Notes under the pieces: model-generated
Databases searched by the model: none
What the model was told of the DNA's origin: nothing
What the model saw: the letters and a program-made list of their open reading frames with translations, nothing else
Assembly: GCF_018873765.1 (NCBI RefSeq)
Contig: NC_057922.1
Coordinates: 39,080,321 to 39,144,320, forward strand
Source: Telopea speciosissima
Lineage: Eukaryota; Streptophyta; Magnoliopsida; Proteales; Proteaceae
Length of the DNA: 64,000 nucleotides
Reading direction: 5' to 3'
Shown here: positions 1 through 64,000 of the stretch, in pieces
Layout: each line of letters begins with the position of its first letter
Numbering within the stretch: the stretch's first letter is position 1
Position numbers and translations under genes: made by a program

Positions 1-196
1 CTAGCATGTTGATGTTTCCAGAACTTAAAAATGACAAACTATACCTAGTTATTACTACTTGTTAGGTCTTTATCTATCTATAACTGTGTCACTACTGTAG
101 GACAGGTAACTTAACCCCAACCCCTGACCAATGCATATCCAATATAATGTGTTGGTTTTTTCCTTTTATTTTAATCCAATATCTAATTTCAGAGAT

Positions 197-841
197 ATGG
201 CTGACATAACACCAAAGCAGGAATTGCTTAAAAATGTTCCGGTGTATCTTGACACAACACCACCGTTATGTGAATGTGGTGGTGGAAAGATGCTTTATCT
301 TATATCCCAAACCGCAAATAATCTTGACCGTCCATTTTATAAATGTCCTCGAGATGGTCGGCATCGACGAGACTTCCTTTGGATGGATGAATATTGGGCA
401 AAGATAGAGCAAGACATAGATACTTATCCATTTTATTTTTACCATCTCATCCAACCGCTAACCATATAGGGACATGCATATGCACCTCCAAAATCACCGC
501 GAGATGTGAAACAAGTGAATATTCCTTACCTTCATTAATTCTTTATGAATTTATTTACTTTTTTTCTGTATGTAAGATTTAACCATTCTTTATATTGATT
601 AATACAGGTTGGAACTGTTGCTGAGAAAGAAACACAGAGATCAATGATTATAACCCATGATGTACAAGACTTGGAAAAGCAAGTGCGAGAATTAAGAGAG
701 GAGATGCGGGGTTTGCTAGAGGTTAACCAAGGATTGCATCATGAGGTGCACAGTTTGAAAATCAAATTGGATGAAATAGAGAGGTCAATCAAATTTTTTG
801 TAGTTGTGTTATGGTGTTATTGGTTAGTGTATTTGTATTAG
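197..841 (+). pseudogene. GRF-type zinc-finger protein with C-terminal coiled coil and membrane segment; one in-frame stop
   Basis: Two exons fit: 197-514 (donor GTGAAT) and 608-841 (acceptor ending TACAG), joined in phase 0. Exon 1 gives the GRF zinc-finger pattern: CEC at residues 25-27, then SQTANNLDRPFYKCP with Cys50, then DFLWMDE at about 59-65. GRF fingers bind nucleic acid in known families. The usual fourth Cys just before the FxW motif is missing (Arg58/Asp59), with His56 as a possible substitute. Exon 2 encodes a heptad-rich stretch (about 654-790) and ends in a hydrophobic segment (FFVVVLWCYWLVYLY) that looks like a tail anchor. This layout is common in small plant GRF proteins. 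A TAG at 467-469 interrupts exon 1, but the same frame continues (GHAYAPPKSPRDVKQ) to the donor, which suggests a recent nonsense change or a sequence error. Confidence 0.6.
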
Positions 842-1052
842 TGTTGATTTGCAAAAATCTGTGAATGTTTGATGTAAGGAACCTTTTCTTATTGTTTATG
901 AAGTAATTCTTATAGCATTCGAAGTAACACCTGTTCCTATACACCGATTGATACAAACTAGAAATCTTCTACATTGTTTATGGTGGAATCATGAATCAGG
1001 AATCAATCTTTCACATTAATAAGTAAACACAGAGCAAGTTCAAATTTAGAGT

Positions 1053-1265
1053 TCAATTATTAGCGTCACCCGACTTACAAACATGGAGAATGGTAAGAGT
1101 GTATTTGAACTCCGTGGGCCCAATCATAACATTTGCTAAGCAGTCACGAACTAAAACAATTGTTGCGTCAATCTCTCCAATTTTGCAGAGCCCTTTGACA
1201 AGAGATAAGTAGGCAATTATAGTAGGACCACAAGACATTTCATTTACATGCCTCCTTGAGATCTC
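1053..1265 (-). pseudogene. Pentatricopeptide-repeat (PPR) gene fragment
   Basis: The minus-strand frame reads VNEMSCGPTIIAYLSLVKGL then CKIGEID and, further on, KYTLTILHVCKSGDANN. The Y-LVKGLCKIGEID spacing is the helix-turn-helix of a P-type PPR repeat, and the following segment resembles the next repeat. PPR proteins normally bind organellar RNA and carry ten or more repeats. Here only about 1.5 repeats remain, with no targeting peptide or further repeats on either side, so it is a scrap. No introns or promoter are seen. The assignment rests on motif recognition by eye; the family is likely, the parent gene unknown. Confidence 0.55.
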
Positions 1266-1359
1266 CTATTTTTGCGAAACATGGAACATGCGTCCTTTAG
1301 TCCCAATATATTTTTTTTTTTGGGTAGAATAGTCCCAATATTTTGTAGCAAAGGAGTTT

Positions 1360-1439
1360 GGGCCTTGGTGGATTCGAACCACCATACCCTTAGAACATGC
1401 TCATGTTCCAAGTGCTCTACCAATTTGAGCTAAAGACCC
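1360..1439 (-). tRNA. tRNA-like sequence with an expanded anticodon arm (probable pseudo-tRNA)
   Basis: On the minus strand a 7-bp acceptor stem forms (GGGTCTT with AAGGCCC, one U-G pair). A D-arm (GCTC...GAGC with TTGGTA) and a perfect T-arm (GGTGG-TTCGAAT-CCACC) follow. Between D-arm and T-arm there are 30 nt instead of the usual 23. The anticodon region contains a palindrome AACATG-AG-CATGTT inside a CTTGG/CTAAG stem, so no normal 7-nt anticodon loop with U33 is visible. It could be an intron-bearing or organelle-derived relic. Identity cannot be assigned. Confidence 0.5.
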
Positions 1440-2245
1440 ATCAAGTAGAGATTGGAATTTACAAGTAATTTGAGAGCTTGCCACAAAACTTGCATCAAAG
1501 AGAATACCCAATACTAGGATCTTCATGCCTTTAGATCATACAAAGCACTACATATGGCAGCCTTGGCAGCCTTTAGAATACCAAATCAGATTATCATTCA
1601 TCCCCTCAAAGAGTGACACAGGGTTTTCCCAAACTCTTCCATCGAACACACTGGTCTCCCCCCTATGTTCTCCAATGGATACAAGACTGCATTAAACTCT
1701 CCGCCAACAGCCTAAGGTATATTAACCGGAGTCTCCATCTCCTACAAACTGATCCATAACAATCGACAATCACCAACCGAACAAAGAGCATGAACAAAAG
1801 AAATTAAAATCGTAGATATGCTACAGACAGTGCATCCCAATGTGATAAATTGCATATGGCTTTTAATCACTTGCACCTGCATATCCTGTCTCCAAAACAC
1901 CCACGTCATGCCGGTTGCATCCTATTCATCCAACAAACTACCATCTGAGTCCTGAAACCCCTATGACTCTGATTTCGAATCCTAAGTTGCCGACCTCACA
2001 TCTCTATCCCCATGCATAGGGATATTAAAGATTCTGCTCATAAGCTGCCAAAGTCGACTGTATCAACTTACCTTGATGACCAGAAAATTCAAAAATCCAT
2101 TTTGATTTTGTATGACTAGTTTACCTTCTTCAAGAAGTAGAATTCATGGCACCTATGATACTATCGAAGAAGGAAGGGAAGATGACGAATCCATGTCACC
2201 TATGATACTGAAAATCTTACCATTAAAACCTAAATCGGACTAAAC

Positions 2246-2253
<8 letters not shown>
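1440..2253. other. Non-coding stretch, nothing recognised
   Basis: No reading frame with recognisable homology, no tRNA-like fold and no clear repeat end was seen between the tRNA-like sequence and the GA microsatellite. Confidence 0.4.

Positions 2254-2276
<23 letters not shown>
2254..2276. repeat. (GA)n microsatellite
   Basis: Uninterrupted GA dinucleotides, about eleven units. Confidence 0.9.
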
Positions 2277-2370
2277 TGGGAAGGAATACCTGCCATTGTT
2301 CTTTTCTCCTACCCGATACTCTACACCTTTTCCACGAAACTAAAGAAAACTATGGACTTAGTTTATAAAT

Positions 2371-2613
2371 CACTGCCTTGCCTAAGAAAAATATGGTTCA
2401 AAATGATGGCTAACATCGCAGGGATGAGAAAAATATGGTTTGAAACGATGGCTAAAATTGCAGGGATGAGACTGAGTTTCACTCTTCAAGTCACTGCCTT
2501 GCTTGAGAAAAAATAATCACTGCCTTGCCTGAGAAAAATAGGAGAGGTTGGGGATTCTAAGGTTTCAAACGATGGCTAAAATCCCCCGGATGAGAGTGAG
2601 TTTCACTCTTCAG
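2371..2613. repeat. Degenerate local tandem repeat
   Basis: The phrases CACTGCCTTGCCT.AGAAAAAT, AACGATGGCTAAAAT and GAGTTTCACTCTTCA each recur two or three times in the same order, with drift in spacing and sequence. It is an old, irregular tandem duplication of a roughly 60-110 bp block. No coding content was recognised. Confidence 0.6.
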
Positions 2614-3753
2614 AATAGATGTGAGAACGAAGCATTCGACGAGAGAGCGAGGGAGAGAGAGGAAGTGTATTTGGGATCGTATTTCTTTTCTTTTTTTTTA
2701 ATTCGGTAATATGTATCGTATTTCACTTAAAATCATATAATGTTTTGGAATTCAATTAACGGACAAGATTTATCGATACCAATTCTATGGATAAGATTAC
2801 TCCCGACCATGGATTCCCTTACCTGCACCGCCGACCAGAAAACCTTTTGCCTTTATTTTTAATATAAATAAATATATCGTATATATTATACGTGTATAAT
2901 ATGTTGTCCCCTAAAATACACATTTTTATTTTGTTTGTATCTATGTAATTATACATAAAAATAAAATTTTAATTATACATTAGAATTAGAATCTAATAAA
3001 TTAGACAGAATGCAAAATGATTCTGATTTTAATTGTTTATATGGTTTGATTTTGAGGTGTAAATTGAACCAAACCGTATAAGCAGAACCGACAGATTGAC
3101 ATCCTTGCCTATATGTTTTTTGGTGTTCCCCCTCTGTATCACCTCTAGTTCCCTAGTGCCTTGAACAAGGGGAGGCACAATGACCACCCTACTCCTACCA
3201 GAATACTCTGCCTGGTGGGGTTCACCCATTCCAATAATTATCACTTCCAATTCGCGGGTATCTACAATTCCACCAATTCCTCTAATAGGGGGAGTGGACC
3301 CCACTTTGGGCAATATTTTCGGGCAAGAGGTAGGTGGTCATTTCTACCCTCATATGAGGTATTGAAGGAATTGGAGGGGATAATGACTCTCACCATTCAC
3401 CCCTTGTTAGAGGCACAACGGAACTAGGTCAGGCAGGGAACTGGAGGAGATAATTTTCCCCTGTTAGCATATTAGCATATTAGCATTCCATTAATCACAG
3501 AGGTTTAGGGATTACCTAAATCGAATGGAATCGTAGCGGAAGGGATGATCGAATGCGGCTTGCAGTTACGAGCAGATTACGATCACAAACAATCTCGAAA
3601 GGTTTATCCACGAAGAAGAACTCCACACCACAAAACCTTAGGCAACGCTGGAAACCCTAGGAAAAACACAGAACTTGAAAGAGAAGGAGAGTTTCTAATT
3701 GTGTTCATGTCTTAGGGTTTGAGCCAAATAACATATTTATAGGCTAAAACCCA
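2614..3753. other. Non-coding stretch, AT-rich then possible leader-like sequence
   Basis: 2,840-3,010 is very AT-rich. 3,480-3,750 read on the minus strand has a TATAAATA-like box and a leader-like run, which could be an old repeat promoter or LTR remnant. No terminal repeats, primer-binding site or coding region support a firm call. Confidence 0.3.
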
Positions 3754-4123
3754 GATTTTTTTCCTCTAAGGTTCCCTCACCCATACAGTTGTGAGGTTCC
3801 TTTTACGGATGTTCGACATGTGTCAGCCACAAATCCAACGGCTGGTTTTTCAAAAATTAAGTTATTTATATACTTATGACTCTCTCTCTCTCTCCTCTCT
3901 CAACTCTTTCCTCAAAACCACTCTGGTCTTCTCTCTCCTCTCTCCACGTAAGCAGTTCCCCAAATAAAGAGTAACTCTCACGTCTCCTATTTCCCGCTCT
4001 TGTCTCTCTCCTCTCTTTATACCATTTTCAAAACTCAACGAAGAGCGAAGCCAAGAGACAGAGACGGGAAGAACAAAGAGGTGGCCAATGGGTGCATTGA
4101 TGGGTAATGAAGATTGATCGAGT
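3754..4123 (-). repeat. Inverted copy of the CAP-D3 upstream segment
   Basis: The reverse complement matches 37,709-38,099 (and 61,529-61,931) over most of its length. It includes the pyrimidine/purine-rich GAGA tract, the TATATAAATAAC box and the sequence around CATCAATGCACCCATTG. Similarity fades abruptly at both ends. It shows either that the segment upstream of CAP-D3 is a dispersed repeat or that part of that promoter was copied here in inverse orientation. Confidence 0.75.
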
Positions 4124-4329
4124 CTCTTCAGCTTCAAGCAGACCGTTGGTGCGTTCTGGAATCAGAAAGCCGTAGCTTGCTTTGGTTAGTGGTCTCCTAA
4201 ATTTTTTTCCCTTATGAAGAGCCTCTGTTCTTATCATAACTTAATTTTTAGTTTGTTTATCTTGGATTTTTTTTGCCAATTTCGAGAAGTGTATGGTGTT
4301 CTTCCCCTTGTTTATCTTGGATTTATTTA

Positions 4330-4720
4330 CTTGCTAATCGATTTTGTTCATTGAGTGGAATCCCCAACGTATCGAAATACCGAAGAAGCTCTGCATCAGC
4401 CTCTTTTATGCTGTTCAGCGTAGGTTTCTTCTTCGGTTTTGAGTAATAATAGAAGTCTTGGAAATTGTTTGGAGGGTATTGATTGTTCGACCACTTGGGT
4501 TCCTTCATTTTAAGGAATTTATGGAAAGCATCCAACCTATATTGAAGCATCCAATCTGGTTCATCCTTTCTTGAAGAAATCAGTCAAATTGTCTCCTCCG
4601 TAAGCCCTTTCGGGATCGAAAACGATTCGAAATCCGATACAAAACCCCATTTGTAATCTCTTTTAAGGAATTTTTTAATTGGATCATCAGTTGGGTTGCA
4701 GCCAGTGGTTGCTGGTATTT
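4330..4720 (-). pseudogene. SUFB: SUFB (Fe-S cluster scaffold) gene fragment
   Basis: The minus-strand reading gives DYKWGFVSDFESFSIPKGLT, then LISSRKDEPDWMLQYRLDAF, then FLKMKEPKWSNNQYPP, then KPKKKPTLNS, then GIPLNEQNRLA. This is the N-terminal part of the plastid SufB/ABCI8 scaffold of the SUF iron-sulphur assembly complex. One in-frame TGA replaces the Arg of the expected T(I/V)RLIS motif. Similarity stops at RLA, well before the catalytic C-terminal beta-helix domain. Only about 110 of roughly 550 residues are present and the open frame is broken, so this is a dead fragment. The adjacent unrelated fragments (DUF295, C2) suggest collection by a transposable element. Confidence 0.8.
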
Positions 4721-4912
4721 AGAATTTGAACTTTTAGGTTGAATTTCTTTTATTAAATTTTTGTTACCCAATGAACTAGTTGTTGAAGCCTCGAGTATTT
4801 CTTGCTAGCTGCTGCTGCTACTTCACCAAACTTGTTTATCTTAAAATTCTGTATAATTGGAAGTCTTAACCTTTTCTTGGCTCAGTTACACAAATTCTCC
4901 ATTTGAATGAGA

Positions 4913-5077
4913 AACTTACACATTGGCAGGAGGGTGGGTACATATGACTGGGTTCAAAATTCCCATTCTAGGTTTAAAGACATTATTTTTTACAATGGAG
5001 AAGTGTATGGTATTACTTGCCAATTTGATCTTATGATTGTGGAGTTTGGCCCTCTTCATCCAATAGTAACCAGTTGT
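4913..5077 (+). pseudogene. DUF295 (F-box/SKIP23-type) fragment
   Basis: The frame reads SRFKDIIFYNGEVYGITCQF followed by DLMIVEFGPLHP. This matches the beta-propeller-like DUF295 domain of plant F-box proteins, where a (F/Y)xDVIYxxGxFYAV-type motif is followed by a hydrophobic strand. Only about 50 residues are preserved; no F-box or start context is present. It is a fragment, on the opposite strand to the SUFB piece and directly upstream of the C2 piece. Confidence 0.55.
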
Positions 5078-5216
5078 AACATTGTTTTTCCAGTGAAAGG
5101 GAAACTTAACTTTCCACATCCTAGTTGATTTTCAAAGTGTATGTCCAATAAAATTCATGTGGATATGCTTTCCTTTCCACATCCTTGTTGATTTTCATTG
5201 CTTACTTTGTTTGCAG

Positions 5217-5494
5217 TTTATGACAAGGATACATTCACACCAGATGATTGCATGGGAGAGGCTGAGATTGACATCCAACCCTTGGTCAGTGCTTCCAAAG
5301 TTCATGAGAATTCCACCATCCTTGAGTACATTGAGCGCGAAAAATGTATAGCTAACAAAAACAATGGCTTGGTAAAGGACAACATTATCAGCCTAGTATG
5401 TGGAAGGGTAAAGTAAGACATCACAATCAAGTTGTAGCACGTCGAGCGTGGAGTGTTAGAGATTGAGCTTGAATGTGTTCCTCCTAGTCAATGA
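5217..5494 (+). pseudogene. AGD11/12/13-type C2-domain exon, pseudogene
   Basis: An acceptor (TTTGTTTGCAG, ending 5,216) opens an exon reading VYDKDTFTPDDCMGEAEIDI, then LVKDNIISLVCGRVK, then DITIKL, then HVERGVLEIELECVPPSQ and a stop at 5,492-5,494. This is the C-terminal part of the calcium-binding C2 domain of plant ARF-GAP AGD11-13 (ZAC) proteins, which act in membrane traffic. Two stop codons interrupt the frame after GRVK and after IKL, both at places where Gln is expected (CAA to TAA, CAG to TAG). Intact exon borders with in-frame stops indicate a copied genomic fragment, not a processed transcript. Confidence 0.8.
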
Positions 5495-7248
5495 GGCCAG
5501 ATTTATTATTATGTAAATTCAAATGCACAAAGAGTTGTTTCTATAATGCCAACAACACACTAGAATTTGTATCACTGGATTCGTTTTGGGAAGATCATTC
5601 AACCCTACAATTGTGTGCCATTGAATCAGATATATTTGTTTGTATTCATAAATCTTCAATTAGCGTATTGGCTTTGAATATTATCAATTAAATAGAAAAT
5701 CTTTTTTGTTTATCCCTTGTAAGCAAGGTTGAAAGCCTCAACATCATAGTTACATGGTTCTGTTTCAAGAGGAACTAAATGAGTAATACAAGTTAGTTGA
5801 TAGGCAATGAACACCCAAGCCATTGTGAAATTGCTTGTGTTTTTTTTTTATTAGAGTGTTGAAAGGAAGGACAAAATCTTAGGACCAATTTTCTTTTAGG
5901 TTTTATTGTTCCCTCTTCCCATAATCAAGTTAGTCTGATGCACATATTATTAAAGTTTAGGAGCTCTTACTCTCTCTTATTGTTCTTCTAATTTTCTCTT
6001 CTAATCAGTATATCAAGTTAATTACTTCATCTTTATCATTTCAAATTTTTTTTAATTAGATTGTTGAGTGGAAGGATAGCATCTCAAAAGCAATTTTTTA
6101 TTTTTATTTTTATTGTTCCCTCTTCCATAATCAGGTACGTATAATGCAAAATAATTATAGGTATTCATCTTCCTTAAATTGAAGATGGATATGGATTTTT
6201 GACTATATGTATGTACTTAAATTTAATGGAATGTATTCCCTACTTGGCTGTGACCTATTGCTATACGTTTTGCTTGGTTGAAGTAACATATAACCACTTA
6301 GACCCATTGATTTTTCTGTAAGACTCCATCAAGAAGGGAAACAATATTGGTTTATAGATCATAGTGCCATCAGAGAAAATGAATTGAATCTACTGTGCCA
6401 GCAGAGAAAATGAATTTACACCACCAAGCACCAACCAAAATTGTGGAAGCATGGTACAAAAAGTGATATATATTGGCAATTGGTTTATGTAGCTGGATAA
6501 AATAAGTCCTGAGAATAATAACTGAGATTTAAGAGACTAGGTAAGTTAAAATGTTTCAAGGTTTCACCACTGGCTTCATTCACAGTAACTTCAAAGCTCC
6601 ACCAAGTACTTACAACGAAAAATGAGAGGATGAAAAATAAAACCACAATTCTCCTCCAGAAGCAAGAAAAAAAATAATGATATGGGGTAGCTAAGTTAAA
6701 AAGCTTCAAAACACAACAGTCTCTCCTTCTTTCCTTCTTTCCTATTCCTAGCTATCATTTCAACAATCTTTAACCATTCCATAACTGCAAGCCTGCCACA
6801 AACAAATGATTACAATCAGCATTTTTCTTAGATATCTAAACAACCCTAAGAGACAATGCATTTAATTGGAGGAGAGAAATTAAATCTACCTATCTTATGT
6901 CAACTAAACATTCAGATCAGGAAATAAGTTCATTGATGAAGCTTATTTTTCTGAAGGTATGGAAGACTGGGAGGCAAATAGATCAACATTCGCCTACACA
7001 TGAAGCAAAAAAATATTAACAAAAAATTGACAAGGAATTATCCTACAATGAGTATATAATTAAATTATCAAAGCAACACCTGAGAAATAGAGACTTGAGA
7101 GGAATTTATACAGTCCATAGAATAATCAAATGAACTCTGTGCCTATGCATAAAATGTCGCTTAGTTAACCACAAAAACTGAATCGCATAATTTAACTTTA
7201 TTAAATCAAACAATGAATAGAAAGTACCTGAGATGCAACTATTTTTTT
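5495..7248. other. Non-coding stretch, nothing recognised
   Basis: AT-rich with several poly-T runs. Two copies of a phrase around TTGTTCCCTCTTCC(C)ATAATCA (near 5,910 and 6,115) show a small local duplication. A 74-codon minus-strand frame at 6,485-6,709 has one hydrophobic stretch but no recognisable family. Confidence 0.4.
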
Positions 7249-9316
7249 TTATTTCTTTCTCTTTTTTGGTTTTTCTATACAACTTTTAATTCTTTTACTT
7301 GGATTGGAGCCCGGCTTCTTCTTCCTCTCTTTCTTTTTAAGCCCTTTCACTATATATAGATTTAAATCCTCCGTTGATTCTTCTTCATTTAAGTTTGGGG
7401 CTTGCCGAGAAAGATTTTCTAATTGTTTACACAAATCACTAGCAACATTGTTCACCAATGCATATCCCTCAGTTGAATTGGATGCTTGTGTAGCAATCTT
7501 TACTAGTTTAGGACAAAGAATCCTATACCGTTGTGTAAAATCCAAATTAACATCTTCCTCAACTTCTTTTCCACTGATATCTTCCACTACCATTTTTCTT
7601 GCCCCATGTGTCCATCTATTCAAAATGTATGCTTCAGGAATAACCTTGATATCTAATCTTTCCATAATCTTCATAACATGACAATATAGGATGCCAAATG
7701 ACTCAAATTTCTTGCAGTTACATTCAAGTATATACTCAGATGGATTACATTCAACTTTATATCCCACCCCAGCTGAACTAAAAACACCAACAACATACTT
7801 TTGGATGGTATTACTTTCATCTTTCTCTTTTATGTAGCACATACCAAATGATTCATATTCATCATGAAATAAGCCGAATATCAAAGGAGTGTATACTTTT
7901 GATGCCTGTACCATTATGGGTGTGTGCTTATATGCGTTCTTTGGCAGCTTATTTCTTGAATCAAACTCAGCCTTCAATTCATTAGCACGCTTATCATTCA
8001 CTACCCGCACAAAATGCTTAAAAAATTGTACAATATCTAAAGTGCACTTTGTATAATCCTTCAAGTCTGCATTTATGCTTTCACTTAGCTGTGTACTCCG
8101 CATACCTCCTGTAAATGTATTCTTCATATAACATCTGGTCTACTTATGTTTAAGCCCATAAATACGATCCAACCATGAACCATTTTTAACCTGATAGTCG
8201 AACCTTAGTTGTTCCCATGCATTCTCAAATTGTTCTTCCTCATCATATTGATATATATATGCATTTTTTCAGAACTGATAGGAAGTTTGACCCGTCCTTC
8301 ATTAAGTTACCTAGATGCTTAATCCCATGCTGCATCAAATGCCAAGTACACAGACCATGACATGTTGCAAGAAACACTTTTGAAATTGCATTTGCCATTG
8401 CAACATCTTGATCTATAAAATTTGTTATAGGCTTCTTTTTTCCATGACTTTCCAAGAAAGTCTCAAACAACCATTTGAATGATTCAACCGTCTCATCATA
8501 TAAAAGAGCTGCCCCAAATATAACAACTCCTCTGTGATGATTAAATCCACAAAAAATACCAAAAAGCCTATTCTCATTGTTTATACAAAAGGTTGTATCA
8601 AACGTCACAACATCACCAAAAAACGCATAATCTATTACCATTCTCGGATCGGCCCAAAAGATATTAGTTATCTGCTCTTCTGTATCCAACTGCAAGTTGT
8701 AAGTAAAAGAGGGATTGAGCTTGGTTTGTTTCACAAAATATCGTAACAAACTCCCCGGTTCACCATACTTTTAATCACGCTGACGTTTAGTACGGAGATA
8801 ATTGTAATGATCGGCTCGGGTATAACCAAGGCTCTGTCTCCCACCTGCCTGGTTGCCCATGAACTCAAAAAAAGGCTTAGGTTTAATTCCAGAATTATCA
8901 GCCAACTAAATTTCAGAGGCATGTACATCTGAAATGATCCGTTGTGACCGCATCATGTGGGTGGTAGATGCTAAATGAAACTCATGATTATGCTCCTCAA
9001 CAAAATCTTGGCATTCGTATTTTCCAGTTTTCAAAAGAATTATTCCCATATGAGCAGCACAATTAGTTCTCGTCTCTGCTCAAGAGTTACTTGCATCATC
9101 AACACACTTGTCCTTTGGCCGAATACCTTGTTTACTACAAACAAATCTCATCGAAGTTGTCACATTTTTATCATTCTTGCTCTTATTTATATAGTCTTTT
9201 CTGATACTAAAACCCAATCTTCTTCCGTAACTGTTATAGAACTCATATGCTTCATTATCATGATCAAATTGCATGCCAATGAAAGGCTTATCCGGTGTAT
9301 CTAATGGATTATCCAT
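7249..9316 (-). pseudogene. FAR1/FHY3-related (FRS) MULE-type transposase gene, broken
   Basis: Read on the minus strand from ATG at 9,316. The FAR1 DNA-binding domain comes first (FYNSYGRRLGFSIRK, FVCSKQG, then EEHNHEFHLASTTHMMRSQR). The MULE transposase core follows (GDVVTFDTTFCINN, then FIDQDVAMANAI, then CHGLCTWHLMQH). The SWIM zinc finger is CNCKKFESFGILYCH, and the tail is Lys-rich. This is the full architecture of FRS proteins: Mutator-derived factors, some domesticated in light signalling, others still in Jittery-like elements. The reading continues in one frame through several nonsense codons: after DDASNS, in SEI.LADNS, in RQRD.KYG, and in GLKHK.TRC, where Trp is expected. There is also a small ATAT-type frameshift near 8,245. 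No terminal inverted repeats were identified, so a dead MULE and a dead FRS gene remain alternatives. Confidence 0.85.
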
Positions 9317-10340
9317 AACCCACCTAAAGAGTAGCAAAGTATATAAAAACAACAATGATAATTCTCAAAATTAGAGATTCATAAACACACATGAAACCTA
9401 AGAAATAGACAATACAACTAAGAATAAGAATATAAAAGCCATAGATGTAATGAAACAAGAAACAATAGTATTTTTTGTCAATCTTAATGTTGAACCATGA
9501 CAAGGTTACAAGCATGTCTATAGCCTATTCTAGATCTCCAACACTCAATCTTCAAACTATCCCATAACCAAATCCAAGCCCAATTTCCAAAATCATGCTA
9601 ACTTTAACTCCAGCCAGACTCTACTCATTTTGAAGATTTTTTCTAAAGGAAAATTTATAATATTTCATTGGGGTCATTGGACCAATTTAAAATAAATTTG
9701 TCATCACTTATGAGAGGGCAAAGATGCTGGAAGATTTCCTTCTTCTTGCTCCTCCTCTACTAAATTCATCGCTTTGTCTTTTTGTGATCTGAATCTCTCT
9801 GAACTATCAAAAAACTGCTACATAGGCAATCCATCAACCTCTGAGTACTTCTTACAACACAAGTACTTCCTGCTTGTATGTTGGGACTAGTCTATGATTT
9901 AGCTTAATCCCAACCTCCATACGTATTTCCTAATTAGCTTCATTGTTTGACAACTGAACACTAGCAACAGCTCTTTGATGCTTTATGATTGCTCTTGTTA
10001 GCAAGTCTTTGAAAGTACCATGTTACAGATGATGGTCACAGAAACAGGTTTGTTTTTTTTGGAGGAGGTGGGCAAGTAAGAAAACCATTATCATTCCCTG
10101 CCAAGAACAAAATACTTTCACTATTCTTATCGTAACTTTTACAATGATCACTTACAGCAGAAAGTATTCAACTTTACACTAATTCAGGGTAGTTTTCAAG
10201 GCTTCTCAGACTTGGATTCTCTGTGTGGAAAATAGATCAACTACATTCTGTTAGATATAGAAAATAAAGATAGAACACGGCAAGTTTAGATGGTTTGGCA
10301 TCACTCCTACATTCAGCAGAAGAGAAGAATCTTAGTAACT
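9317..10340. other. Non-coding flank of the CACTA element
   Basis: No coding homology recognised. The 38 bases 10,283-10,320 are identical to 37,599-37,636 on the far side of the CACTA element, and 10,338-10,340 is the ACT that is repeated directly after the other end of the element. Confidence 0.4.
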
Positions 10341-10830
10341 CACTACAAGAAATATGATTTTTCGCGACGGTAATAAATTGTCGCCAAAAATAGATATCTG
10401 TCGCTAAAAATATAAGCAACGGTAAATTTAACCGTCGCCAGTCCGTCGGCTAAACTGGCGTCGGGGAAAATCGCGACGGTAAAACTGCTACCGTCTAGCA
10501 AAATCATTTTTAGTGACGTTTTATATTACCGTCGCTAAAAATACATTTTCCACGACGCTTTATGTTTTCGTCGCTAAAAATATATTTATGGCGACATTTA
10601 TGCTTTCGTTGCCATAAATATATATTTAGCGACGAAAACATAAAGCGTCGTGGAAAATGTATTTTTAGAGACGGTTTTAATCGTCACTAAAAATGTAAAT
10701 ATTAGATGACGGCCTTTTGTATACCGTCAGAGAAAATCTAATTTATACGACGGAGAATTAAATAACTGTCGGTAAAAAGAAATCTTTAGCGACGGTAATA
10801 AGTTTACCGTCGGCAAAAATTATTTTTTTG
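10341..10830. repeat. CACTA left terminal inverted repeat and subterminal repeat array
   Basis: After the CACTACAAGAAAT terminus, variants of GCGACGGTAA / CCGTCGCTAAAAAT recur in both orientations up to about 10,830, ending abruptly at TTTTTTTGTTTTTTTC. In the family such arrays are the binding sites for the element-encoded transposition proteins. Confidence 0.85.
10535..10668. repeat. 134-bp near-perfect palindrome inside the CACTA left end
   Basis: The arm from CTAAAAATACATTTTCC (10,535) pairs with GGAAAATGTATTTTTAG (ending 10,668). The arms are about 60 bp with few mismatches and the loop lies around ATTTATGCTTTC near 10,600. Confidence 0.9.
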
Positions 10831-12227
10831 TTTTTTTCATTTATAATTCAGAAAAGGATATTTTCACCTGCAATTACATCTATATATAATATTCATTCCA
10901 TAAAAGAAAAACTATTAACTACAAAATCCATATAAACATTGCATTAATTCATTGCTTTCCATTAACACAAAAACTCAAAAGGCTAGTATTCCTTTAAAAT
11001 TCACTTTCAATCATCTTGACACCAACAAAAAAACCCGAGAGAAAAAGTTTCTAGGCAAAGGAACATCATAATCTAGTACTCCTTCCAATAAAGTACTTCA
11101 TCATCGTTGCTGTCCACATTGCAGATCAAGAACATCATAATCTAGTCCTCCTTCCAATTTTCATCCTTTCGAATTTCATAGTTGGAACTTTCTAGCTTCT
11201 AACTTCATTGGACCTGAAGGAAACATAGATGAACAAATTACACATAAGTAAAAATCCTTTGAAGGACTAAAAGAAACAAAAAGAGATCATCTTGACAAGT
11301 CATCATCTTCACACTAAGAAGTGGCAAACCATATCCAACTTTCCAAGTCATCATCTTGACACTTTAATTTCATTGATAATGCCAAACCAAACTAAACTAC
11401 CATTTTTAATCACTAACACCACATTTAAGTAAATATAGGTTGTATTTCCGACATCAATTCCATAAAGTTCAAACAACATAACCGGAAAAATGAAAAAAAG
11501 GAATCATGATATATATTCCAACAGAGAAAGGAAACAAACATACGTACAAGTGCGAAAACCTACTTACCAAGGAAGACTCCAAGGAGTGAGATTCAAAACC
11601 TACTTACCAAGGAAGACTCAACAATTTCTTGAGATAGCTATTGCATCCCATTCAAATCTAATTAACTGTCTCAAGCTAACTCAGTGGGTACTAAGGCTCT
11701 GAGGAGAATATGAAATGTTGAATAAAAACAAAAGTAGGCCTACAAAGATACTAATACTCAATTTCACTTTCTCAAACGGATTTAGTGCATGGATTTATAC
11801 CCCAATTGAAAGCTTTCAAACTCACATTCCCCCACTTGGATCCCATAAAAAGAAACTAATGGGGGAGAAGGGGAGCATGGTTGTCTTCTTTTCACTTTCA
11901 GATAGTGTCATTGCAAGCTTGCATCCTCCATCCAAGGAGTGGAGCTCAGAAAAGGGCCATATGTTTAATCATCAAAGAAAAATTCAAAATTTTCATACTA
12001 ATCTCTTTCGTTCTTCCTCTTTCATTTGATAATCAGTTATATAATGCCAAATCCATACACTATTAATGCCAATTGCTTAAAACTGTTAAAGAACTCATTC
12101 ATGGATTTCAAGAAGGGTGAGGAACCCTCTTAATAAAAGTAGTATATCAGATTTTCTAAGCTGATCAATTCCCTGTTGGGAAGATAAGAGAACAGGTAGG
12201 ACCCCAAGAAAAGGGAGTGCTACTAAG
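10831..12227. other. CACTA interior, nothing recognised
   Basis: AT-rich filler. A short direct repeat (AAAACCTACTTACCAAGGAAGACTC) occurs twice around 11,556 and 11,600, and a phrase on AAGTCATCATCTT recurs near 11,300-11,350. No coding homology recognised. Confidence 0.4.
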
Positions 12228-12589
12228 CCCTATAACTGAGCACACACCCCCCCTTTGTTGCCCAATACCTGAGCACACACACCCCTTGCTGCCCAATTTG
12301 ACCTGAACACACATCCCCCCTTGCTGCCCTACACCTGAGCACACACACACCCCTTGCTGGCCAATACTTGAGCACACACCCCCCTTGCTGTCCTACACCT
12401 GCACACACACCCCCCTTGCTGCCCTACACCTGAGCACACACACCCCCCTTCCTGCCCAATACCTGAGCATACACCCCCTGCTGCCCAATACCTGAGCATA
12501 CCCCCCCTTGCTGCCCTACAACTGAGCACACCCCCCTTGCCGCCCTAAATCGAGCACACACCCCTTGCTGCCCAATACCGAGCACACAC
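12228..12589. repeat. C-rich minisatellite, about 30-bp unit
   Basis: About twelve copies of a unit built as TGAGCACACACACC, CCCTTGCTGCC, then CTACACC or CAATACC. Copies vary in the CA run and C run length. Minus-strand frames across it encode only Cys/Gly/Gln-rich low-complexity peptides. Confidence 0.9.
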
Positions 12590-12652
12590 TGAATCGCCTT
12601 TGTTAGTGTCCTATTCTACTTTGCAAATAGACAAAATCCCCCAAATCTCATC

Positions 12653-13000
12653 AAGGATGCTCTTGGATGGGGGTTTTAGTAATCCAACTTGGATCTCCTT
12701 GTGGAGGGAAGCAGCTCTTGATCTCTCCTTCTTTGGGCTTTGAAAAAGAAGTTCATTTTCAGGCAACTTGGTTTAATCCTCAATTTCATGAGTTTCTAGT
12801 TTCTAAATGGTAAGGTCTTGGTAACCAAAATTTGATTGTTCAGCTAAATGGAGTAGTTATGATGTACTTTAAGCAGTGGAATAGAGAAGTGTTTGGAATT
12901 TTATGTCCTCTAAAAGAATCTCTCTTTAAGAAATACCAGGAATTGGAACATAAGGAGCCTTTCCCTGATTCTGCAACTAAGCTAACAGAGATTTCCAACA
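12653..13000 (+). mobile_element. L1-type LINE fragment (pre-reverse-transcriptase region)
   Basis: Plus-strand frames read FEKEVHFQATWFNPQFHEFL, then VSKW, then LNGVVMMYFKQWNREVFG, then LKESLFKKYQELE. This matches the region just upstream of the reverse-transcriptase domain in plant L1 ORF2 proteins (W-x-NREVFG-x-x-K-x-x-L). At least one stop and a frame change break the frame. No poly-A tail or target duplication was found. It is a short, old insertion remnant within the CACTA interior. Confidence 0.6.
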
Positions 13001-14024
13001 ACAGATGCATGTGAACCAAATAGGCAATCACTCAAGAGATGCGCTACAGATCCAAATTTCCCACAAATCTAAAAAACTATGACACACTGCACTACTGAAT
13101 CAAATAGCAAATTAATTAGCAATTTGTCCACATAGCAATAATATGGTATTGAAATACTATGAGGATCCTGTAACATCAAAGCAATTGTATATTCCAATGA
13201 GGATGGGAATAAACATAGGCAATGAAGGAGGAGTTTAGGGATTTGAGAACAGGGGCATGTAGGTTGCTTCTTGGATTAATTGCCTGTAGTCATGAGGAGG
13301 CACAGTGACACACTTACATACACAATAACAACTTCCAAGTACAAACTTATCTCATCTTCTTATCAAAGCTCAAAAAGATGTAGAATAATCCAACAACTCC
13401 ATATACATTACCCGTAAATCTTCCAAGTCCCTAAAGAGAGAGAGAGAAAGAAAAAGAAAAAAGAAAAAAAAAAGACCAAAAGATAACCCAACCTTCCCTT
13501 TGATCAGTCTTCAAATTTCTTCCTATCTATCTAAATAGTTGAAAATCATTAAGTAGGTCTAGTTGAGGACAGGTAATTTAACATACAATTTTTTGGTGTC
13601 TGAACCTCTAGTCCCTTATTGTAGAAGTAAGGATCCTTGTATAGAATTGATTTTTACTCTCCCCCCTCCCTCCTCCCCTCACCCCCACAGTCCCTCTTCT
13701 TCTTTGGTGTCTATTTCCTCTGTTCTGAGATTGACTAGGTAGAGCTTTTAAGGATGAGTTCTACCCAAGTCCCTAACAATTGTTCCCTTCTCCTCCCACC
13801 CCCATGAACTGGCCCTGGTTTGTGGAAAGGATTAGAAGATGTGCCTAAGGGGTGGGGGTGAGTGAGTGTGTGAGTATGTGTAGGGGCAGCAAGGAGTAGG
13901 TATGGTTTGTGTGTATTTCTTTATAATGTTGTTATTGCATGGGTTGCTGGCCATGTGGCTACGAGTGTGCTTGGTTCAGATCCATGTGGTCTCAACCATA
14001 GCTATCAAAGGGAAGAGAAAAAGT
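13001..14024. other. CACTA interior with low-complexity tracts
   Basis: Purine-rich run near 13,430-13,475, pyrimidine-rich run near 13,655-13,705, and a GTGAGTGTGTGAG segment near 13,860 that resembles 25,970-26,020. No gene recognised. Confidence 0.4.
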
Positions 14025-14146
14025 AAAGAAGAAAATGAAAGAAGAAGAGTAGAATGGGAAGAAGAAGTTGAAGGAGACAAAATATAAGAAGTGTTGCGAA
14101 GAGATGGAGGCGGGAGCTGCTGCCCTATTGCGGCAGGGTGGAGGTC
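14025..14146. repeat. Dispersed repeat, copy A (also 24,662-24,786 and about 48,480-48,601)
   Basis: A roughly 120-bp block runs from AAAGAAGAAAATGAAAGAAG through GGAGCTGCTGCCCT to GGAGGTC. It recurs with high identity inside the element, so the interior has been built by segment duplication. Confidence 0.8.
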
Positions 14147-14599
14147 GACTTCCTCTTTCCTCTCCATGTGTGTTGTGATTCGGTGGTGGTTGGGGTGCTT
14201 TGTGGCCCCAGCCATTACCAAGTAAAAGAGAAGACTAAAGAAAAAGAAAAGAAAAGAAAAAACGAAAAAGAAGAAGAGGTAAATGATGATGGTGCTTGTA
14301 TTTGTGTTTATTTGCTGTCCAGGTGTTTGTGGATATGTGTGTGTGGTTGGGTGTGTGTATGGGACTGTGTTGTATGTGTGTGTGTGGGGGGTGAAGGTGC
14401 TTGGTTGAGGTCCATGTGGTCTCAGGCATAGCTATAGAAAGAAAGAAAAGAAAAGAAAAAAGAAAGGAAAATAACGAGGACAGTTTTATGGCTTGTGTAT
14501 GTAGTTGGTGGATTTGCCATGAAAGCAAGGGATTGTGGAATGGCACCTAACCCTTTAAAGTCATCAGGTGTGGTTTGGTTTTCTATCCACTTAAAATCG

Positions 14600-14681
14600 T
14601 GTTCTAGAAACTCTTCAACAAAATGAGGTGTTCTTATTTTGTGGCCACAAGAAAGAAATGAGGAAGGAACCTGCTGGAAAG
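14600..14681. repeat. 82-bp direct repeat, copy 1
   Basis: Nearly identical to 15,431-15,513, starting TGTTCTAGAAACTCTTC and ending CCTGCTGGAAAG. One extra A in the second copy. Confidence 0.85.
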
Positions 14682-15430
14682 TGTAGGTGAATGTCAACTT
14701 AAATGCCTCACACTCTTGTGTCACAAAGCATGCGATTCTTTCCATCTTATCCTTGTACCTAATGAACTGAAATTCATATTGGGTGTGCAGGACCATGCTG
14801 AATTTTATTCATAGACGATGATACATTTGGGACTGCGATCAATCATTGAACCTGATTCAAATACTGTGTAAATTGGTGCGGGTCTCCGATTTTTAGAGAT
14901 TGATCAAATTGGAGCAGCAATACTAAAGGTTTGGCCCTAACACGTTTTGAATTCACCATTCTTCGGATTAAACTGATATATACACTGAAGGGAGGATGTA
15001 ATGACTATAATGAATTTTTTGATATATAGATCTTAATTCTTTTTCTAAAGAAGAAATAGAGAATAGAGGGGAGGAATAAAAAGGAATAATTTTCCTCTTG
15101 CAAAGGCAACTATCTACATTAAGCCCATGTACATTGTTTAGAAGATTGAATCTCTGTCTTGGGGCAAAGGGTCGAGTACAATCTATGGATAGAATTTCTA
15201 GTCACGGGTTGCCCTTGGAGAGTAGCTTAGGGCCACCATTGGGTTTGAAGGGGAGGAGTACTTGAGTCAAGGCCAGTCTTGTTTGGTGGTTACATTCAAT
15301 AATAACATTTAGAGCGACTTCTATGACTGAATTGTCTAAACTCCTTTCTGCTAATCTTGCTCTTGGGAGATTTCAGTGCACTCCATTCAACTTTTACACC
15401 TCTTAAAAATTTATTCAATTGCAAAATCTG
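14682..15430. other. CACTA interior, nothing recognised
   Basis: No coding homology or further clear repeat between the two copies of the 82-bp direct repeat. Confidence 0.35.
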
Positions 15431-15513
15431 TGTTCTAGAAACTCTTCAACAAAATGAGGTGTTCTTATTTTGTGGCCACAAAGAAAGAAATGAGGAAGGA
15501 ACCTGCTGGAAAG
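15431..15513. repeat. 82-bp direct repeat, copy 2
   Basis: Second copy of 14,600-14,681. The segment directly downstream leads into the HMG-box gene fragment. Confidence 0.85.
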
Positions 15514-15653
15514 ACCAGGCATCGGCTACTCCACTCTTAATACTCGATTTGATAAAATGGAAGGTATAGTCAGGATAGATGTGATTGGATATGGTTTCTT
15601 TCCATGCTTTACATTCTGCATTTTTCATTGATAATGTGGATTGTGTAATACAG

Positions 15654-15782
15654 GAGCTCAATGAACTGGATAAACAGCTTTGGAATGTTAAAGCAACAGA
15701 AGCAATGGAGGCTTACAAAAAGGAGATGGAAGAATACAATCAATGTAATGTGATAATAGCTAACAACAACCCTAAGCCCTGA
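15654..15782 (+). pseudogene. 3xHMG-box (HMGB6/13-type) last-exon fragment
   Basis: Following an AATACAG acceptor, the frame reads ELNELDKQLWNVKATEAMEA, YKKEMEEYN and a few more residues to a TGA at 15,780-15,782. It matches the end of an HMG box in plant 3xHMG-box proteins (KWKELDEEEKQ..NGKAAEAMEAYKKE-type), chromatin proteins that bind mitotic chromosomes. Only the second half of one box is present. The open frame and splice acceptor are intact, but no upstream exons were found, so it is a captured exon inside the CACTA element. Confidence 0.65.
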
Positions 15783-18700
15783 ACACCCCAAGATTTCTGT
15801 TCATGTTCAAGTAGTTACTTGAGCATTGCATAACCCCTCTCTGGTGGGGGCTTATCTTTTATGCTAACCTAAAAATATATTTGTATTCGAAAGGTGGAGG
15901 CCAGTGTAATTTTTTTTTGTATAAGATGTAATTGCTATTTCAAGAGAATCACTTTTTCCAATTCAAATTTCCTCTAAAAATCTACAATCTAGTGCCTTAT
16001 TTTGATGTATAAACTAAATCAGGCAGTGAGTGAATTCAACTTTCAAAGTACTGTATTTTGAATTTTAGATGCTTTTACCTAATATTTGAACTTAATGGTG
16101 ATAGGATAGTTTGTAAATCATCAATAACATGGTTAAATTTTTGGAGTGAGCAGAAGAAACTCGAGAGAAGAGATAGCTAGCAACTCTGTCTCTTAGTGAA
16201 ATATCCAATAAGTTTCATATACTTCTACTCACTTGTCTGCAAATCCAAAATGAAACAAGCATTGCAGGGCATGTACAAAATATTTATGTTGCTAACCTTC
16301 TCTAAATACATCGATAATTGAAAGAGATAAATGACAAGGATATGGGTTTGGATTTGTGACTTATGCAGGTTCTTTTGTGGTAGATAAAGTCAGTCAAAAC
16401 ACTGAAATTATCAATGGGAAACAGGTAGGTATTTTTTGTTTGAAATATTTAGGTTGAAATCAAGAGGACCATACCAAAGGGAGCCATTAACTCTTAAGGA
16501 TTTTTGATGAAGAAGATCTTTATGGGTGGAGTTCCTACACCAGCATAATACAGGTATTTTCCTATTTCAGCATCGGATTAAAAGCTATTCTTAGAGTGAG
16601 TGAGATCGAGAGAGCCATACCTTGTAACGATCTTCAAGGCTTTAAACCCAGAAAAAAAATGCTCAACAAAATCCTGAAATGGAAACATTGCACACAACCT
16701 TAAATAGAGTAGGTGTTTTTCATCTTAAAAAACCTATTAAATATAAGTGCTCATTCCTCAAAGTAAGCGTATAGGAAGGACTTTACCACAATTGAAAGAA
16801 GAAGAAAAAAAAAAAATAGATGGATTTTACCCCTGAAATGCAAAAGCAGGCCTGTCCATCCCATAAGGTCCCCTTGAGATTAGCCATGTGGAAAAGCAAT
16901 AAAGTGTGCATCTCAGCTTTATATTCCACCATGTATAACACTTCCCACAAGCAATGATAACACTTCAATTTAATCAAGCCTCATTTTTCCACAACCACCG
17001 TCTACCACCAATAAATCATAGACCATTAAGTAGTTTTTGAGAAAGGGCATATCCAGATTTAGAGACATTAGGAGTTCTCAAGGCCAGTCCATTCCCATAC
17101 AAAGCCATATTCTGTACTACAGTGTAAGCTCTCTAATCAATTCTGAATACCTCATTGACATCTTTGTCTGCCATTCTATTTTAAAGCTCAGATCTTCACC
17201 ATTGTGCTCCATTCCAGAGTTGCAGCCACTAGCCTTCATTGAACATGATCAGATTAAAATTTGAATGAGTGCTAAACTTAATTCCTCAGTAGGATTTGTT
17301 TTTGAATCTCTTTCATGATCTTGCTACTCATTCATCTTAACAACCTTTCCTCTTTGGAGTTTAAAAACAAAAAAGAAAAGGGGAGCACCCAATTCATGAG
17401 GCTCCTCTGTTGGAGTCAGTAATTTGAAATTTGATATTTTGTCTTGCTCTAATGTTTCAAATCAATTAGTTTATTCTTTATTTAATAGCATCTTCATATA
17501 TACCTTGAAAAATAATTTCATGCTCGAAAGTATTGTTAAAATCCAAACCTTGAAAAGGCCTTTCATACCTTAAAACCATCACTATCAGAATCGTCCCCTC
17601 CCTCTCTCCCTCTTTCTTCCATTCTGTACTTCTCTTTGCAACCATAAAACCTTAAATGAACATTCTTTTGTTATAAGGTACTAGGAGGTTTCTCTTTCTT
17701 ATCATAGACCCATTAGAGCTTCACTAGATGGAAGACTCTTGAGCCATTTACAAGCATTATTCCTGCTTCTTGTGGAGCAAAGTGTTACATGCAAATATGT
17801 TTGGTTTAAACAATACTACGACAAGTAAGCTCTCTCCCTGTGTTATTGGAACTGATGTAAATGTATGTTCATGGAAGCAAAAGAGAAAACCCAAGTTCTT
17901 CTAGGAATTCATAGGCTTCTTAGACTAGATATTTCTGTGGTTTCTTTGGTTTGTGAGTCCTTTCAGGAGGTTGCATCTATGCTGACATAAAAATGAAATA
18001 TGAACTACAGGCACAATTTTATGCATTTTTAAATTTAACTTCTGGTGGTCATTTGCTATTCTATACTCTGTACATGCTATGGACATCTTGTTAAACATTT
18101 ATCTGCAGTTATGTAGAAATACACAACTAAGAATTTTTTAACCCGACTCTGTTTGCATGAGTAACTAGAAATTTTCAGATTATTGTAATAGAAAGATCCT
18201 GTAGTAAACACAAGGAATCCTGGAAGGTTGTGTTTATGGATGAATTCACATTCTGAGACTAGTAGACTGCCATATGAAAACCTCCATGAACATAGATCCA
18301 AACCACGAGTTCGGAGGCACAAATGATTAGAAGGTTGCACCCAGAGATTCCAAAATCATATTGACAAAGAAATTGTTCGAGTTAAAACAAAAACAATCTA
18401 ACCCTGTTCTTCATTGACGTACTGAAAATGGTTTGTCTCCCTACAAGTGTGACATGAGTACCACTATAGCTCAAATAGACTTTCTTACACTACGTACCCA
18501 ACCTATGTGAGACTAAATTCCCCTCCTATTCTTGACCATAAAATGCACTCACTGCATTAGAGGCTCATTTCTTATGGCATAATCTCCTTTGATACGGTTG
18601 TTGGCATGGTTGTTTGATTCTTGACTGTTGGTTCCATGTAGCTTTAAGAATTTGACTGGACTGATCAACCAATGAACAGGTTCAACCAAACCAAGCAATT

Positions 18701-20409
18701 TTGTGTAGTCTTGTTGTAGGATTACTTGATTTTATTGAAAAACCAATTGGAACCGGACATTTCAAGGGAATCCTAATTAGAGTAGGGCTCAGAATCTAAT
18801 TGCAAATGTAGGGTAAATTAACAACAACAAAAATGTAATCATATCCTATTTTAGAAAATAATTAGGAAATACTTTATTAGAGCTCAGATAAATGTTTAAC
18901 AAAAGGCAAACAAATCTGAAATGTTCAGATCACAGGAGCTCAGAAACCATCCACAACCGAATAGAATATGATTAAATTTTCTACTGTTGGATTAGACTCT
19001 GAGATGTCAAACCCACGTGCTATATAAGCTTCTTCCTAAAAACATAGTGATTAATTCAAAAACTACCCTTCATGCCAAACCAATAGAAGCAACTAGGTCT
19101 GCACTACGGATTAGAATGAACTCCCAAGAAGTTGGGAGGTACTAACATATAAGTAGAGTCATTCTACGAGCAATGTGCCCCATGTCATCTAATTATAAAA
19201 TTGAGTCGGGCTGGGGTTTTCCATTGAGATGAATCAAGTCTTAATACCATTCAATGCCTCCAACTCAGAGTACAAATCTAGGAAAATAGGGTGTAGATCT
19301 GCACTAGTATTCCAACAGTTCAAACTCAGTATAAGATATCGGTATCCATTAAACTTTATTGAGAAAGTTGAATACCAAATACGAGACAACAATATGAAGT
19401 ATTATGGAAATTAGCACAGCAAACTAGTAGGAAAACTTGATAGAATAGGGGGCCACGAGTTGTTTAGATGCTAGAATAAAGCTGGTCTTTTGTTGGGGTA
19501 AATTAAGTTGAAAAATTGAAGAGATATAACAGTCGGGAATTCACCTAGAATCCCCTTTGGCATCTACCAAGTTGAACCTAAGAATCTACTCAGAGCAAGT
19601 ACTGATTTGACAATGTGTAGTAGAAAACTAAAATATAATTCATATACTTATTGGGGGGTGGGGGGGTTTATGCCTTTAAATCTATTTATAGAATTGAGTG
19701 GACAATTTCAGACTCCAATATGGACTAACCAAAATCAAACCCAAAACTTAAAGTCCATAACTGAAAACAAAAACTAAGCTATCGACTGGCTGATGGAGAC
19801 TCCTATTCCATCTAGAACATTAAAATAACTCTTGAAATTCAAGCTGGAATAATACTGACCTAATTCCAGCTTACAAAACTGAATAAACAAATCAAAAGTG
19901 ACTCCTAATTACTACGCCAAGACCAGGACTGTATTAGATTCTTAAAGACAAAGAACCTCCATAGTAGGACCAGATTAGCTCATCCTTCTCTTCTTCTTCG
20001 ATACTGCATCTAGAATAAATAAGTGTAGTATAGTAAGAAAGAGTGTAACGGCAAATCTGATCTCCAAACAACAGGGAAGAATATGGAATTGACTAAACAA
20101 GAGAGCACTTCGAATAAATCCCAGATATGAAATTTCTAAGTAAACATATGAATAAATAAGAAGATATGATTTATAGAAGTTAACTGGATAAGAATGAAAA
20201 TAGAGGTGCTGCAGGGTAGGAAATAGGCGGAAGACTAAACGACATATTGGAAAATAAATAGAAAGTAGAAGATTGTAGAAGGGGAGAGAAGAACGAGGAA
20301 TCCACAAGGAACCTCATAGCACTCAGAAATGAGAGGGGTGGAGATCTCGGGATTCTATCCGAGAGGAACAATCCATTTGCAAGTTCGGATGCCGGAATCC
20401 ACAAGGAAT
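15783..20409. other. CACTA interior; duplication unit starts at 16,054
   Basis: No gene recognised. 16,637-16,710 resembles 36,262-36,330 (CTCAACAAAA..TGAAATGGAAACATTGCAC). 17,130-17,245 resembles 23,823-23,930 (CATCTTT.TC.GCCATTCTATTTTAAAGCTC). Several open frames of 60-110 codons (for example minus 18,077-18,340) resemble no family I know. Confidence 0.4.
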
Positions 20410-20417
20410 CGAGAATC

Positions 20418-20562
20418 ATAGTTAGCAAGGCGGGAAAGCGACCATGGCGTTTTAGAGGGGATAGAGGTTTATGGCGACAACGCCATGACGGCAAGGCATC
20501 CGCCATGGCGTCCAAGGCAACCAAGGAGCCTCGACACCATGGCGACGCCTTAATAACTATCT
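20418..20562. mobile_element. hAT-like MITE
   Basis: Terminal inverted repeats ATAGTTAGCAAGGCG and CGCCTTAATAACTAT (13 of 15 pair) enclose a GC-rich CATGGCG-containing core. The flanks CGAGAATC (20,410-20,417) and TGAGAATC (20,563-20,570) look like an 8-bp target duplication with one difference. Confidence 0.65.
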
Positions 20563-21108
20563 TGAGAATCTGCCCAAGCCACAATGCAAACCCTCGCAGC
20601 ACTCACGAAAAGAAGTGGGGGGGAGGGTGGATTCTATTCCATAAAATGTGGGGTTGACTTAGTAGCCTTGCAATTTATTTGTAGACTAAGAAAAGGACCT
20701 TGGCCTCAATCAAATACTGATTAGGATTTCCTAAAACTAGTTTAAAAAATGAGAAAGCGAACTGCCACCAGCTATAGCAAGTAGCCTAACAGGACACTAA
20801 TTAGGACTTAACATACAAAAACAGGTCTAATCAACTTAGATCGATAGAAGCGAGGTCAAGTCCGAGTATCTACAACCAAGTCTAGTTTGCGAGCGAAGCA
20901 GGAGACATTTAGTAACCAAAACAAGGTCATTGCACGTCAGGTTCTATTTTTTACGTGAGCACTCTTATAATGTGCATCAACTCTTTGACATAATAACCGG
21001 AGAATAAAATGCATAGAAGCCAAACTAGTCCACATGAGTTCGAAATTGTTTCAAAATAGCACATGACATGCAAATATGGAGGCAAACAAAGACAAATAAA
21101 TTGTATAC

Positions 21109-21222
21109 CTGTAGCCAGGTACTGAGCTGCATATCCATAGGTCCCCATGACTCTAGTAGACACATGGCTCTTATCACCAGTTGGACCATCCTTGGCCAAA
21201 CCAAAATCGAAAGCTTTGCATT
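21109..21222 (-). pseudogene. RLCK-VII (PBL-type) kinase exon fragment
   Basis: The minus strand reads [20 protein letters not shown] then [14 protein letters not shown], ending at a good splice donor (CTACAG/GTATAC). It covers the DFG Mg-binding motif, activation loop and start of the P+1 loop of receptor-like cytoplasmic kinases, which signal below receptor kinases at the plasma membrane. The Pro-Glu of the expected AAPEYLATG is altered, and one base is missing in the expected KLSDFG codons (AAAGCTTTCGATTTT). Both lesions sit at CAG-type sites and the second copy (44,930-45,040) has different errors there, so they may be sequence errors. Only one exon is present, a captured fragment. Confidence 0.8.
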
Positions 21223-21496
21223 GTAGCTCGTGATTTTAATTTTCCAAAAAAGAGTTTAGTGTTAGCAGATATAGGTCTAGTAAAATGTAAAAGCTAAAAG
21301 CTCAAGTGCTTTGAGAATCGAAGAGAAATTAAGAATCGGTGAGAGGTTGAAGATATTGCGAGGATCTAGTACCCAATGGAGCAAAGGTTTGATTCCTATC
21401 TAGTTCTTTACCGACTTTTATTTTTTTCTTTTAATTCGTATTGGGTTTTGGAGGTGATGAGAATAGTCTCCCCTTTCTTTGATTTTATTACTTTAG

Positions 21497-21750
21497 GTTG
21501 ATTTGGTTACCATGCTAGAGAAGGCCATTAGTTATGTCAATTTTCTTCAATTGCAAGTGAAGGTGATTACTTAACTCAATTATTCAATCAAAAAATTCTC
21601 TCTAACCTTAAAGAGTGTACATGAATATAATAAGAATTATGTTTGGTTCAGGTTTTGGCTATGGATGAATTTTGGCTGGCTGAAGGTGGAAAAGCTCCGG
21701 AGGTTTCTCAACTAAAGGATGCCATTGATGCAATTCTGTCATCAAATTAA
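21497..21750 (+). pseudogene. bHLH (RSL/RHD6-LIKE class) last two exons
   Basis: Exon 21,497-21,562 (acceptor TACTTTAG, donor AAG/GTGATT) reads VDLVTMLEKAISYVNFLQLQ then VK. Exon 21,652-21,750 (acceptor GGTTCAG) reads VLAMDEFWLAEGGKAPEVSQ then LKDAIDAILSSN and TAA. This is helix 2 of the bHLH domain and the conserved C-terminal tail of subgroup VIIIc factors, which drive root-hair growth in Arabidopsis. Splice sites, phase and stop are all intact and the sequence downstream looks like a 3' UTR. The basic region and helix 1 are absent, so a product could not bind DNA by itself. It lies on the plus strand, opposite to the transposase genes. Confidence 0.85.
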
Positions 21751-22120
21751 GACAGAGATTGAAGCTCAAGCTCAAAATAAGAGACAAAGAGCAAACAGTT
21801 ACAAGGAGTAGAATCAAGGCCAACTCTACAACAAAGAATCAGAACAATCAACTCCAGAAACTACCAGAAACCTAATAGAGTAAGAGCAGAGAAGACTTCT
21901 CCCTTTCTTCTTTCGAGTGCATTGTTAAATGTATTAAAGAAAATCATTATGTAAACATAACTTGTAAATGAGACCTCTTTAGATACCACCTAGAGCTAAT
22001 GTCATAAAGCTAAATATTGATGGCAGGTCCTTGGATAACCTGGGTCCGTTCTTAAGGGAACTTAATCATAAAAAATTCAGGTAATATTTGAGTAGCAGAT
22101 TCAACATCACTGAATTGATG

Positions 22121-22140
22121 TCTCTCTCTCTCTCTCTCTC
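22121..22140. repeat. (TC)n microsatellite
   Basis: Ten or so TC units. The second copy near 45,931 is slightly shorter. Confidence 0.85.
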
Positions 22141-22375
22141 ATCCTCAGATGAGGTCATATTCTTTTGATCAAATAGTTTTTTATGTCAAATGACTTTTCA
22201 TCCTTCAAGCTAACCTTGGCACAAAGCTAAGGTGACCAAACTTATAAGAAGAGATACCATTAAGTACATAAGAAAATACAAATTTCTTTTTGATGAGTAC
22301 AGACTATAACATAAATAAAAAATAATAACTTGCATATCCTAAGAAATTATACTTATGTGTTAAGAGCAAAATAAC

Positions 22376-22579
22376 CTTTCGGAGAAGTTTTATTGTAACA
22401 TTTTGCAGCATCAACATAGCTTGAAGCAGCTTCATGCTTGCTTTCCACTGAAAAGAGGACTATTGATAGAGTCAAAAAGGAGCATCAAATAATAATTTAA
22501 GTGTTTAAACAACAATATGTACATCAATACGTTCAAATGACAATCAGCTATTTTGATGTAGGCAGATCCACCTTTATCC
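22376..22579 (-). pseudogene. Alpha-SNAP gene fragment, two exons
   Basis: Minus-strand exon 22,579-22,531 (acceptor GGTTTTTCAG) reads DKGGSAYIKIADCHLN. Exon 22,447-22,376 (acceptor CTTTTCAG, donor GAAAG/GTTATT) reads ESKHEAASSYVDAAKCYNKT then SPK. These are adjoining TPR-like helices of alpha-SNAP, the adaptor that recruits NSF to disassemble SNARE complexes. The codon phase across the two exons is slightly off at the first donor, and flanking exons are missing. A captured genomic fragment within the CACTA element. Confidence 0.8.
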
Positions 22580-22712
22580 CTGAAAAACCAATTTATCGGA
22601 GGTATTAGCAAGCACATAATATGAACTTGTTGTATTTCCAATAAAAATTTAACAATTAGCTAATTCAATTAATTTCAGAAGAAAAAAGAATTGATTGTTG
22701 GATATTTCAAAT

Positions 22713-22890
22713 CAATGTTATTAAAATACGTTGGCAACCCTAGGCAACGAGACCATCTCATCAAATAGGCCTTTGCCGGAAATCCGAGGCTTGCATCTAG
22801 CTCAACCTCACCTAAGCTGTTCACACCTAGACCTCCATGTACCACCTAGTTGCCTAGGCGACACACGGTGTTACCTCGGAACGCTTCAAG
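22713..22890. repeat. CTAGGCG-type dispersed repeat (MITE-like)
   Basis: It begins GTTATTAAAATACGTTGGC and contains several CCTAGGC(A/G)ACG motifs in inverted arrangement, like the element at 20,418 and the segment at 32,456-32,580. The far terminus is not clear. Confidence 0.4.
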
Positions 22891-24959
22891 CATAATGAAA
22901 GAAAGGTGATAACATTTTCAAAACTTTCACATCATTAGTAAGGTGAGAATGAGATTCGATCATCAATTAAATAAATCATGCACTCATTGTTTAATAGTTA
23001 TCACATCCAGGGCTCACCCACTTCCGGCTGTTCGAGCAATTCCATCCTACCAGGGCCATATGGCCATATCCAATGTAATCTTTATTTCTCATTGTTCTAG
23101 TCTTTTTCCTCACGAACTTCTATAATTGTGTAGTAGTACATTATGGATCAAGTATAAGGTGATGAAGAAAAGGGAAATGGAAAGAGGGTTCTTGAGAAAA
23201 GGAAGGGGGAGATAAAAGGTGATGCAATGGAAAGAGGGTTCTTGAGAAAAGGAAGGAGAAGAAAAAGGGATGGAGAAAAGGGAAAAGAATAAGAGGATTG
23301 TCTTGAGGTTAGGTGAGTATCCTGGACCCACTTCTCATTAATGGCCGACTATGGAAATTTCTATCTGTTCTCATAACACCCACAAGGCCACAACATGGAA
23401 CCTTCTCTCTCTCTCCATGAACCAAATAAAATCCTTCCTCTTTTACCTAAAAAGAGTTGGGGAGGATGACAAAACCATAAAAACAAGTAGAAAGCAATAA
23501 ATTTTGATAGAGAGCGAGTTATATACGTCCCATTAAATTTCTGCCAAAGCTGGTGCCAAATGCTATCTAATTCTCTCAAACGCATCTTTAGAAATGCCAA
23601 AGGGATCGACAACGGCCCCCAACCTAGTGAGCAATTGGTAACCAACGTCCACCCTCGATCACCCCCTTTCCCCTGTGCAGTCTTACTCTAGATGAGTCTT
23701 ACGTTGATCTAAAAAAGTCTATTACTTTTAGGAGTTTCGAGTTTTTAAAAGTTTTTTTCCTTTAAGAAAGAGAGAGTAGTTAAGAGCCCTAGAATAGTGG
23801 GAAGTTCCTACTTTTCCTTTTTAATCAATTCGAATACCTCATGGACATCTTTATCGCCATTCTATTTTAAAGCTCGACCTTCACCATTGTGCTCCATTCC
23901 AAGGGTGCAGCCAATGGCCTTAAATCAAGGAGGAAGCAAAGCAACCAAGAGCAAACAGGTTAGAAGGCGGTTTAAATTTGAATTTGAAGTCGGGTCCCAA
24001 GGCGAGGTAAAAGGCAGAGCGGATATGTGGATCGAGAATTCAATTGAGCAACCCAGGTGACCGTCTCATGGTTGATAAACGAATGCAGACCAAGATGAAA
24101 ATATAAGACTCAGAAATGTGGGATCTAAGAAGGTCCACCTCACCATCCAAAAAACATAACAAGATTGACACACAAGAGGTTACGTAATGTCCATATTTTC
24201 TAATTCTTGCTGCCTATATTACTTGTATATCTCTTATTCCAAGTTGTTGGAGTTTTCTAAAGTGTTCTCTTGATCTTAGTGCATAATTTTGAATACAACT
24301 GTTTTAGCAAATTCCTAGTTTTACATTTTATAGACGCCATGATTCCCATGACCCATAATTCATGTATGATGTTCTTACAGTCAACTTTCCATGAAATGTT
24401 TAACCAAATATCAAGAGAAATCATTGAATTTTTGCTTGGATATGTGTTTCTAATATTCATGATTGAGTCTTGGAAACAAATACAGAAGTAATCATTGTTT
24501 TGATTTTTAATTTGTTTTCCAAATATCTTCTAATTTAACCTTCTCAATGAGGGTCCACTTATTGATTCATTTACTTACTGATCTAATTGTTTATTTTCAG
24601 GTAAATCAGAAGTTTATTTACCATTTGAGTCTGCACTTTCCCTTCTTTAGAATGATGTTTTAAAGAAGAAAATGAAAGAAGAAGAGTAGAATGGGAAGAA
24701 GAAGTTGAAGGAGACAAAATATAAGAAGCATTGCAGAAGAGATGGAGAGTGGGAGCTGCTGCCCTGTTGCAACAGGGCTGGAGGTCATGTGAAACCATAT
24801 GAGATGGTGAAAGGGTGAACAGTTGGTGGATCCACTGATGAGTGTTGTGAAACCATATCAGCCGGGTTCAAGAGATGTCCAACAATGTTAGGTCGCTCAC
24901 ACTATCAATCAATCGGCCAAGAAGATTGATAACTCTTTCACTTAATAGCCACGAAGATG
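22891..24959. other. CACTA interior with internal repeats
   Basis: A 45-bp phrase (GGAAAGAGGGTTCTTGAGAAAAGGAAG) is repeated directly near 23,180 and 23,228. 23,567-23,640 resembles 33,829-33,895 next to the PRISE fragment (CTCTCAAACGCATCTTTAG and GGGATCGACAA). 24,662-24,786 is a copy of 14,025-14,146. No gene recognised. Confidence 0.4.
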
Positions 24960-25168
24960 ATGAGGAAGCAGGTGAGGATGACAAAGCTGATGAAGTGGAT
25001 GACAAGCAATCTGTACTAAAACTCTTCTTCATGACAAGTGAAGAAGAAGGAATCTCAAGTTGAACACCAAAAAGCCTCAGACCTCCAACAACACTTCCTG
25101 TGTAAATGGTGCAACTCCTTGAATTAATTATGTCCCATGTTCCCACAATGTGAACATTTCCTGCCCAT
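24960..25168 (-). pseudogene. MYB-related (R1/KUA1-MYBS type) N-terminal exon fragment
   Basis: From ATG at 25,168 the minus strand reads MGRKCSHCGNMGHN, then (after a 4-bp frame break, AATTAAT) SRSCT, then GGLRLFGVQLEIPSSS, LVMKKSFSTDCLSSTSSA and a Ser-rich run. It has the CCHC knuckle (C-x2-C-x4-H-x4-C) and the R/KLFGVxL repression-type motif of plant one-repeat MYB factors. The MYB repeat with SHAQKYF is not present. The fragment starts at the natural ATG, so a first exon with its start was captured. The 4-bp insertion is also seen in the second copy, so it predates any copying error. Confidence 0.75.
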
Positions 25169-26139
25169 TTTCACCCAGACAGAGAACTTCAAAAACCAAC
25201 CACCGACACCCACACATACAAACCAGAGAATGAAAGATAATGAGATACTCTCACTAGTGACTACTACTTAGGTTTGGTTGTGGAATACAGGTATATATAT
25301 ATATGAATGTATTTGATGATGGAGGATGTAGCGTTTACTAAGAAGGAAAGTGTAGGAAGGATAATTGGATGGACATGGTTTTGTTGTTGGATATTTTCCA
25401 TTGTGGGACTCCAAATCAAAAAGAAATACAACAGTTAAGGAGAGTCCGACCACCATCTTTGTGTGGGTCAAAAATTTTATTTTAAAAAAATCTATAAATA
25501 AAGAGTACCTATAGTTTGGAAGACATATTATAGTGTTTAGGTGGGGACCTAGTTAATTATTTATTTTCATCTACAAATGCATTTATCTGTTCATCCATTT
25601 GGTACAAATCCCATATTAATATATTTTTGTTGTTGGGTTTTGGGAATGAGATTCACAAATTCCTAGTGCTAATGTATGATCTAAATTAAAGCTTTTGTAT
25701 GATGATCCAATCCCTCTCTTGGCATGATATTTTCTGTTTTGCTCCAATGAGTCTCACGGCTTTAAAACGTGTCATATCCAATAAATTAAGGAGGTTACTC
25801 TTTATCTCTTCCTAACTCGTTGTAAGACTACATATAGTCCCAACAACCTACTCAAGTGGTGCAACCCACCTGCACCTCATGAGCCTACTCATGGAACATT
25901 CCAAATGGATAATTCCATATGGAACAGAACAGTAGGGTGAATTAATACAACATAAGAAAGAAAGGGGTGGGAGAGTGTGAGTGTGTGAGTGTGTGTACGG
26001 GCAGCAAGAGGTGGGTGAGTTAGCCATAGCGAATGATCCATGAATTAAAAAAAATTTCTCAATATGTAAGGAACAAGGGAGAGTTTAAAGGACTTGGAAT
26101 ATTGAACTCTGGTTTGGAGATCCATGTACCTCTCATTTG
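25169..26139. other. CACTA interior, nothing recognised
   Basis: AT-rich filler. A GTGAGTGTGTGAG tract lies near 25,975. No coding homology recognised. Confidence 0.35.
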
Positions 26140-27685
26140 GAAGCTTGTGACAAAGACATAAAATCCTGAAATGATTTCATATGTGCCCCAAATTCAGCCA
26201 GCATTTGTTCCTGCTTAGCCAACCTTGCATCTGTTCAGTTGCTCTCTCTTTCCACTTGAGATATTTCCTCTCTCCTGTTGAGAGACAATCTCTTTCAAGC
26301 TGATCATTTTGCTTTCTTAGTGTCTGTCTGAGATGCATTATGTTGGGTGCGCATTGCCTCTTTGCCCCACATCTTTGTTGGGGTTACTCGGCACCCATCA
26401 AGCGGACTCTCGCATGAGAATCTGTCAGTGACACCTTTGAAGATTTCTTCCGGACTTGGGTTTTGTTGATCTTCTTCACTTCTCTTACTAAGCTCTATGT
26501 TTATCTTTGTTACGCAAGTTATAATGAACAAGAACACTTTAATTTAGGGAATATAGAAGAGGTCAACTGAAATAGCTAAGTTGGAATGCAAACCATTATC
26601 CTTTCTGATTCAGGGTCTATGAAATTTCCAGTCTTCGTCGATCTATGTGTCAAATCAAACATCTCAATACGAGAAGGAGATAAACGTTCTGGATGCTCAT
26701 TTTCTTAAAAAAAAAAAAAGAATAGAAAGAAATATCAGAAATTGTTGGGACTAAGAGATAGCCAACTTCAATAAAAGAAATATTAATGTAAAACAAATCA
26801 CTTACCTTCCTTTCACGTATGCAAAGGAAGTACTTCTGTCGTATGGCGCATTATTTGTTTGGCCTTAATATCTTTATTTCGCTGTGAAAGTTCCTACCAA
26901 GAATATTGCATTCAATTAAAACTACAAAGACAGTAAACGTAGTAAAAAGTATTTAAACTACATTCAGTTCTATAGAAAAGTATGTTTACCAAATGGTTAT
27001 TGTCCCCCCACATCTTGAACATAGCTTCCCATTGTTCTTTAGACATACATTTCAGATCAATGTTTGCCATACGTTCTGAATCCGTCTCATACTTATTGAA
27101 ATGTTCGGATTTCAGTAGAGATTTGTAATCCCTCCATCGAGCACAAAGTTTCTCTAGGATCCAACTCCGGTCTAGATTCCGGTATGTCAAATTTCTCCTA
27201 AAAGAAAATAAAAGAAGATATTAGTGATCATATTATTATTATGTAAGCCATACAAATTATGGATCTGATATTAATAATACCATGACTTTGGCGCATGCAT
27301 CATCTTTGTACACTTGCGGCACTTTTCGCCAATCAGGGTACGTTAATGGTAACAAGTCGGTGTTTTTTGCTAACAACCCAATCCAAGTAGCTATTTTGGC
27401 TGTCCTTGTAGAGTTTGCTTGGCCATACTTGTTTACACCAATACAAATTTTTTCCCCACTAGGCATGTTTACAATGTCTTTTGCCATTGTTTTGCCCCTC
27501 TTGCCTCTTCCCCTACGAACTGTAAATGGCCCAACATAAGAAGAAATTAATCATCTGTAACAATAATACTTGACATCAAATTTAAAGAGTAACTTTACAA
27601 TTGACTAACCCGGAGTAGTAGCGCCACTATCCTCCTGGGTCCAATCCTCCGACCCAGGAGGCTGGGTCAAATCATCCTGACTCAT
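26140..27685 (-). CDS. CACTA second gene, Transposase_24 (Ptta/En-Spm) protein, probably defective
   Basis: The start ATG at 27,685 gives MSQDDLTQPPGSEDWTQEDS. Exon 27,610-27,685 has a donor GTTAGT. Exon 27,281-27,519 reads INMPSGEKI-like NMPSGEKICIGVNKYGQ..WIGLLAKNTDLLPL..W. Exon 26,990-27,205 has RSWILEKLCARWRDYKS and MSKEQWEAMFKMWGD. A further exon near 26,835-26,895 has LSQRNKDIKAKQ and the HTTG.TSFA motif. The end (about 26,140-26,300) is a coiled coil, ARLAKQEQMLAEFGAH. This is the TnpA-like partner of TNP2, thought to bind the subterminal repeats. Stops and frame breaks occur in the last exons, several at CAG/CTG sites, so its true state is uncertain. Confidence 0.7.
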
Positions 27686-28607
27686 GATTCTTCCCTGTTT
27701 CACTCCTGCAAAATCAATAAACTCAAATCATATATCAGATAAATTTTCTATATGACAATATCAATAGTGTAAACTATTGAAAGTAATTAATCCATAATTA
27801 CATGACTTTTGGTGTGAAGTATACATTAATGTAAGCAACGGATATGACCCACTATCAAGTAAAAAAATCCGAAGTCTTTCTATGTCACTACAAGACTAAA
27901 AATCGATATAGAATTGGGAGATGATGATCCAATTGCTCAATCTATCTTTCCCTCATATAGAGAAATAAGACCTTTAAATATCTCTCTAATTTGATGTCTC
28001 TCTACTGTAAAATTGTGTGGTTGCATTTTTGAAGCTGAAACATAAAATGTTGTGGCGGAGTGTTATGGTGATGTATCTACACATTCTCGAGACAGTTTGT
28101 TCTCAATGAGCATGGTTTATAATTCAACTTTGTATTCATTTTCTTTGGATGATTTGATTCCTTGCATTCCATAAAAATAAACAAGTAATAGAAAAAATAG
28201 AAATAACGACTTATCCAAGTTGGAGAAAGAGGAACTTATGGTTGTGTTTATCAAATCAAAAAGAGAAGAAGCTTAATCTATGTCACTAAAAGACTAAAAA
28301 TCGATATAGAATTTATTGGATATTGGACTTTGAATGTTAGTGAAGGAATAAAGAACGCATTGCATTTAAGTCAGTACATTTCCATTTATTTCTCAAAGGA
28401 TATGCGACTTACTTGATTTTAATGTTCAATCAATTTGATATATCATCATCTAAACTTTCCATTGAATTGATCAATCCGATGGGGGTGTCAATTATAATAC
28501 CTTCCACATCAGATCTTACCCAACTTAAGTGGCATCACCATTATCCCTGAATGTTCTACATATTGTCTATATTGTAATGTACTCTGTGTATATGTCGATC
28601 TAAATCA
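27686..28607. other. Spacer between the two CACTA genes
   Basis: Non-coding. A phrase (GACTAAAAATCGATATAGAAT) occurs twice, near 27,896 and 28,293, as a local direct repeat. No terminator signal could be defined. Confidence 0.4.
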
Positions 28608-31600
28608 TCACGATCCAGGATCCTGCTGTCCCATATCAAAAATATCCCTACTTTTAGGCCTCATGGTAACTTGCCATTCGGGCCTATGAGAATCTACAAT
28701 GTAAAACACTTGCTCTGCTTGTGATGGAAGTACAAATGGTTCGGCAAGCTGATCTCGGCTACTATACAATAAATGGTTAAAATTGACAAGTACAAACCCC
28801 AACTCATCTTCCTCTACTCCCTTTCTGTTATCAACCCAATCACAATGAAATAATATTACTTTGAGATCCTCTGCATATTCCAATTCAACTACTTTTTTCA
28901 ACAAACCATAATACGTGATAATTCCTTCAATAGGATGTCTATCTCTTGAACTGGAGTAATCTTAAATTGCCGTAATAAGGACCCGCTATTTTGAGTTTTC
29001 CTATGCTTCTCATGTGACTTACTACGAAACTTGATGCCATTATAGATGTATTCATTATAACTTCTCACATCCAAGTTAGGACCTCGAGCAAGCCATCGAT
29101 ATGATGAGGCACCTCCTCCCCATTCAGGCGTAGATGCAAGATCGATGACACAATATTAAGCCACATATAAGAAGATATAGGCTCTAACCTAGCTCCCAAA
29201 CAATTGAAATGTGTTGCACTTACATGCTCATTGAACCAAGCTGGAAACTCCTTAGCATGTCTTGTCGAAATAAGATGTGGGCGAGATTTACGACCCATTA
29301 ATCTTTGCAACTTCTCTTTGTGGAGCCTAGAAGTATGTACATAATTTTCTTAAGAACTATTACTTTCTCATAAACATATAAAATATAAAGTTCAATCAAA
29401 TATAAATATATTGTAAATAGAACATTGATATGTAATACTTACTTTCGGTATTCATTTAATCCATCATAGTTCTTTAGCACGTACCGATGAGCCTGGTCCC
29501 TTTCTTGAATGTCTAGTCGTAATATCTCACACTTCCCTACAGGCCTACCTGTTCTTGAGAAAATAGAGATTGGATGTTCTAGTTCTGTTGAACCTGCATT
29601 TCTGATTGCTCTATTCGACCTTGTTTCCACACCTTCAAAGTATCTAGAGTAGAAAGTCAAACACTCATCCCCTATGTATCCTTCTGCTATTGATCCCTCT
29701 GGCCGACTAAGATTGCGCACGTAGTCCTTAAGTTGTTTAAGGAACCTAAACACAAATAAATTTATGACATTATTTAATGATCATAATATGAAACCTACAC
29801 TAGTAGCTTCACTTTTTAAGCCAAAAATTTCAAACTAACCTCTCTATTGGATACATCCAACGGTATTGTACTGGACCAGCCAAGCTAGCTTCATGGGCTA
29901 AATGAATAATCAAGTGAACCATAATATCAAAGAATGAAGGTGGGAAAAGCTTTTCCATATTGCTAAGTGTTATGCCAACACTTTCACCAAGCCTCTTAAA
30001 GTCCTCCTCTTTCCCAACATTACTACACAAATCCCGAAAAAATGCACATAATTGTATTAATATAATGGTAACATTCTTAGGCAACACACCACGCAATGCT
30101 ACCGGAAGAAGTTGTTGCATCATGATATGACAATCATGGCTCTTCATTCCTAATATGTTACGTTCTTGCACACACCGTGAGATATTCTGCAAAGGCCATC
30201 GGAACTTTTACACCCCTTAAAAGCGGAACAAAACAAATCTTTGTCGTATGTAGACATTGTGTAGCATCTTTGGAGGTATGAATATTTTATCCTTCCCTTC
30301 AATAAACTTTTGGTGAAGAACTGATCGTATTTCGATCTCTCTCAGATCTAAACGTGCCTTCACGTTATCCTTTGTCTTTTTTTTAAGATCCAACAATGTG
30401 CCAATGATACTATCACATACGTTCTTCTCAATATGCATCACGTCTAAATTGTGACGGATTAGATTAGATCTCCAGTATGGCAATTCAAAGAATATACTCT
30501 TCTTCTTCCAATTAAATGGAAGCTTTGGCTGTTTTAACTTCCTTCGCCTCTTCTTCTTCTTCCCATGCTTGTCAATAATATCTTTCCCAAATAAAGGAAA
30601 CTGAACACCTTCCAGCTCCTCCAAAATATCGTAACCCGATAGTGGCTTTGGTTGTAGTTCATGTTCCTCATAGCCATCAAAGCTCTTTTTATCACGTCGA
30701 AATCTATGTCCTTGGGGAAGGAATCGACGATGACCTAAATAACAGTGTTTCCTCCCATATTTAAGCCAACGAGAAGTAGTATTCTTGTTGCAGCATGGAC
30801 AAGCGAAAACACCTTTAGTACTCCAACCCGATAATACCGCATAAGCCGGGAAATCATTAATGGTCCATAACAAACATGCATTTAGCTTAAACTTCTCCTT
30901 CTTATATGCATCGTAAGTTACAACCCCAGTGTTCCATAATTCTTTCAACTCTTCTATCAATGGCTGTAAATATATATCTATATCATTGCCAGGTTGTCGT
31001 GGTCCAGGAATAAGCAAAGTAAGCCTGAGATACTCTGGCTTCATGCACATCCATGGTGGCAAATTGTAAGGCATCACAACAACAGGCCATATGCTATACT
31101 TTACACTCATTGACTTGAACGGGTTGAATCCATCACTAGCTAATCCAAGTCTGATATTACGAGGCTCCTCACTAAAAGTAGGATGCAACTTATCAAACTC
31201 TTTCCACGCTTGCCCATCAGCTGGGTGTCGTAACCTTTGATCGTTTGTACGACCCTCGTAGTGCCACCTCATGTTAAATGAGGTTTTAGACGACATGTAT
31301 AACCTTTGCAACCTTGGGATCAATGGAAAATGGCGTAATGTCTTAGCGGGGATTTTCTTATCTACTGATGTATATCTTGAAGTACCACATTTGGAGCAAG
31401 TCGTGGCTTTCTCTTGTCCCTTCCAATACAACATACAATCATTTGGGCACGCATCAATCTTGTTGTAATTAAGCCCCAAGTCCTTGATGATCTTCTTTGT
31501 TTCGTACATATTTTTTGGTAAAGTATTCGGCTCGGGAAGTGCCTCTTGCAACAACTCTAACAGCATTGTGAATGCTTTGTCGGTCATTTTGCAAAGGCAT

Positions 31601-32127
31601 TTTATGTGATATATACGAAGAATGAAGGACAGTCTGGTAAACTTCACGCATCCTGGATACAACTCCTTCTTTGCATCTTCCATCAATCGATCAAATTTAT
31701 CGCCGACGGTACTCCCACCCTCTGTACACTCACCGGTGACACCATCCTCTATTTCTTCATTTGTATTTATTCCACGCATCTCATTTAACATAGTATGTGT
31801 AACATCATATGTTTCACCTTCCTCATGTACCCTTTGTGTTAACATGGTGAATTGTATGTGAAGATGAACCTTCCCCATGGTAACTCCATTTCGTATAATT
31901 CCATACGATTCCATCAACTATCAAATGTTCTAACACTGTATCTCTAGTCATGCGTAGTTGATTTACGCAATTTACACATGGGCATAGTATCCGATTTCCC
32001 TCTTTGCAATACTAGAAAATGCATACTCTATGAATTTGTTGACTTCTAATTTATATTGTGAAGACAATCGGAAATTTGGATCCCTTGACTTTCAATCCAA
32101 CTCCGGGCATGGTTTATCGGTGGTCCG
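28608..32127 (-). CDS. CACTA TNP2 transposase (Transposase_21 + DUF4218 + DUF4216), frame-broken in this copy
   Basis: Domains in order on the minus strand. First, an N-terminal transposase-associated region (about 31,900-32,127, garbled here but clear at 55.6-55.9 kb). Then the TNP2 core at 30,217-31,917 with CPNDCMLYWKGQE, CSKCGTSRY, FACPCCNK, YLGHRRFLP and HNLDVMHIEKNVCDSIIGTL. Then DUF4218 (29,830-30,192: SHDCHIMMQQLLPVALRGVL, LFPPSFFDIMVHL), a linker with FPAWFNEHV (29,065-29,310), and DUF4216 (28,608-28,904: LFHCDWVD, EPFVLPSQAEQVFYI) to a TGA at 28,608. This is the catalytic transposase of the CACTA family. Introns separate several parts. The frame break near 30,250 is absent in the other copy and the one near 31,830-32,000 likewise, so the gene may be more complete than it looks. 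Confidence 0.85.
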
Positions 32128-32858
32128 CAATCAAACTTGAGATAAGAAAACCAAAAACAAAGACTTAGATCGAAATCAATAGCTTTTTGTAGGTTTAAAA
32201 CAGATCTAAGATGAGGATAAGAACCAAGGTACCACAGAATAGAAATAAAAAGGTAAAGTAAGGCTGGAAACCGATTAGCGGAAAAGTATGATTTTTTTGG
32301 ATGAATGAAAAGTATGAAATTAAAGCAAGTAGAATCAAGATAAAAGGGAGAATTAACTTGTGCAATGTAGAGAAAATTTAAAGAAAACTAACCTGATCTA
32401 CTTGAGCAACGGAGAAAAAAGGATGAAGGCTATGAAGCAGGAATCCCACCGATCCTATCGAGCTGTCATGGGGTTAGGTGACCCAAGGCGGTGGAGAGGG
32501 CCAAAGTTGAAGGTGACACCAAGTAGGCGAACAAGGTACCCGCCTAGGCGACCAAAGCGCTGGACACCTAGGCTATGCCTTCACAACTATGGATCCTATG
32601 CCAAATCCATAGCGAGAACTATTGTCTTTGTTACATGTTACTTCATTCGAGATATATTAGCGTTGACCACCTTAATTAATCAGCCTTTTATTAGCAAGGA
32701 CCTAGCTTGATGGTTGAACCAAAGCTCTTCACAATGGCTCATTTATGTTGGATAATAATTTGGTAATTAAGATTGTCTCTATTATTCGAAAAATAGATCT
32801 CTTATTGATCTAGTAAATAGGTTAATAATAGTAAGGGCCACATCTACTAGGACTGCAA
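32128..32858. other. CACTA interior with CTAGGCG-type repeat
   Basis: 32,456-32,580 carries CCGCCTAGGCGACC and related motifs like the MITE-type repeats at 20.4 and 22.7 kb. It probably is the leader region of the TNP2 gene. No coding homology recognised. Confidence 0.4.
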
Positions 32859-33812
32859 CTATATTTTGGACATCATCGTGAAACCAAGCTTATTAGCCTT
32901 TTCCGGTGACAGCAAAATCTTGTGTGAGCATCTGAATAAGATATCCATGAAAGGCAAATTAGCTAGATCTTCCATCTTGGTTTGTCTCAGACCTTCCTTC
33001 TTCACAGTCTCTTCCCATATACTTCCCTTATCAGTCATGAATTCCGAAAACCGTAAATCCGATGAAAACATTTCTTCTTCAATCAATTTCACTCCAAATT
33101 TTATTCCAAATGCAGGCCAGATATCCTTCCAAGTGAAGCTTGGACCATTCGTGACATTAAATGCTTGACCTTTAGTAGATGAGATATTTTCATTTGTTTA
33201 TGCCCAAATATGTTGTTCGGCAACAAGCCGTGCATCTGCACCACCAATATAAACTTCTTCCCAACACTCTTTTGAACCTCCAAATAAGAAGGGAAGGTTA
33301 AGATATTTACATATTGAAGCATAGACACAAAGCCCACCTATGAAGTTATAATAAGTTCTATTACAAATCCCAATAAGCAATCTGTGTACGTGAAGCTGAC
33401 CAAGCCACCTTCCCTTCTAGTTTCTCCATCAACAAATCCTCAAGAATGTAGTTGAAGATGTGACCTTCATCAACTCTTGGGCTATCTTCATAGTAAAGAA
33501 TTGGTTTACTATTAGAAGGGCTAGGGCTAGTAAGAGAGAGATAGTGCTTACCTCTAGTTTGAAGAGAGACATGTTTTAATGCTTTGGCTTTAGGGAGAAT
33601 AGCATTCAAAGCATTGGACATCATAGCTTTGTTCATTCACAACACTCGGGGAATCCAATGGGTATTGGCTTGCCCAAGTGATCCAATACACATGAGTTAC
33701 ATCTTCAAGCAAAGAGACCTTCTCGTAGTTTGAATTGGGTCTAAGAGGTCACATGAGATGGGCGATAGTTAGAACTTGGAATTTGGAGTTTACCGAGCTT
33801 TACGAGCTATGC
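32859..33812 (-). pseudogene. PRISE-family 5-beta-reductase fragment (copy 1, noisy)
   Basis: Counterpart of 56,649-57,610, described there. This copy retains [54 protein letters not shown] and [20 protein letters not shown]. Extra frame changes sit at CAG/CTG sites (for example TTCGGCAAC against TTCAGCAAC), which the other copy lacks. Confidence 0.75.
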
Positions 33813-34828
33813 CATACAACTTCCATCCAACTCTAATTCTCTCAAACACATCCTTAGAAATGGCAAAAGGGATCGACAAAGAGGCCCCCACCTAGAATCG
33901 ATTTTTAGAATAGAAACATTGCCATCTGAGCCTTATTGGCTTCGTTTCTAATTCTGTGCAGCTACTTTCTATTTGCTATACTAATTTGTTCCTTAAGTGA
34001 TATTTTAAGGCTTGCTATTTTTTAGTTAAGTTGCTTTGTTTGCTACTTGATTCTAACCTTATATTTCTAATTTTAGTCATCACAACCTCTTGATTTTTCC
34101 CAATCTAAGCTGTCGGATTCACTTTAATTTTAGCAACCCATTCCTCACACATAATATGCGTTGTGATGAGAGTTGCAAGCAGATCTTCTTGATATTGCTC
34201 TTTTGGAGGGTTATTGGAGACTGCTTTGTTCTAGACCATAGCAGGCTATTGGTTCCATGACTTTGGGTGCATTTCTCAAAATTTTTTGACACGATTCTTA
34301 TGGACTTGATTCTGGTCCTTCGGTAATGTTGACTATGCAAATTTCAGGTAACATTTGAAACAAATTATTGGTATTTGTAAGTAATTGGAAGACGATTTTT
34401 CCCCCTCTTGTAAGTATTCTTATTCTTCTCTTTCTTTTCTCTTTTTTATTTGTGGCTAGTCATTCTGCACCACCATATCCTAGGTCTTGAACCAAACCAA
34501 CCCTGTCACCACTAAATTACAAACAAAAACTCATCACGCCCCAATCCATCTCAATATAGGGTGTGGTGAGGCAAAGCGGATCCTATAAAACCCCAACCAT
34601 ACATGAAGTACTAAATGTTTCTAATTTATATCAATTTTGAAATCCGAAAGAAATAATAGTTACTACATTCAATAAGACTACATGAGTCTAATGAGACAAC
34701 ATGCATAGTTGGTATAACAAGGTAGACAAATTACATAGCCGTTTTGTTAGGAAGCAATTAAGAGGTTCTTGAGAAAACATTCTAAAAGGAGATATACATG
34801 AAATAAACATACTATGGTATCCGTCGTT

Positions 34829-34892
34829 GAAAATTATATTTGGCTCACGGAACATATTTCTTACCGTCGCAAAAATCATATTTCTTGTAGTG
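34829..34892. repeat. Internal CACTA terminus
   Basis: GTCGTTGAAAATTATATTTGG through CATATTTCTTGTAGTG closely matches the last about 65 bp of the right end at 37,437. It is flanked by ATG, not ACT. A nested or recombined second CACTA end. Confidence 0.75.
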
Positions 34893-35408
34893 ATGCTTAA
34901 TCCCTACAAGCTGTTCGTTAACCCTCTTGGAGTTGTGTTCTTTGATATATTGTGAGTTCGACCTTTTCTTGGAGTTCTATTGCTAAAACTTCTCCTTCCT
35001 TATATTTCTCAATCTGCATGGATCTTTGAGATATTTGGATACTTCCTCCACCGCTAGTATTCTTCCATTGACCAGTTGAACCACATCCACTAGTTAGTTC
35101 TATTGAAAATTAGTCGAGTTACTAATTCGAACTTACTTACTAATTTCAGAACTATGTCTATATTTCCTAATTTAACCATTGGATCTCAATCACACTTAAA
35201 GGAGTTATTCATCCATCTTAGAGGCACTGTTGGCCTTGTTCCCCACCCCATCGAGTTCGATTTATCGGATATCAATAGTTTCAATTACGGTCTGTGGTCC
35301 TACCTTGTGGGTGATTACGTACTTTGTTGTTTTTGAACCTAGAGTAAAAAGAATTATATTAAATAAATGAACCTGGAGATTTGACTTGTTTGGAGTTTTT
35401 ATGAGTGA

Positions 35409-35600
<192 letters not shown>

Positions 35601-36749
35601 TGAATGCTTGTTACTTTGATCTCTATCTGCGGGTAAAACATATAAGATTGTACTACAATGATTTGAGTTTCTTTATTAGAGATCGGAAATAGTGAACCCT
35701 TGGCTCATTTACTACTAAGTAACTAGCCTTCAAGCATCAATGATGTTTGCCGATTATATTATTGAAGTGGCACTTTGTTCTATAATGAGGCAACTGATTG
35801 TTCAAGAGGTTCTAAACAAGTTCTGATTAATTTCGGGGTAAGGAAGAACAAATTTTCATTTAATTATTAGTATTATTATTTTTCAAGTTATGGATCAAGT
35901 ATTTTCACAATTAAGCCTCTTACGCCATAATCAAGTATTGCACTGATTAATGATACCTCCTACTTTGATTTGACAACCGGGTGGAGCAAGAGGACAAAAA
36001 ACTTAGAAATAGAGGACTTTGGGAAGTGCCTCATCCATGGCTTAATGTTTTTAAACCAAAATCACAAATAAAACCATGTAAAGACCTTCTGCTCAAAACC
36101 ATCTCGCCATTCCCCTAATGGACCAATGCTAATCTACTCAATTCTTAGACACTAGTAAGAATTAAACCGAGAAATGCTTATAGCTTTAAACGATATACAA
36201 ATGCTTTAAACCCAAAAAAATTAATTGTACAAATACTTATATCTTTAAACATATACGAGCTTTAAACCCCCAAAAAAAAAAAACATGCTCAACAAAACCG
36301 TGAAATGGAAACATTGCACTCAACCTTAAATAGAGAGAGAGAGAGAGAGAAAGAGACAAACCTTGCGAGAGAGAACTACTGTTGCCACCGTAGGCAAGCT
36401 GCTCCCGAGAGGGGGAGGCAGTAGAGAAGGGAGTGGGAAGGTTGCGAGAGATGGGGAGGCGATAGTAGAGAAGGGGTTGCGGCTAGGGAATCAAAGAGGT
36501 GTGAGTCCGATTGGGGGTTTATGAGAGATGTGAGTCCGATTGGAGGTTAGGGTTTCCACGATGAGAGAGGCTTTTGAAACACTTGAAATTGTTGGTGGCA
36601 GGTTTGAGATCGAAAAATGTAAAACTCATCGGAAAAGGAGGTACTCCGGCGATAATGACGACGAGGCTTGAAATCAACGGAGGGGAGGAGCTAGCGCTTG
36701 ACAGCTGATCTCTTCTCCGTCGTGCGAGAATGGGGTAGAGATGGTTGGC

Positions 36750-36751
<2 letters not shown>

Positions 36752-36812
<61 letters not shown>
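36752..36812. repeat. (GA)n microsatellite, about 60 bp
   Basis: Uninterrupted GA units; the second copy at 60,554-60,619 is a few units longer. Confidence 0.9.
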
Positions 36813-36814
<2 letters not shown>

Positions 36815-36888
36815 TTTCATGAGGGAATGGGATAGAAGAATGCGGGAAGCTGGAAACTCGGGAGCCCGCTAAAAATTTAAGGCAATTG

Positions 36889-37437
36889 GGCGACGGTATC
36901 TTTAGTAATGCTGTCGTTAAACATATCATAAAATCGCTGACGATAAGACTTATACCGTCGTTATACATGTATAATCCACGACGGAAAAATATATACCGTC
37001 GCCTAATTTTAGTTTCTATGATGAGATAATTTAGAGCCGTCAAGGAAAATAATATTTTGCTCCGATATTTGGCTACGGACCATGTTTCTAACCGTCGGAA
37101 AAATAAAATTCCACGGGAAAATACACACCGTTGCCCAATTAGAGTTTCCACGGCGAATAGTCACAAACCGTCGCCGAAAATAATATTACCTTACGCTACT
37201 ATATTAACCGTCGTAGAAAATTATATTTGGCTATGGACCATATTTCTAACCGTCGGAAAAAATAACATTCCACGGGAAAATATACACCGTTGCCCAATTA
37301 GAGTTTCCACGACGGATAGTCACAAACCGTCCGAGAAAATAATATTACGCCACGCTACTATATTAGCAGTCGTAGAAAATTATATTTGGCTACGGACCAT
37401 ATTTCTTACCGTCGGAAAAATAGGATTTCTTGTAGTG
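36889..37437. repeat. CACTA right end: subterminal repeats and terminal inverted repeat
   Basis: ACCGTCG/CGACGG motifs recur throughout, and the end is TAGGATTTCTTGTAGTG followed by ACT. Within it a 158-bp unit (TTGGCTACGGACCAT at 37,069, 37,227 and 37,385) is repeated in tandem two and a fraction times. Confidence 0.85.
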
Positions 37438-38454
37438 ACTCTAGAGAAATAAAGCAACGTAGATTGGGACTCCATCCCCCCCACCCAAATCTCTCAAACA
37501 TAAAAGTTGCACCTAATCGTTATAAAAATTTCCACTTTGTAATGATTTGACTTTACTTTCCTTCTTTGCATTTTCTTTACAACCAAAGGAAGCCTTGGAG
37601 TTTAGATGGTTTGGCATCACTCCTACATTCAGCAGAGACATGAAAAGAGACAAACCTGGTTCGCAATGGGGGAGAGCAAAAAATCTTGAAGAGCAATTAA
37701 AACCCAAAACTCGATCAATCTTCATTACCCATCAATGCACCCATTGACCACCTCTTTGTTCTTCCGTCTCTCTCTCTCTCTCTCGAACCGCTCTTCTTGA
37801 TTTTTTTTTGGTAGAAGCTTTTCTTGATTTTTGAAAATGGTACGAGAGAGAGGAGAGACGAGAGCGGGAAATAGGAGACGTGAGAGTTACTCTTTATTTG
37901 GGAGCGCTTACGTGGAGAGAGGAGAGAGAAGATCGGAGTGGTTTTGAGGAAAGAGTGGAGAGAGGAGAGAGAGAGTCATAAGTATATAAATAACAAATTT
38001 TGAAAAACTAGCCATTGGATTTGTGGCTGACTCATGTTGAACATCCGTAAAAGGAACCTCACAACCGTATAGGTGAGGGAACCTTAGAGGAAAAAAATCC
38101 CAAACCCCTACTCCCCACTAATTCGATTCCTTTCTTGGAATTTAAAACAAGAGATAAGAAGGGGGAAGGAATCGATCACTTAAGTGATCGTTCCTCCTTC
38201 TCTTGTCTTGGGCCTGCGATCAGCCCCCACATGTGGGCGATCAAGTTGGGCCCAAAAGCCCATTAACTTTTACATCCCCAAATCGTCGATCTAGTGAAAT
38301 CCTTTTACAATCTTACTATACAACTTCAGTCTTCAAGACCTCAGTTGCGAGGTTTTCCTCCCTTGCAACAGGCAGGAAAGCCTAAATTCAAAGAGAGATA
38401 TAGAGCGCGAGAGCCAGAAAGAGATGCAGAGGTAACCCTTGGAGAGAAGGAGAG
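37438..38454 (+). promoter_or_regulatory. Upstream region of CAP-D3, copy 1
   Basis: The CACTA element ends about 1.0 kb before the CAP-D3 start codon. The region holds the segment (37,709-38,099) that also occurs inverted at 3,754-4,123. It includes a TATATAAATAAC box near 37,984 that could be a TATA element, and a CT-rich tract. The transcript start cannot be fixed from the sequence. Confidence 0.4.
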
Positions 38455-39876
38455 ATGGAAGAGGGCATCCATCGAATAATCGCTGAGCTTGAAGCCGACC
38501 ACAATGGAAACGATCCAGCCTCAGCAACTTGCATTTCGGAGTCGACCCTTTTAGAGTTACAAGCACTGTTCGATAACACTAATACCCTCGATGCCGACGG
38601 TGACGTCTCCGACGACATCGATTACATATGGGAAGCTTTGGCCTCGAAGAACATATCTCCAACCGTGCTCGTCCGCCAGATCACCACTGCCATGGATTCT
38701 GGTCCCATTCACCTAACCCTATTAGCTTCCCAAGTGTATCTATTTATCCTCCTCTCCCCGAATTCCCCCGTTTTCACTCTCTTCTCACCTATCGCTTTCA
38801 TTTCGCTCCTCCGATCCATCAGACGGTCTCTCAAGCAGCAACAATCCGGCTCCCCACCTATAGCGGCAGCTGACGATAGCCGTGGTGGAGCACGTAAGAT
38901 CGGTAGAAAAAGAAAGGGCCGTGTGCAGGGGAGGCTTCTCACAACATGAGCATGGCTAATGATTATGCCGCCGGTGGTGATGATGAGAATAACGAGAATG
39001 TCCAGAATCGTTTGTTCGCTGTTCTTGAAAAATTGGAATCTGTTATGGGTCGAATTCACTTGGATCGATTCCCAGAGAGTCTGAAATCTTTAATTCAGAC
39101 TGTTGCCCAAATTCAGTAATGGCACTTGAATCGTACCAGAGTTCGGCAAACTATAACAGGTTAACTAATATCTGTTTCCGGATATTGAATGCAGTGTTAA
39201 AGCCTGAACACGGTGATCAGACCACCGCAGCAGTTGATGCTGAAATCACTGTCCCCGGCGATTCTTCTCTTGAAGTCACAGGCCCGAACATCAGCAATGA
39301 ATTTTGTAACGCATCAGATGATGACCTTGGCAAAGGGTCTGATGCTGTCAGGAAAGCAGTTATATATCTCCCAAGGTACCTGGTTCAGAAGGCACCGGAG
39401 AAGTCTGAACCCCGTGCATGTGCCGTGGAATCAATCATGGACATAGTTCGAGCAATGGAATATGAGGACCAAATTGGTTTTGCAGATTATGTGGTGAAGA
39501 TGACTCAGGGCAAGTCCCAACTCAGACTGCTGGCAGTCGATCTTATCCCCATTTTATTAATGTCTCTGGTGATCCACTAGGGGAAAATGCAGGTGAGGGA
39601 GTCCGTGATCTGTGGGGTTTGAAGTGTATGGAGGCTTTGATTCAGCGTTGTTCTGATGCAGTCCCAGGTATCCGAGCACGGGCTTTGACCAACTTGGCAC
39701 AGGTGGTGGGATTCTTCATCAGGTGATGTTGGCCAAGGCCCGGCTAGAGGAAGTGATTCCTCTAAATGAATCACAATTTGGGTAGTGGATGAGAAAATCT
39801 TCTATGTATAAAGGTATGGATGAGAAGGCAGCAGTGAGGAAATTCAACTGATTACAAAATCAACTTCGCTAATGGG
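38455..39876 (+). pseudogene. CAP-D3: CAP-D3 first exon, truncated copy
   Basis: Same start and sequence as 62,294 onward, but with several one- or two-base indels (G-run after GTGCAGG, ATTCAGTAATGG, GTTGATGCTG, CTCTGGTGATCC) and a badly garbled last 180 bp. The exon is cut after ACTTCGCTAATGGG and fused to CACTA interior at 39,877. Most lesions lie in homopolymers or CAG/CTG sites, so they look like consensus errors. The copy is either a partial duplication or an assembly artefact. It would encode only the N-terminal HEAT region of the condensin-II subunit. Confidence 0.85.
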
Positions 39877-42800
39877 TATTTTGAATCTTTAGATGCTTTT
39901 ACCTAATATTTGAACTTAATGGTGATAGGATAGTTTGTAAATCATCAATAACATGGTTAAATTTTTGGAGTGAACGAAGAAACTACGTAGAGAGAGCAAG
40001 ATAGCTAGCAACTCTGTCTCTTAGCTTGAAATATCCAATAAGTTTCATATACTTCTACTGCTCATACACCAAATCCAAATGAAACAAGCATTGCAGAGGC
40101 ATGTACAAAATATTTATGTTGCTAACCTTCTCTAAATACATCCGATAATTGAAAGATATAAATGACAAGGATATAGGTTTGGATTTGTGACTTATGCAGT
40201 GGGTTCTTTTGTGGTAGATAAAGTCACTCAAAACTAAATTATCAATGGGAAACAGTAGGTATTTTTGTTTGAAATATTTAAGTTGAAATCAAGAGACCAT
40301 ACCAAAGGGAGCCATTAACTCTTAAGGATTTTTGATGAAGAAGATCTTTATGGGTGGAGTTCCTACACCAAAGATAATACGAGTATTTTCCTATTTCAAA
40401 GCATCGGATTAAGCTATTCTTAGAGTGAGTGAGATCGAAGAGCCATACCTTATGTAACGATCTACAAGGGCTTTAAACCCCGGAAAAAAATGCTCAACAA
40501 AATCCTGAAATGGAAACATTGCACACAACCTTAAATAGAGTAAGGTGTTTTTCATCTTAAAAAACCTAACAAATATAAACAGTGCTCATTCCTCAAAGTA
40601 AGGCGTATAGGAAGGACTTTACCACAATTGAAAGAAGAAGAAAAAAAAATAGATGGATTTTTACCCCTGAAATGTAAAAGGAGCCTGTCCATCCCATAAG
40701 GTCCCCTTGAGATTAGCCATGTGGAAAAGCAATAAAGTGTGCATCTATACACATATTCCCATGTATAACACTTCCACACAAGCAATGATAACACTTCAAT
40801 TTAATCAAGCCTCATTTTTCCACAAACCACCTGCCTACCACCCAATAAATCATAGACCATTAAGTAGTTTTTGAGAAAGGGCATATCCGCATTTAGAGAC
40901 ATTAGGAGTTCTCAAGGCCAGTCCATTCATACAAATATTCATCAGACGTACTACGTTGTAAGCTCTCTAATCAATTCTGAATACCTCATTGACATCTTTG
41001 TTCTGCCATTCTATTTTAAAGCTCAGATCTTCACCATTGTGCTCCATTCGAGTTACGTACCACTAGCCTTCATTGAACATGATCAGATTAAAATTTGAAT
41101 GAGTGCTAAACTTTAATTCCTCGTTAGGATTTGTTTTGGAATCTCTTTCATGATCTTGCTTTCTATTCATCTTAACAACCTTTCCTCTTTGGAGTTTAAA
41201 ACAAAAAGAAAAGGAGCACCAATTCATGAGGCTCCTCTGTTGAGTCGGTAATTTTGAAATTTGATATTTTGTCTTGCTCTAATGTTTCAAATCAATTAGT
41301 TTATTCTTTATTTAATAGCATCTTCATATATACCTTGAAAAATAATTTCATGCTCGAAAGTATTGTTAAAATCCAAACCTTGAAAAGGCCTTTCATACCT
41401 TAAAACCATCACTATCTTAACCGTCCCCTCCTCTCTCCCTCTTTCTTCCATTCTGTACTTCTCTTTGCAACCATAAAACCTTAAATGAACATTCTTTTGT
41501 TATAAGGTACTAGGAGGTTTCTCTTTCTTATCATAGACCCATTAGAGCTTCACTAGATGGAAGACTCTTGAGCCATTTACAAGCATTATTCCTCGCTTCT
41601 TGTGGAGCAAAGTGTTACATGCAAATATGTTTGGTTTAAACAATACTACGACAAGTAAGCTCTCTCCCTCGTGTTATTGAACTCGATGTAAATGTATGTT
41701 CATGGAAGCAAAAGAGAAAACCCAAGTTCTTCTAGGAATTCATAGGCTTCTTAGACTAGATATTTTCGTGGTTTTCTTTGGTTTGTGAGTCCTTTCAGAG
41801 GTTGCATCTATGCTTTGACATAAAAATGAAATATGAACTACAAGGCACAATTTTATGCATTTTTAAATTTAACTTCCGGTGGTCATTTGCTATTCTATAC
41901 TGCATACATGCTATGGACATCTTGTTAAACATTTATCTGCAGTTATGTAGAAATACACAACTAAGAATTTTTTAATCGACTGCTTGCATGAGTAACTAGA
42001 AATTTTCAGATTATTGTAATAGAAAGATCCCGTAGTAAACACAAGGAATCCTGGAAGGTTGTGTTTATGGATGAATTCACATTTACAGACTAGTAGACTG
42101 CCATATGAAAACCTCCATGAACATAGATCCAAACCCCGAAGTTCGGAGGCACAAATGATTCGAAGGTTGCACCCAGAGATTCCAAAATCATATTGACAAA
42201 GAAATTGTTCCAAGCTAAAACAAAAACAATCTAACCCTGTTCTTCATTGACGCATCGAAAATGGTTTGTCTCCTACAAGTGTGACATGAGTACCACTATA
42301 GCTCAAATAGACTTTCTTACACTACGTACCCAACCTATGTGAGACTAAATTCCCTCCTATTCTTGACCATAAAATGCACTCACCGCATTAGAGGCTCATT
42401 TCTTATGGCATAATCTCCTTTGATACGGTTGTTGGCATGGTTGTTTGATTCTTGACCGTTGGTTCCATGTAGCTTTAAGAATTTGATGGATCTGATCAAC
42501 CAATGAACAGTTCAACCAAACCAAGCAATTTTGTGTAGTCTTGTTGTAGGATTACTTGATTTTATTGAAAACCAATTGGAACCGGACATTTCAAGGGAAT
42601 CCTAATTAGAGTAGGGCTCGTAATCTAATTGCAAATGTAGGGTAAATTAACAACAACAAAAATGTAATCATATCCTATTTTAGAAAATAATTAGGAAATA
42701 CTTTATTAGAGCTCGTATAAATGTTTAACAAAAGGCAAACAAATCAGAAATGTTAGATCACAGAGCTCGTAAACCATCCACAACCGAATAGAATATGATT

Positions 42801-44244
42801 AAATTTTCACCGTTGGATTAGACTCGAGATGTCAAACCCACGTGCTATATAAGCTTCTTCCTAAAAACATAGTGATTAATTCAAAACTACCCTTCATGCC
42901 AAACCAATAGAAGCAACTAGGTCTGCACTACGGATTAGAATGAACTCCCAAGAAGTTGGGAGGTACTAACATATAAGTAGCAAGCCATTCTCTCGAGCAA
43001 TCGTGCCCCATGTCATCTAATTATAAAATTGAGTCGGGCTGGGGTTTTCCATTCGATGAATCAAGTCTTAATACCATTCAATGCCTCCAACTCAAGAAGA
43101 TAAATCTAGGAAAATAGGGTCGTAGATCCCGCACTAGTATTCCAACAGCTCAAACTCGTATAAGATATCGTGTATCCATTAAACTTTATTCGTAAAGTTG
43201 AATACCAAACCGAGACAACAATATGAAGTATTATGGAAATTAGCACAAAGCAAACTAGTAGGAAAACTTGATAGAATAGGGGCCACAGCTTGTTTAGATG
43301 CTAGAATAAACTGGTCTTTTGTTGGGGTAAATTAAGTTGAAAAATTGAAGAGATATAACAGTCGGGAATTCACCTAGAATCCCCTTTGGCATCTACCAAG
43401 TTGAACCTAAGAATCTACTCGCAGCAAGTACCGATTTGACAATGTGTAGTAGAAAACTAAAATATAATTCATATACTTATTGGGGGTGGGGGGTTTATGC
43501 CTTTAAATCTATTTATAGAATTGAGTGGATGCTTGACTCCAATATGGACTAACCAAAATCAAACCCAAAACTTAAAGTCCATAATCAAAACAAAAACTAA
43601 GCTATCGATCGTCGATGGAGACTCCTATTCCATCTAGAACATTAAAATAACTCTTGAAATTCAAGCCGAATAATACTCGACCTAATTCCACCTTACAAAA
43701 TCGAATAAACAAATCAAAAGTGACTCCTAATTACTACGCCAAGACCAGGACTGTATTAGATTCTTAAAGACAAAGAACCTCCATAGTAGGACCAGATCAG
43801 CTCATCCTTCTCTTCTTCTTCGAGCATCGCATCTAGAATAAATAAGTGTAGTATAGTAAGAAAGAGTGTAACGCAAATCTGATCTCCAAACAACAGGAAG
43901 AATATGGAATTGACTAAACAAGAGAGCACTTCAATAAATCTCGTATATGAAATTTCTAAGTAAACATATGAATAAATAAGAAGATATGATTTATAGAAGT
44001 TAATCGGATAAGAATGAAAATAGAGGTGCCGCAGGTAGGAAATAGGCGTAAGACTAACTCGACATATTGGAAAATAAATAGAAAGTAGAAGATTGTAGAA
44101 GGGGAGAGAAGAACAGAATCCACAAGGAACCTCATAGCACTCCACAGTAAATGAGAGGGGGTGGAGATACCGGGATTCTATCCGAGAGAGGAACAAATCC
44201 ATTTGCAAGTTCGGATGCCTGGAATCCACAAGGAATCGAGAATC
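39877..44244. other. Copy of CACTA interior 16,054-20,417
   Basis: No gene recognised; differences from the first copy are mostly at CAG/CTG sites (for example GAGCTCGTAAACC against GAGCTCAGAAACC). Confidence 0.5.
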
Positions 44245-44384
44245 ATAGTTAGCAAGGGAAAGCGACCATGGCATTTTAGAGGGGATAGAGGTTTATGGCG
44301 ACATCGCATGACGGCAAGGCATCCGCCATGGCGTCCAAGGCAACCAAGGAGCTCGACACCATGGCGACGCCTTAATAACTATGC
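44245..44384. mobile_element. hAT-like MITE, second copy
   Basis: Counterpart of 20,418-20,562 with the same ends; here the flank after it reads CGAGAATC, matching the left flank. Confidence 0.6.
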
Positions 44385-44929
44385 CGAGAATCGCCCAAGC
44401 CACAATGCAAACCCTCGCAAAGCACTCACGTAAAAGAAGTGGGGGAGGATCGGGATTCTATTCCATAAAATGTGGGGTTGACTTAGTAGCCTTGCAATTT
44501 ATTTGTAGACTAAGAAAAGGACCTTGGCCTCAATCAAATACGATTAGGATTTCCTAAAACTAGTTTAAAAATGAGAAAGCGAATCGCCACTGCCTATAGC
44601 AAGTAGCCTAACAGACACTAATTAGGACTTAACATACAAAAACAGTCTAATCAACTTAGATCGATAGAGCAGTCAAGTCCAAGATCTACAACCAAGTCTA
44701 GTTTGCGAACGAAACAGAGACATTTAGTAACCAAAACAAGGTCATTGCACAATAAGTTCTATTTTTCTCGAGCACTCTTATAATCAGTGCATCAACCATC
44801 GCACCAAAGATAATAACACAGAGAATAAAATGCATAGAAGCCAAACTAGTCCACATGAGTTCGAAATTGTTTCAAAATAGCACATGACATGCAAATATGG
44901 AGGCAAACAAAGACAAATAAATTGTATAC

Positions 44930-45040
44930 AGCCGCAGTACTGGAGTCGCATATCCATAGGTCCCCATGACTCTAGTAGACACATGGCTCTTATCACCGCT
45001 TGACCATCCTTGGCCAAACCAAAATCGTAAAGTTTGCATT
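44930..45040 (-). pseudogene. RLCK-VII kinase exon fragment, second copy
   Basis: Counterpart of 21,109-21,222. It keeps the bases for GYA.TPVL-like garbling of GYAAPEYLATG (GCGACTCCAGTACTGCGGCTG). The CCAG missing from copy 1 is visible here while the CAG/CTG triplets preserved in copy 1 are damaged. The two copies together point to the same underlying normal kinase sequence. Confidence 0.75.
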
Positions 45041-45315
45041 GTAGCTCTGTGATTTTAATTTTCCAAAACAGTTTAGTGTTAGCAGATATAGGTCTAGTAA
45101 AATGTAAAAGCTAAAAGCTCAATTTCTGTTTAATCGAAGAGAAATTAAGAATCGCTGAGAGGTTGAAGATATTGCAGTGATCTAGTACCCAATGGAGCAA
45201 AGGTTTGATTCCTATCTAGTTCTTTACCCAAACTTTTATTTTTTTCTTTTTAATTCTGTATTGGGTTTTTGGAGGTGATGAGAATAGTCTCCTTTCTTTG
45301 ATTTTATTACTTTAG

Positions 45316-45565
45316 GTTGATTTGGTTACCATGCTAGAGAAGGCCATTAGTTATGTCAATTTTCTTCAATTGCAAGTGAAGGTGATTACTTAACTCAATT
45401 ATTCAATCAAAAATTATCTCTAACCTTAAAGAGTGTACATGAATATAATAAGAATTATGTTTGGTTCAGTTTTGGCTATGGATGAATTTTTGGCGGTCAA
45501 GGTGGAAAAGCTCCGAGGTTTCTCAACTAAAGGATGCCATTGATGCAATTCTGTCATCAAATTAA
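45316..45565 (+). pseudogene. bHLH (RSL class) last two exons, second copy
   Basis: Exon 45,316-45,381 is identical in sense to 21,497-21,562. The last exon has lost a G at the acceptor (TTCAGTTTTGG) and is scrambled at the DEFW codons (TTTTTGGCGGTCAAGG). The tail KDAIDAILSSN and TAA are kept. Confidence 0.8.
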
Positions 45566-46182
45566 GACGTAGATTGAAGCTCAAGCTCAAAATAAGAGAC
45601 AAAGAGCAAACAGCACAAGGAGTAGAATCAAGGCCAACTCTACAACAAAGAATCGTAACAATCAACTCCTTAAACTACCGTAAACCTAATAGAGTAAGAG
45701 CAGAGAAGACTTCTCCCTTTCTTCTTTCGAGTGCATTGTTAAATGTATTAAAGAAAATCATTATGTAAACATAACTTGTAAATGAGACCTCTTTAGATAC
45801 CACCTAGAGCTAATGTCATAAAGCTAAATATTGATGGCAGTCCTTGGATAACCTGGGTCCGTCTTAAGGGAACTTAATCATAAAAATTCAGGTAATATTT
45901 GAGTAGCGATTCAACATCATCGAATTGATGTCTCTCTCTCTCTCTCTCATCCTCGATGAGGTCATATTCTTTTGATCAAATAGTTTTTTATGTCAAATGA
46001 CTTTTCATCCTTCAAGCTAACCTTGGCACAAAGCTAAGGTGACCAAACTTATAAGAAGAGATACCATTAAGTACATAAGAAAATACAAATTTCTTTTTGA
46101 TGAGTACAGACTATAACATAAATAAAAAATAATAACTTGCATATCCTAAGAAATTATACTTATGTGTTAAGAGCAAAATAAC

Positions 46183-46389
46183 CTTTCGGAGAAGTTTTAT
46201 TGTAACATTTTGCAAAGATCAACATAGCTTGAAGCAGCTTCATGCTTGCTTTCCGACTGAAAAGAGGACTATTGATAGAGTCAAAAAGGAGCATCAAATA
46301 ATAATTTAAGTGTTTAAACAACAATATGTACATCAATACGTTCAAATGACAATCAGCTATTTTGATGTAGGCAGATCCACCTTTATCCC
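46183..46389 (-). pseudogene. Alpha-SNAP fragment, second copy
   Basis: Counterpart of 22,376-22,579 with the same two exons. The ESKHEAAS end has an extra base near 46,255 (TTTCCGACTG against TTTCCACTG), and the GATGCTGCAAAATG codons are altered at CTG/CAG positions. Confidence 0.75.
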
Positions 46390-48776
46390 CTGAAAAACCA
46401 ATTTATCAGAGGTATTAGCAAGCACATAATATGAACTTGTTGTATTTCCAATAAAAAATTTAACAATTAGCTAATTCAATTAATTTCAGAAGAAAAAAGA
46501 ATTGATTGTTGGATATTTCAAATCAATGTTATTAAAATACGTTGGCAACCCTAGGCAATGCACCATCTCATCAAATAGGCACCGCCCGGAAATCCAGGCT
46601 TGCATCTAGCTCAACCTCACCTAAGTGCTTCACACCTAGACCTCCATGTACCACCTAGTTGCCTAGGCGACACGGGTGTTACCTCGACGTAATCGCTTCA
46701 AGCATAATGAAAGAAAGGTGATAACATTTTCAAAACTTTCACATCATTAGTAAGCTGAGAATGAGATTCGATCATCAATTAAATAAATCATGCACTCATT
46801 GTTTAATAGTTATCACATCCAGTGGCTCACCCACTTCCAAACTGCTCAAAGAATTCCATCCTACCAGGGCCATATGGCCATATCCAATGTAATCTTTATT
46901 TCTCAATTGTTCTAGTCTTTTTCCTCCGAACTTCTATAATTGTGTAGTAGTACATTATGGATCAAGTATAAGGTGATGAAGAAAAGGAAATGGAAAGAGG
47001 GTTACCGAGAAAAGGAAGGGGGAGATAAAAGGTGATGCAATGGAAAGAGGGTTACCGAGAAAAGGAAGGAGAAGAAAAGGGATGGAGAAAAGGGAAAAGA
47101 ATAAGAGGATTGTCTTCAGTGTTAGGTGAGTATCTGGACCCACTTCTCATTAATGGCCGACTATGGAAATTTCTATCTGTTCTCATAACACCCACAAGGC
47201 CACAACATGGAACCTTCTCTCTCTCTCCATGAACCAAATAAAATCCTTCCTCTTTTACCTAAAAAGAGTTGGGGAGGATGACAAAACCATAAAAACAAGT
47301 AGAAAGCAATAAATTTTGATAGAGAGCAGTTATATACGTCCCATTAAATTTCCCGCCAAAGTCAAAGCAAATGCTATCTAATTCTCTCAAACGCATCTTT
47401 AGAAATGCCAAAAGGGATCGACAAGCAGCCCCCAACCTAGTGAGCAATTGGTAACCAACGCCCACCCCTCGATCACCCCCTTTCCCTCGTACGCAGCCTT
47501 ACTCTAGATGAGTCTTACGTTGATCTAAAAAAGTCTATTACTTTTAGGAGTTTCAGCTTTTAAAAGTTTTTTTCCTTTAAGAAAGAGAGAGTAGTTAAGA
47601 GCCCTAGAATAGTCGAAGTTCCTACTTTTCCTTTTAATCAATTTCAATACCTCATGGACATCTTTGTCCGCCATTCTATTTTAAAGCTTCGACCTTCACC
47701 ATTGTGCTCCATTCCAAGGGTGCAGCCAATGGCCTTAAATCAAGGAGGAAGCAAAGCAACCAAGAGCAAACAAGTTAGAAGGCGCTTAAATTTGAATTTG
47801 AAGTCCTGGGTCCCAAGCCGAGGTAAAAGGAACAGAAGCAGATATGTGGATCTCGAGAATTCAATTGAGCAACCCAAGGACTGCCTCATGGTTGATAAAC
47901 GAATGCGACTCAAGATGAAAATATAAGACTCGTAAATGTGGGATCTAAGAAGGTCCACCTCACCATCCAAAAACATAACAAGATTGACACACAAGAGGTT
48001 CTAGAATGTCCATATTTTCTAATTCTTGCTGCCTATATTACTTGTATATCTCTTATTCCAAGTTGTTGGAGTTTTCTAAAGTCTGTTCTCTTGATCTTAG
48101 TGCATAATTTTGAATACAACTCGTTTTAGCAAATTCCTAGTTTCGCTTTTATAGACGCCATGATTCCCATGACCCATAATTCATGTATGATGTTCTTACA
48201 AATAACTTTCCATGAAATGTTTAACCAAATATCAAGAGAAATCATTGAATTTTTGCTTGGATATGTGTTTCTAATATTCATGATTGAGTCTTGGAAACAA
48301 ATACGAAGTAATCATTGTTTTGATTTTTAATTTGTTTTCCAAATATCTTCTAATTTAACCTTCTCAATGAGGGTCCACTTATTGATTCATTTACTTACCG
48401 ATCTAATTGTTTATTTTCGTAAATCGAAGTTTATTTACCATTTGAGTCCGCACTTTCCCTTCTTTAGAATGATGTTTTAAAGAAGAAAATGAAAGAAGAA
48501 GAGTAGAATGGGAAGAAGAAGTTGAAGGAGACAAAATATAAGAAGCATTGCGTAAGAGATGGAGAGTGGAGCTGCTGCCCTGTTGCAACAGTGGTGGAGG
48601 TCATGTGAAACCATATGAGATGGTGAAAGGGTGAACAGCTGGTGGATCCACCGATGAGTGTTGTGAAACCATATCAGCCGGGTTCAAGAGATGTCCAACA
48701 ATGTTAGGTCGCTCACACTATCAATCAATCTGGCCAAGAAGATTGATAACTCTTTCAGCTTAATAGCCACGAAGAT
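46390..48776. other. Copy of CACTA interior 22,580-24,959
   Basis: Same repeats as in the first copy, no gene recognised. 48,480-48,601 is a further copy of the 14,025-14,146 block. Confidence 0.45.
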
Positions 48777-48983
48777 GATGAGGAAGCAGGTGAGGATGAC
48801 AAAGTCTGATGAAGTGGATGACAAGCAATCAGACTAAAACTCTTCTTCATGACAAGTGAAGAAGAAGGAATCTCAAGTTGAACACCAAAAAGCCTCGACC
48901 TCCAACAACACTTCCCGTGTAAATGGTGCAACTCCTGAATTAATTATGTCCCATGTTCCCACAATGTGAACATTTCCGCCCAT
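48777..48983 (-). pseudogene. MYB-related N-terminal fragment, second copy
   Basis: Counterpart of 24,960-25,168, with the same AATTAAT frame break, and further small changes (TGGGCGGAAATG for TGGGCAGGAAATG) at CAG/CTG-type sites. Confidence 0.7.
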
Positions 48984-49939
48984 TTTCACCTGACAGAGAA
49001 CTTCAAAACCAACCACCGACACCCACACATACAAACCAGAGAATGAAAGATAATGAGATACTCTCACTAGTGACTACTACTTAGGTTTGGTTGTGGAATA
49101 CAGGTATATATATATATGAATGTATTTGATGATGGAGGATGAAGCGTTACTAAGAAGGAAAGTGTAGGAAGGATAATTGGATGGACATGGTTTTGTTGTT
49201 GGATATTTTCCATTGTGGGACTCCAAATCAAAAAGAAATACAACAGTTAAGGAGAGTCCGACCACCATCTTTGTGTGGGTCAAAAATTTTATTTTAAAAA
49301 AATCTATAAATAAAGAGTACCTATAGTTTGGAAGACATATTATAGTGTTTAGGTGGGGACCTAGTTAATTATTTATTTTCATCTACAAATGCATTTATCT
49401 GTTCATCCATTTGGTACAAATCCCATATTAATATATTTTTGTTGTTGGGTTTTGGGAATGAGATTCACAAATTCCTAGTGCTAATGTATGATCTAAATTA
49501 AAGCTTTTGTATGATGATCCAATCCCTCTCTTGGCATGATATTTTCTGTTTTGCTCCAATGAGTCTCACGGCTTTAAAACGTGTCATATCCAATAAATTA
49601 AGGAGGTTACTCTTTATCTCTTCCTAACTCGTTGTAAGACTACATATAGTCCCAACAACCTACTCAATGGTGCAACCCACCTGCACCTCATGAGCCTACT
49701 TCATGGAACATTCCAAATGGATAATTCCATATGGAATGTAATAAGAGGGGTGAATTAATACAACATAAGAAAGAAAGGGTGGGAGAGTGTGAGTGTGTGA
49801 GTGTGTGTACGGGCAGCAAGAGGTGGGTGAGTTAGCCATAGCGAATGATCCATGAATTAAAAAAATTTCTCAATATGTAAGGAACAAGGGAGAGTTTAAA
49901 GGACTTGGAATATTGAACTCGGTTTGGAGATCCATGTAC
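48984..49939. other. Copy of CACTA interior 25,169-26,139
   Basis: No gene recognised. Confidence 0.4.
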
Positions 49940-51487
49940 CTCTCATTTGGAAGCTTGTGACAAAGACATAAAATCCTGAAATGATTTCATATGTGCCCCA
50001 AATTCAGCCAAGATTTGTTCCTCGCTTAGCCAACCTTGCATCCTGCTCAGCTTGCTCTCTTTCCACCGAGATATTTCTCTCTCCCGTTGAGAGACAATCT
50101 CTTTCAACTCGATCATTTTGCTTTCTTAGGTCCGCAATCCGAGATGCATTATGTTGGGTGCGCATTGCCTCTTTGCCCCACATCTTTGTTGGGGTTACTC
50201 CAAAGACCCATCAAGCGGACTCGCATGAGAATCCCGTCCAGAAGACCTTTGAAGATTTCTTCCTGACTTCGTGGTTTTGTTGATCTTCTTCACTTCTCTT
50301 ACTAAGCTCTATGTTTATGCTGCTCGCAAGTTATAATGAACAAGAACACTTTAATTTAGGGAATATAGAAGAGGTCAACTCAAATAGCTAAGTTGGAATG
50401 CAAACCATTATCCTTTCGATTCAGGGTCTATGAAATTTCCGCCTGCACGATCTATGTGTCAAATCAAACATCTCAATACGAGAAGGAGATAAACGTTCGA
50501 TGCTCATTTTTCTTAAAAAAAAAAAAGAATAGAAAGAAATATCGAAATTGTTGGGACTAAGAGATAGCCAACTTCAATAAAAGAAATATTAATGTAAAAC
50601 AAATCACTTACCTTCCTTTCACGTAATACGCAAAGGAAGTACTTCCCGTCGTATGGCGCATTATTTGTTTGGCCTTAATATCTTTATTTCACCGTGAAAG
50701 TTCCTACCAAGAATATTGCATTCAATTAAAACTACAAAGACAAGAACGTAGTAAAAAGTATTTAAACTACATTCATTCTATAGAAAAGTATGTTTACCAA
50801 ATGGTTATTGTCCCCCCACATCTTGAACATAGCTTCCCATTGTTCTTTAGACATACATTTCAGATCAATGTTTGCCATACGCTCAATCCGTCTCATACTT
50901 ATTGAAATGTTCGATTTCAAGAGAGATTTGTAATCCCTCCATCGAGCACAAAGTTTCTCTAGGATCCAACCCGGCTAGATTCCGTATGTCAAATTTCTCC
51001 TAAAAGAAAATAAAAGAAGATATTAGTGATCATATTATTATTATGTAAGCCATACAAATTATGGATCTGATATTAATAATACCATGACTTTGGCGCATGC
51101 ATCATCTTTGTACACTTGCGGCACTTTTCGCCAATCAGGGTACGTTAATGGTAACAAGTCGGTGTTTTTTGCTAACAACCCAATCCAAGTAGCTATTTTG
51201 GCTGTCCTTGTAGAGTTTGCTTGGCCATACTTGTTTACACCAATACAAATTTTTTCCCCACTAGGCATGTTTACAATGTCTTTTGCCATTGTTTTGCCCC
51301 TCTTGCCTCTTCCCCTACGAATCGTAAATGGCCCAACATAAGAAGAAATTAATCATCGTCAGAATAATAATACTTGACATCAAATTTAAAGAGTAACTTT
51401 ACAATTGACTAACCCGGAGTAGTAGCGCCACTATCCTCCCGGGTCCAATCCTCCGACCGGAGGTCGGGTCAAATCATCCCGACTCAT
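49940..51487 (-). CDS. CACTA Transposase_24 gene, second copy, noisy
   Basis: Counterpart of 26,140-27,685. The exon with NMPSGEKICIGVNKYGQ (51,059-51,320) is clean. The other exons carry extra changes at CAG/CTG sites, for example GACCGGAGGTCGGGTC against GACCCAGGAGGCTGGGTC in the first exon, and CGACGGGAAGTAC against CGACAGAAGTAC in the HTTGS motif, where homology supports CGACAGGAAGTAC. Confidence 0.65.
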
Positions 51488-52408
51488 GATTCTTCCCTGC
51501 TTCACTCCCGCAAAATCAATAAACTCAAATCATATATCGATAAATTTTCTATATGACAATATCAATAGTGTAAACTATTGAAAGTAATTAATCCATAATT
51601 ACATGACTTTTGGTGTGAAGTATACATTAATGTAAGCAACGGATATGACCCACTATCAAGTAAAAAATCCAAGTCTTTCTATGTCACTACAAGACTAAAA
51701 ATCGATATAGAATTGGGAGATGATGATCCAATTGCTCAATCTATCTTTCCCTCATATAGAGAAATAAGACCTTTAAATATCTCTCTAATTTGATGTCTCT
51801 CATCGTAAAATTGTGTGGTTGCATTTGTCAAGCCTCGAAACATAAAATGTTGTATGGAGTGTTATGGTGATGTATCTACACATTCTCGCACGCTTTGTTC
51901 TCAATCGAGCATGGTTTATAATTCAACCCGTATTCATTTTCTTTGGATGATTTGATTCCTTGCATTCCATAAAAATAAACAAGTAATAGAAAAATAGAAA
52001 TAACGACTTATCCAAGTTGGAGAAAGAGGAACTTATGGTTGTGTTTATCAAATCAAAAAGAGAAGAAGCTTAATCTATGTCACTAAAAGACTAAAAATCG
52101 ATATAGAATTTATTGGATATTGACTTTGAATGTTAGTGAAGGAATAAAGAACGCATTGCATTTAAGTCAAGACATTTCCATTTATTTCTCAAAGGATATG
52201 CGACTTACTTGATTTTAATGTTCAATCAATTTGATATATCATCATCTAAACTTTCCATTGAATTGATCAATCCGATGGGGGTGTCAATTATAATACCTTC
52301 CACATCGATCTTACCCAACTAAGACCGGCATCACCATTATCCCCCTCGAATGTTCTACATATTGTCTATATTGTAATGTACTGCGGTATATGTCTCCGAT
52401 CTAAATCA
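51488..52408. other. Spacer between CACTA genes, second copy
   Basis: Copy of 27,686-28,607, non-coding. Confidence 0.4.
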
Positions 52409-55400
52409 TCACGATCCGGATCCCCGCTGTCCCATATCAAAATATCCCTACTTTTAGGCCTCATGGTAACTTGCCATTCAGGCCTATGAGAATCTACAAT
52501 GTAAAACACTTGCTCGCTTGTGATGGAAGTACAAATGGTTCGGCAAGCTGATCTCGGCTACTATACAATAAATGGTTAAAATTGACAAGTACAAACCCCA
52601 ACTCATCTTCCTCTACTCCCTTTCGTTATCAACCCAATCACAATGAAATAATATTACTTTGAGATCCTCTCGCATATTCCAATTCAACTACTTTTTTCAA
52701 CAAACCATAATACGTGATAATTCCTTCAATAGGATGTCTATCTCTTGAACTCGGAGTAATCTTCCAAATTGCCGTAATAAGGACCCCGCTATTTTGAGTT
52801 TTCCTATGCTTCTCATGTGACTTACTACGAAACTTGATGCCATTATAGATGTATTCATTATAACTTCTCACATCCAAGTTAGGACCTCGAGCAAGCCATC
52901 TCGATATGATGAGGCACCTCCTCCCCATTCTCGGCGTAGATGCAAGATCCGATGACACAATATTAAGCCACATATAAGAAGATATAGGCTCTAACCTAGC
53001 TCCCAAACAATTGAAATGTGTTGCACTTACATGCTCATTGAACCAAGTGGAAACTCCTTAGCATGTCTTGTCGAAATAAGATGTGGGCGAGATTTACGAC
53101 CCATTAATCTTTGCAACTTCTCTTTGTGGAGCCTAGAAGTATGTACATAATTTTCTTAAGAACTATTACTTTCTCATAAACATATAAAATATAAAGTTCA
53201 ATCAAATATAAATATATTGTAAATAGAACATTGATATGTAATACTTACTTTCGGTATTCATTTAATCCATCATAGTTCTTTAGCACGCACCGATGAGCCT
53301 GGTCCCTTTCTTGAATGTCTAGTCGTAATATCTCACACTTCCCTACAGGCCTACCTGTTCTTGAGAAAATAGAGATTGGATGTTCTAGTTCGTTGAACCC
53401 GCATTTCTCGATTGCTCTATTCGACCTTGTTTCCACACCTTCAAAGTATCTAGAGTAGAAAGTCAAACACTCATCCCCTATGTATCCTTCTCGCTATTGA
53501 TCCTCCGGCCGACTAAGATTGCGCACGTAGTCCTTAAGTTGTTTAAGGAACCTAAACACAAATAAATTTATGACATTATTTAATGATCATAATATGAAAC
53601 CTACACTAGTAGCTTCACTTTTTAAGCCAAAAATTTCAAACTAACCTCTCTATTGGATACATCCAACGGTATTGCTCGACCAGCCAAGCTAGCTTCATGG
53701 GCTAAATGAATAATCAAGTGAACCATAATATCAAAGAATGAAGGTGGGAAAAGCTTTTCCATATTGCTAAGTGTTATGCCAACACTTTCACCAAGCCTCT
53801 TAAAGTCCTCCTCTTTCCCAACATTACTACACAAATCCCAAAAAATGCACATAATTGTATTAATATAATGGTAACATTCTTAGGCAACACACCACGCAAT
53901 GCTACCGGAAGAAGTTGTTGCATCATGATATGACAATCATGGCTCTTCATTCCTAATATGTTACGTTCTTGCACACACCGTGAGATATTACCGCAAAGGC
54001 CATCCGGAACTTTTACACCCCTTAAAACGGAACAAAACAAATCTTTGTCCAGAGACATTGTGTAGCATGCCGAGGTATGAATATTTTATCCTTCCCTTCA
54101 ATAAACTTTGGTGAAGAACTGATCGTATTTCGATCTCTCTCGATCTAAACGTGCCTTCACGTTATCCTTTGTCTTTTTTTAAGATCCAACAATGTGCCAA
54201 TGATACTATCACATACGCTCTTCTCAATATGCATCACGCCTAAATTGTGACGGATTAGATTAGATCTCCAAGATGGCAATTCAAAGAATATACTCTTCTT
54301 CTTCCAATTAAATGGAAGCTTTGGGCTGTTTTAACTTCCTTCGCTTCTTCTTCTTCTTCCCATGCTTGTCAATAATATCTTTCCCAAATAAAGGAAACCG
54401 AACACCTTCCAGCTCCTCCAAAATATCGTAACCCGATAGTGGCTTTGGTTGTAGTTCATGTTCCTCATAGCCATCAAAGCTCTTTTATCACGCCGAAATC
54501 TATGTCCTTGGGGAAGGAATCGACGATGACCTAAATAATGTGTTTCCTCCCATATTTAAGCCAACGAGAAGTAGTATTCTTGTTGCAAAGATGGACAAGC
54601 GAAAACACCTTTAGTACTCCAACCCGATAATACCGCATAAGCCGGAAATCATTAATGGTCCATAACAAACATGCATTTAGCTTAAACTTCTCCTTCTTAT
54701 ATGCATCGTAAGTTACAACCCCTGTTCCATAATTCTTTCAACTCTTCTATCAATGGCTGTAAATATATATCTATATCATTGCCAGGTTGTCGTGGTCCAG
54801 GAATAAGCAAAGTAAGCATGAGATACTCGCTTCATGCACATCCATGGTGGCAAATTGTAAGGCATCACAACAACAGCCATATGCTATACTTTTACACTCA
54901 TTGACTTGAACGGGTTGAATCCATCACTAGCTAATCCAAGTCTGATATTACGAGGCTCCTCACTAAAAGTAGGATGCAACTTATCAAACTCTTTCCACGC
55001 TTGCCCATCACCGGGTGTCGTAACCTTTGATCGTTTGTACGACCCTCGTAGTGCCACCTCATGTTAAATGAGGTTTTAGACGACATGTATAACCTTTGCA
55101 ACCTTGGGATCAATGGAAAATGGCGTAATGTCTTAGCGGGGATTTTCTTATCTACTGATGTATATCTTGAAGTACCACATTTGGAGCAAGTCGTGGCTTT
55201 CTCTTGTCCCTTCCAATACAACATACAATCATTTGGGCACGCATCAATCTTGTTGTAATTAAGCCCCAAGTCCTTGATGATCTTCTTTGTTTCGTACATA
55301 TTTTTTGGTAAAGTATTCGGCTCGGGAAGTGCCTCTTGCAACAACTCTAACAAAGATTGTGAATGCTTTGTCGGTCATTTTGCAAAGGCATTTTATGTGA

Positions 55401-55918
55401 TATATACGAAGAATGAAGGACAGTCTGGTAAACTTCACGCATCCTGGATACAACTCCTTCTTTGCATCTTCCATCAATCGATCAAATTTATCGCCGACGG
55501 TACTCCCACCCTCTGTACACTCACCGGTGACACCATCCTCTATTTCTTCATTTGTATTTATTCCACGCATCTCATTTAACATAGTATGTGTAACATCATA
55601 TGTTTCACCTTCCTCATGTACCACTGTGTTAACATGGTGAATTGTATGTGAAGATGAACCTTCCCCATGGTAACTCCATTTCGTATAATTCCATACGATT
55701 CCATCAACTATCAAATGTTCTAACATCGTATCTCTAGTCATGCGTAGTTGATTTACGCAATTTACACATGGGCATAGTATCCGATTTCCTACCGCAATAC
55801 TAGAAAATGCATACTCTATGAATTTGTTGACTTCTAATTTATATTGTGAAGACAATGGAAATTTGGATCCTTGACTTTCCAATCCAACTCCCGGGCATGG
55901 TTTATCGCTGGTCCGCAA
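52409..55918 (-). CDS. CACTA TNP2 transposase, second copy
   Basis: Counterpart of 28,608-32,127. The N-terminal region is readable here (55,259-55,918: KLEVNKFIEYAFSSIAVGNR then CPCVNCVNQ, the transposase-associated domain with its Cys-x-x-Cys), in frame with the start of the TNP2 core. The junction into DUF4218 is also in frame here (CSVLRGVKVPDGLCGNISRC, 53,774-54,058), unlike copy 1. The core between 54,060 and 54,930 is broken by many small indels, mostly at CAG/CTG sites. Same family role as copy 1. Confidence 0.8.
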
Positions 55919-56648
55919 TCAAACTTGAGATAAGAAAACCAAAAACAAAGACTTAGATCGAAATCAATAGCTTTTTTGTAGGTTTAAAACAGATCTAAGA
56001 TGAGGATAAGAACCAAGGTACACAGAATAGAAATAAAGGTAAAGTAAGGCTGAAACTGATTAGCAGAAAAGTATGATTTTTTTTTGGATGAATGAAAAGT
56101 ATGAAATTAAAGCAAGTAGAATCAAGATAAAAGGGAGAATTAACTTGTGCAATGTAGAGAAAATTTAAAGAAAACTAACCTGATCTACTTGAGCAACGGA
56201 GAAAAAAGGATGAAGGCTATGAAACAGGAATCCCACCTGATCCTATCAGAGCTGTCATGGGGGTTAGGTGACCCAAGGCGGTGGAGAGGGCCAAAGTTGA
56301 AGGTGACACCAAGTAGGCGAACAAGGTACCCGCCTAGGCGACCAAAGCGCCTGGACACCTAGGCTATGCCTTCACAACTATGGATCCTATGCCAAATCCA
56401 TAGCAGAACTATTGTGCTGTTACATGTTACTTCATTCAGATATATTAGCAGTTGACCACCTTAATTAATCAGCCTTTTATTAGCAAGGACCTAGCTTGAT
56501 GGTTGAACCAAAGCTCTTCACAATGGCTCATTTATGTTGGATAATAATTTGGTAATTAAGACTGTCTCTATTATTCAGAAAAATAGATCTCTTATTGATC
56601 TAGTAAATAGGTTAATAATAGTAAGGGCCACATCTACTAGGACTGCAA
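55919..56648. other. Copy of 32,128-32,858
   Basis: Leader-like region with the CTAGGCG-type repeat; clean in this copy. Confidence 0.4.
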
Positions 56649-57610
56649 CTATATTTTGGACATCATCGTGAAACCAAGCTTATTAGCCTTTTCCGGTGAC
56701 AGCAAAATCTTGTGTGAGCATCTGAATAAGATATCCATGAAAGGCAAATTAGCTAGATCTTCCATCTTGGTTTGTCTCAGACCTTCCTTCTTCACAGTCT
56801 CTTCCCATATACTTCCCTTATCAGTCATGAATTCCGAAAACCGTAAATCCGATGAAAACATTTCTTCTTCAATCAATTTCACTCCAAATTTTATTCCAAA
56901 TGCAAGCCAGATATCCTTCCAAGTGAAGCTTGGACCATTCGTGACATTAAATGCTTGACCTTTAGTAGATGAGATATTTTCATTTGTTTATGCCCAAATA
57001 TGTTGTTCAGCAACAAGCCGTGCATCTGCACCACCAATATAAACTTCTTCCCAACACTCTTTTGAACCTCCAAATAAGAAGGGAAGGTTAAGATATTTAC
57101 ATATTGAAGCATAGACACAAAGCCCACCTATGAAGTTATAATAAGTTCTATTACAAATCCCAATAAGCAATCCTGGTCTGTGAACTGACCAAGCCACCTT
57201 CCCTTCTAGTTTCTCCATCAACAAATCCTCAAGAATGTAGTTGAAGATGTGACCTTCATCAACTCTTGGGCTATCTTCATAGTAAAGAATTGGTTTACTA
57301 TTAGAAGGGCTAGGGCTAGTAAGAGAGAGATAGTGCTTACCTCTAGTTTGAAGAGAGACATGTTTTAATGCTTTGGCTTTAGGGAGAATAGCATTCAAAG
57401 CATTGGACATCATAGCTTTGTTCTGTTCACAACACTCAGGGGAATCCAATGGGTATTGGCTTGCCCAAGTGATCCAATACACATGAGTTACATCTTCAAG
57501 CAAAGAGACCTTCTCCGTAGTTTGAATTGGGTCTAAGAGGTCACATGAGATGAATCGATAGTTAGAACTTGGAATTTGGAGTTTACCGCTTACGAGCTAT
57601 GCCATACAAC
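56649..57610 (-). pseudogene. PRISE-family 5-beta-reductase (VEP1/iridoid-synthase-like) fragment
   Basis: The minus strand reads WKLYGIARK, a frame change, then [86 protein letters not shown]-type [11 protein letters not shown], a TAA, then [18 protein letters not shown] and [15 protein letters not shown]. These are short-chain dehydrogenase-like enzymes that reduce enones (progesterone 5-beta-reductase, iridoid synthase). The usual catalytic YxxxxE/K region reads [10 protein letters not shown], close to YALEDLL of the family. The N-terminal glycine-rich NADPH loop is missing, and the C-terminus stops early at FTMMSKI. One in-frame TAA follows HIWA. It is captured host DNA within the CACTA element. 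Confidence 0.85.
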
Positions 57611-58616
57611 TTCCATCCAACTCTAATTCTCTCAAACACATCCTTAGAAATGGCAAAAGGGATCGACAGCAGGCCCCCCACCTAGAATCGATTTTTTAGA
57701 ATAGAAACATTGCCATACAGAGCCTTATTGGCTTCGTTTCTAATTCTGTGCAGCTACTTTCTATTTGCTATACTAATTTGTTCCTTAAGTGATATTTTAA
57801 GGCTTGCTATTTTTTTAGTTAAGTTGCTGTTTGCTACTGATTCTAACCTTATATTTCTAATTTTAGTCATCACAACCTCTTGATTTTTCCCAATCTAACT
57901 GTCGGATTCACTTTAATTTTAGCAACCCATTCCTCACACATAATATGCGTTGTGATGAGAGTTGCAAACAGATCTTGCCGATATTGCTCTTTTGGAGGGT
58001 TATTGATGATCTTGTTCTAGACCATAGCAGCTATTGGTTCAACTTTGGGTGCATTTCTCAAAATTTTTTGACACGATTCTTATGGACTTGCATGAGTCCT
58101 TTCGGTAATGTTGACTATGCAAATTTCAGGTAACATTTGAAACAAATTATTGGTGATGTAAGTAATTGGAAGACAGATTTTTCCCCCTCTTGTAAGTATT
58201 CTTATTCTTCTCTTTCTTTTCTCTTTTTTATTTGTGGCTAGTCATTCCTGTACCACCATATCCTAGGTACTGAACCAAACCAACCCTGTCACCACTAAAT
58301 TACAAACAAAAACTCATCACTGCCCCAATCCATCTCAATATAGGGTGTGGTGAGGCAAAGCGGGATCCTATAAAACCCCAACCATACATGAAGTACTAAA
58401 TGTTTCTAATTTATATCAATTTTGAAATACTGAAAGAAATAATAGTTACTACATTCAATAAGACTACATGAGTCTAATGAGACAACATGCATAGTTGGTA
58501 TAACAAGGTAGACAAATTACATAGCCGTTTTTGTTAGGAAGCAATTAAGAGGTTCTTCAGAAAACATTCTAAAAGGGAGATATACATGAAATAAACATAC
58601 TATGGTATCCGTCGTT

Positions 58617-58680
58617 GAAAATTATATTTGGCTACGGAACATATTTCTTACCGTCGCAAAAAATCATATTTCTTGTAGTG
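58617..58680. repeat. Internal CACTA terminus, second copy
   Basis: Ends CATATTTCTTGTAGTG, followed by ATG, as at 34,892. Confidence 0.75.
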
Positions 58681-59206
58681 ATGCTTAATCCCTACAACTG
58701 TTCGTTAACCTACTGGAGTTGTGTTGCTGATATATTGTGAGTTCTGACCTTTTCTTGGAGTTCTATTGCTAAAACTTCTCCTTCCTTATATTTCTCAATC
58801 TGCCCAGCAGATCTTTGAGATTATTTGGATACTTCCTCCACCGCTAGTATTCTTCCATTGACCAGAAGTTGAACCACATCCACTAGTTAGTTCTATTGAA
58901 AATTAGTCAGTTACTAATTCCGAACTTACTTACTAATTTCAGAACTATGTCTATATTTCCTAATTTAACCATTGGATCTCAATCACACTTAAAGGAGTTA
59001 TTCATCCATCTTAGAGGCCTGTTCGACCTTGTTCCCCACCCCATCTGAGTTCTGATTTATCAGATATCAATAGTTTCCAATTCTGGTCCTGCAGTCCTAC
59101 CTTGTGGGTGATTCTGTACTTTGTTGTTTTTGAACCTAGAATAAAAAGAATTATATTAAATAAATGAACCTGGAGATTTGACTTGTTTGGAGTTTTTTAT
59201 GAGTGA

Positions 59207-59398
<192 letters not shown>

Positions 59399-60552
59399 TG
59401 AATGCTTGTTACTTTGATCTCTATCTGCAGGTAAAACATATAAGATTGTACTACAATGATTTCAGTTTCTTTATTAGAGATCAGGAAATAGTGAACCCTT
59501 GGCTCATTTACTACTAAGTAACTAGCCTTCAAGCATCAATGATGCCGCTGCCGATTATATTATTGAAGTGGCACTGTTCTATAATGAGGCAACAGTTGTT
59601 CAAGAGGTTCTAAACAAGTTACAGTTAATTTCAGGGGTAAGGAAGAACAAATTTTCATTTAATTATTAGTATTATTATTTTTCAAGTTATGGATCAAGTA
59701 TTTTCACAATTAAGCCTACTGCCATAATCAAGTATTGCACAGATTAATGATACCTCCTACTTTGATTTGACAACCGGGTGGAGCAAGAGGACAAAAAACT
59801 TAGAAATAGAGGACTTTGGGAAGTGCCTCATCCATGGCTTAATGTTTTTAAACCAAAATCACAAATAAAACCATGTAAAGACCTTCTGCTCAAAACCATC
59901 TCTGCCATTCCCCCTAATGGACCAATGCTAATCTACTCAATTCTTAGACACTAGTAAGAATTAAACCCAGAAATGCTTATAGCTTTAAACGATATACAAA
60001 TGCTTTAAACCCAAAAAAAATTAAGCTGTACAAATACTTATATCTTTAAACATATACAGAGCTTTAAACCCCCCCCAAAAAAAAAAAACATGCTCAACAA
60101 AACCGTGAAATGGAAACATTGCACTCAACCTTAAATAGAGAGAGAGAGAGAGAGAAAGAGACAAACCTTGCAGAGAGAACTCGTTGCCACCGTAGGCAAA
60201 TCGCTCGTAGGGGGGGAGGCAGACAGTAGAGAAGGGAGTGGGAAGGTTGCAGAGATGGGGGAGGCGATAGTAGAGAAGGGGTTGCGGCTAGGGAATCAAA
60301 GAGGTGTGAGTCCGATTGGGGGTTTATGAGAGATGTGAGTCCGATTGGAGGTTAGGGTTTCACGATGAGAGAGGCTTTTGAAACACTGAAATTGTTGGTG
60401 GCAGGTTTGAGATCGAAAAATGTAAAACTCATCGGAAAAGGAGGTACTCCAGCAGTAATGACAGCAGGCTTGAAATCAACAGAGGGGGAGGAGCTAGCGC
60501 TTGACCGCTGATCTCTTCTCCGTCGTGCGAGAATGGGGTAGAGATGGTTGGC

Positions 60553-60553
<1 letters not shown>

Positions 60554-60619
<66 letters not shown>
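60554..60619. repeat. (GA)n microsatellite, about 66 bp
   Basis: Uninterrupted GA units, counterpart of 36,752-36,812. Confidence 0.9.
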
Positions 60620-60620
<1 letters not shown>

Positions 60621-60694
60621 TTTCATGAGGGAATGGGATAGAAGAATGCGGGAAGCTGGAAACTCAGGAGCCCGCTAAAAATTTAAGGCAATTG

Positions 60695-61244
60695 GGCGAC
60701 GGTATCTTTAGTACTGTCGTTAAACATATCATAAAATCGCGACGATAAGACTTATACCGTCGTTATACATGTATAATCCACGACGGAAAAATATATACCG
60801 TCGCCTAATTTTAGTTTCTATGACAGATAATTTAGAGCCGTCAAGGAAAATAATATTTTGCTCCGATATTTGGCTACGGACCATGTTTCTAACCGTCGGA
60901 AAAAATAAAATTCCACGGGGGAAAATACACACCGTTGCCCAATTAGAGTTTCCACGACGAATAGTCACAAACCGTCGCCGAAAATAATATTCTGCTACGC
61001 TACTATATTAACCGTCGTAGAAAATTATATTTGGCTATGGACCATATTTCTAACCGTCGGAAAAAATAACATTCCACGGGGGAAAATATACACCGTTGCC
61101 CAATTAGAGTTTCCACGACGGATAGTCACAAACCGTCGCAGAAAATAATATTCTGCTACGCTACTATATTAACCGTCGTAGAAAATTATATTTGGCTACG
61201 GACCATATTTCTTACCGTCGGAAAAAATAGGATTTCTTGTAGTG
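60695..61244. repeat. CACTA right end, second copy
   Basis: Subterminal ACCGTCG array with the same 158-bp tandem unit, ending TAGGATTTCTTGTAGTG and then ACT. Confidence 0.85.
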
Positions 61245-62293
61245 ACTCTAGAGAAATAAAGCAACGTAGATTGGGACTCCATCCCCCCCCCCCCCCCCAC
61301 CCAAATCTCTCAAACATAAAAGTTGCACCTAATCGTTATAAAAATTTCCACTTTGTAATGATTTGACTTTACTTTCCTTCTTTGCATTTTCTTTACAACC
61401 AAAGGGAAGCCTTGGAGTTTAGATGGTTTGGCATCACTCCTACATTCAGCAGAGACATGAAAAGAGACAAACCTGGTTCGCAATGGGGGGGAGAGCAAAA
61501 AAATCTTGAAGAGCAATTAAAACCCAAAACTCGATCAATCTTCATTACCCATCAATGCACCCATTGACCACCTCTTTGTTCTTCCCGTCTCTCTCTCTCT
61601 CTCTCTCGGCTTCGCTCTTCTTGATTTTTTTTTTGGTAGAAGCTTTTCTTGATTTTTGAAAATGGTACAGAGAGAGGAGAGAGACGAGAGCGGGAAATAG
61701 GAGACGTGAGAGTTACTCTTTATTTGGGAACTGCTTACGTGGAGAGAGGAGAGAGAAGATCAGAGTGGTTTTGAGGAAAGAGTGGAGAGAGGAGAGAGAG
61801 AGAGTCATAAGTATATAAATAACTTAAATTTTGAAAAACTAGCCATTGGATTTGTGGCTGACTCATGTTGAACATCCGTAAAAGGAACCTCACAACCGTA
61901 TAGGTGAGGGAACCTTAGAGGAAAAAAATCCCTAAACCCCTACTCCCCCACTAATTCGATTCCTTTCTTGGAATTTAAAACAAGAGATAAGAAGGGGGGG
62001 AAGGAATCGATCACTTAAGTGATCGTTCCTCCTTCTCTTGTCTTGGGCCTGCGATCAGCCCCCACATGTGGGCGATCAAGTTGGGCCCAAAGCCCATTAA
62101 CTTTTTACATCCCCCAAATCGTCGATCTAGTGAAATCCTTTTTTACAATCTTACTATACAACTTCAGTCTTCAAGACCTCAGTTGCGAGGTTTTTCCTCC
62201 CTTGCAACAGGCGGGAAAGCCTAAATTCAAAGAGAGATATAGAGCGCGAGAGCCAGAAAGAGATGCAGAGGTAACCCTTGGAGAGAAGGAGAG
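61245..62293 (+). promoter_or_regulatory. Upstream region and 5' leader of CAP-D3
   Basis: About 1.05 kb lie between the CACTA terminus and the CAP-D3 ATG. It includes a C17-type homopolymer run near 61,286, the repeated segment 61,529-61,931 (inverted copy at 3,754), a CT microsatellite near 61,590, and TATATAAATA at 61,812 as a candidate TATA box. If the element inserted here, any control sequence more than 1 kb upstream was displaced by it. Confidence 0.4.
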
Positions 62294-63832
62294 ATGGAAG
62301 AGGGCATCCATCGAATAATCGCTGAGCTTGAAGCCGACCACAATGGAAACGATCCAGCCTCAGCAACTTGCATTTCGGAGTCGACCCTTTTAGAGTTACA
62401 AGCACTGTTCGATAACACTAATACCCTCGATGCCGACGGTGACGTCTCCGACGACATCGATTACATATGGGAAGCTTTGGCCTCGAAGAACATATCTCCA
62501 ACCGTGCTCGTCCGCCAGATCACCACTGCCATGGATTCTGGTCCCATTCACCTAACCCTATTAGCTTCCCAAGTGTATCTATTTATCCTCCTCTCCCCGA
62601 ATTCCCCCGTTTTCACTCTCTTCTCACCTATCGCTTTCATTTCGCTCCTCCGATCCATCAGACGGTCTCTCAAGCAGCAACAATCCGGCTCCCCACCTAT
62701 AGCGGCAGCTGACGATGGCCGTGGTGGAGCACGTAAGGTCGGTAGAAAAAGAAAGGGCCGTGTGCAGGGGGAGGCTTCTCACAACATGAGCATGGCTAAT
62801 GATTATGCCGCCGGTGGTGATGATGAGAATAACGAGAATGTCCAGAATCGTTTGTTCGCTGTTCTTGAAAAATTGGAATCTGTTATGGGTCGAATTCACT
62901 TGGATCGATTCCCAGAGAGTCTGAAATCTTTAATTCAGACTGTTGCCCAAATTCCAGTAATGGCACTTGAATCGTACCAGAGTTCGGCAAACTATAACAG
63001 GTTAACTAATATCTGTTTCCGGATATTGAATGCAGTGTTAAAGCCTGAACACGGTGATCAGACCACCGCAGCAGTTGAAGTGCTGAAATCACTGTCCCCG
63101 GCGATTCTTCTCTTGAAGTCACAGGCCCGAACATCAGCAATGAATTTTGTAACGCATCAGATGATGACCTTGGCAAAGGGGTCTGATGCTGTCAGGAAAG
63201 CAGTTATATATCTCCCAAGGTACCTGGTTCAGAAGGCACCGGAGAAGTCTGAACCCCGTGCATGTGCCGTGGAATCAATCATGGACATAGTTCGAGCAAT
63301 GGAATATGAGGACCAAATTGGTTTTGCAGATTATGTGGTGAAGATGACTCAGGGCAAGTCCCAACTCAGACTGCTGGCAGTCGATCTTATCCCCATTTTA
63401 TTAATGTCTCTGAGTGATCCACTAGGGGAAAATGCAGGTGAGGGAGTCCGTGATCTGTGGGGTTTGAAGTGTATGGAGGCTTTGATTCAGCGTTGTTCTG
63501 ATGCAGTCCCAGGTATCCGAGCACGGGCTTTGACCAACTTGGCACAGGTGGTGGGATTCTTCTCAGGTGATGTTGGCCGGAAGGCCCGGCTAGAGGAAGT
63601 GATGGGTTTTGTAAATGAACACAAGAATTTGGGTAGTGGGATGAAAAATCTTCTAAGGAAAAGGTGCATGGATGAGAAGGCAGCAGTGAGGAAAGCTGCT
63701 CTTCTTCTGATTACAAAATCAACTTCGCTAATGGGAAAATCTGTCGATGAAGTCTTGCTCAAGACGATGGGCAGGGCTTGCTCTGACCCTCTTGTTAGTA
63801 TCAGAAAAATGGCAATAAGTGCTTTATCAGAG
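62294..63832 (+). CDS. CAP-D3: Condensin-II subunit D3, intact first exon (gene continues beyond the window)
   Basis: An open frame of 513 codons from MEEGIHRIIAELEADH ends at a good donor (CAGAG/GTATAATT at 63,833). CAP-D3 is a non-SMC HEAT-repeat subunit of condensin II and helps compact and organise chromosomes in the nucleus. An acidic/Ser-rich N-terminal part (1-150) with a basic stretch (GRKRKGR near 155) is followed by helical repeats. HEAT-type units are visible at about 380-425 (CMEALIQRCSDAVPGIRARA), 455-480 (MDEKAAVRKAALLLI) and 490-513 (SDPLVSIRKMAISAL). Plant CAP-D3 is about 1,300 residues, so roughly 40 percent is present. The start is chosen as the first ATG of the frame, after a purine-rich leader. 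This exon runs past the duplication boundary at 63,735, so it is the authentic locus. Confidence 0.92.
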
Positions 63833-64000
63833 GTATAATTACTGTTCAAATTCATAAGTTTTTTGTCGAAGCTTCCAACTTAAAAGCATAAGCTCATAGG
63901 TGGAGAACCTCCCATGTGTATAGGCCCAACTCCAAGGTCCCTGTTTACCGATGTGTGACCTGGTTTCAGATGCTATTCTCCACACTCCCCGCCATGTGTT
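63833..64000 (+). other. Start of CAP-D3 intron 1
   Basis: Follows the GTATAATT donor. It contains a phrase (AACCTCCCATGTGTATAGGCC) that looks like part of a common plant repeat; no exon is seen before the window ends. Confidence 0.5.

Follow-up and report, generated by a model that had tools for sequence, protein, structure and literature searches.

The window analysed here, a 64,000-nucleotide stretch of the Telopea speciosissima genome, carries a head-to-tail repeat of about 24 kb that, judged from its letters, is very probably a false duplication. The damage that distinguishes the two copies fits putative CHG methylation miscalled by nanopore sequencing together with ordinary consensus error. 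This part of the reading, which an earlier reading of the sequence alone had also proposed, is well supported because the errors are specific to a sequence context, their products gain CG, and an exon lying within the poor copy is spared. We are highly confident in the core reading of a false join combined with CHG miscalling, whichever assembly step was responsible. The artefact is of two known kinds, and their combination is instructive.

The repeat and its contents

The tandem duplication claimed by the sequence-only reading was recovered by self-alignment, in which the two units share 95.6% identity over 24,124 columns. The repeat and the frames within it are as follows.

16,053–39,876 (+): unit 1 of the tandem repeat, 95.594% identity to 39,876–63,735
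39,876–63,735 (+): unit 2 of the tandem repeat, from self-alignment with unit 1
30,217–31,917 (−): Tnp2-type transposase, open for 566 aa in unit 1 (ORF; PF02992, E 1.8e-102)
56,988–57,596 (−): PRISE (progesterone 5-beta-reductase/iridoid synthase-like) fragment, 202 aa, open in unit 2 (ORF and homology)
62,243–63,838 (+): condensin-2 subunit D3-like, intact frame in unit 2 (ORF; PDB 9f5w_D, E 8.7e-10)
38,404–39,876 (+): D3-like frame of unit 1, interrupted by small indels (ORF comparison with unit 2)

The frames found in the window comprise Tnp2 and MULE transposases, the PRISE fragment and the condensin-2 D3-like gene. The 566-aa Tnp2 frame is open only in unit 1, the ORF listing giving none as long in unit 2, and at the position of the PRISE fragment in unit 1 (about 33.2–33.8 kb) there is no frame of at least 150 aa. 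The D3-like frame of unit 2, 531 aa and open, extends beyond the end of the repeat into single-copy sequence.

A CACTA-type border, CACTACAA, occurs at 27,886 and, in reverse complement, at 34,885 and 37,430. The PRISE fragment and the Tnp2 frame are both enclosed by the CACTA-type termini at 27,886 and 34,885 of unit 1, and the fragment is possibly a captured gene piece. A complete CACTA element was considered and dropped, as the 3 bases flanking 27,886 differ from those at 34,892; an inverted-repeat scan, of which 25 of 82 pairs were listed, gave numerous AG/CT runs and, among the matches listed, no border that clearly belonged to an element. To the left of the repeat lie the MULE transposase domain frame (PF10551; 8,246–8,770, −), a neighbouring frame at 7,252–8,139 (−) with no Pfam match, a CACACACCCCCC-rich tandem array at 12,227–12,589 (period rows 33 and 95), and a tRNA gene at 1,358–1,440 (−) that scores 49.4 bits in Rfam and for which ARAGORN gave no clear anticodon.

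Errors at CAG and CTG sites and their switch between copies

Differences between the units were taken as events after realignment and sorted by heuristic rules, which placed 246 of the 643 events in a directed CAG/CTG class, 143 in homopolymers, 25 near CAG/CTG and 229 in no class, some of the last being by eye split or doubly damaged CAG/CTG sites. A directed event is one in which CAG or CTG has been removed from one copy (149 in unit 2 and 97 in unit 1). Site counts used the cleaner copy as reference, that is, unit 1 for 16,053–31,700 and unit 2 for the stretch matching 31,900–38,404 of unit 1, with the gene outside. Among CAG/CTG sites, 176/273 were altered in the first stretch and 74/122 in the second, against 37/331 and 2/125 for CAC/GTG; the corresponding counts for CAA/TTG were 45/778 and 9/307. 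In the first of these stretches CAG/CTG is strongly enriched over CAC/GTG and GAC/GTC combined (Fisher p 3.8e-57). The table of differences by trinucleotide context that the sequence-only reading had called for therefore contains the enrichment, and its claim that differences concentrate at CAG and CTG stands. Such clustering at a methylation motif, seen in CAG/CTG against CAC/GTG, is what a systematic nanopore error caused by 5-methylcytosine requires. CCG/CGG sites were raised as well (40/97 and 13/71), the excess in the left stretch probably stemming from damage products already present in unit 1; unit 1 being an imperfect reference may perhaps also account, in part, for the 37/331 of CAC/GTG.

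The products of the damage are directional. At 250 altered CAG/CTG sites, recounted for gain or loss of CG and not conditioned on product, CG was gained at 154, unchanged in number at 94 and lost at 2; for 205 altered control sites lacking a neighbouring CAG/CTG, gains (28) and losses (25) were similar. Written on the CTG strand, the most frequent products of the directed class were CG (43), CCG (34), CTCG (25), ACG (14) and TCG (12); a further 48 were too complex for assignment. These products may reflect a basecaller model that was trained on 5-methylcytosine mainly in CG and writes CG on meeting 5-methylcytosine elsewhere. Single C-to-T or G-to-A changes of the deamination-like kind make up 12/250 altered sites, and with 154/250 gaining CG, deamination is disfavoured as the cause.

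Homopolymers form the other large class, as the earlier reading had held, and they change side at a compatible place. In a tally that drops the 6/143 events of equal length, unit 2 is the shorter copy in 60/93 cases left of the switch, a weak bias, and unit 1 in 37/44 to its right, so that deletions prevail in the poor copy, as expected of nanopore consensus error. Substitutions not readily explained by damage are rare: of 44 isolated ones, 39 lie within 4 bases of CAG/CTG or CG and 5 away from both.

Fitted with a single change point, the directed events damage unit 2 in 141/177 cases to the left and unit 1 in 61/69 to the right. The change point lies, within 2 log-likelihood units, at 31,561–32,272 of unit 1, and 0/5,000 permutations reach its likelihood. 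The homopolymer events give a switch of their own, best placed at 32,247–32,291 and within 2 log units at 30.8–34.7 kb (0/5,000 permutations), which is consistent with the CAG/CTG switch and less sharp. Two stretches follow from these fits, the edges of the poor block being good to several hundred bases.

31,900–55,700 (no strand): contiguous poor-quality block, the right third of unit 1 and the left two thirds of unit 2 (change point)
20,295–24,300 (no strand): stretch of unit 1 itself damaged, both copies poor (three-switch model)

The single contiguous block described by the sequence-only reading at 31.7–55.5 kb is thus retained with its edges moved to about 31.9–55.7 kb. Its description of unit 1 as mostly clean and unit 2 as damaged from 16 to 31.7 kb agrees with the 141/177 directed events and fails between 20,295 and 24,300, where a three-switch model gains 14.5 log units and the 44 directed events are shared equally between the copies, 22 each. 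In this stretch damage seems to affect both copies, perhaps because polishing reads could not be placed, which indicates that the outer parts of the repeat were imperfectly polished. Its description of unit 1 as damaged from 31.7 to 39.9 kb agrees with the 61/69 events and fails in that CAG/CTG damage spares the D3-like gene at 38,404–39,720. The equality of block length and unit length, which it had offered as evidence, carries no independent weight, since one copy being poor at each point, with a single switch, yields that length by construction.

The assignment of the clean copy can be compared with related sequence. The 160-bp repeats inside the units agree with each other at 96.1% in unit 2, here the clean copy, and at 91.4% in unit 1, here the damaged copy. 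Matches outside the repeat favour the presumed clean copy at 3,754–4,123 (86.4 vs 83.5%), 14,024–14,146 (92.9 vs 92.0%) and 13,847–13,901 (85.5 vs 83.6%), tie in identity at 10,283–10,320 and 10,340–10,378, and in one alignment, to the simple AG repeat at 2,240–2,276, run against the assigned polarity.

The gene edge and the junction

Within the poor block of unit 1, only 1/56 CAG/CTG sites of the D3-like exon (38,404–39,720) is touched, against 74/122 in the adjoining stretch (p 1e-15), and the lone touched site is a change in the length of a G run. In unit 2 coordinates the proportion hit falls from 44/59 in 58,681–61,244 to 3/12 in 61,245–62,242 and to the 1/56 of the D3-like frame. Between 38,878 and 39,734 the exon of unit 1 departs from that of unit 2 by 2 substitutions and by 7 indels that break the frame, and 9 events fall in the 1,346 bp that precede the final 127 bp of the unit. 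Frame-breaking indels where CAG/CTG sites are intact mean that two kinds of error are separable: general unpolished error runs throughout the block, and CAG/CTG error is found only outside the gene. CHG methylation is typical of transposon-rich plant DNA and usually absent from expressed genes. The D3-like exon is presumably free of CHG methylation and would then show the general error only, so that the errors, as far as the letters tell, seem to mark out where methylation stops at this gene.

Two G/A differences lie 21 bp apart in this otherwise well-called exon (38,878 and 38,899 of unit 1 vs 62,717 and 62,738). They are perhaps haplotype differences, in which case the poor block might come from the other haplotype.

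The last bases of unit 1 are of a different nature.

39,757–39,876 (+): end of unit 1, a mosaic that mixes the true end with letters from left of the unit (7-mer and alignment tests)
15,969–16,052 (+): left flank whose letters recur collinearly in the end of unit 1 (7-mer and alignment tests)

Events are far denser here, 9 in the final 127 bp of the unit vs 9 in the preceding 1,346 bp. The end of unit 1 contains 56 novel 7-mers, of which 11 occur in the left flank and 10 of these collinearly; control windows, which overlap each other in this and the following test and are thus non-independent draws, had a maximum of 8, and 0/3,348 reached 10. The offsets of the shared 7-mers (23,788, 23,799 and 23,808) approach the 23,824 of the junction. 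In an alignment test for the mosaic, the gain was 31.5–35, compared with a control mean of 1.5–1.7 and maximum of 25 (0/4,290–4,292). The right flank as a source shares 1 of the 56 novel 7-mers, and a mosaic with the right flank was tested at the start of unit 2 and is absent there, so the trace of the join is one-sided. The junction at 39,876 is itself head-to-tail with no added bases. Since the end of unit 1 carries letters of the left flank, we read this junction as a bad join, at which the left flank and unit start seem to have been force-aligned with the end of unit 1 and start of unit 2 and mixed into the consensus. We know of no biological process that produces such a flank mosaic, and head-to-tail joining of overlapping ends does produce it.

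Origin of the second copy and its meaning

Under the reading we prefer, the true locus would hold one copy of the unit. Two ends that truly overlap by about 23.8 kb would have been set head to tail during gap filling or layout, one running rightward to the right end of the unit and the other beginning roughly 80–110 bp left of its start, and joined at 39,876 across some 120 bp of forced, spurious overlap, which could have made the observed mosaic. Both ends would be nanopore consensus or corrected reads that were never accurately polished, with the outer parts polished; 5-methylcytosine in CAG/CTG (CHG) of transposon-rich DNA would have been miscalled, mostly as CG, and homopolymers shortened. 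The sequence-only reading had left two artefact options, an unpolished consensus or a falsely inserted unit of raw quality. The unpolished consensus fits better, and insertion of a single raw read is disfavoured because 9 events over 1,346 exon bases are too few for a raw nanopore read and suggest a consensus or corrected read. Fusion of two unpolished ends is favoured since it gives the poor block its defined outer edges. A possible though lesser share of the core reading belongs to a version in which the draft already contained the duplication, the better copy drew the polishing reads and the complement stayed damaged. This version explains complementary damage with one switch, and left-flank sequence placed at the junction would supply the mosaic end; nevertheless, reads split over near-equal copies should give either a patchwork or a middle in which both copies are clean, whereas the switch is confined to about 700 bases. 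The doubly damaged stretch at 20.3–24.3 kb does not decide between these two versions.

A real and very recent tandem duplication, with the equivalent of one copy unpolished, is improbable. A head-to-tail junction with no added bases and few residual substitutions would suit a young duplicate, and the real tandem duplication expected to show comparable quality and independent substitutions is not what was found, as quality differs by block and 5/44 isolated substitutions stand apart from damage; a brand-new duplicate, however, would likewise show few independent substitutions. Against it, a true junction should have reads like any other site, yet the end of unit 1 holds left-flank letters and is far denser in events than the rest of the exon. 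Still less credible are two real copies or haplotypes of different epigenetic state, the methylated one being miscalled: the damage is methylation-like and the G/A substitutions in the exon could be haplotypic, but frame-breaking exon errors where CAG/CTG is intact mean that quality differs, not methylation alone. Genuine mutation of methylated CHG sites, by deamination or a repeat-induced process, has the plant CHG context and the 12/250 deamination-like changes in its favour, but the prevailing gain of CG is the opposite of deamination and indels and homopolymer changes go along with it; we give this explanation almost no credence.

Comparable errors have been described, each in part. In bacteria, 5-methylcytosine at Dcm sites (CCAGG/CCTGG) that was missing from basecaller training leads to systematic nanopore consensus errors, with homopolymers as the next class (PMC6591954, Genome Biol 2019). 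The present errors resemble the Dcm-site errors as reported there in that 5-methylcytosine would sit in a CAG/CTG core, and differ in that the effect seems to extend to any CAG/CTG of transposon-rich DNA and that the errors mark a half-copy of a repeat. Bacterial modification-mediated nanopore errors at GCAGC and GCTGG remain after polishing (PMC10687267, Commun Biol 2023); as described, that case concerns five-base motifs and involves no duplication, unlike the one here. Plant methylation has been put forward as a likely cause of reduced nanopore accuracy under general models (PMC9749173, Plant Methods 2022), in a study whose main text does not use CHG, CTG or CAG and so gives no site-level table under those terms. 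False (homotype) duplications are documented in vertebrate assemblies (PMC9516828, Genome Biol 2022), and, as described there, involve neither methylation-type errors nor a flank mosaic. Among the matches listed in the open-licence literature no title announced a table of CHG errors in plants, which is no claim that one is unpublished.

Two artefact checks that need no reads are suggested by these results, namely a table of CAG/CTG-to-CG differences between repeat copies and a test of whether letters of the far flank are mixed into the end of a repeat. Removal of the spurious 24-kb duplication would take second copies of Tnp2, PRISE and part of the condensin-II D3-like gene out of gene-family and copy-number counts. 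It is quite probable that the finished sequence alone records CHG methylation: in an unpolished nanopore stretch that lies next to a polished twin, CAG/CTG sites lost while CG is gained would map silenced DNA and its edge at a gene. If this is true, public plant assemblies with such false duplicates would be minable for CHG methylation without raw signal.
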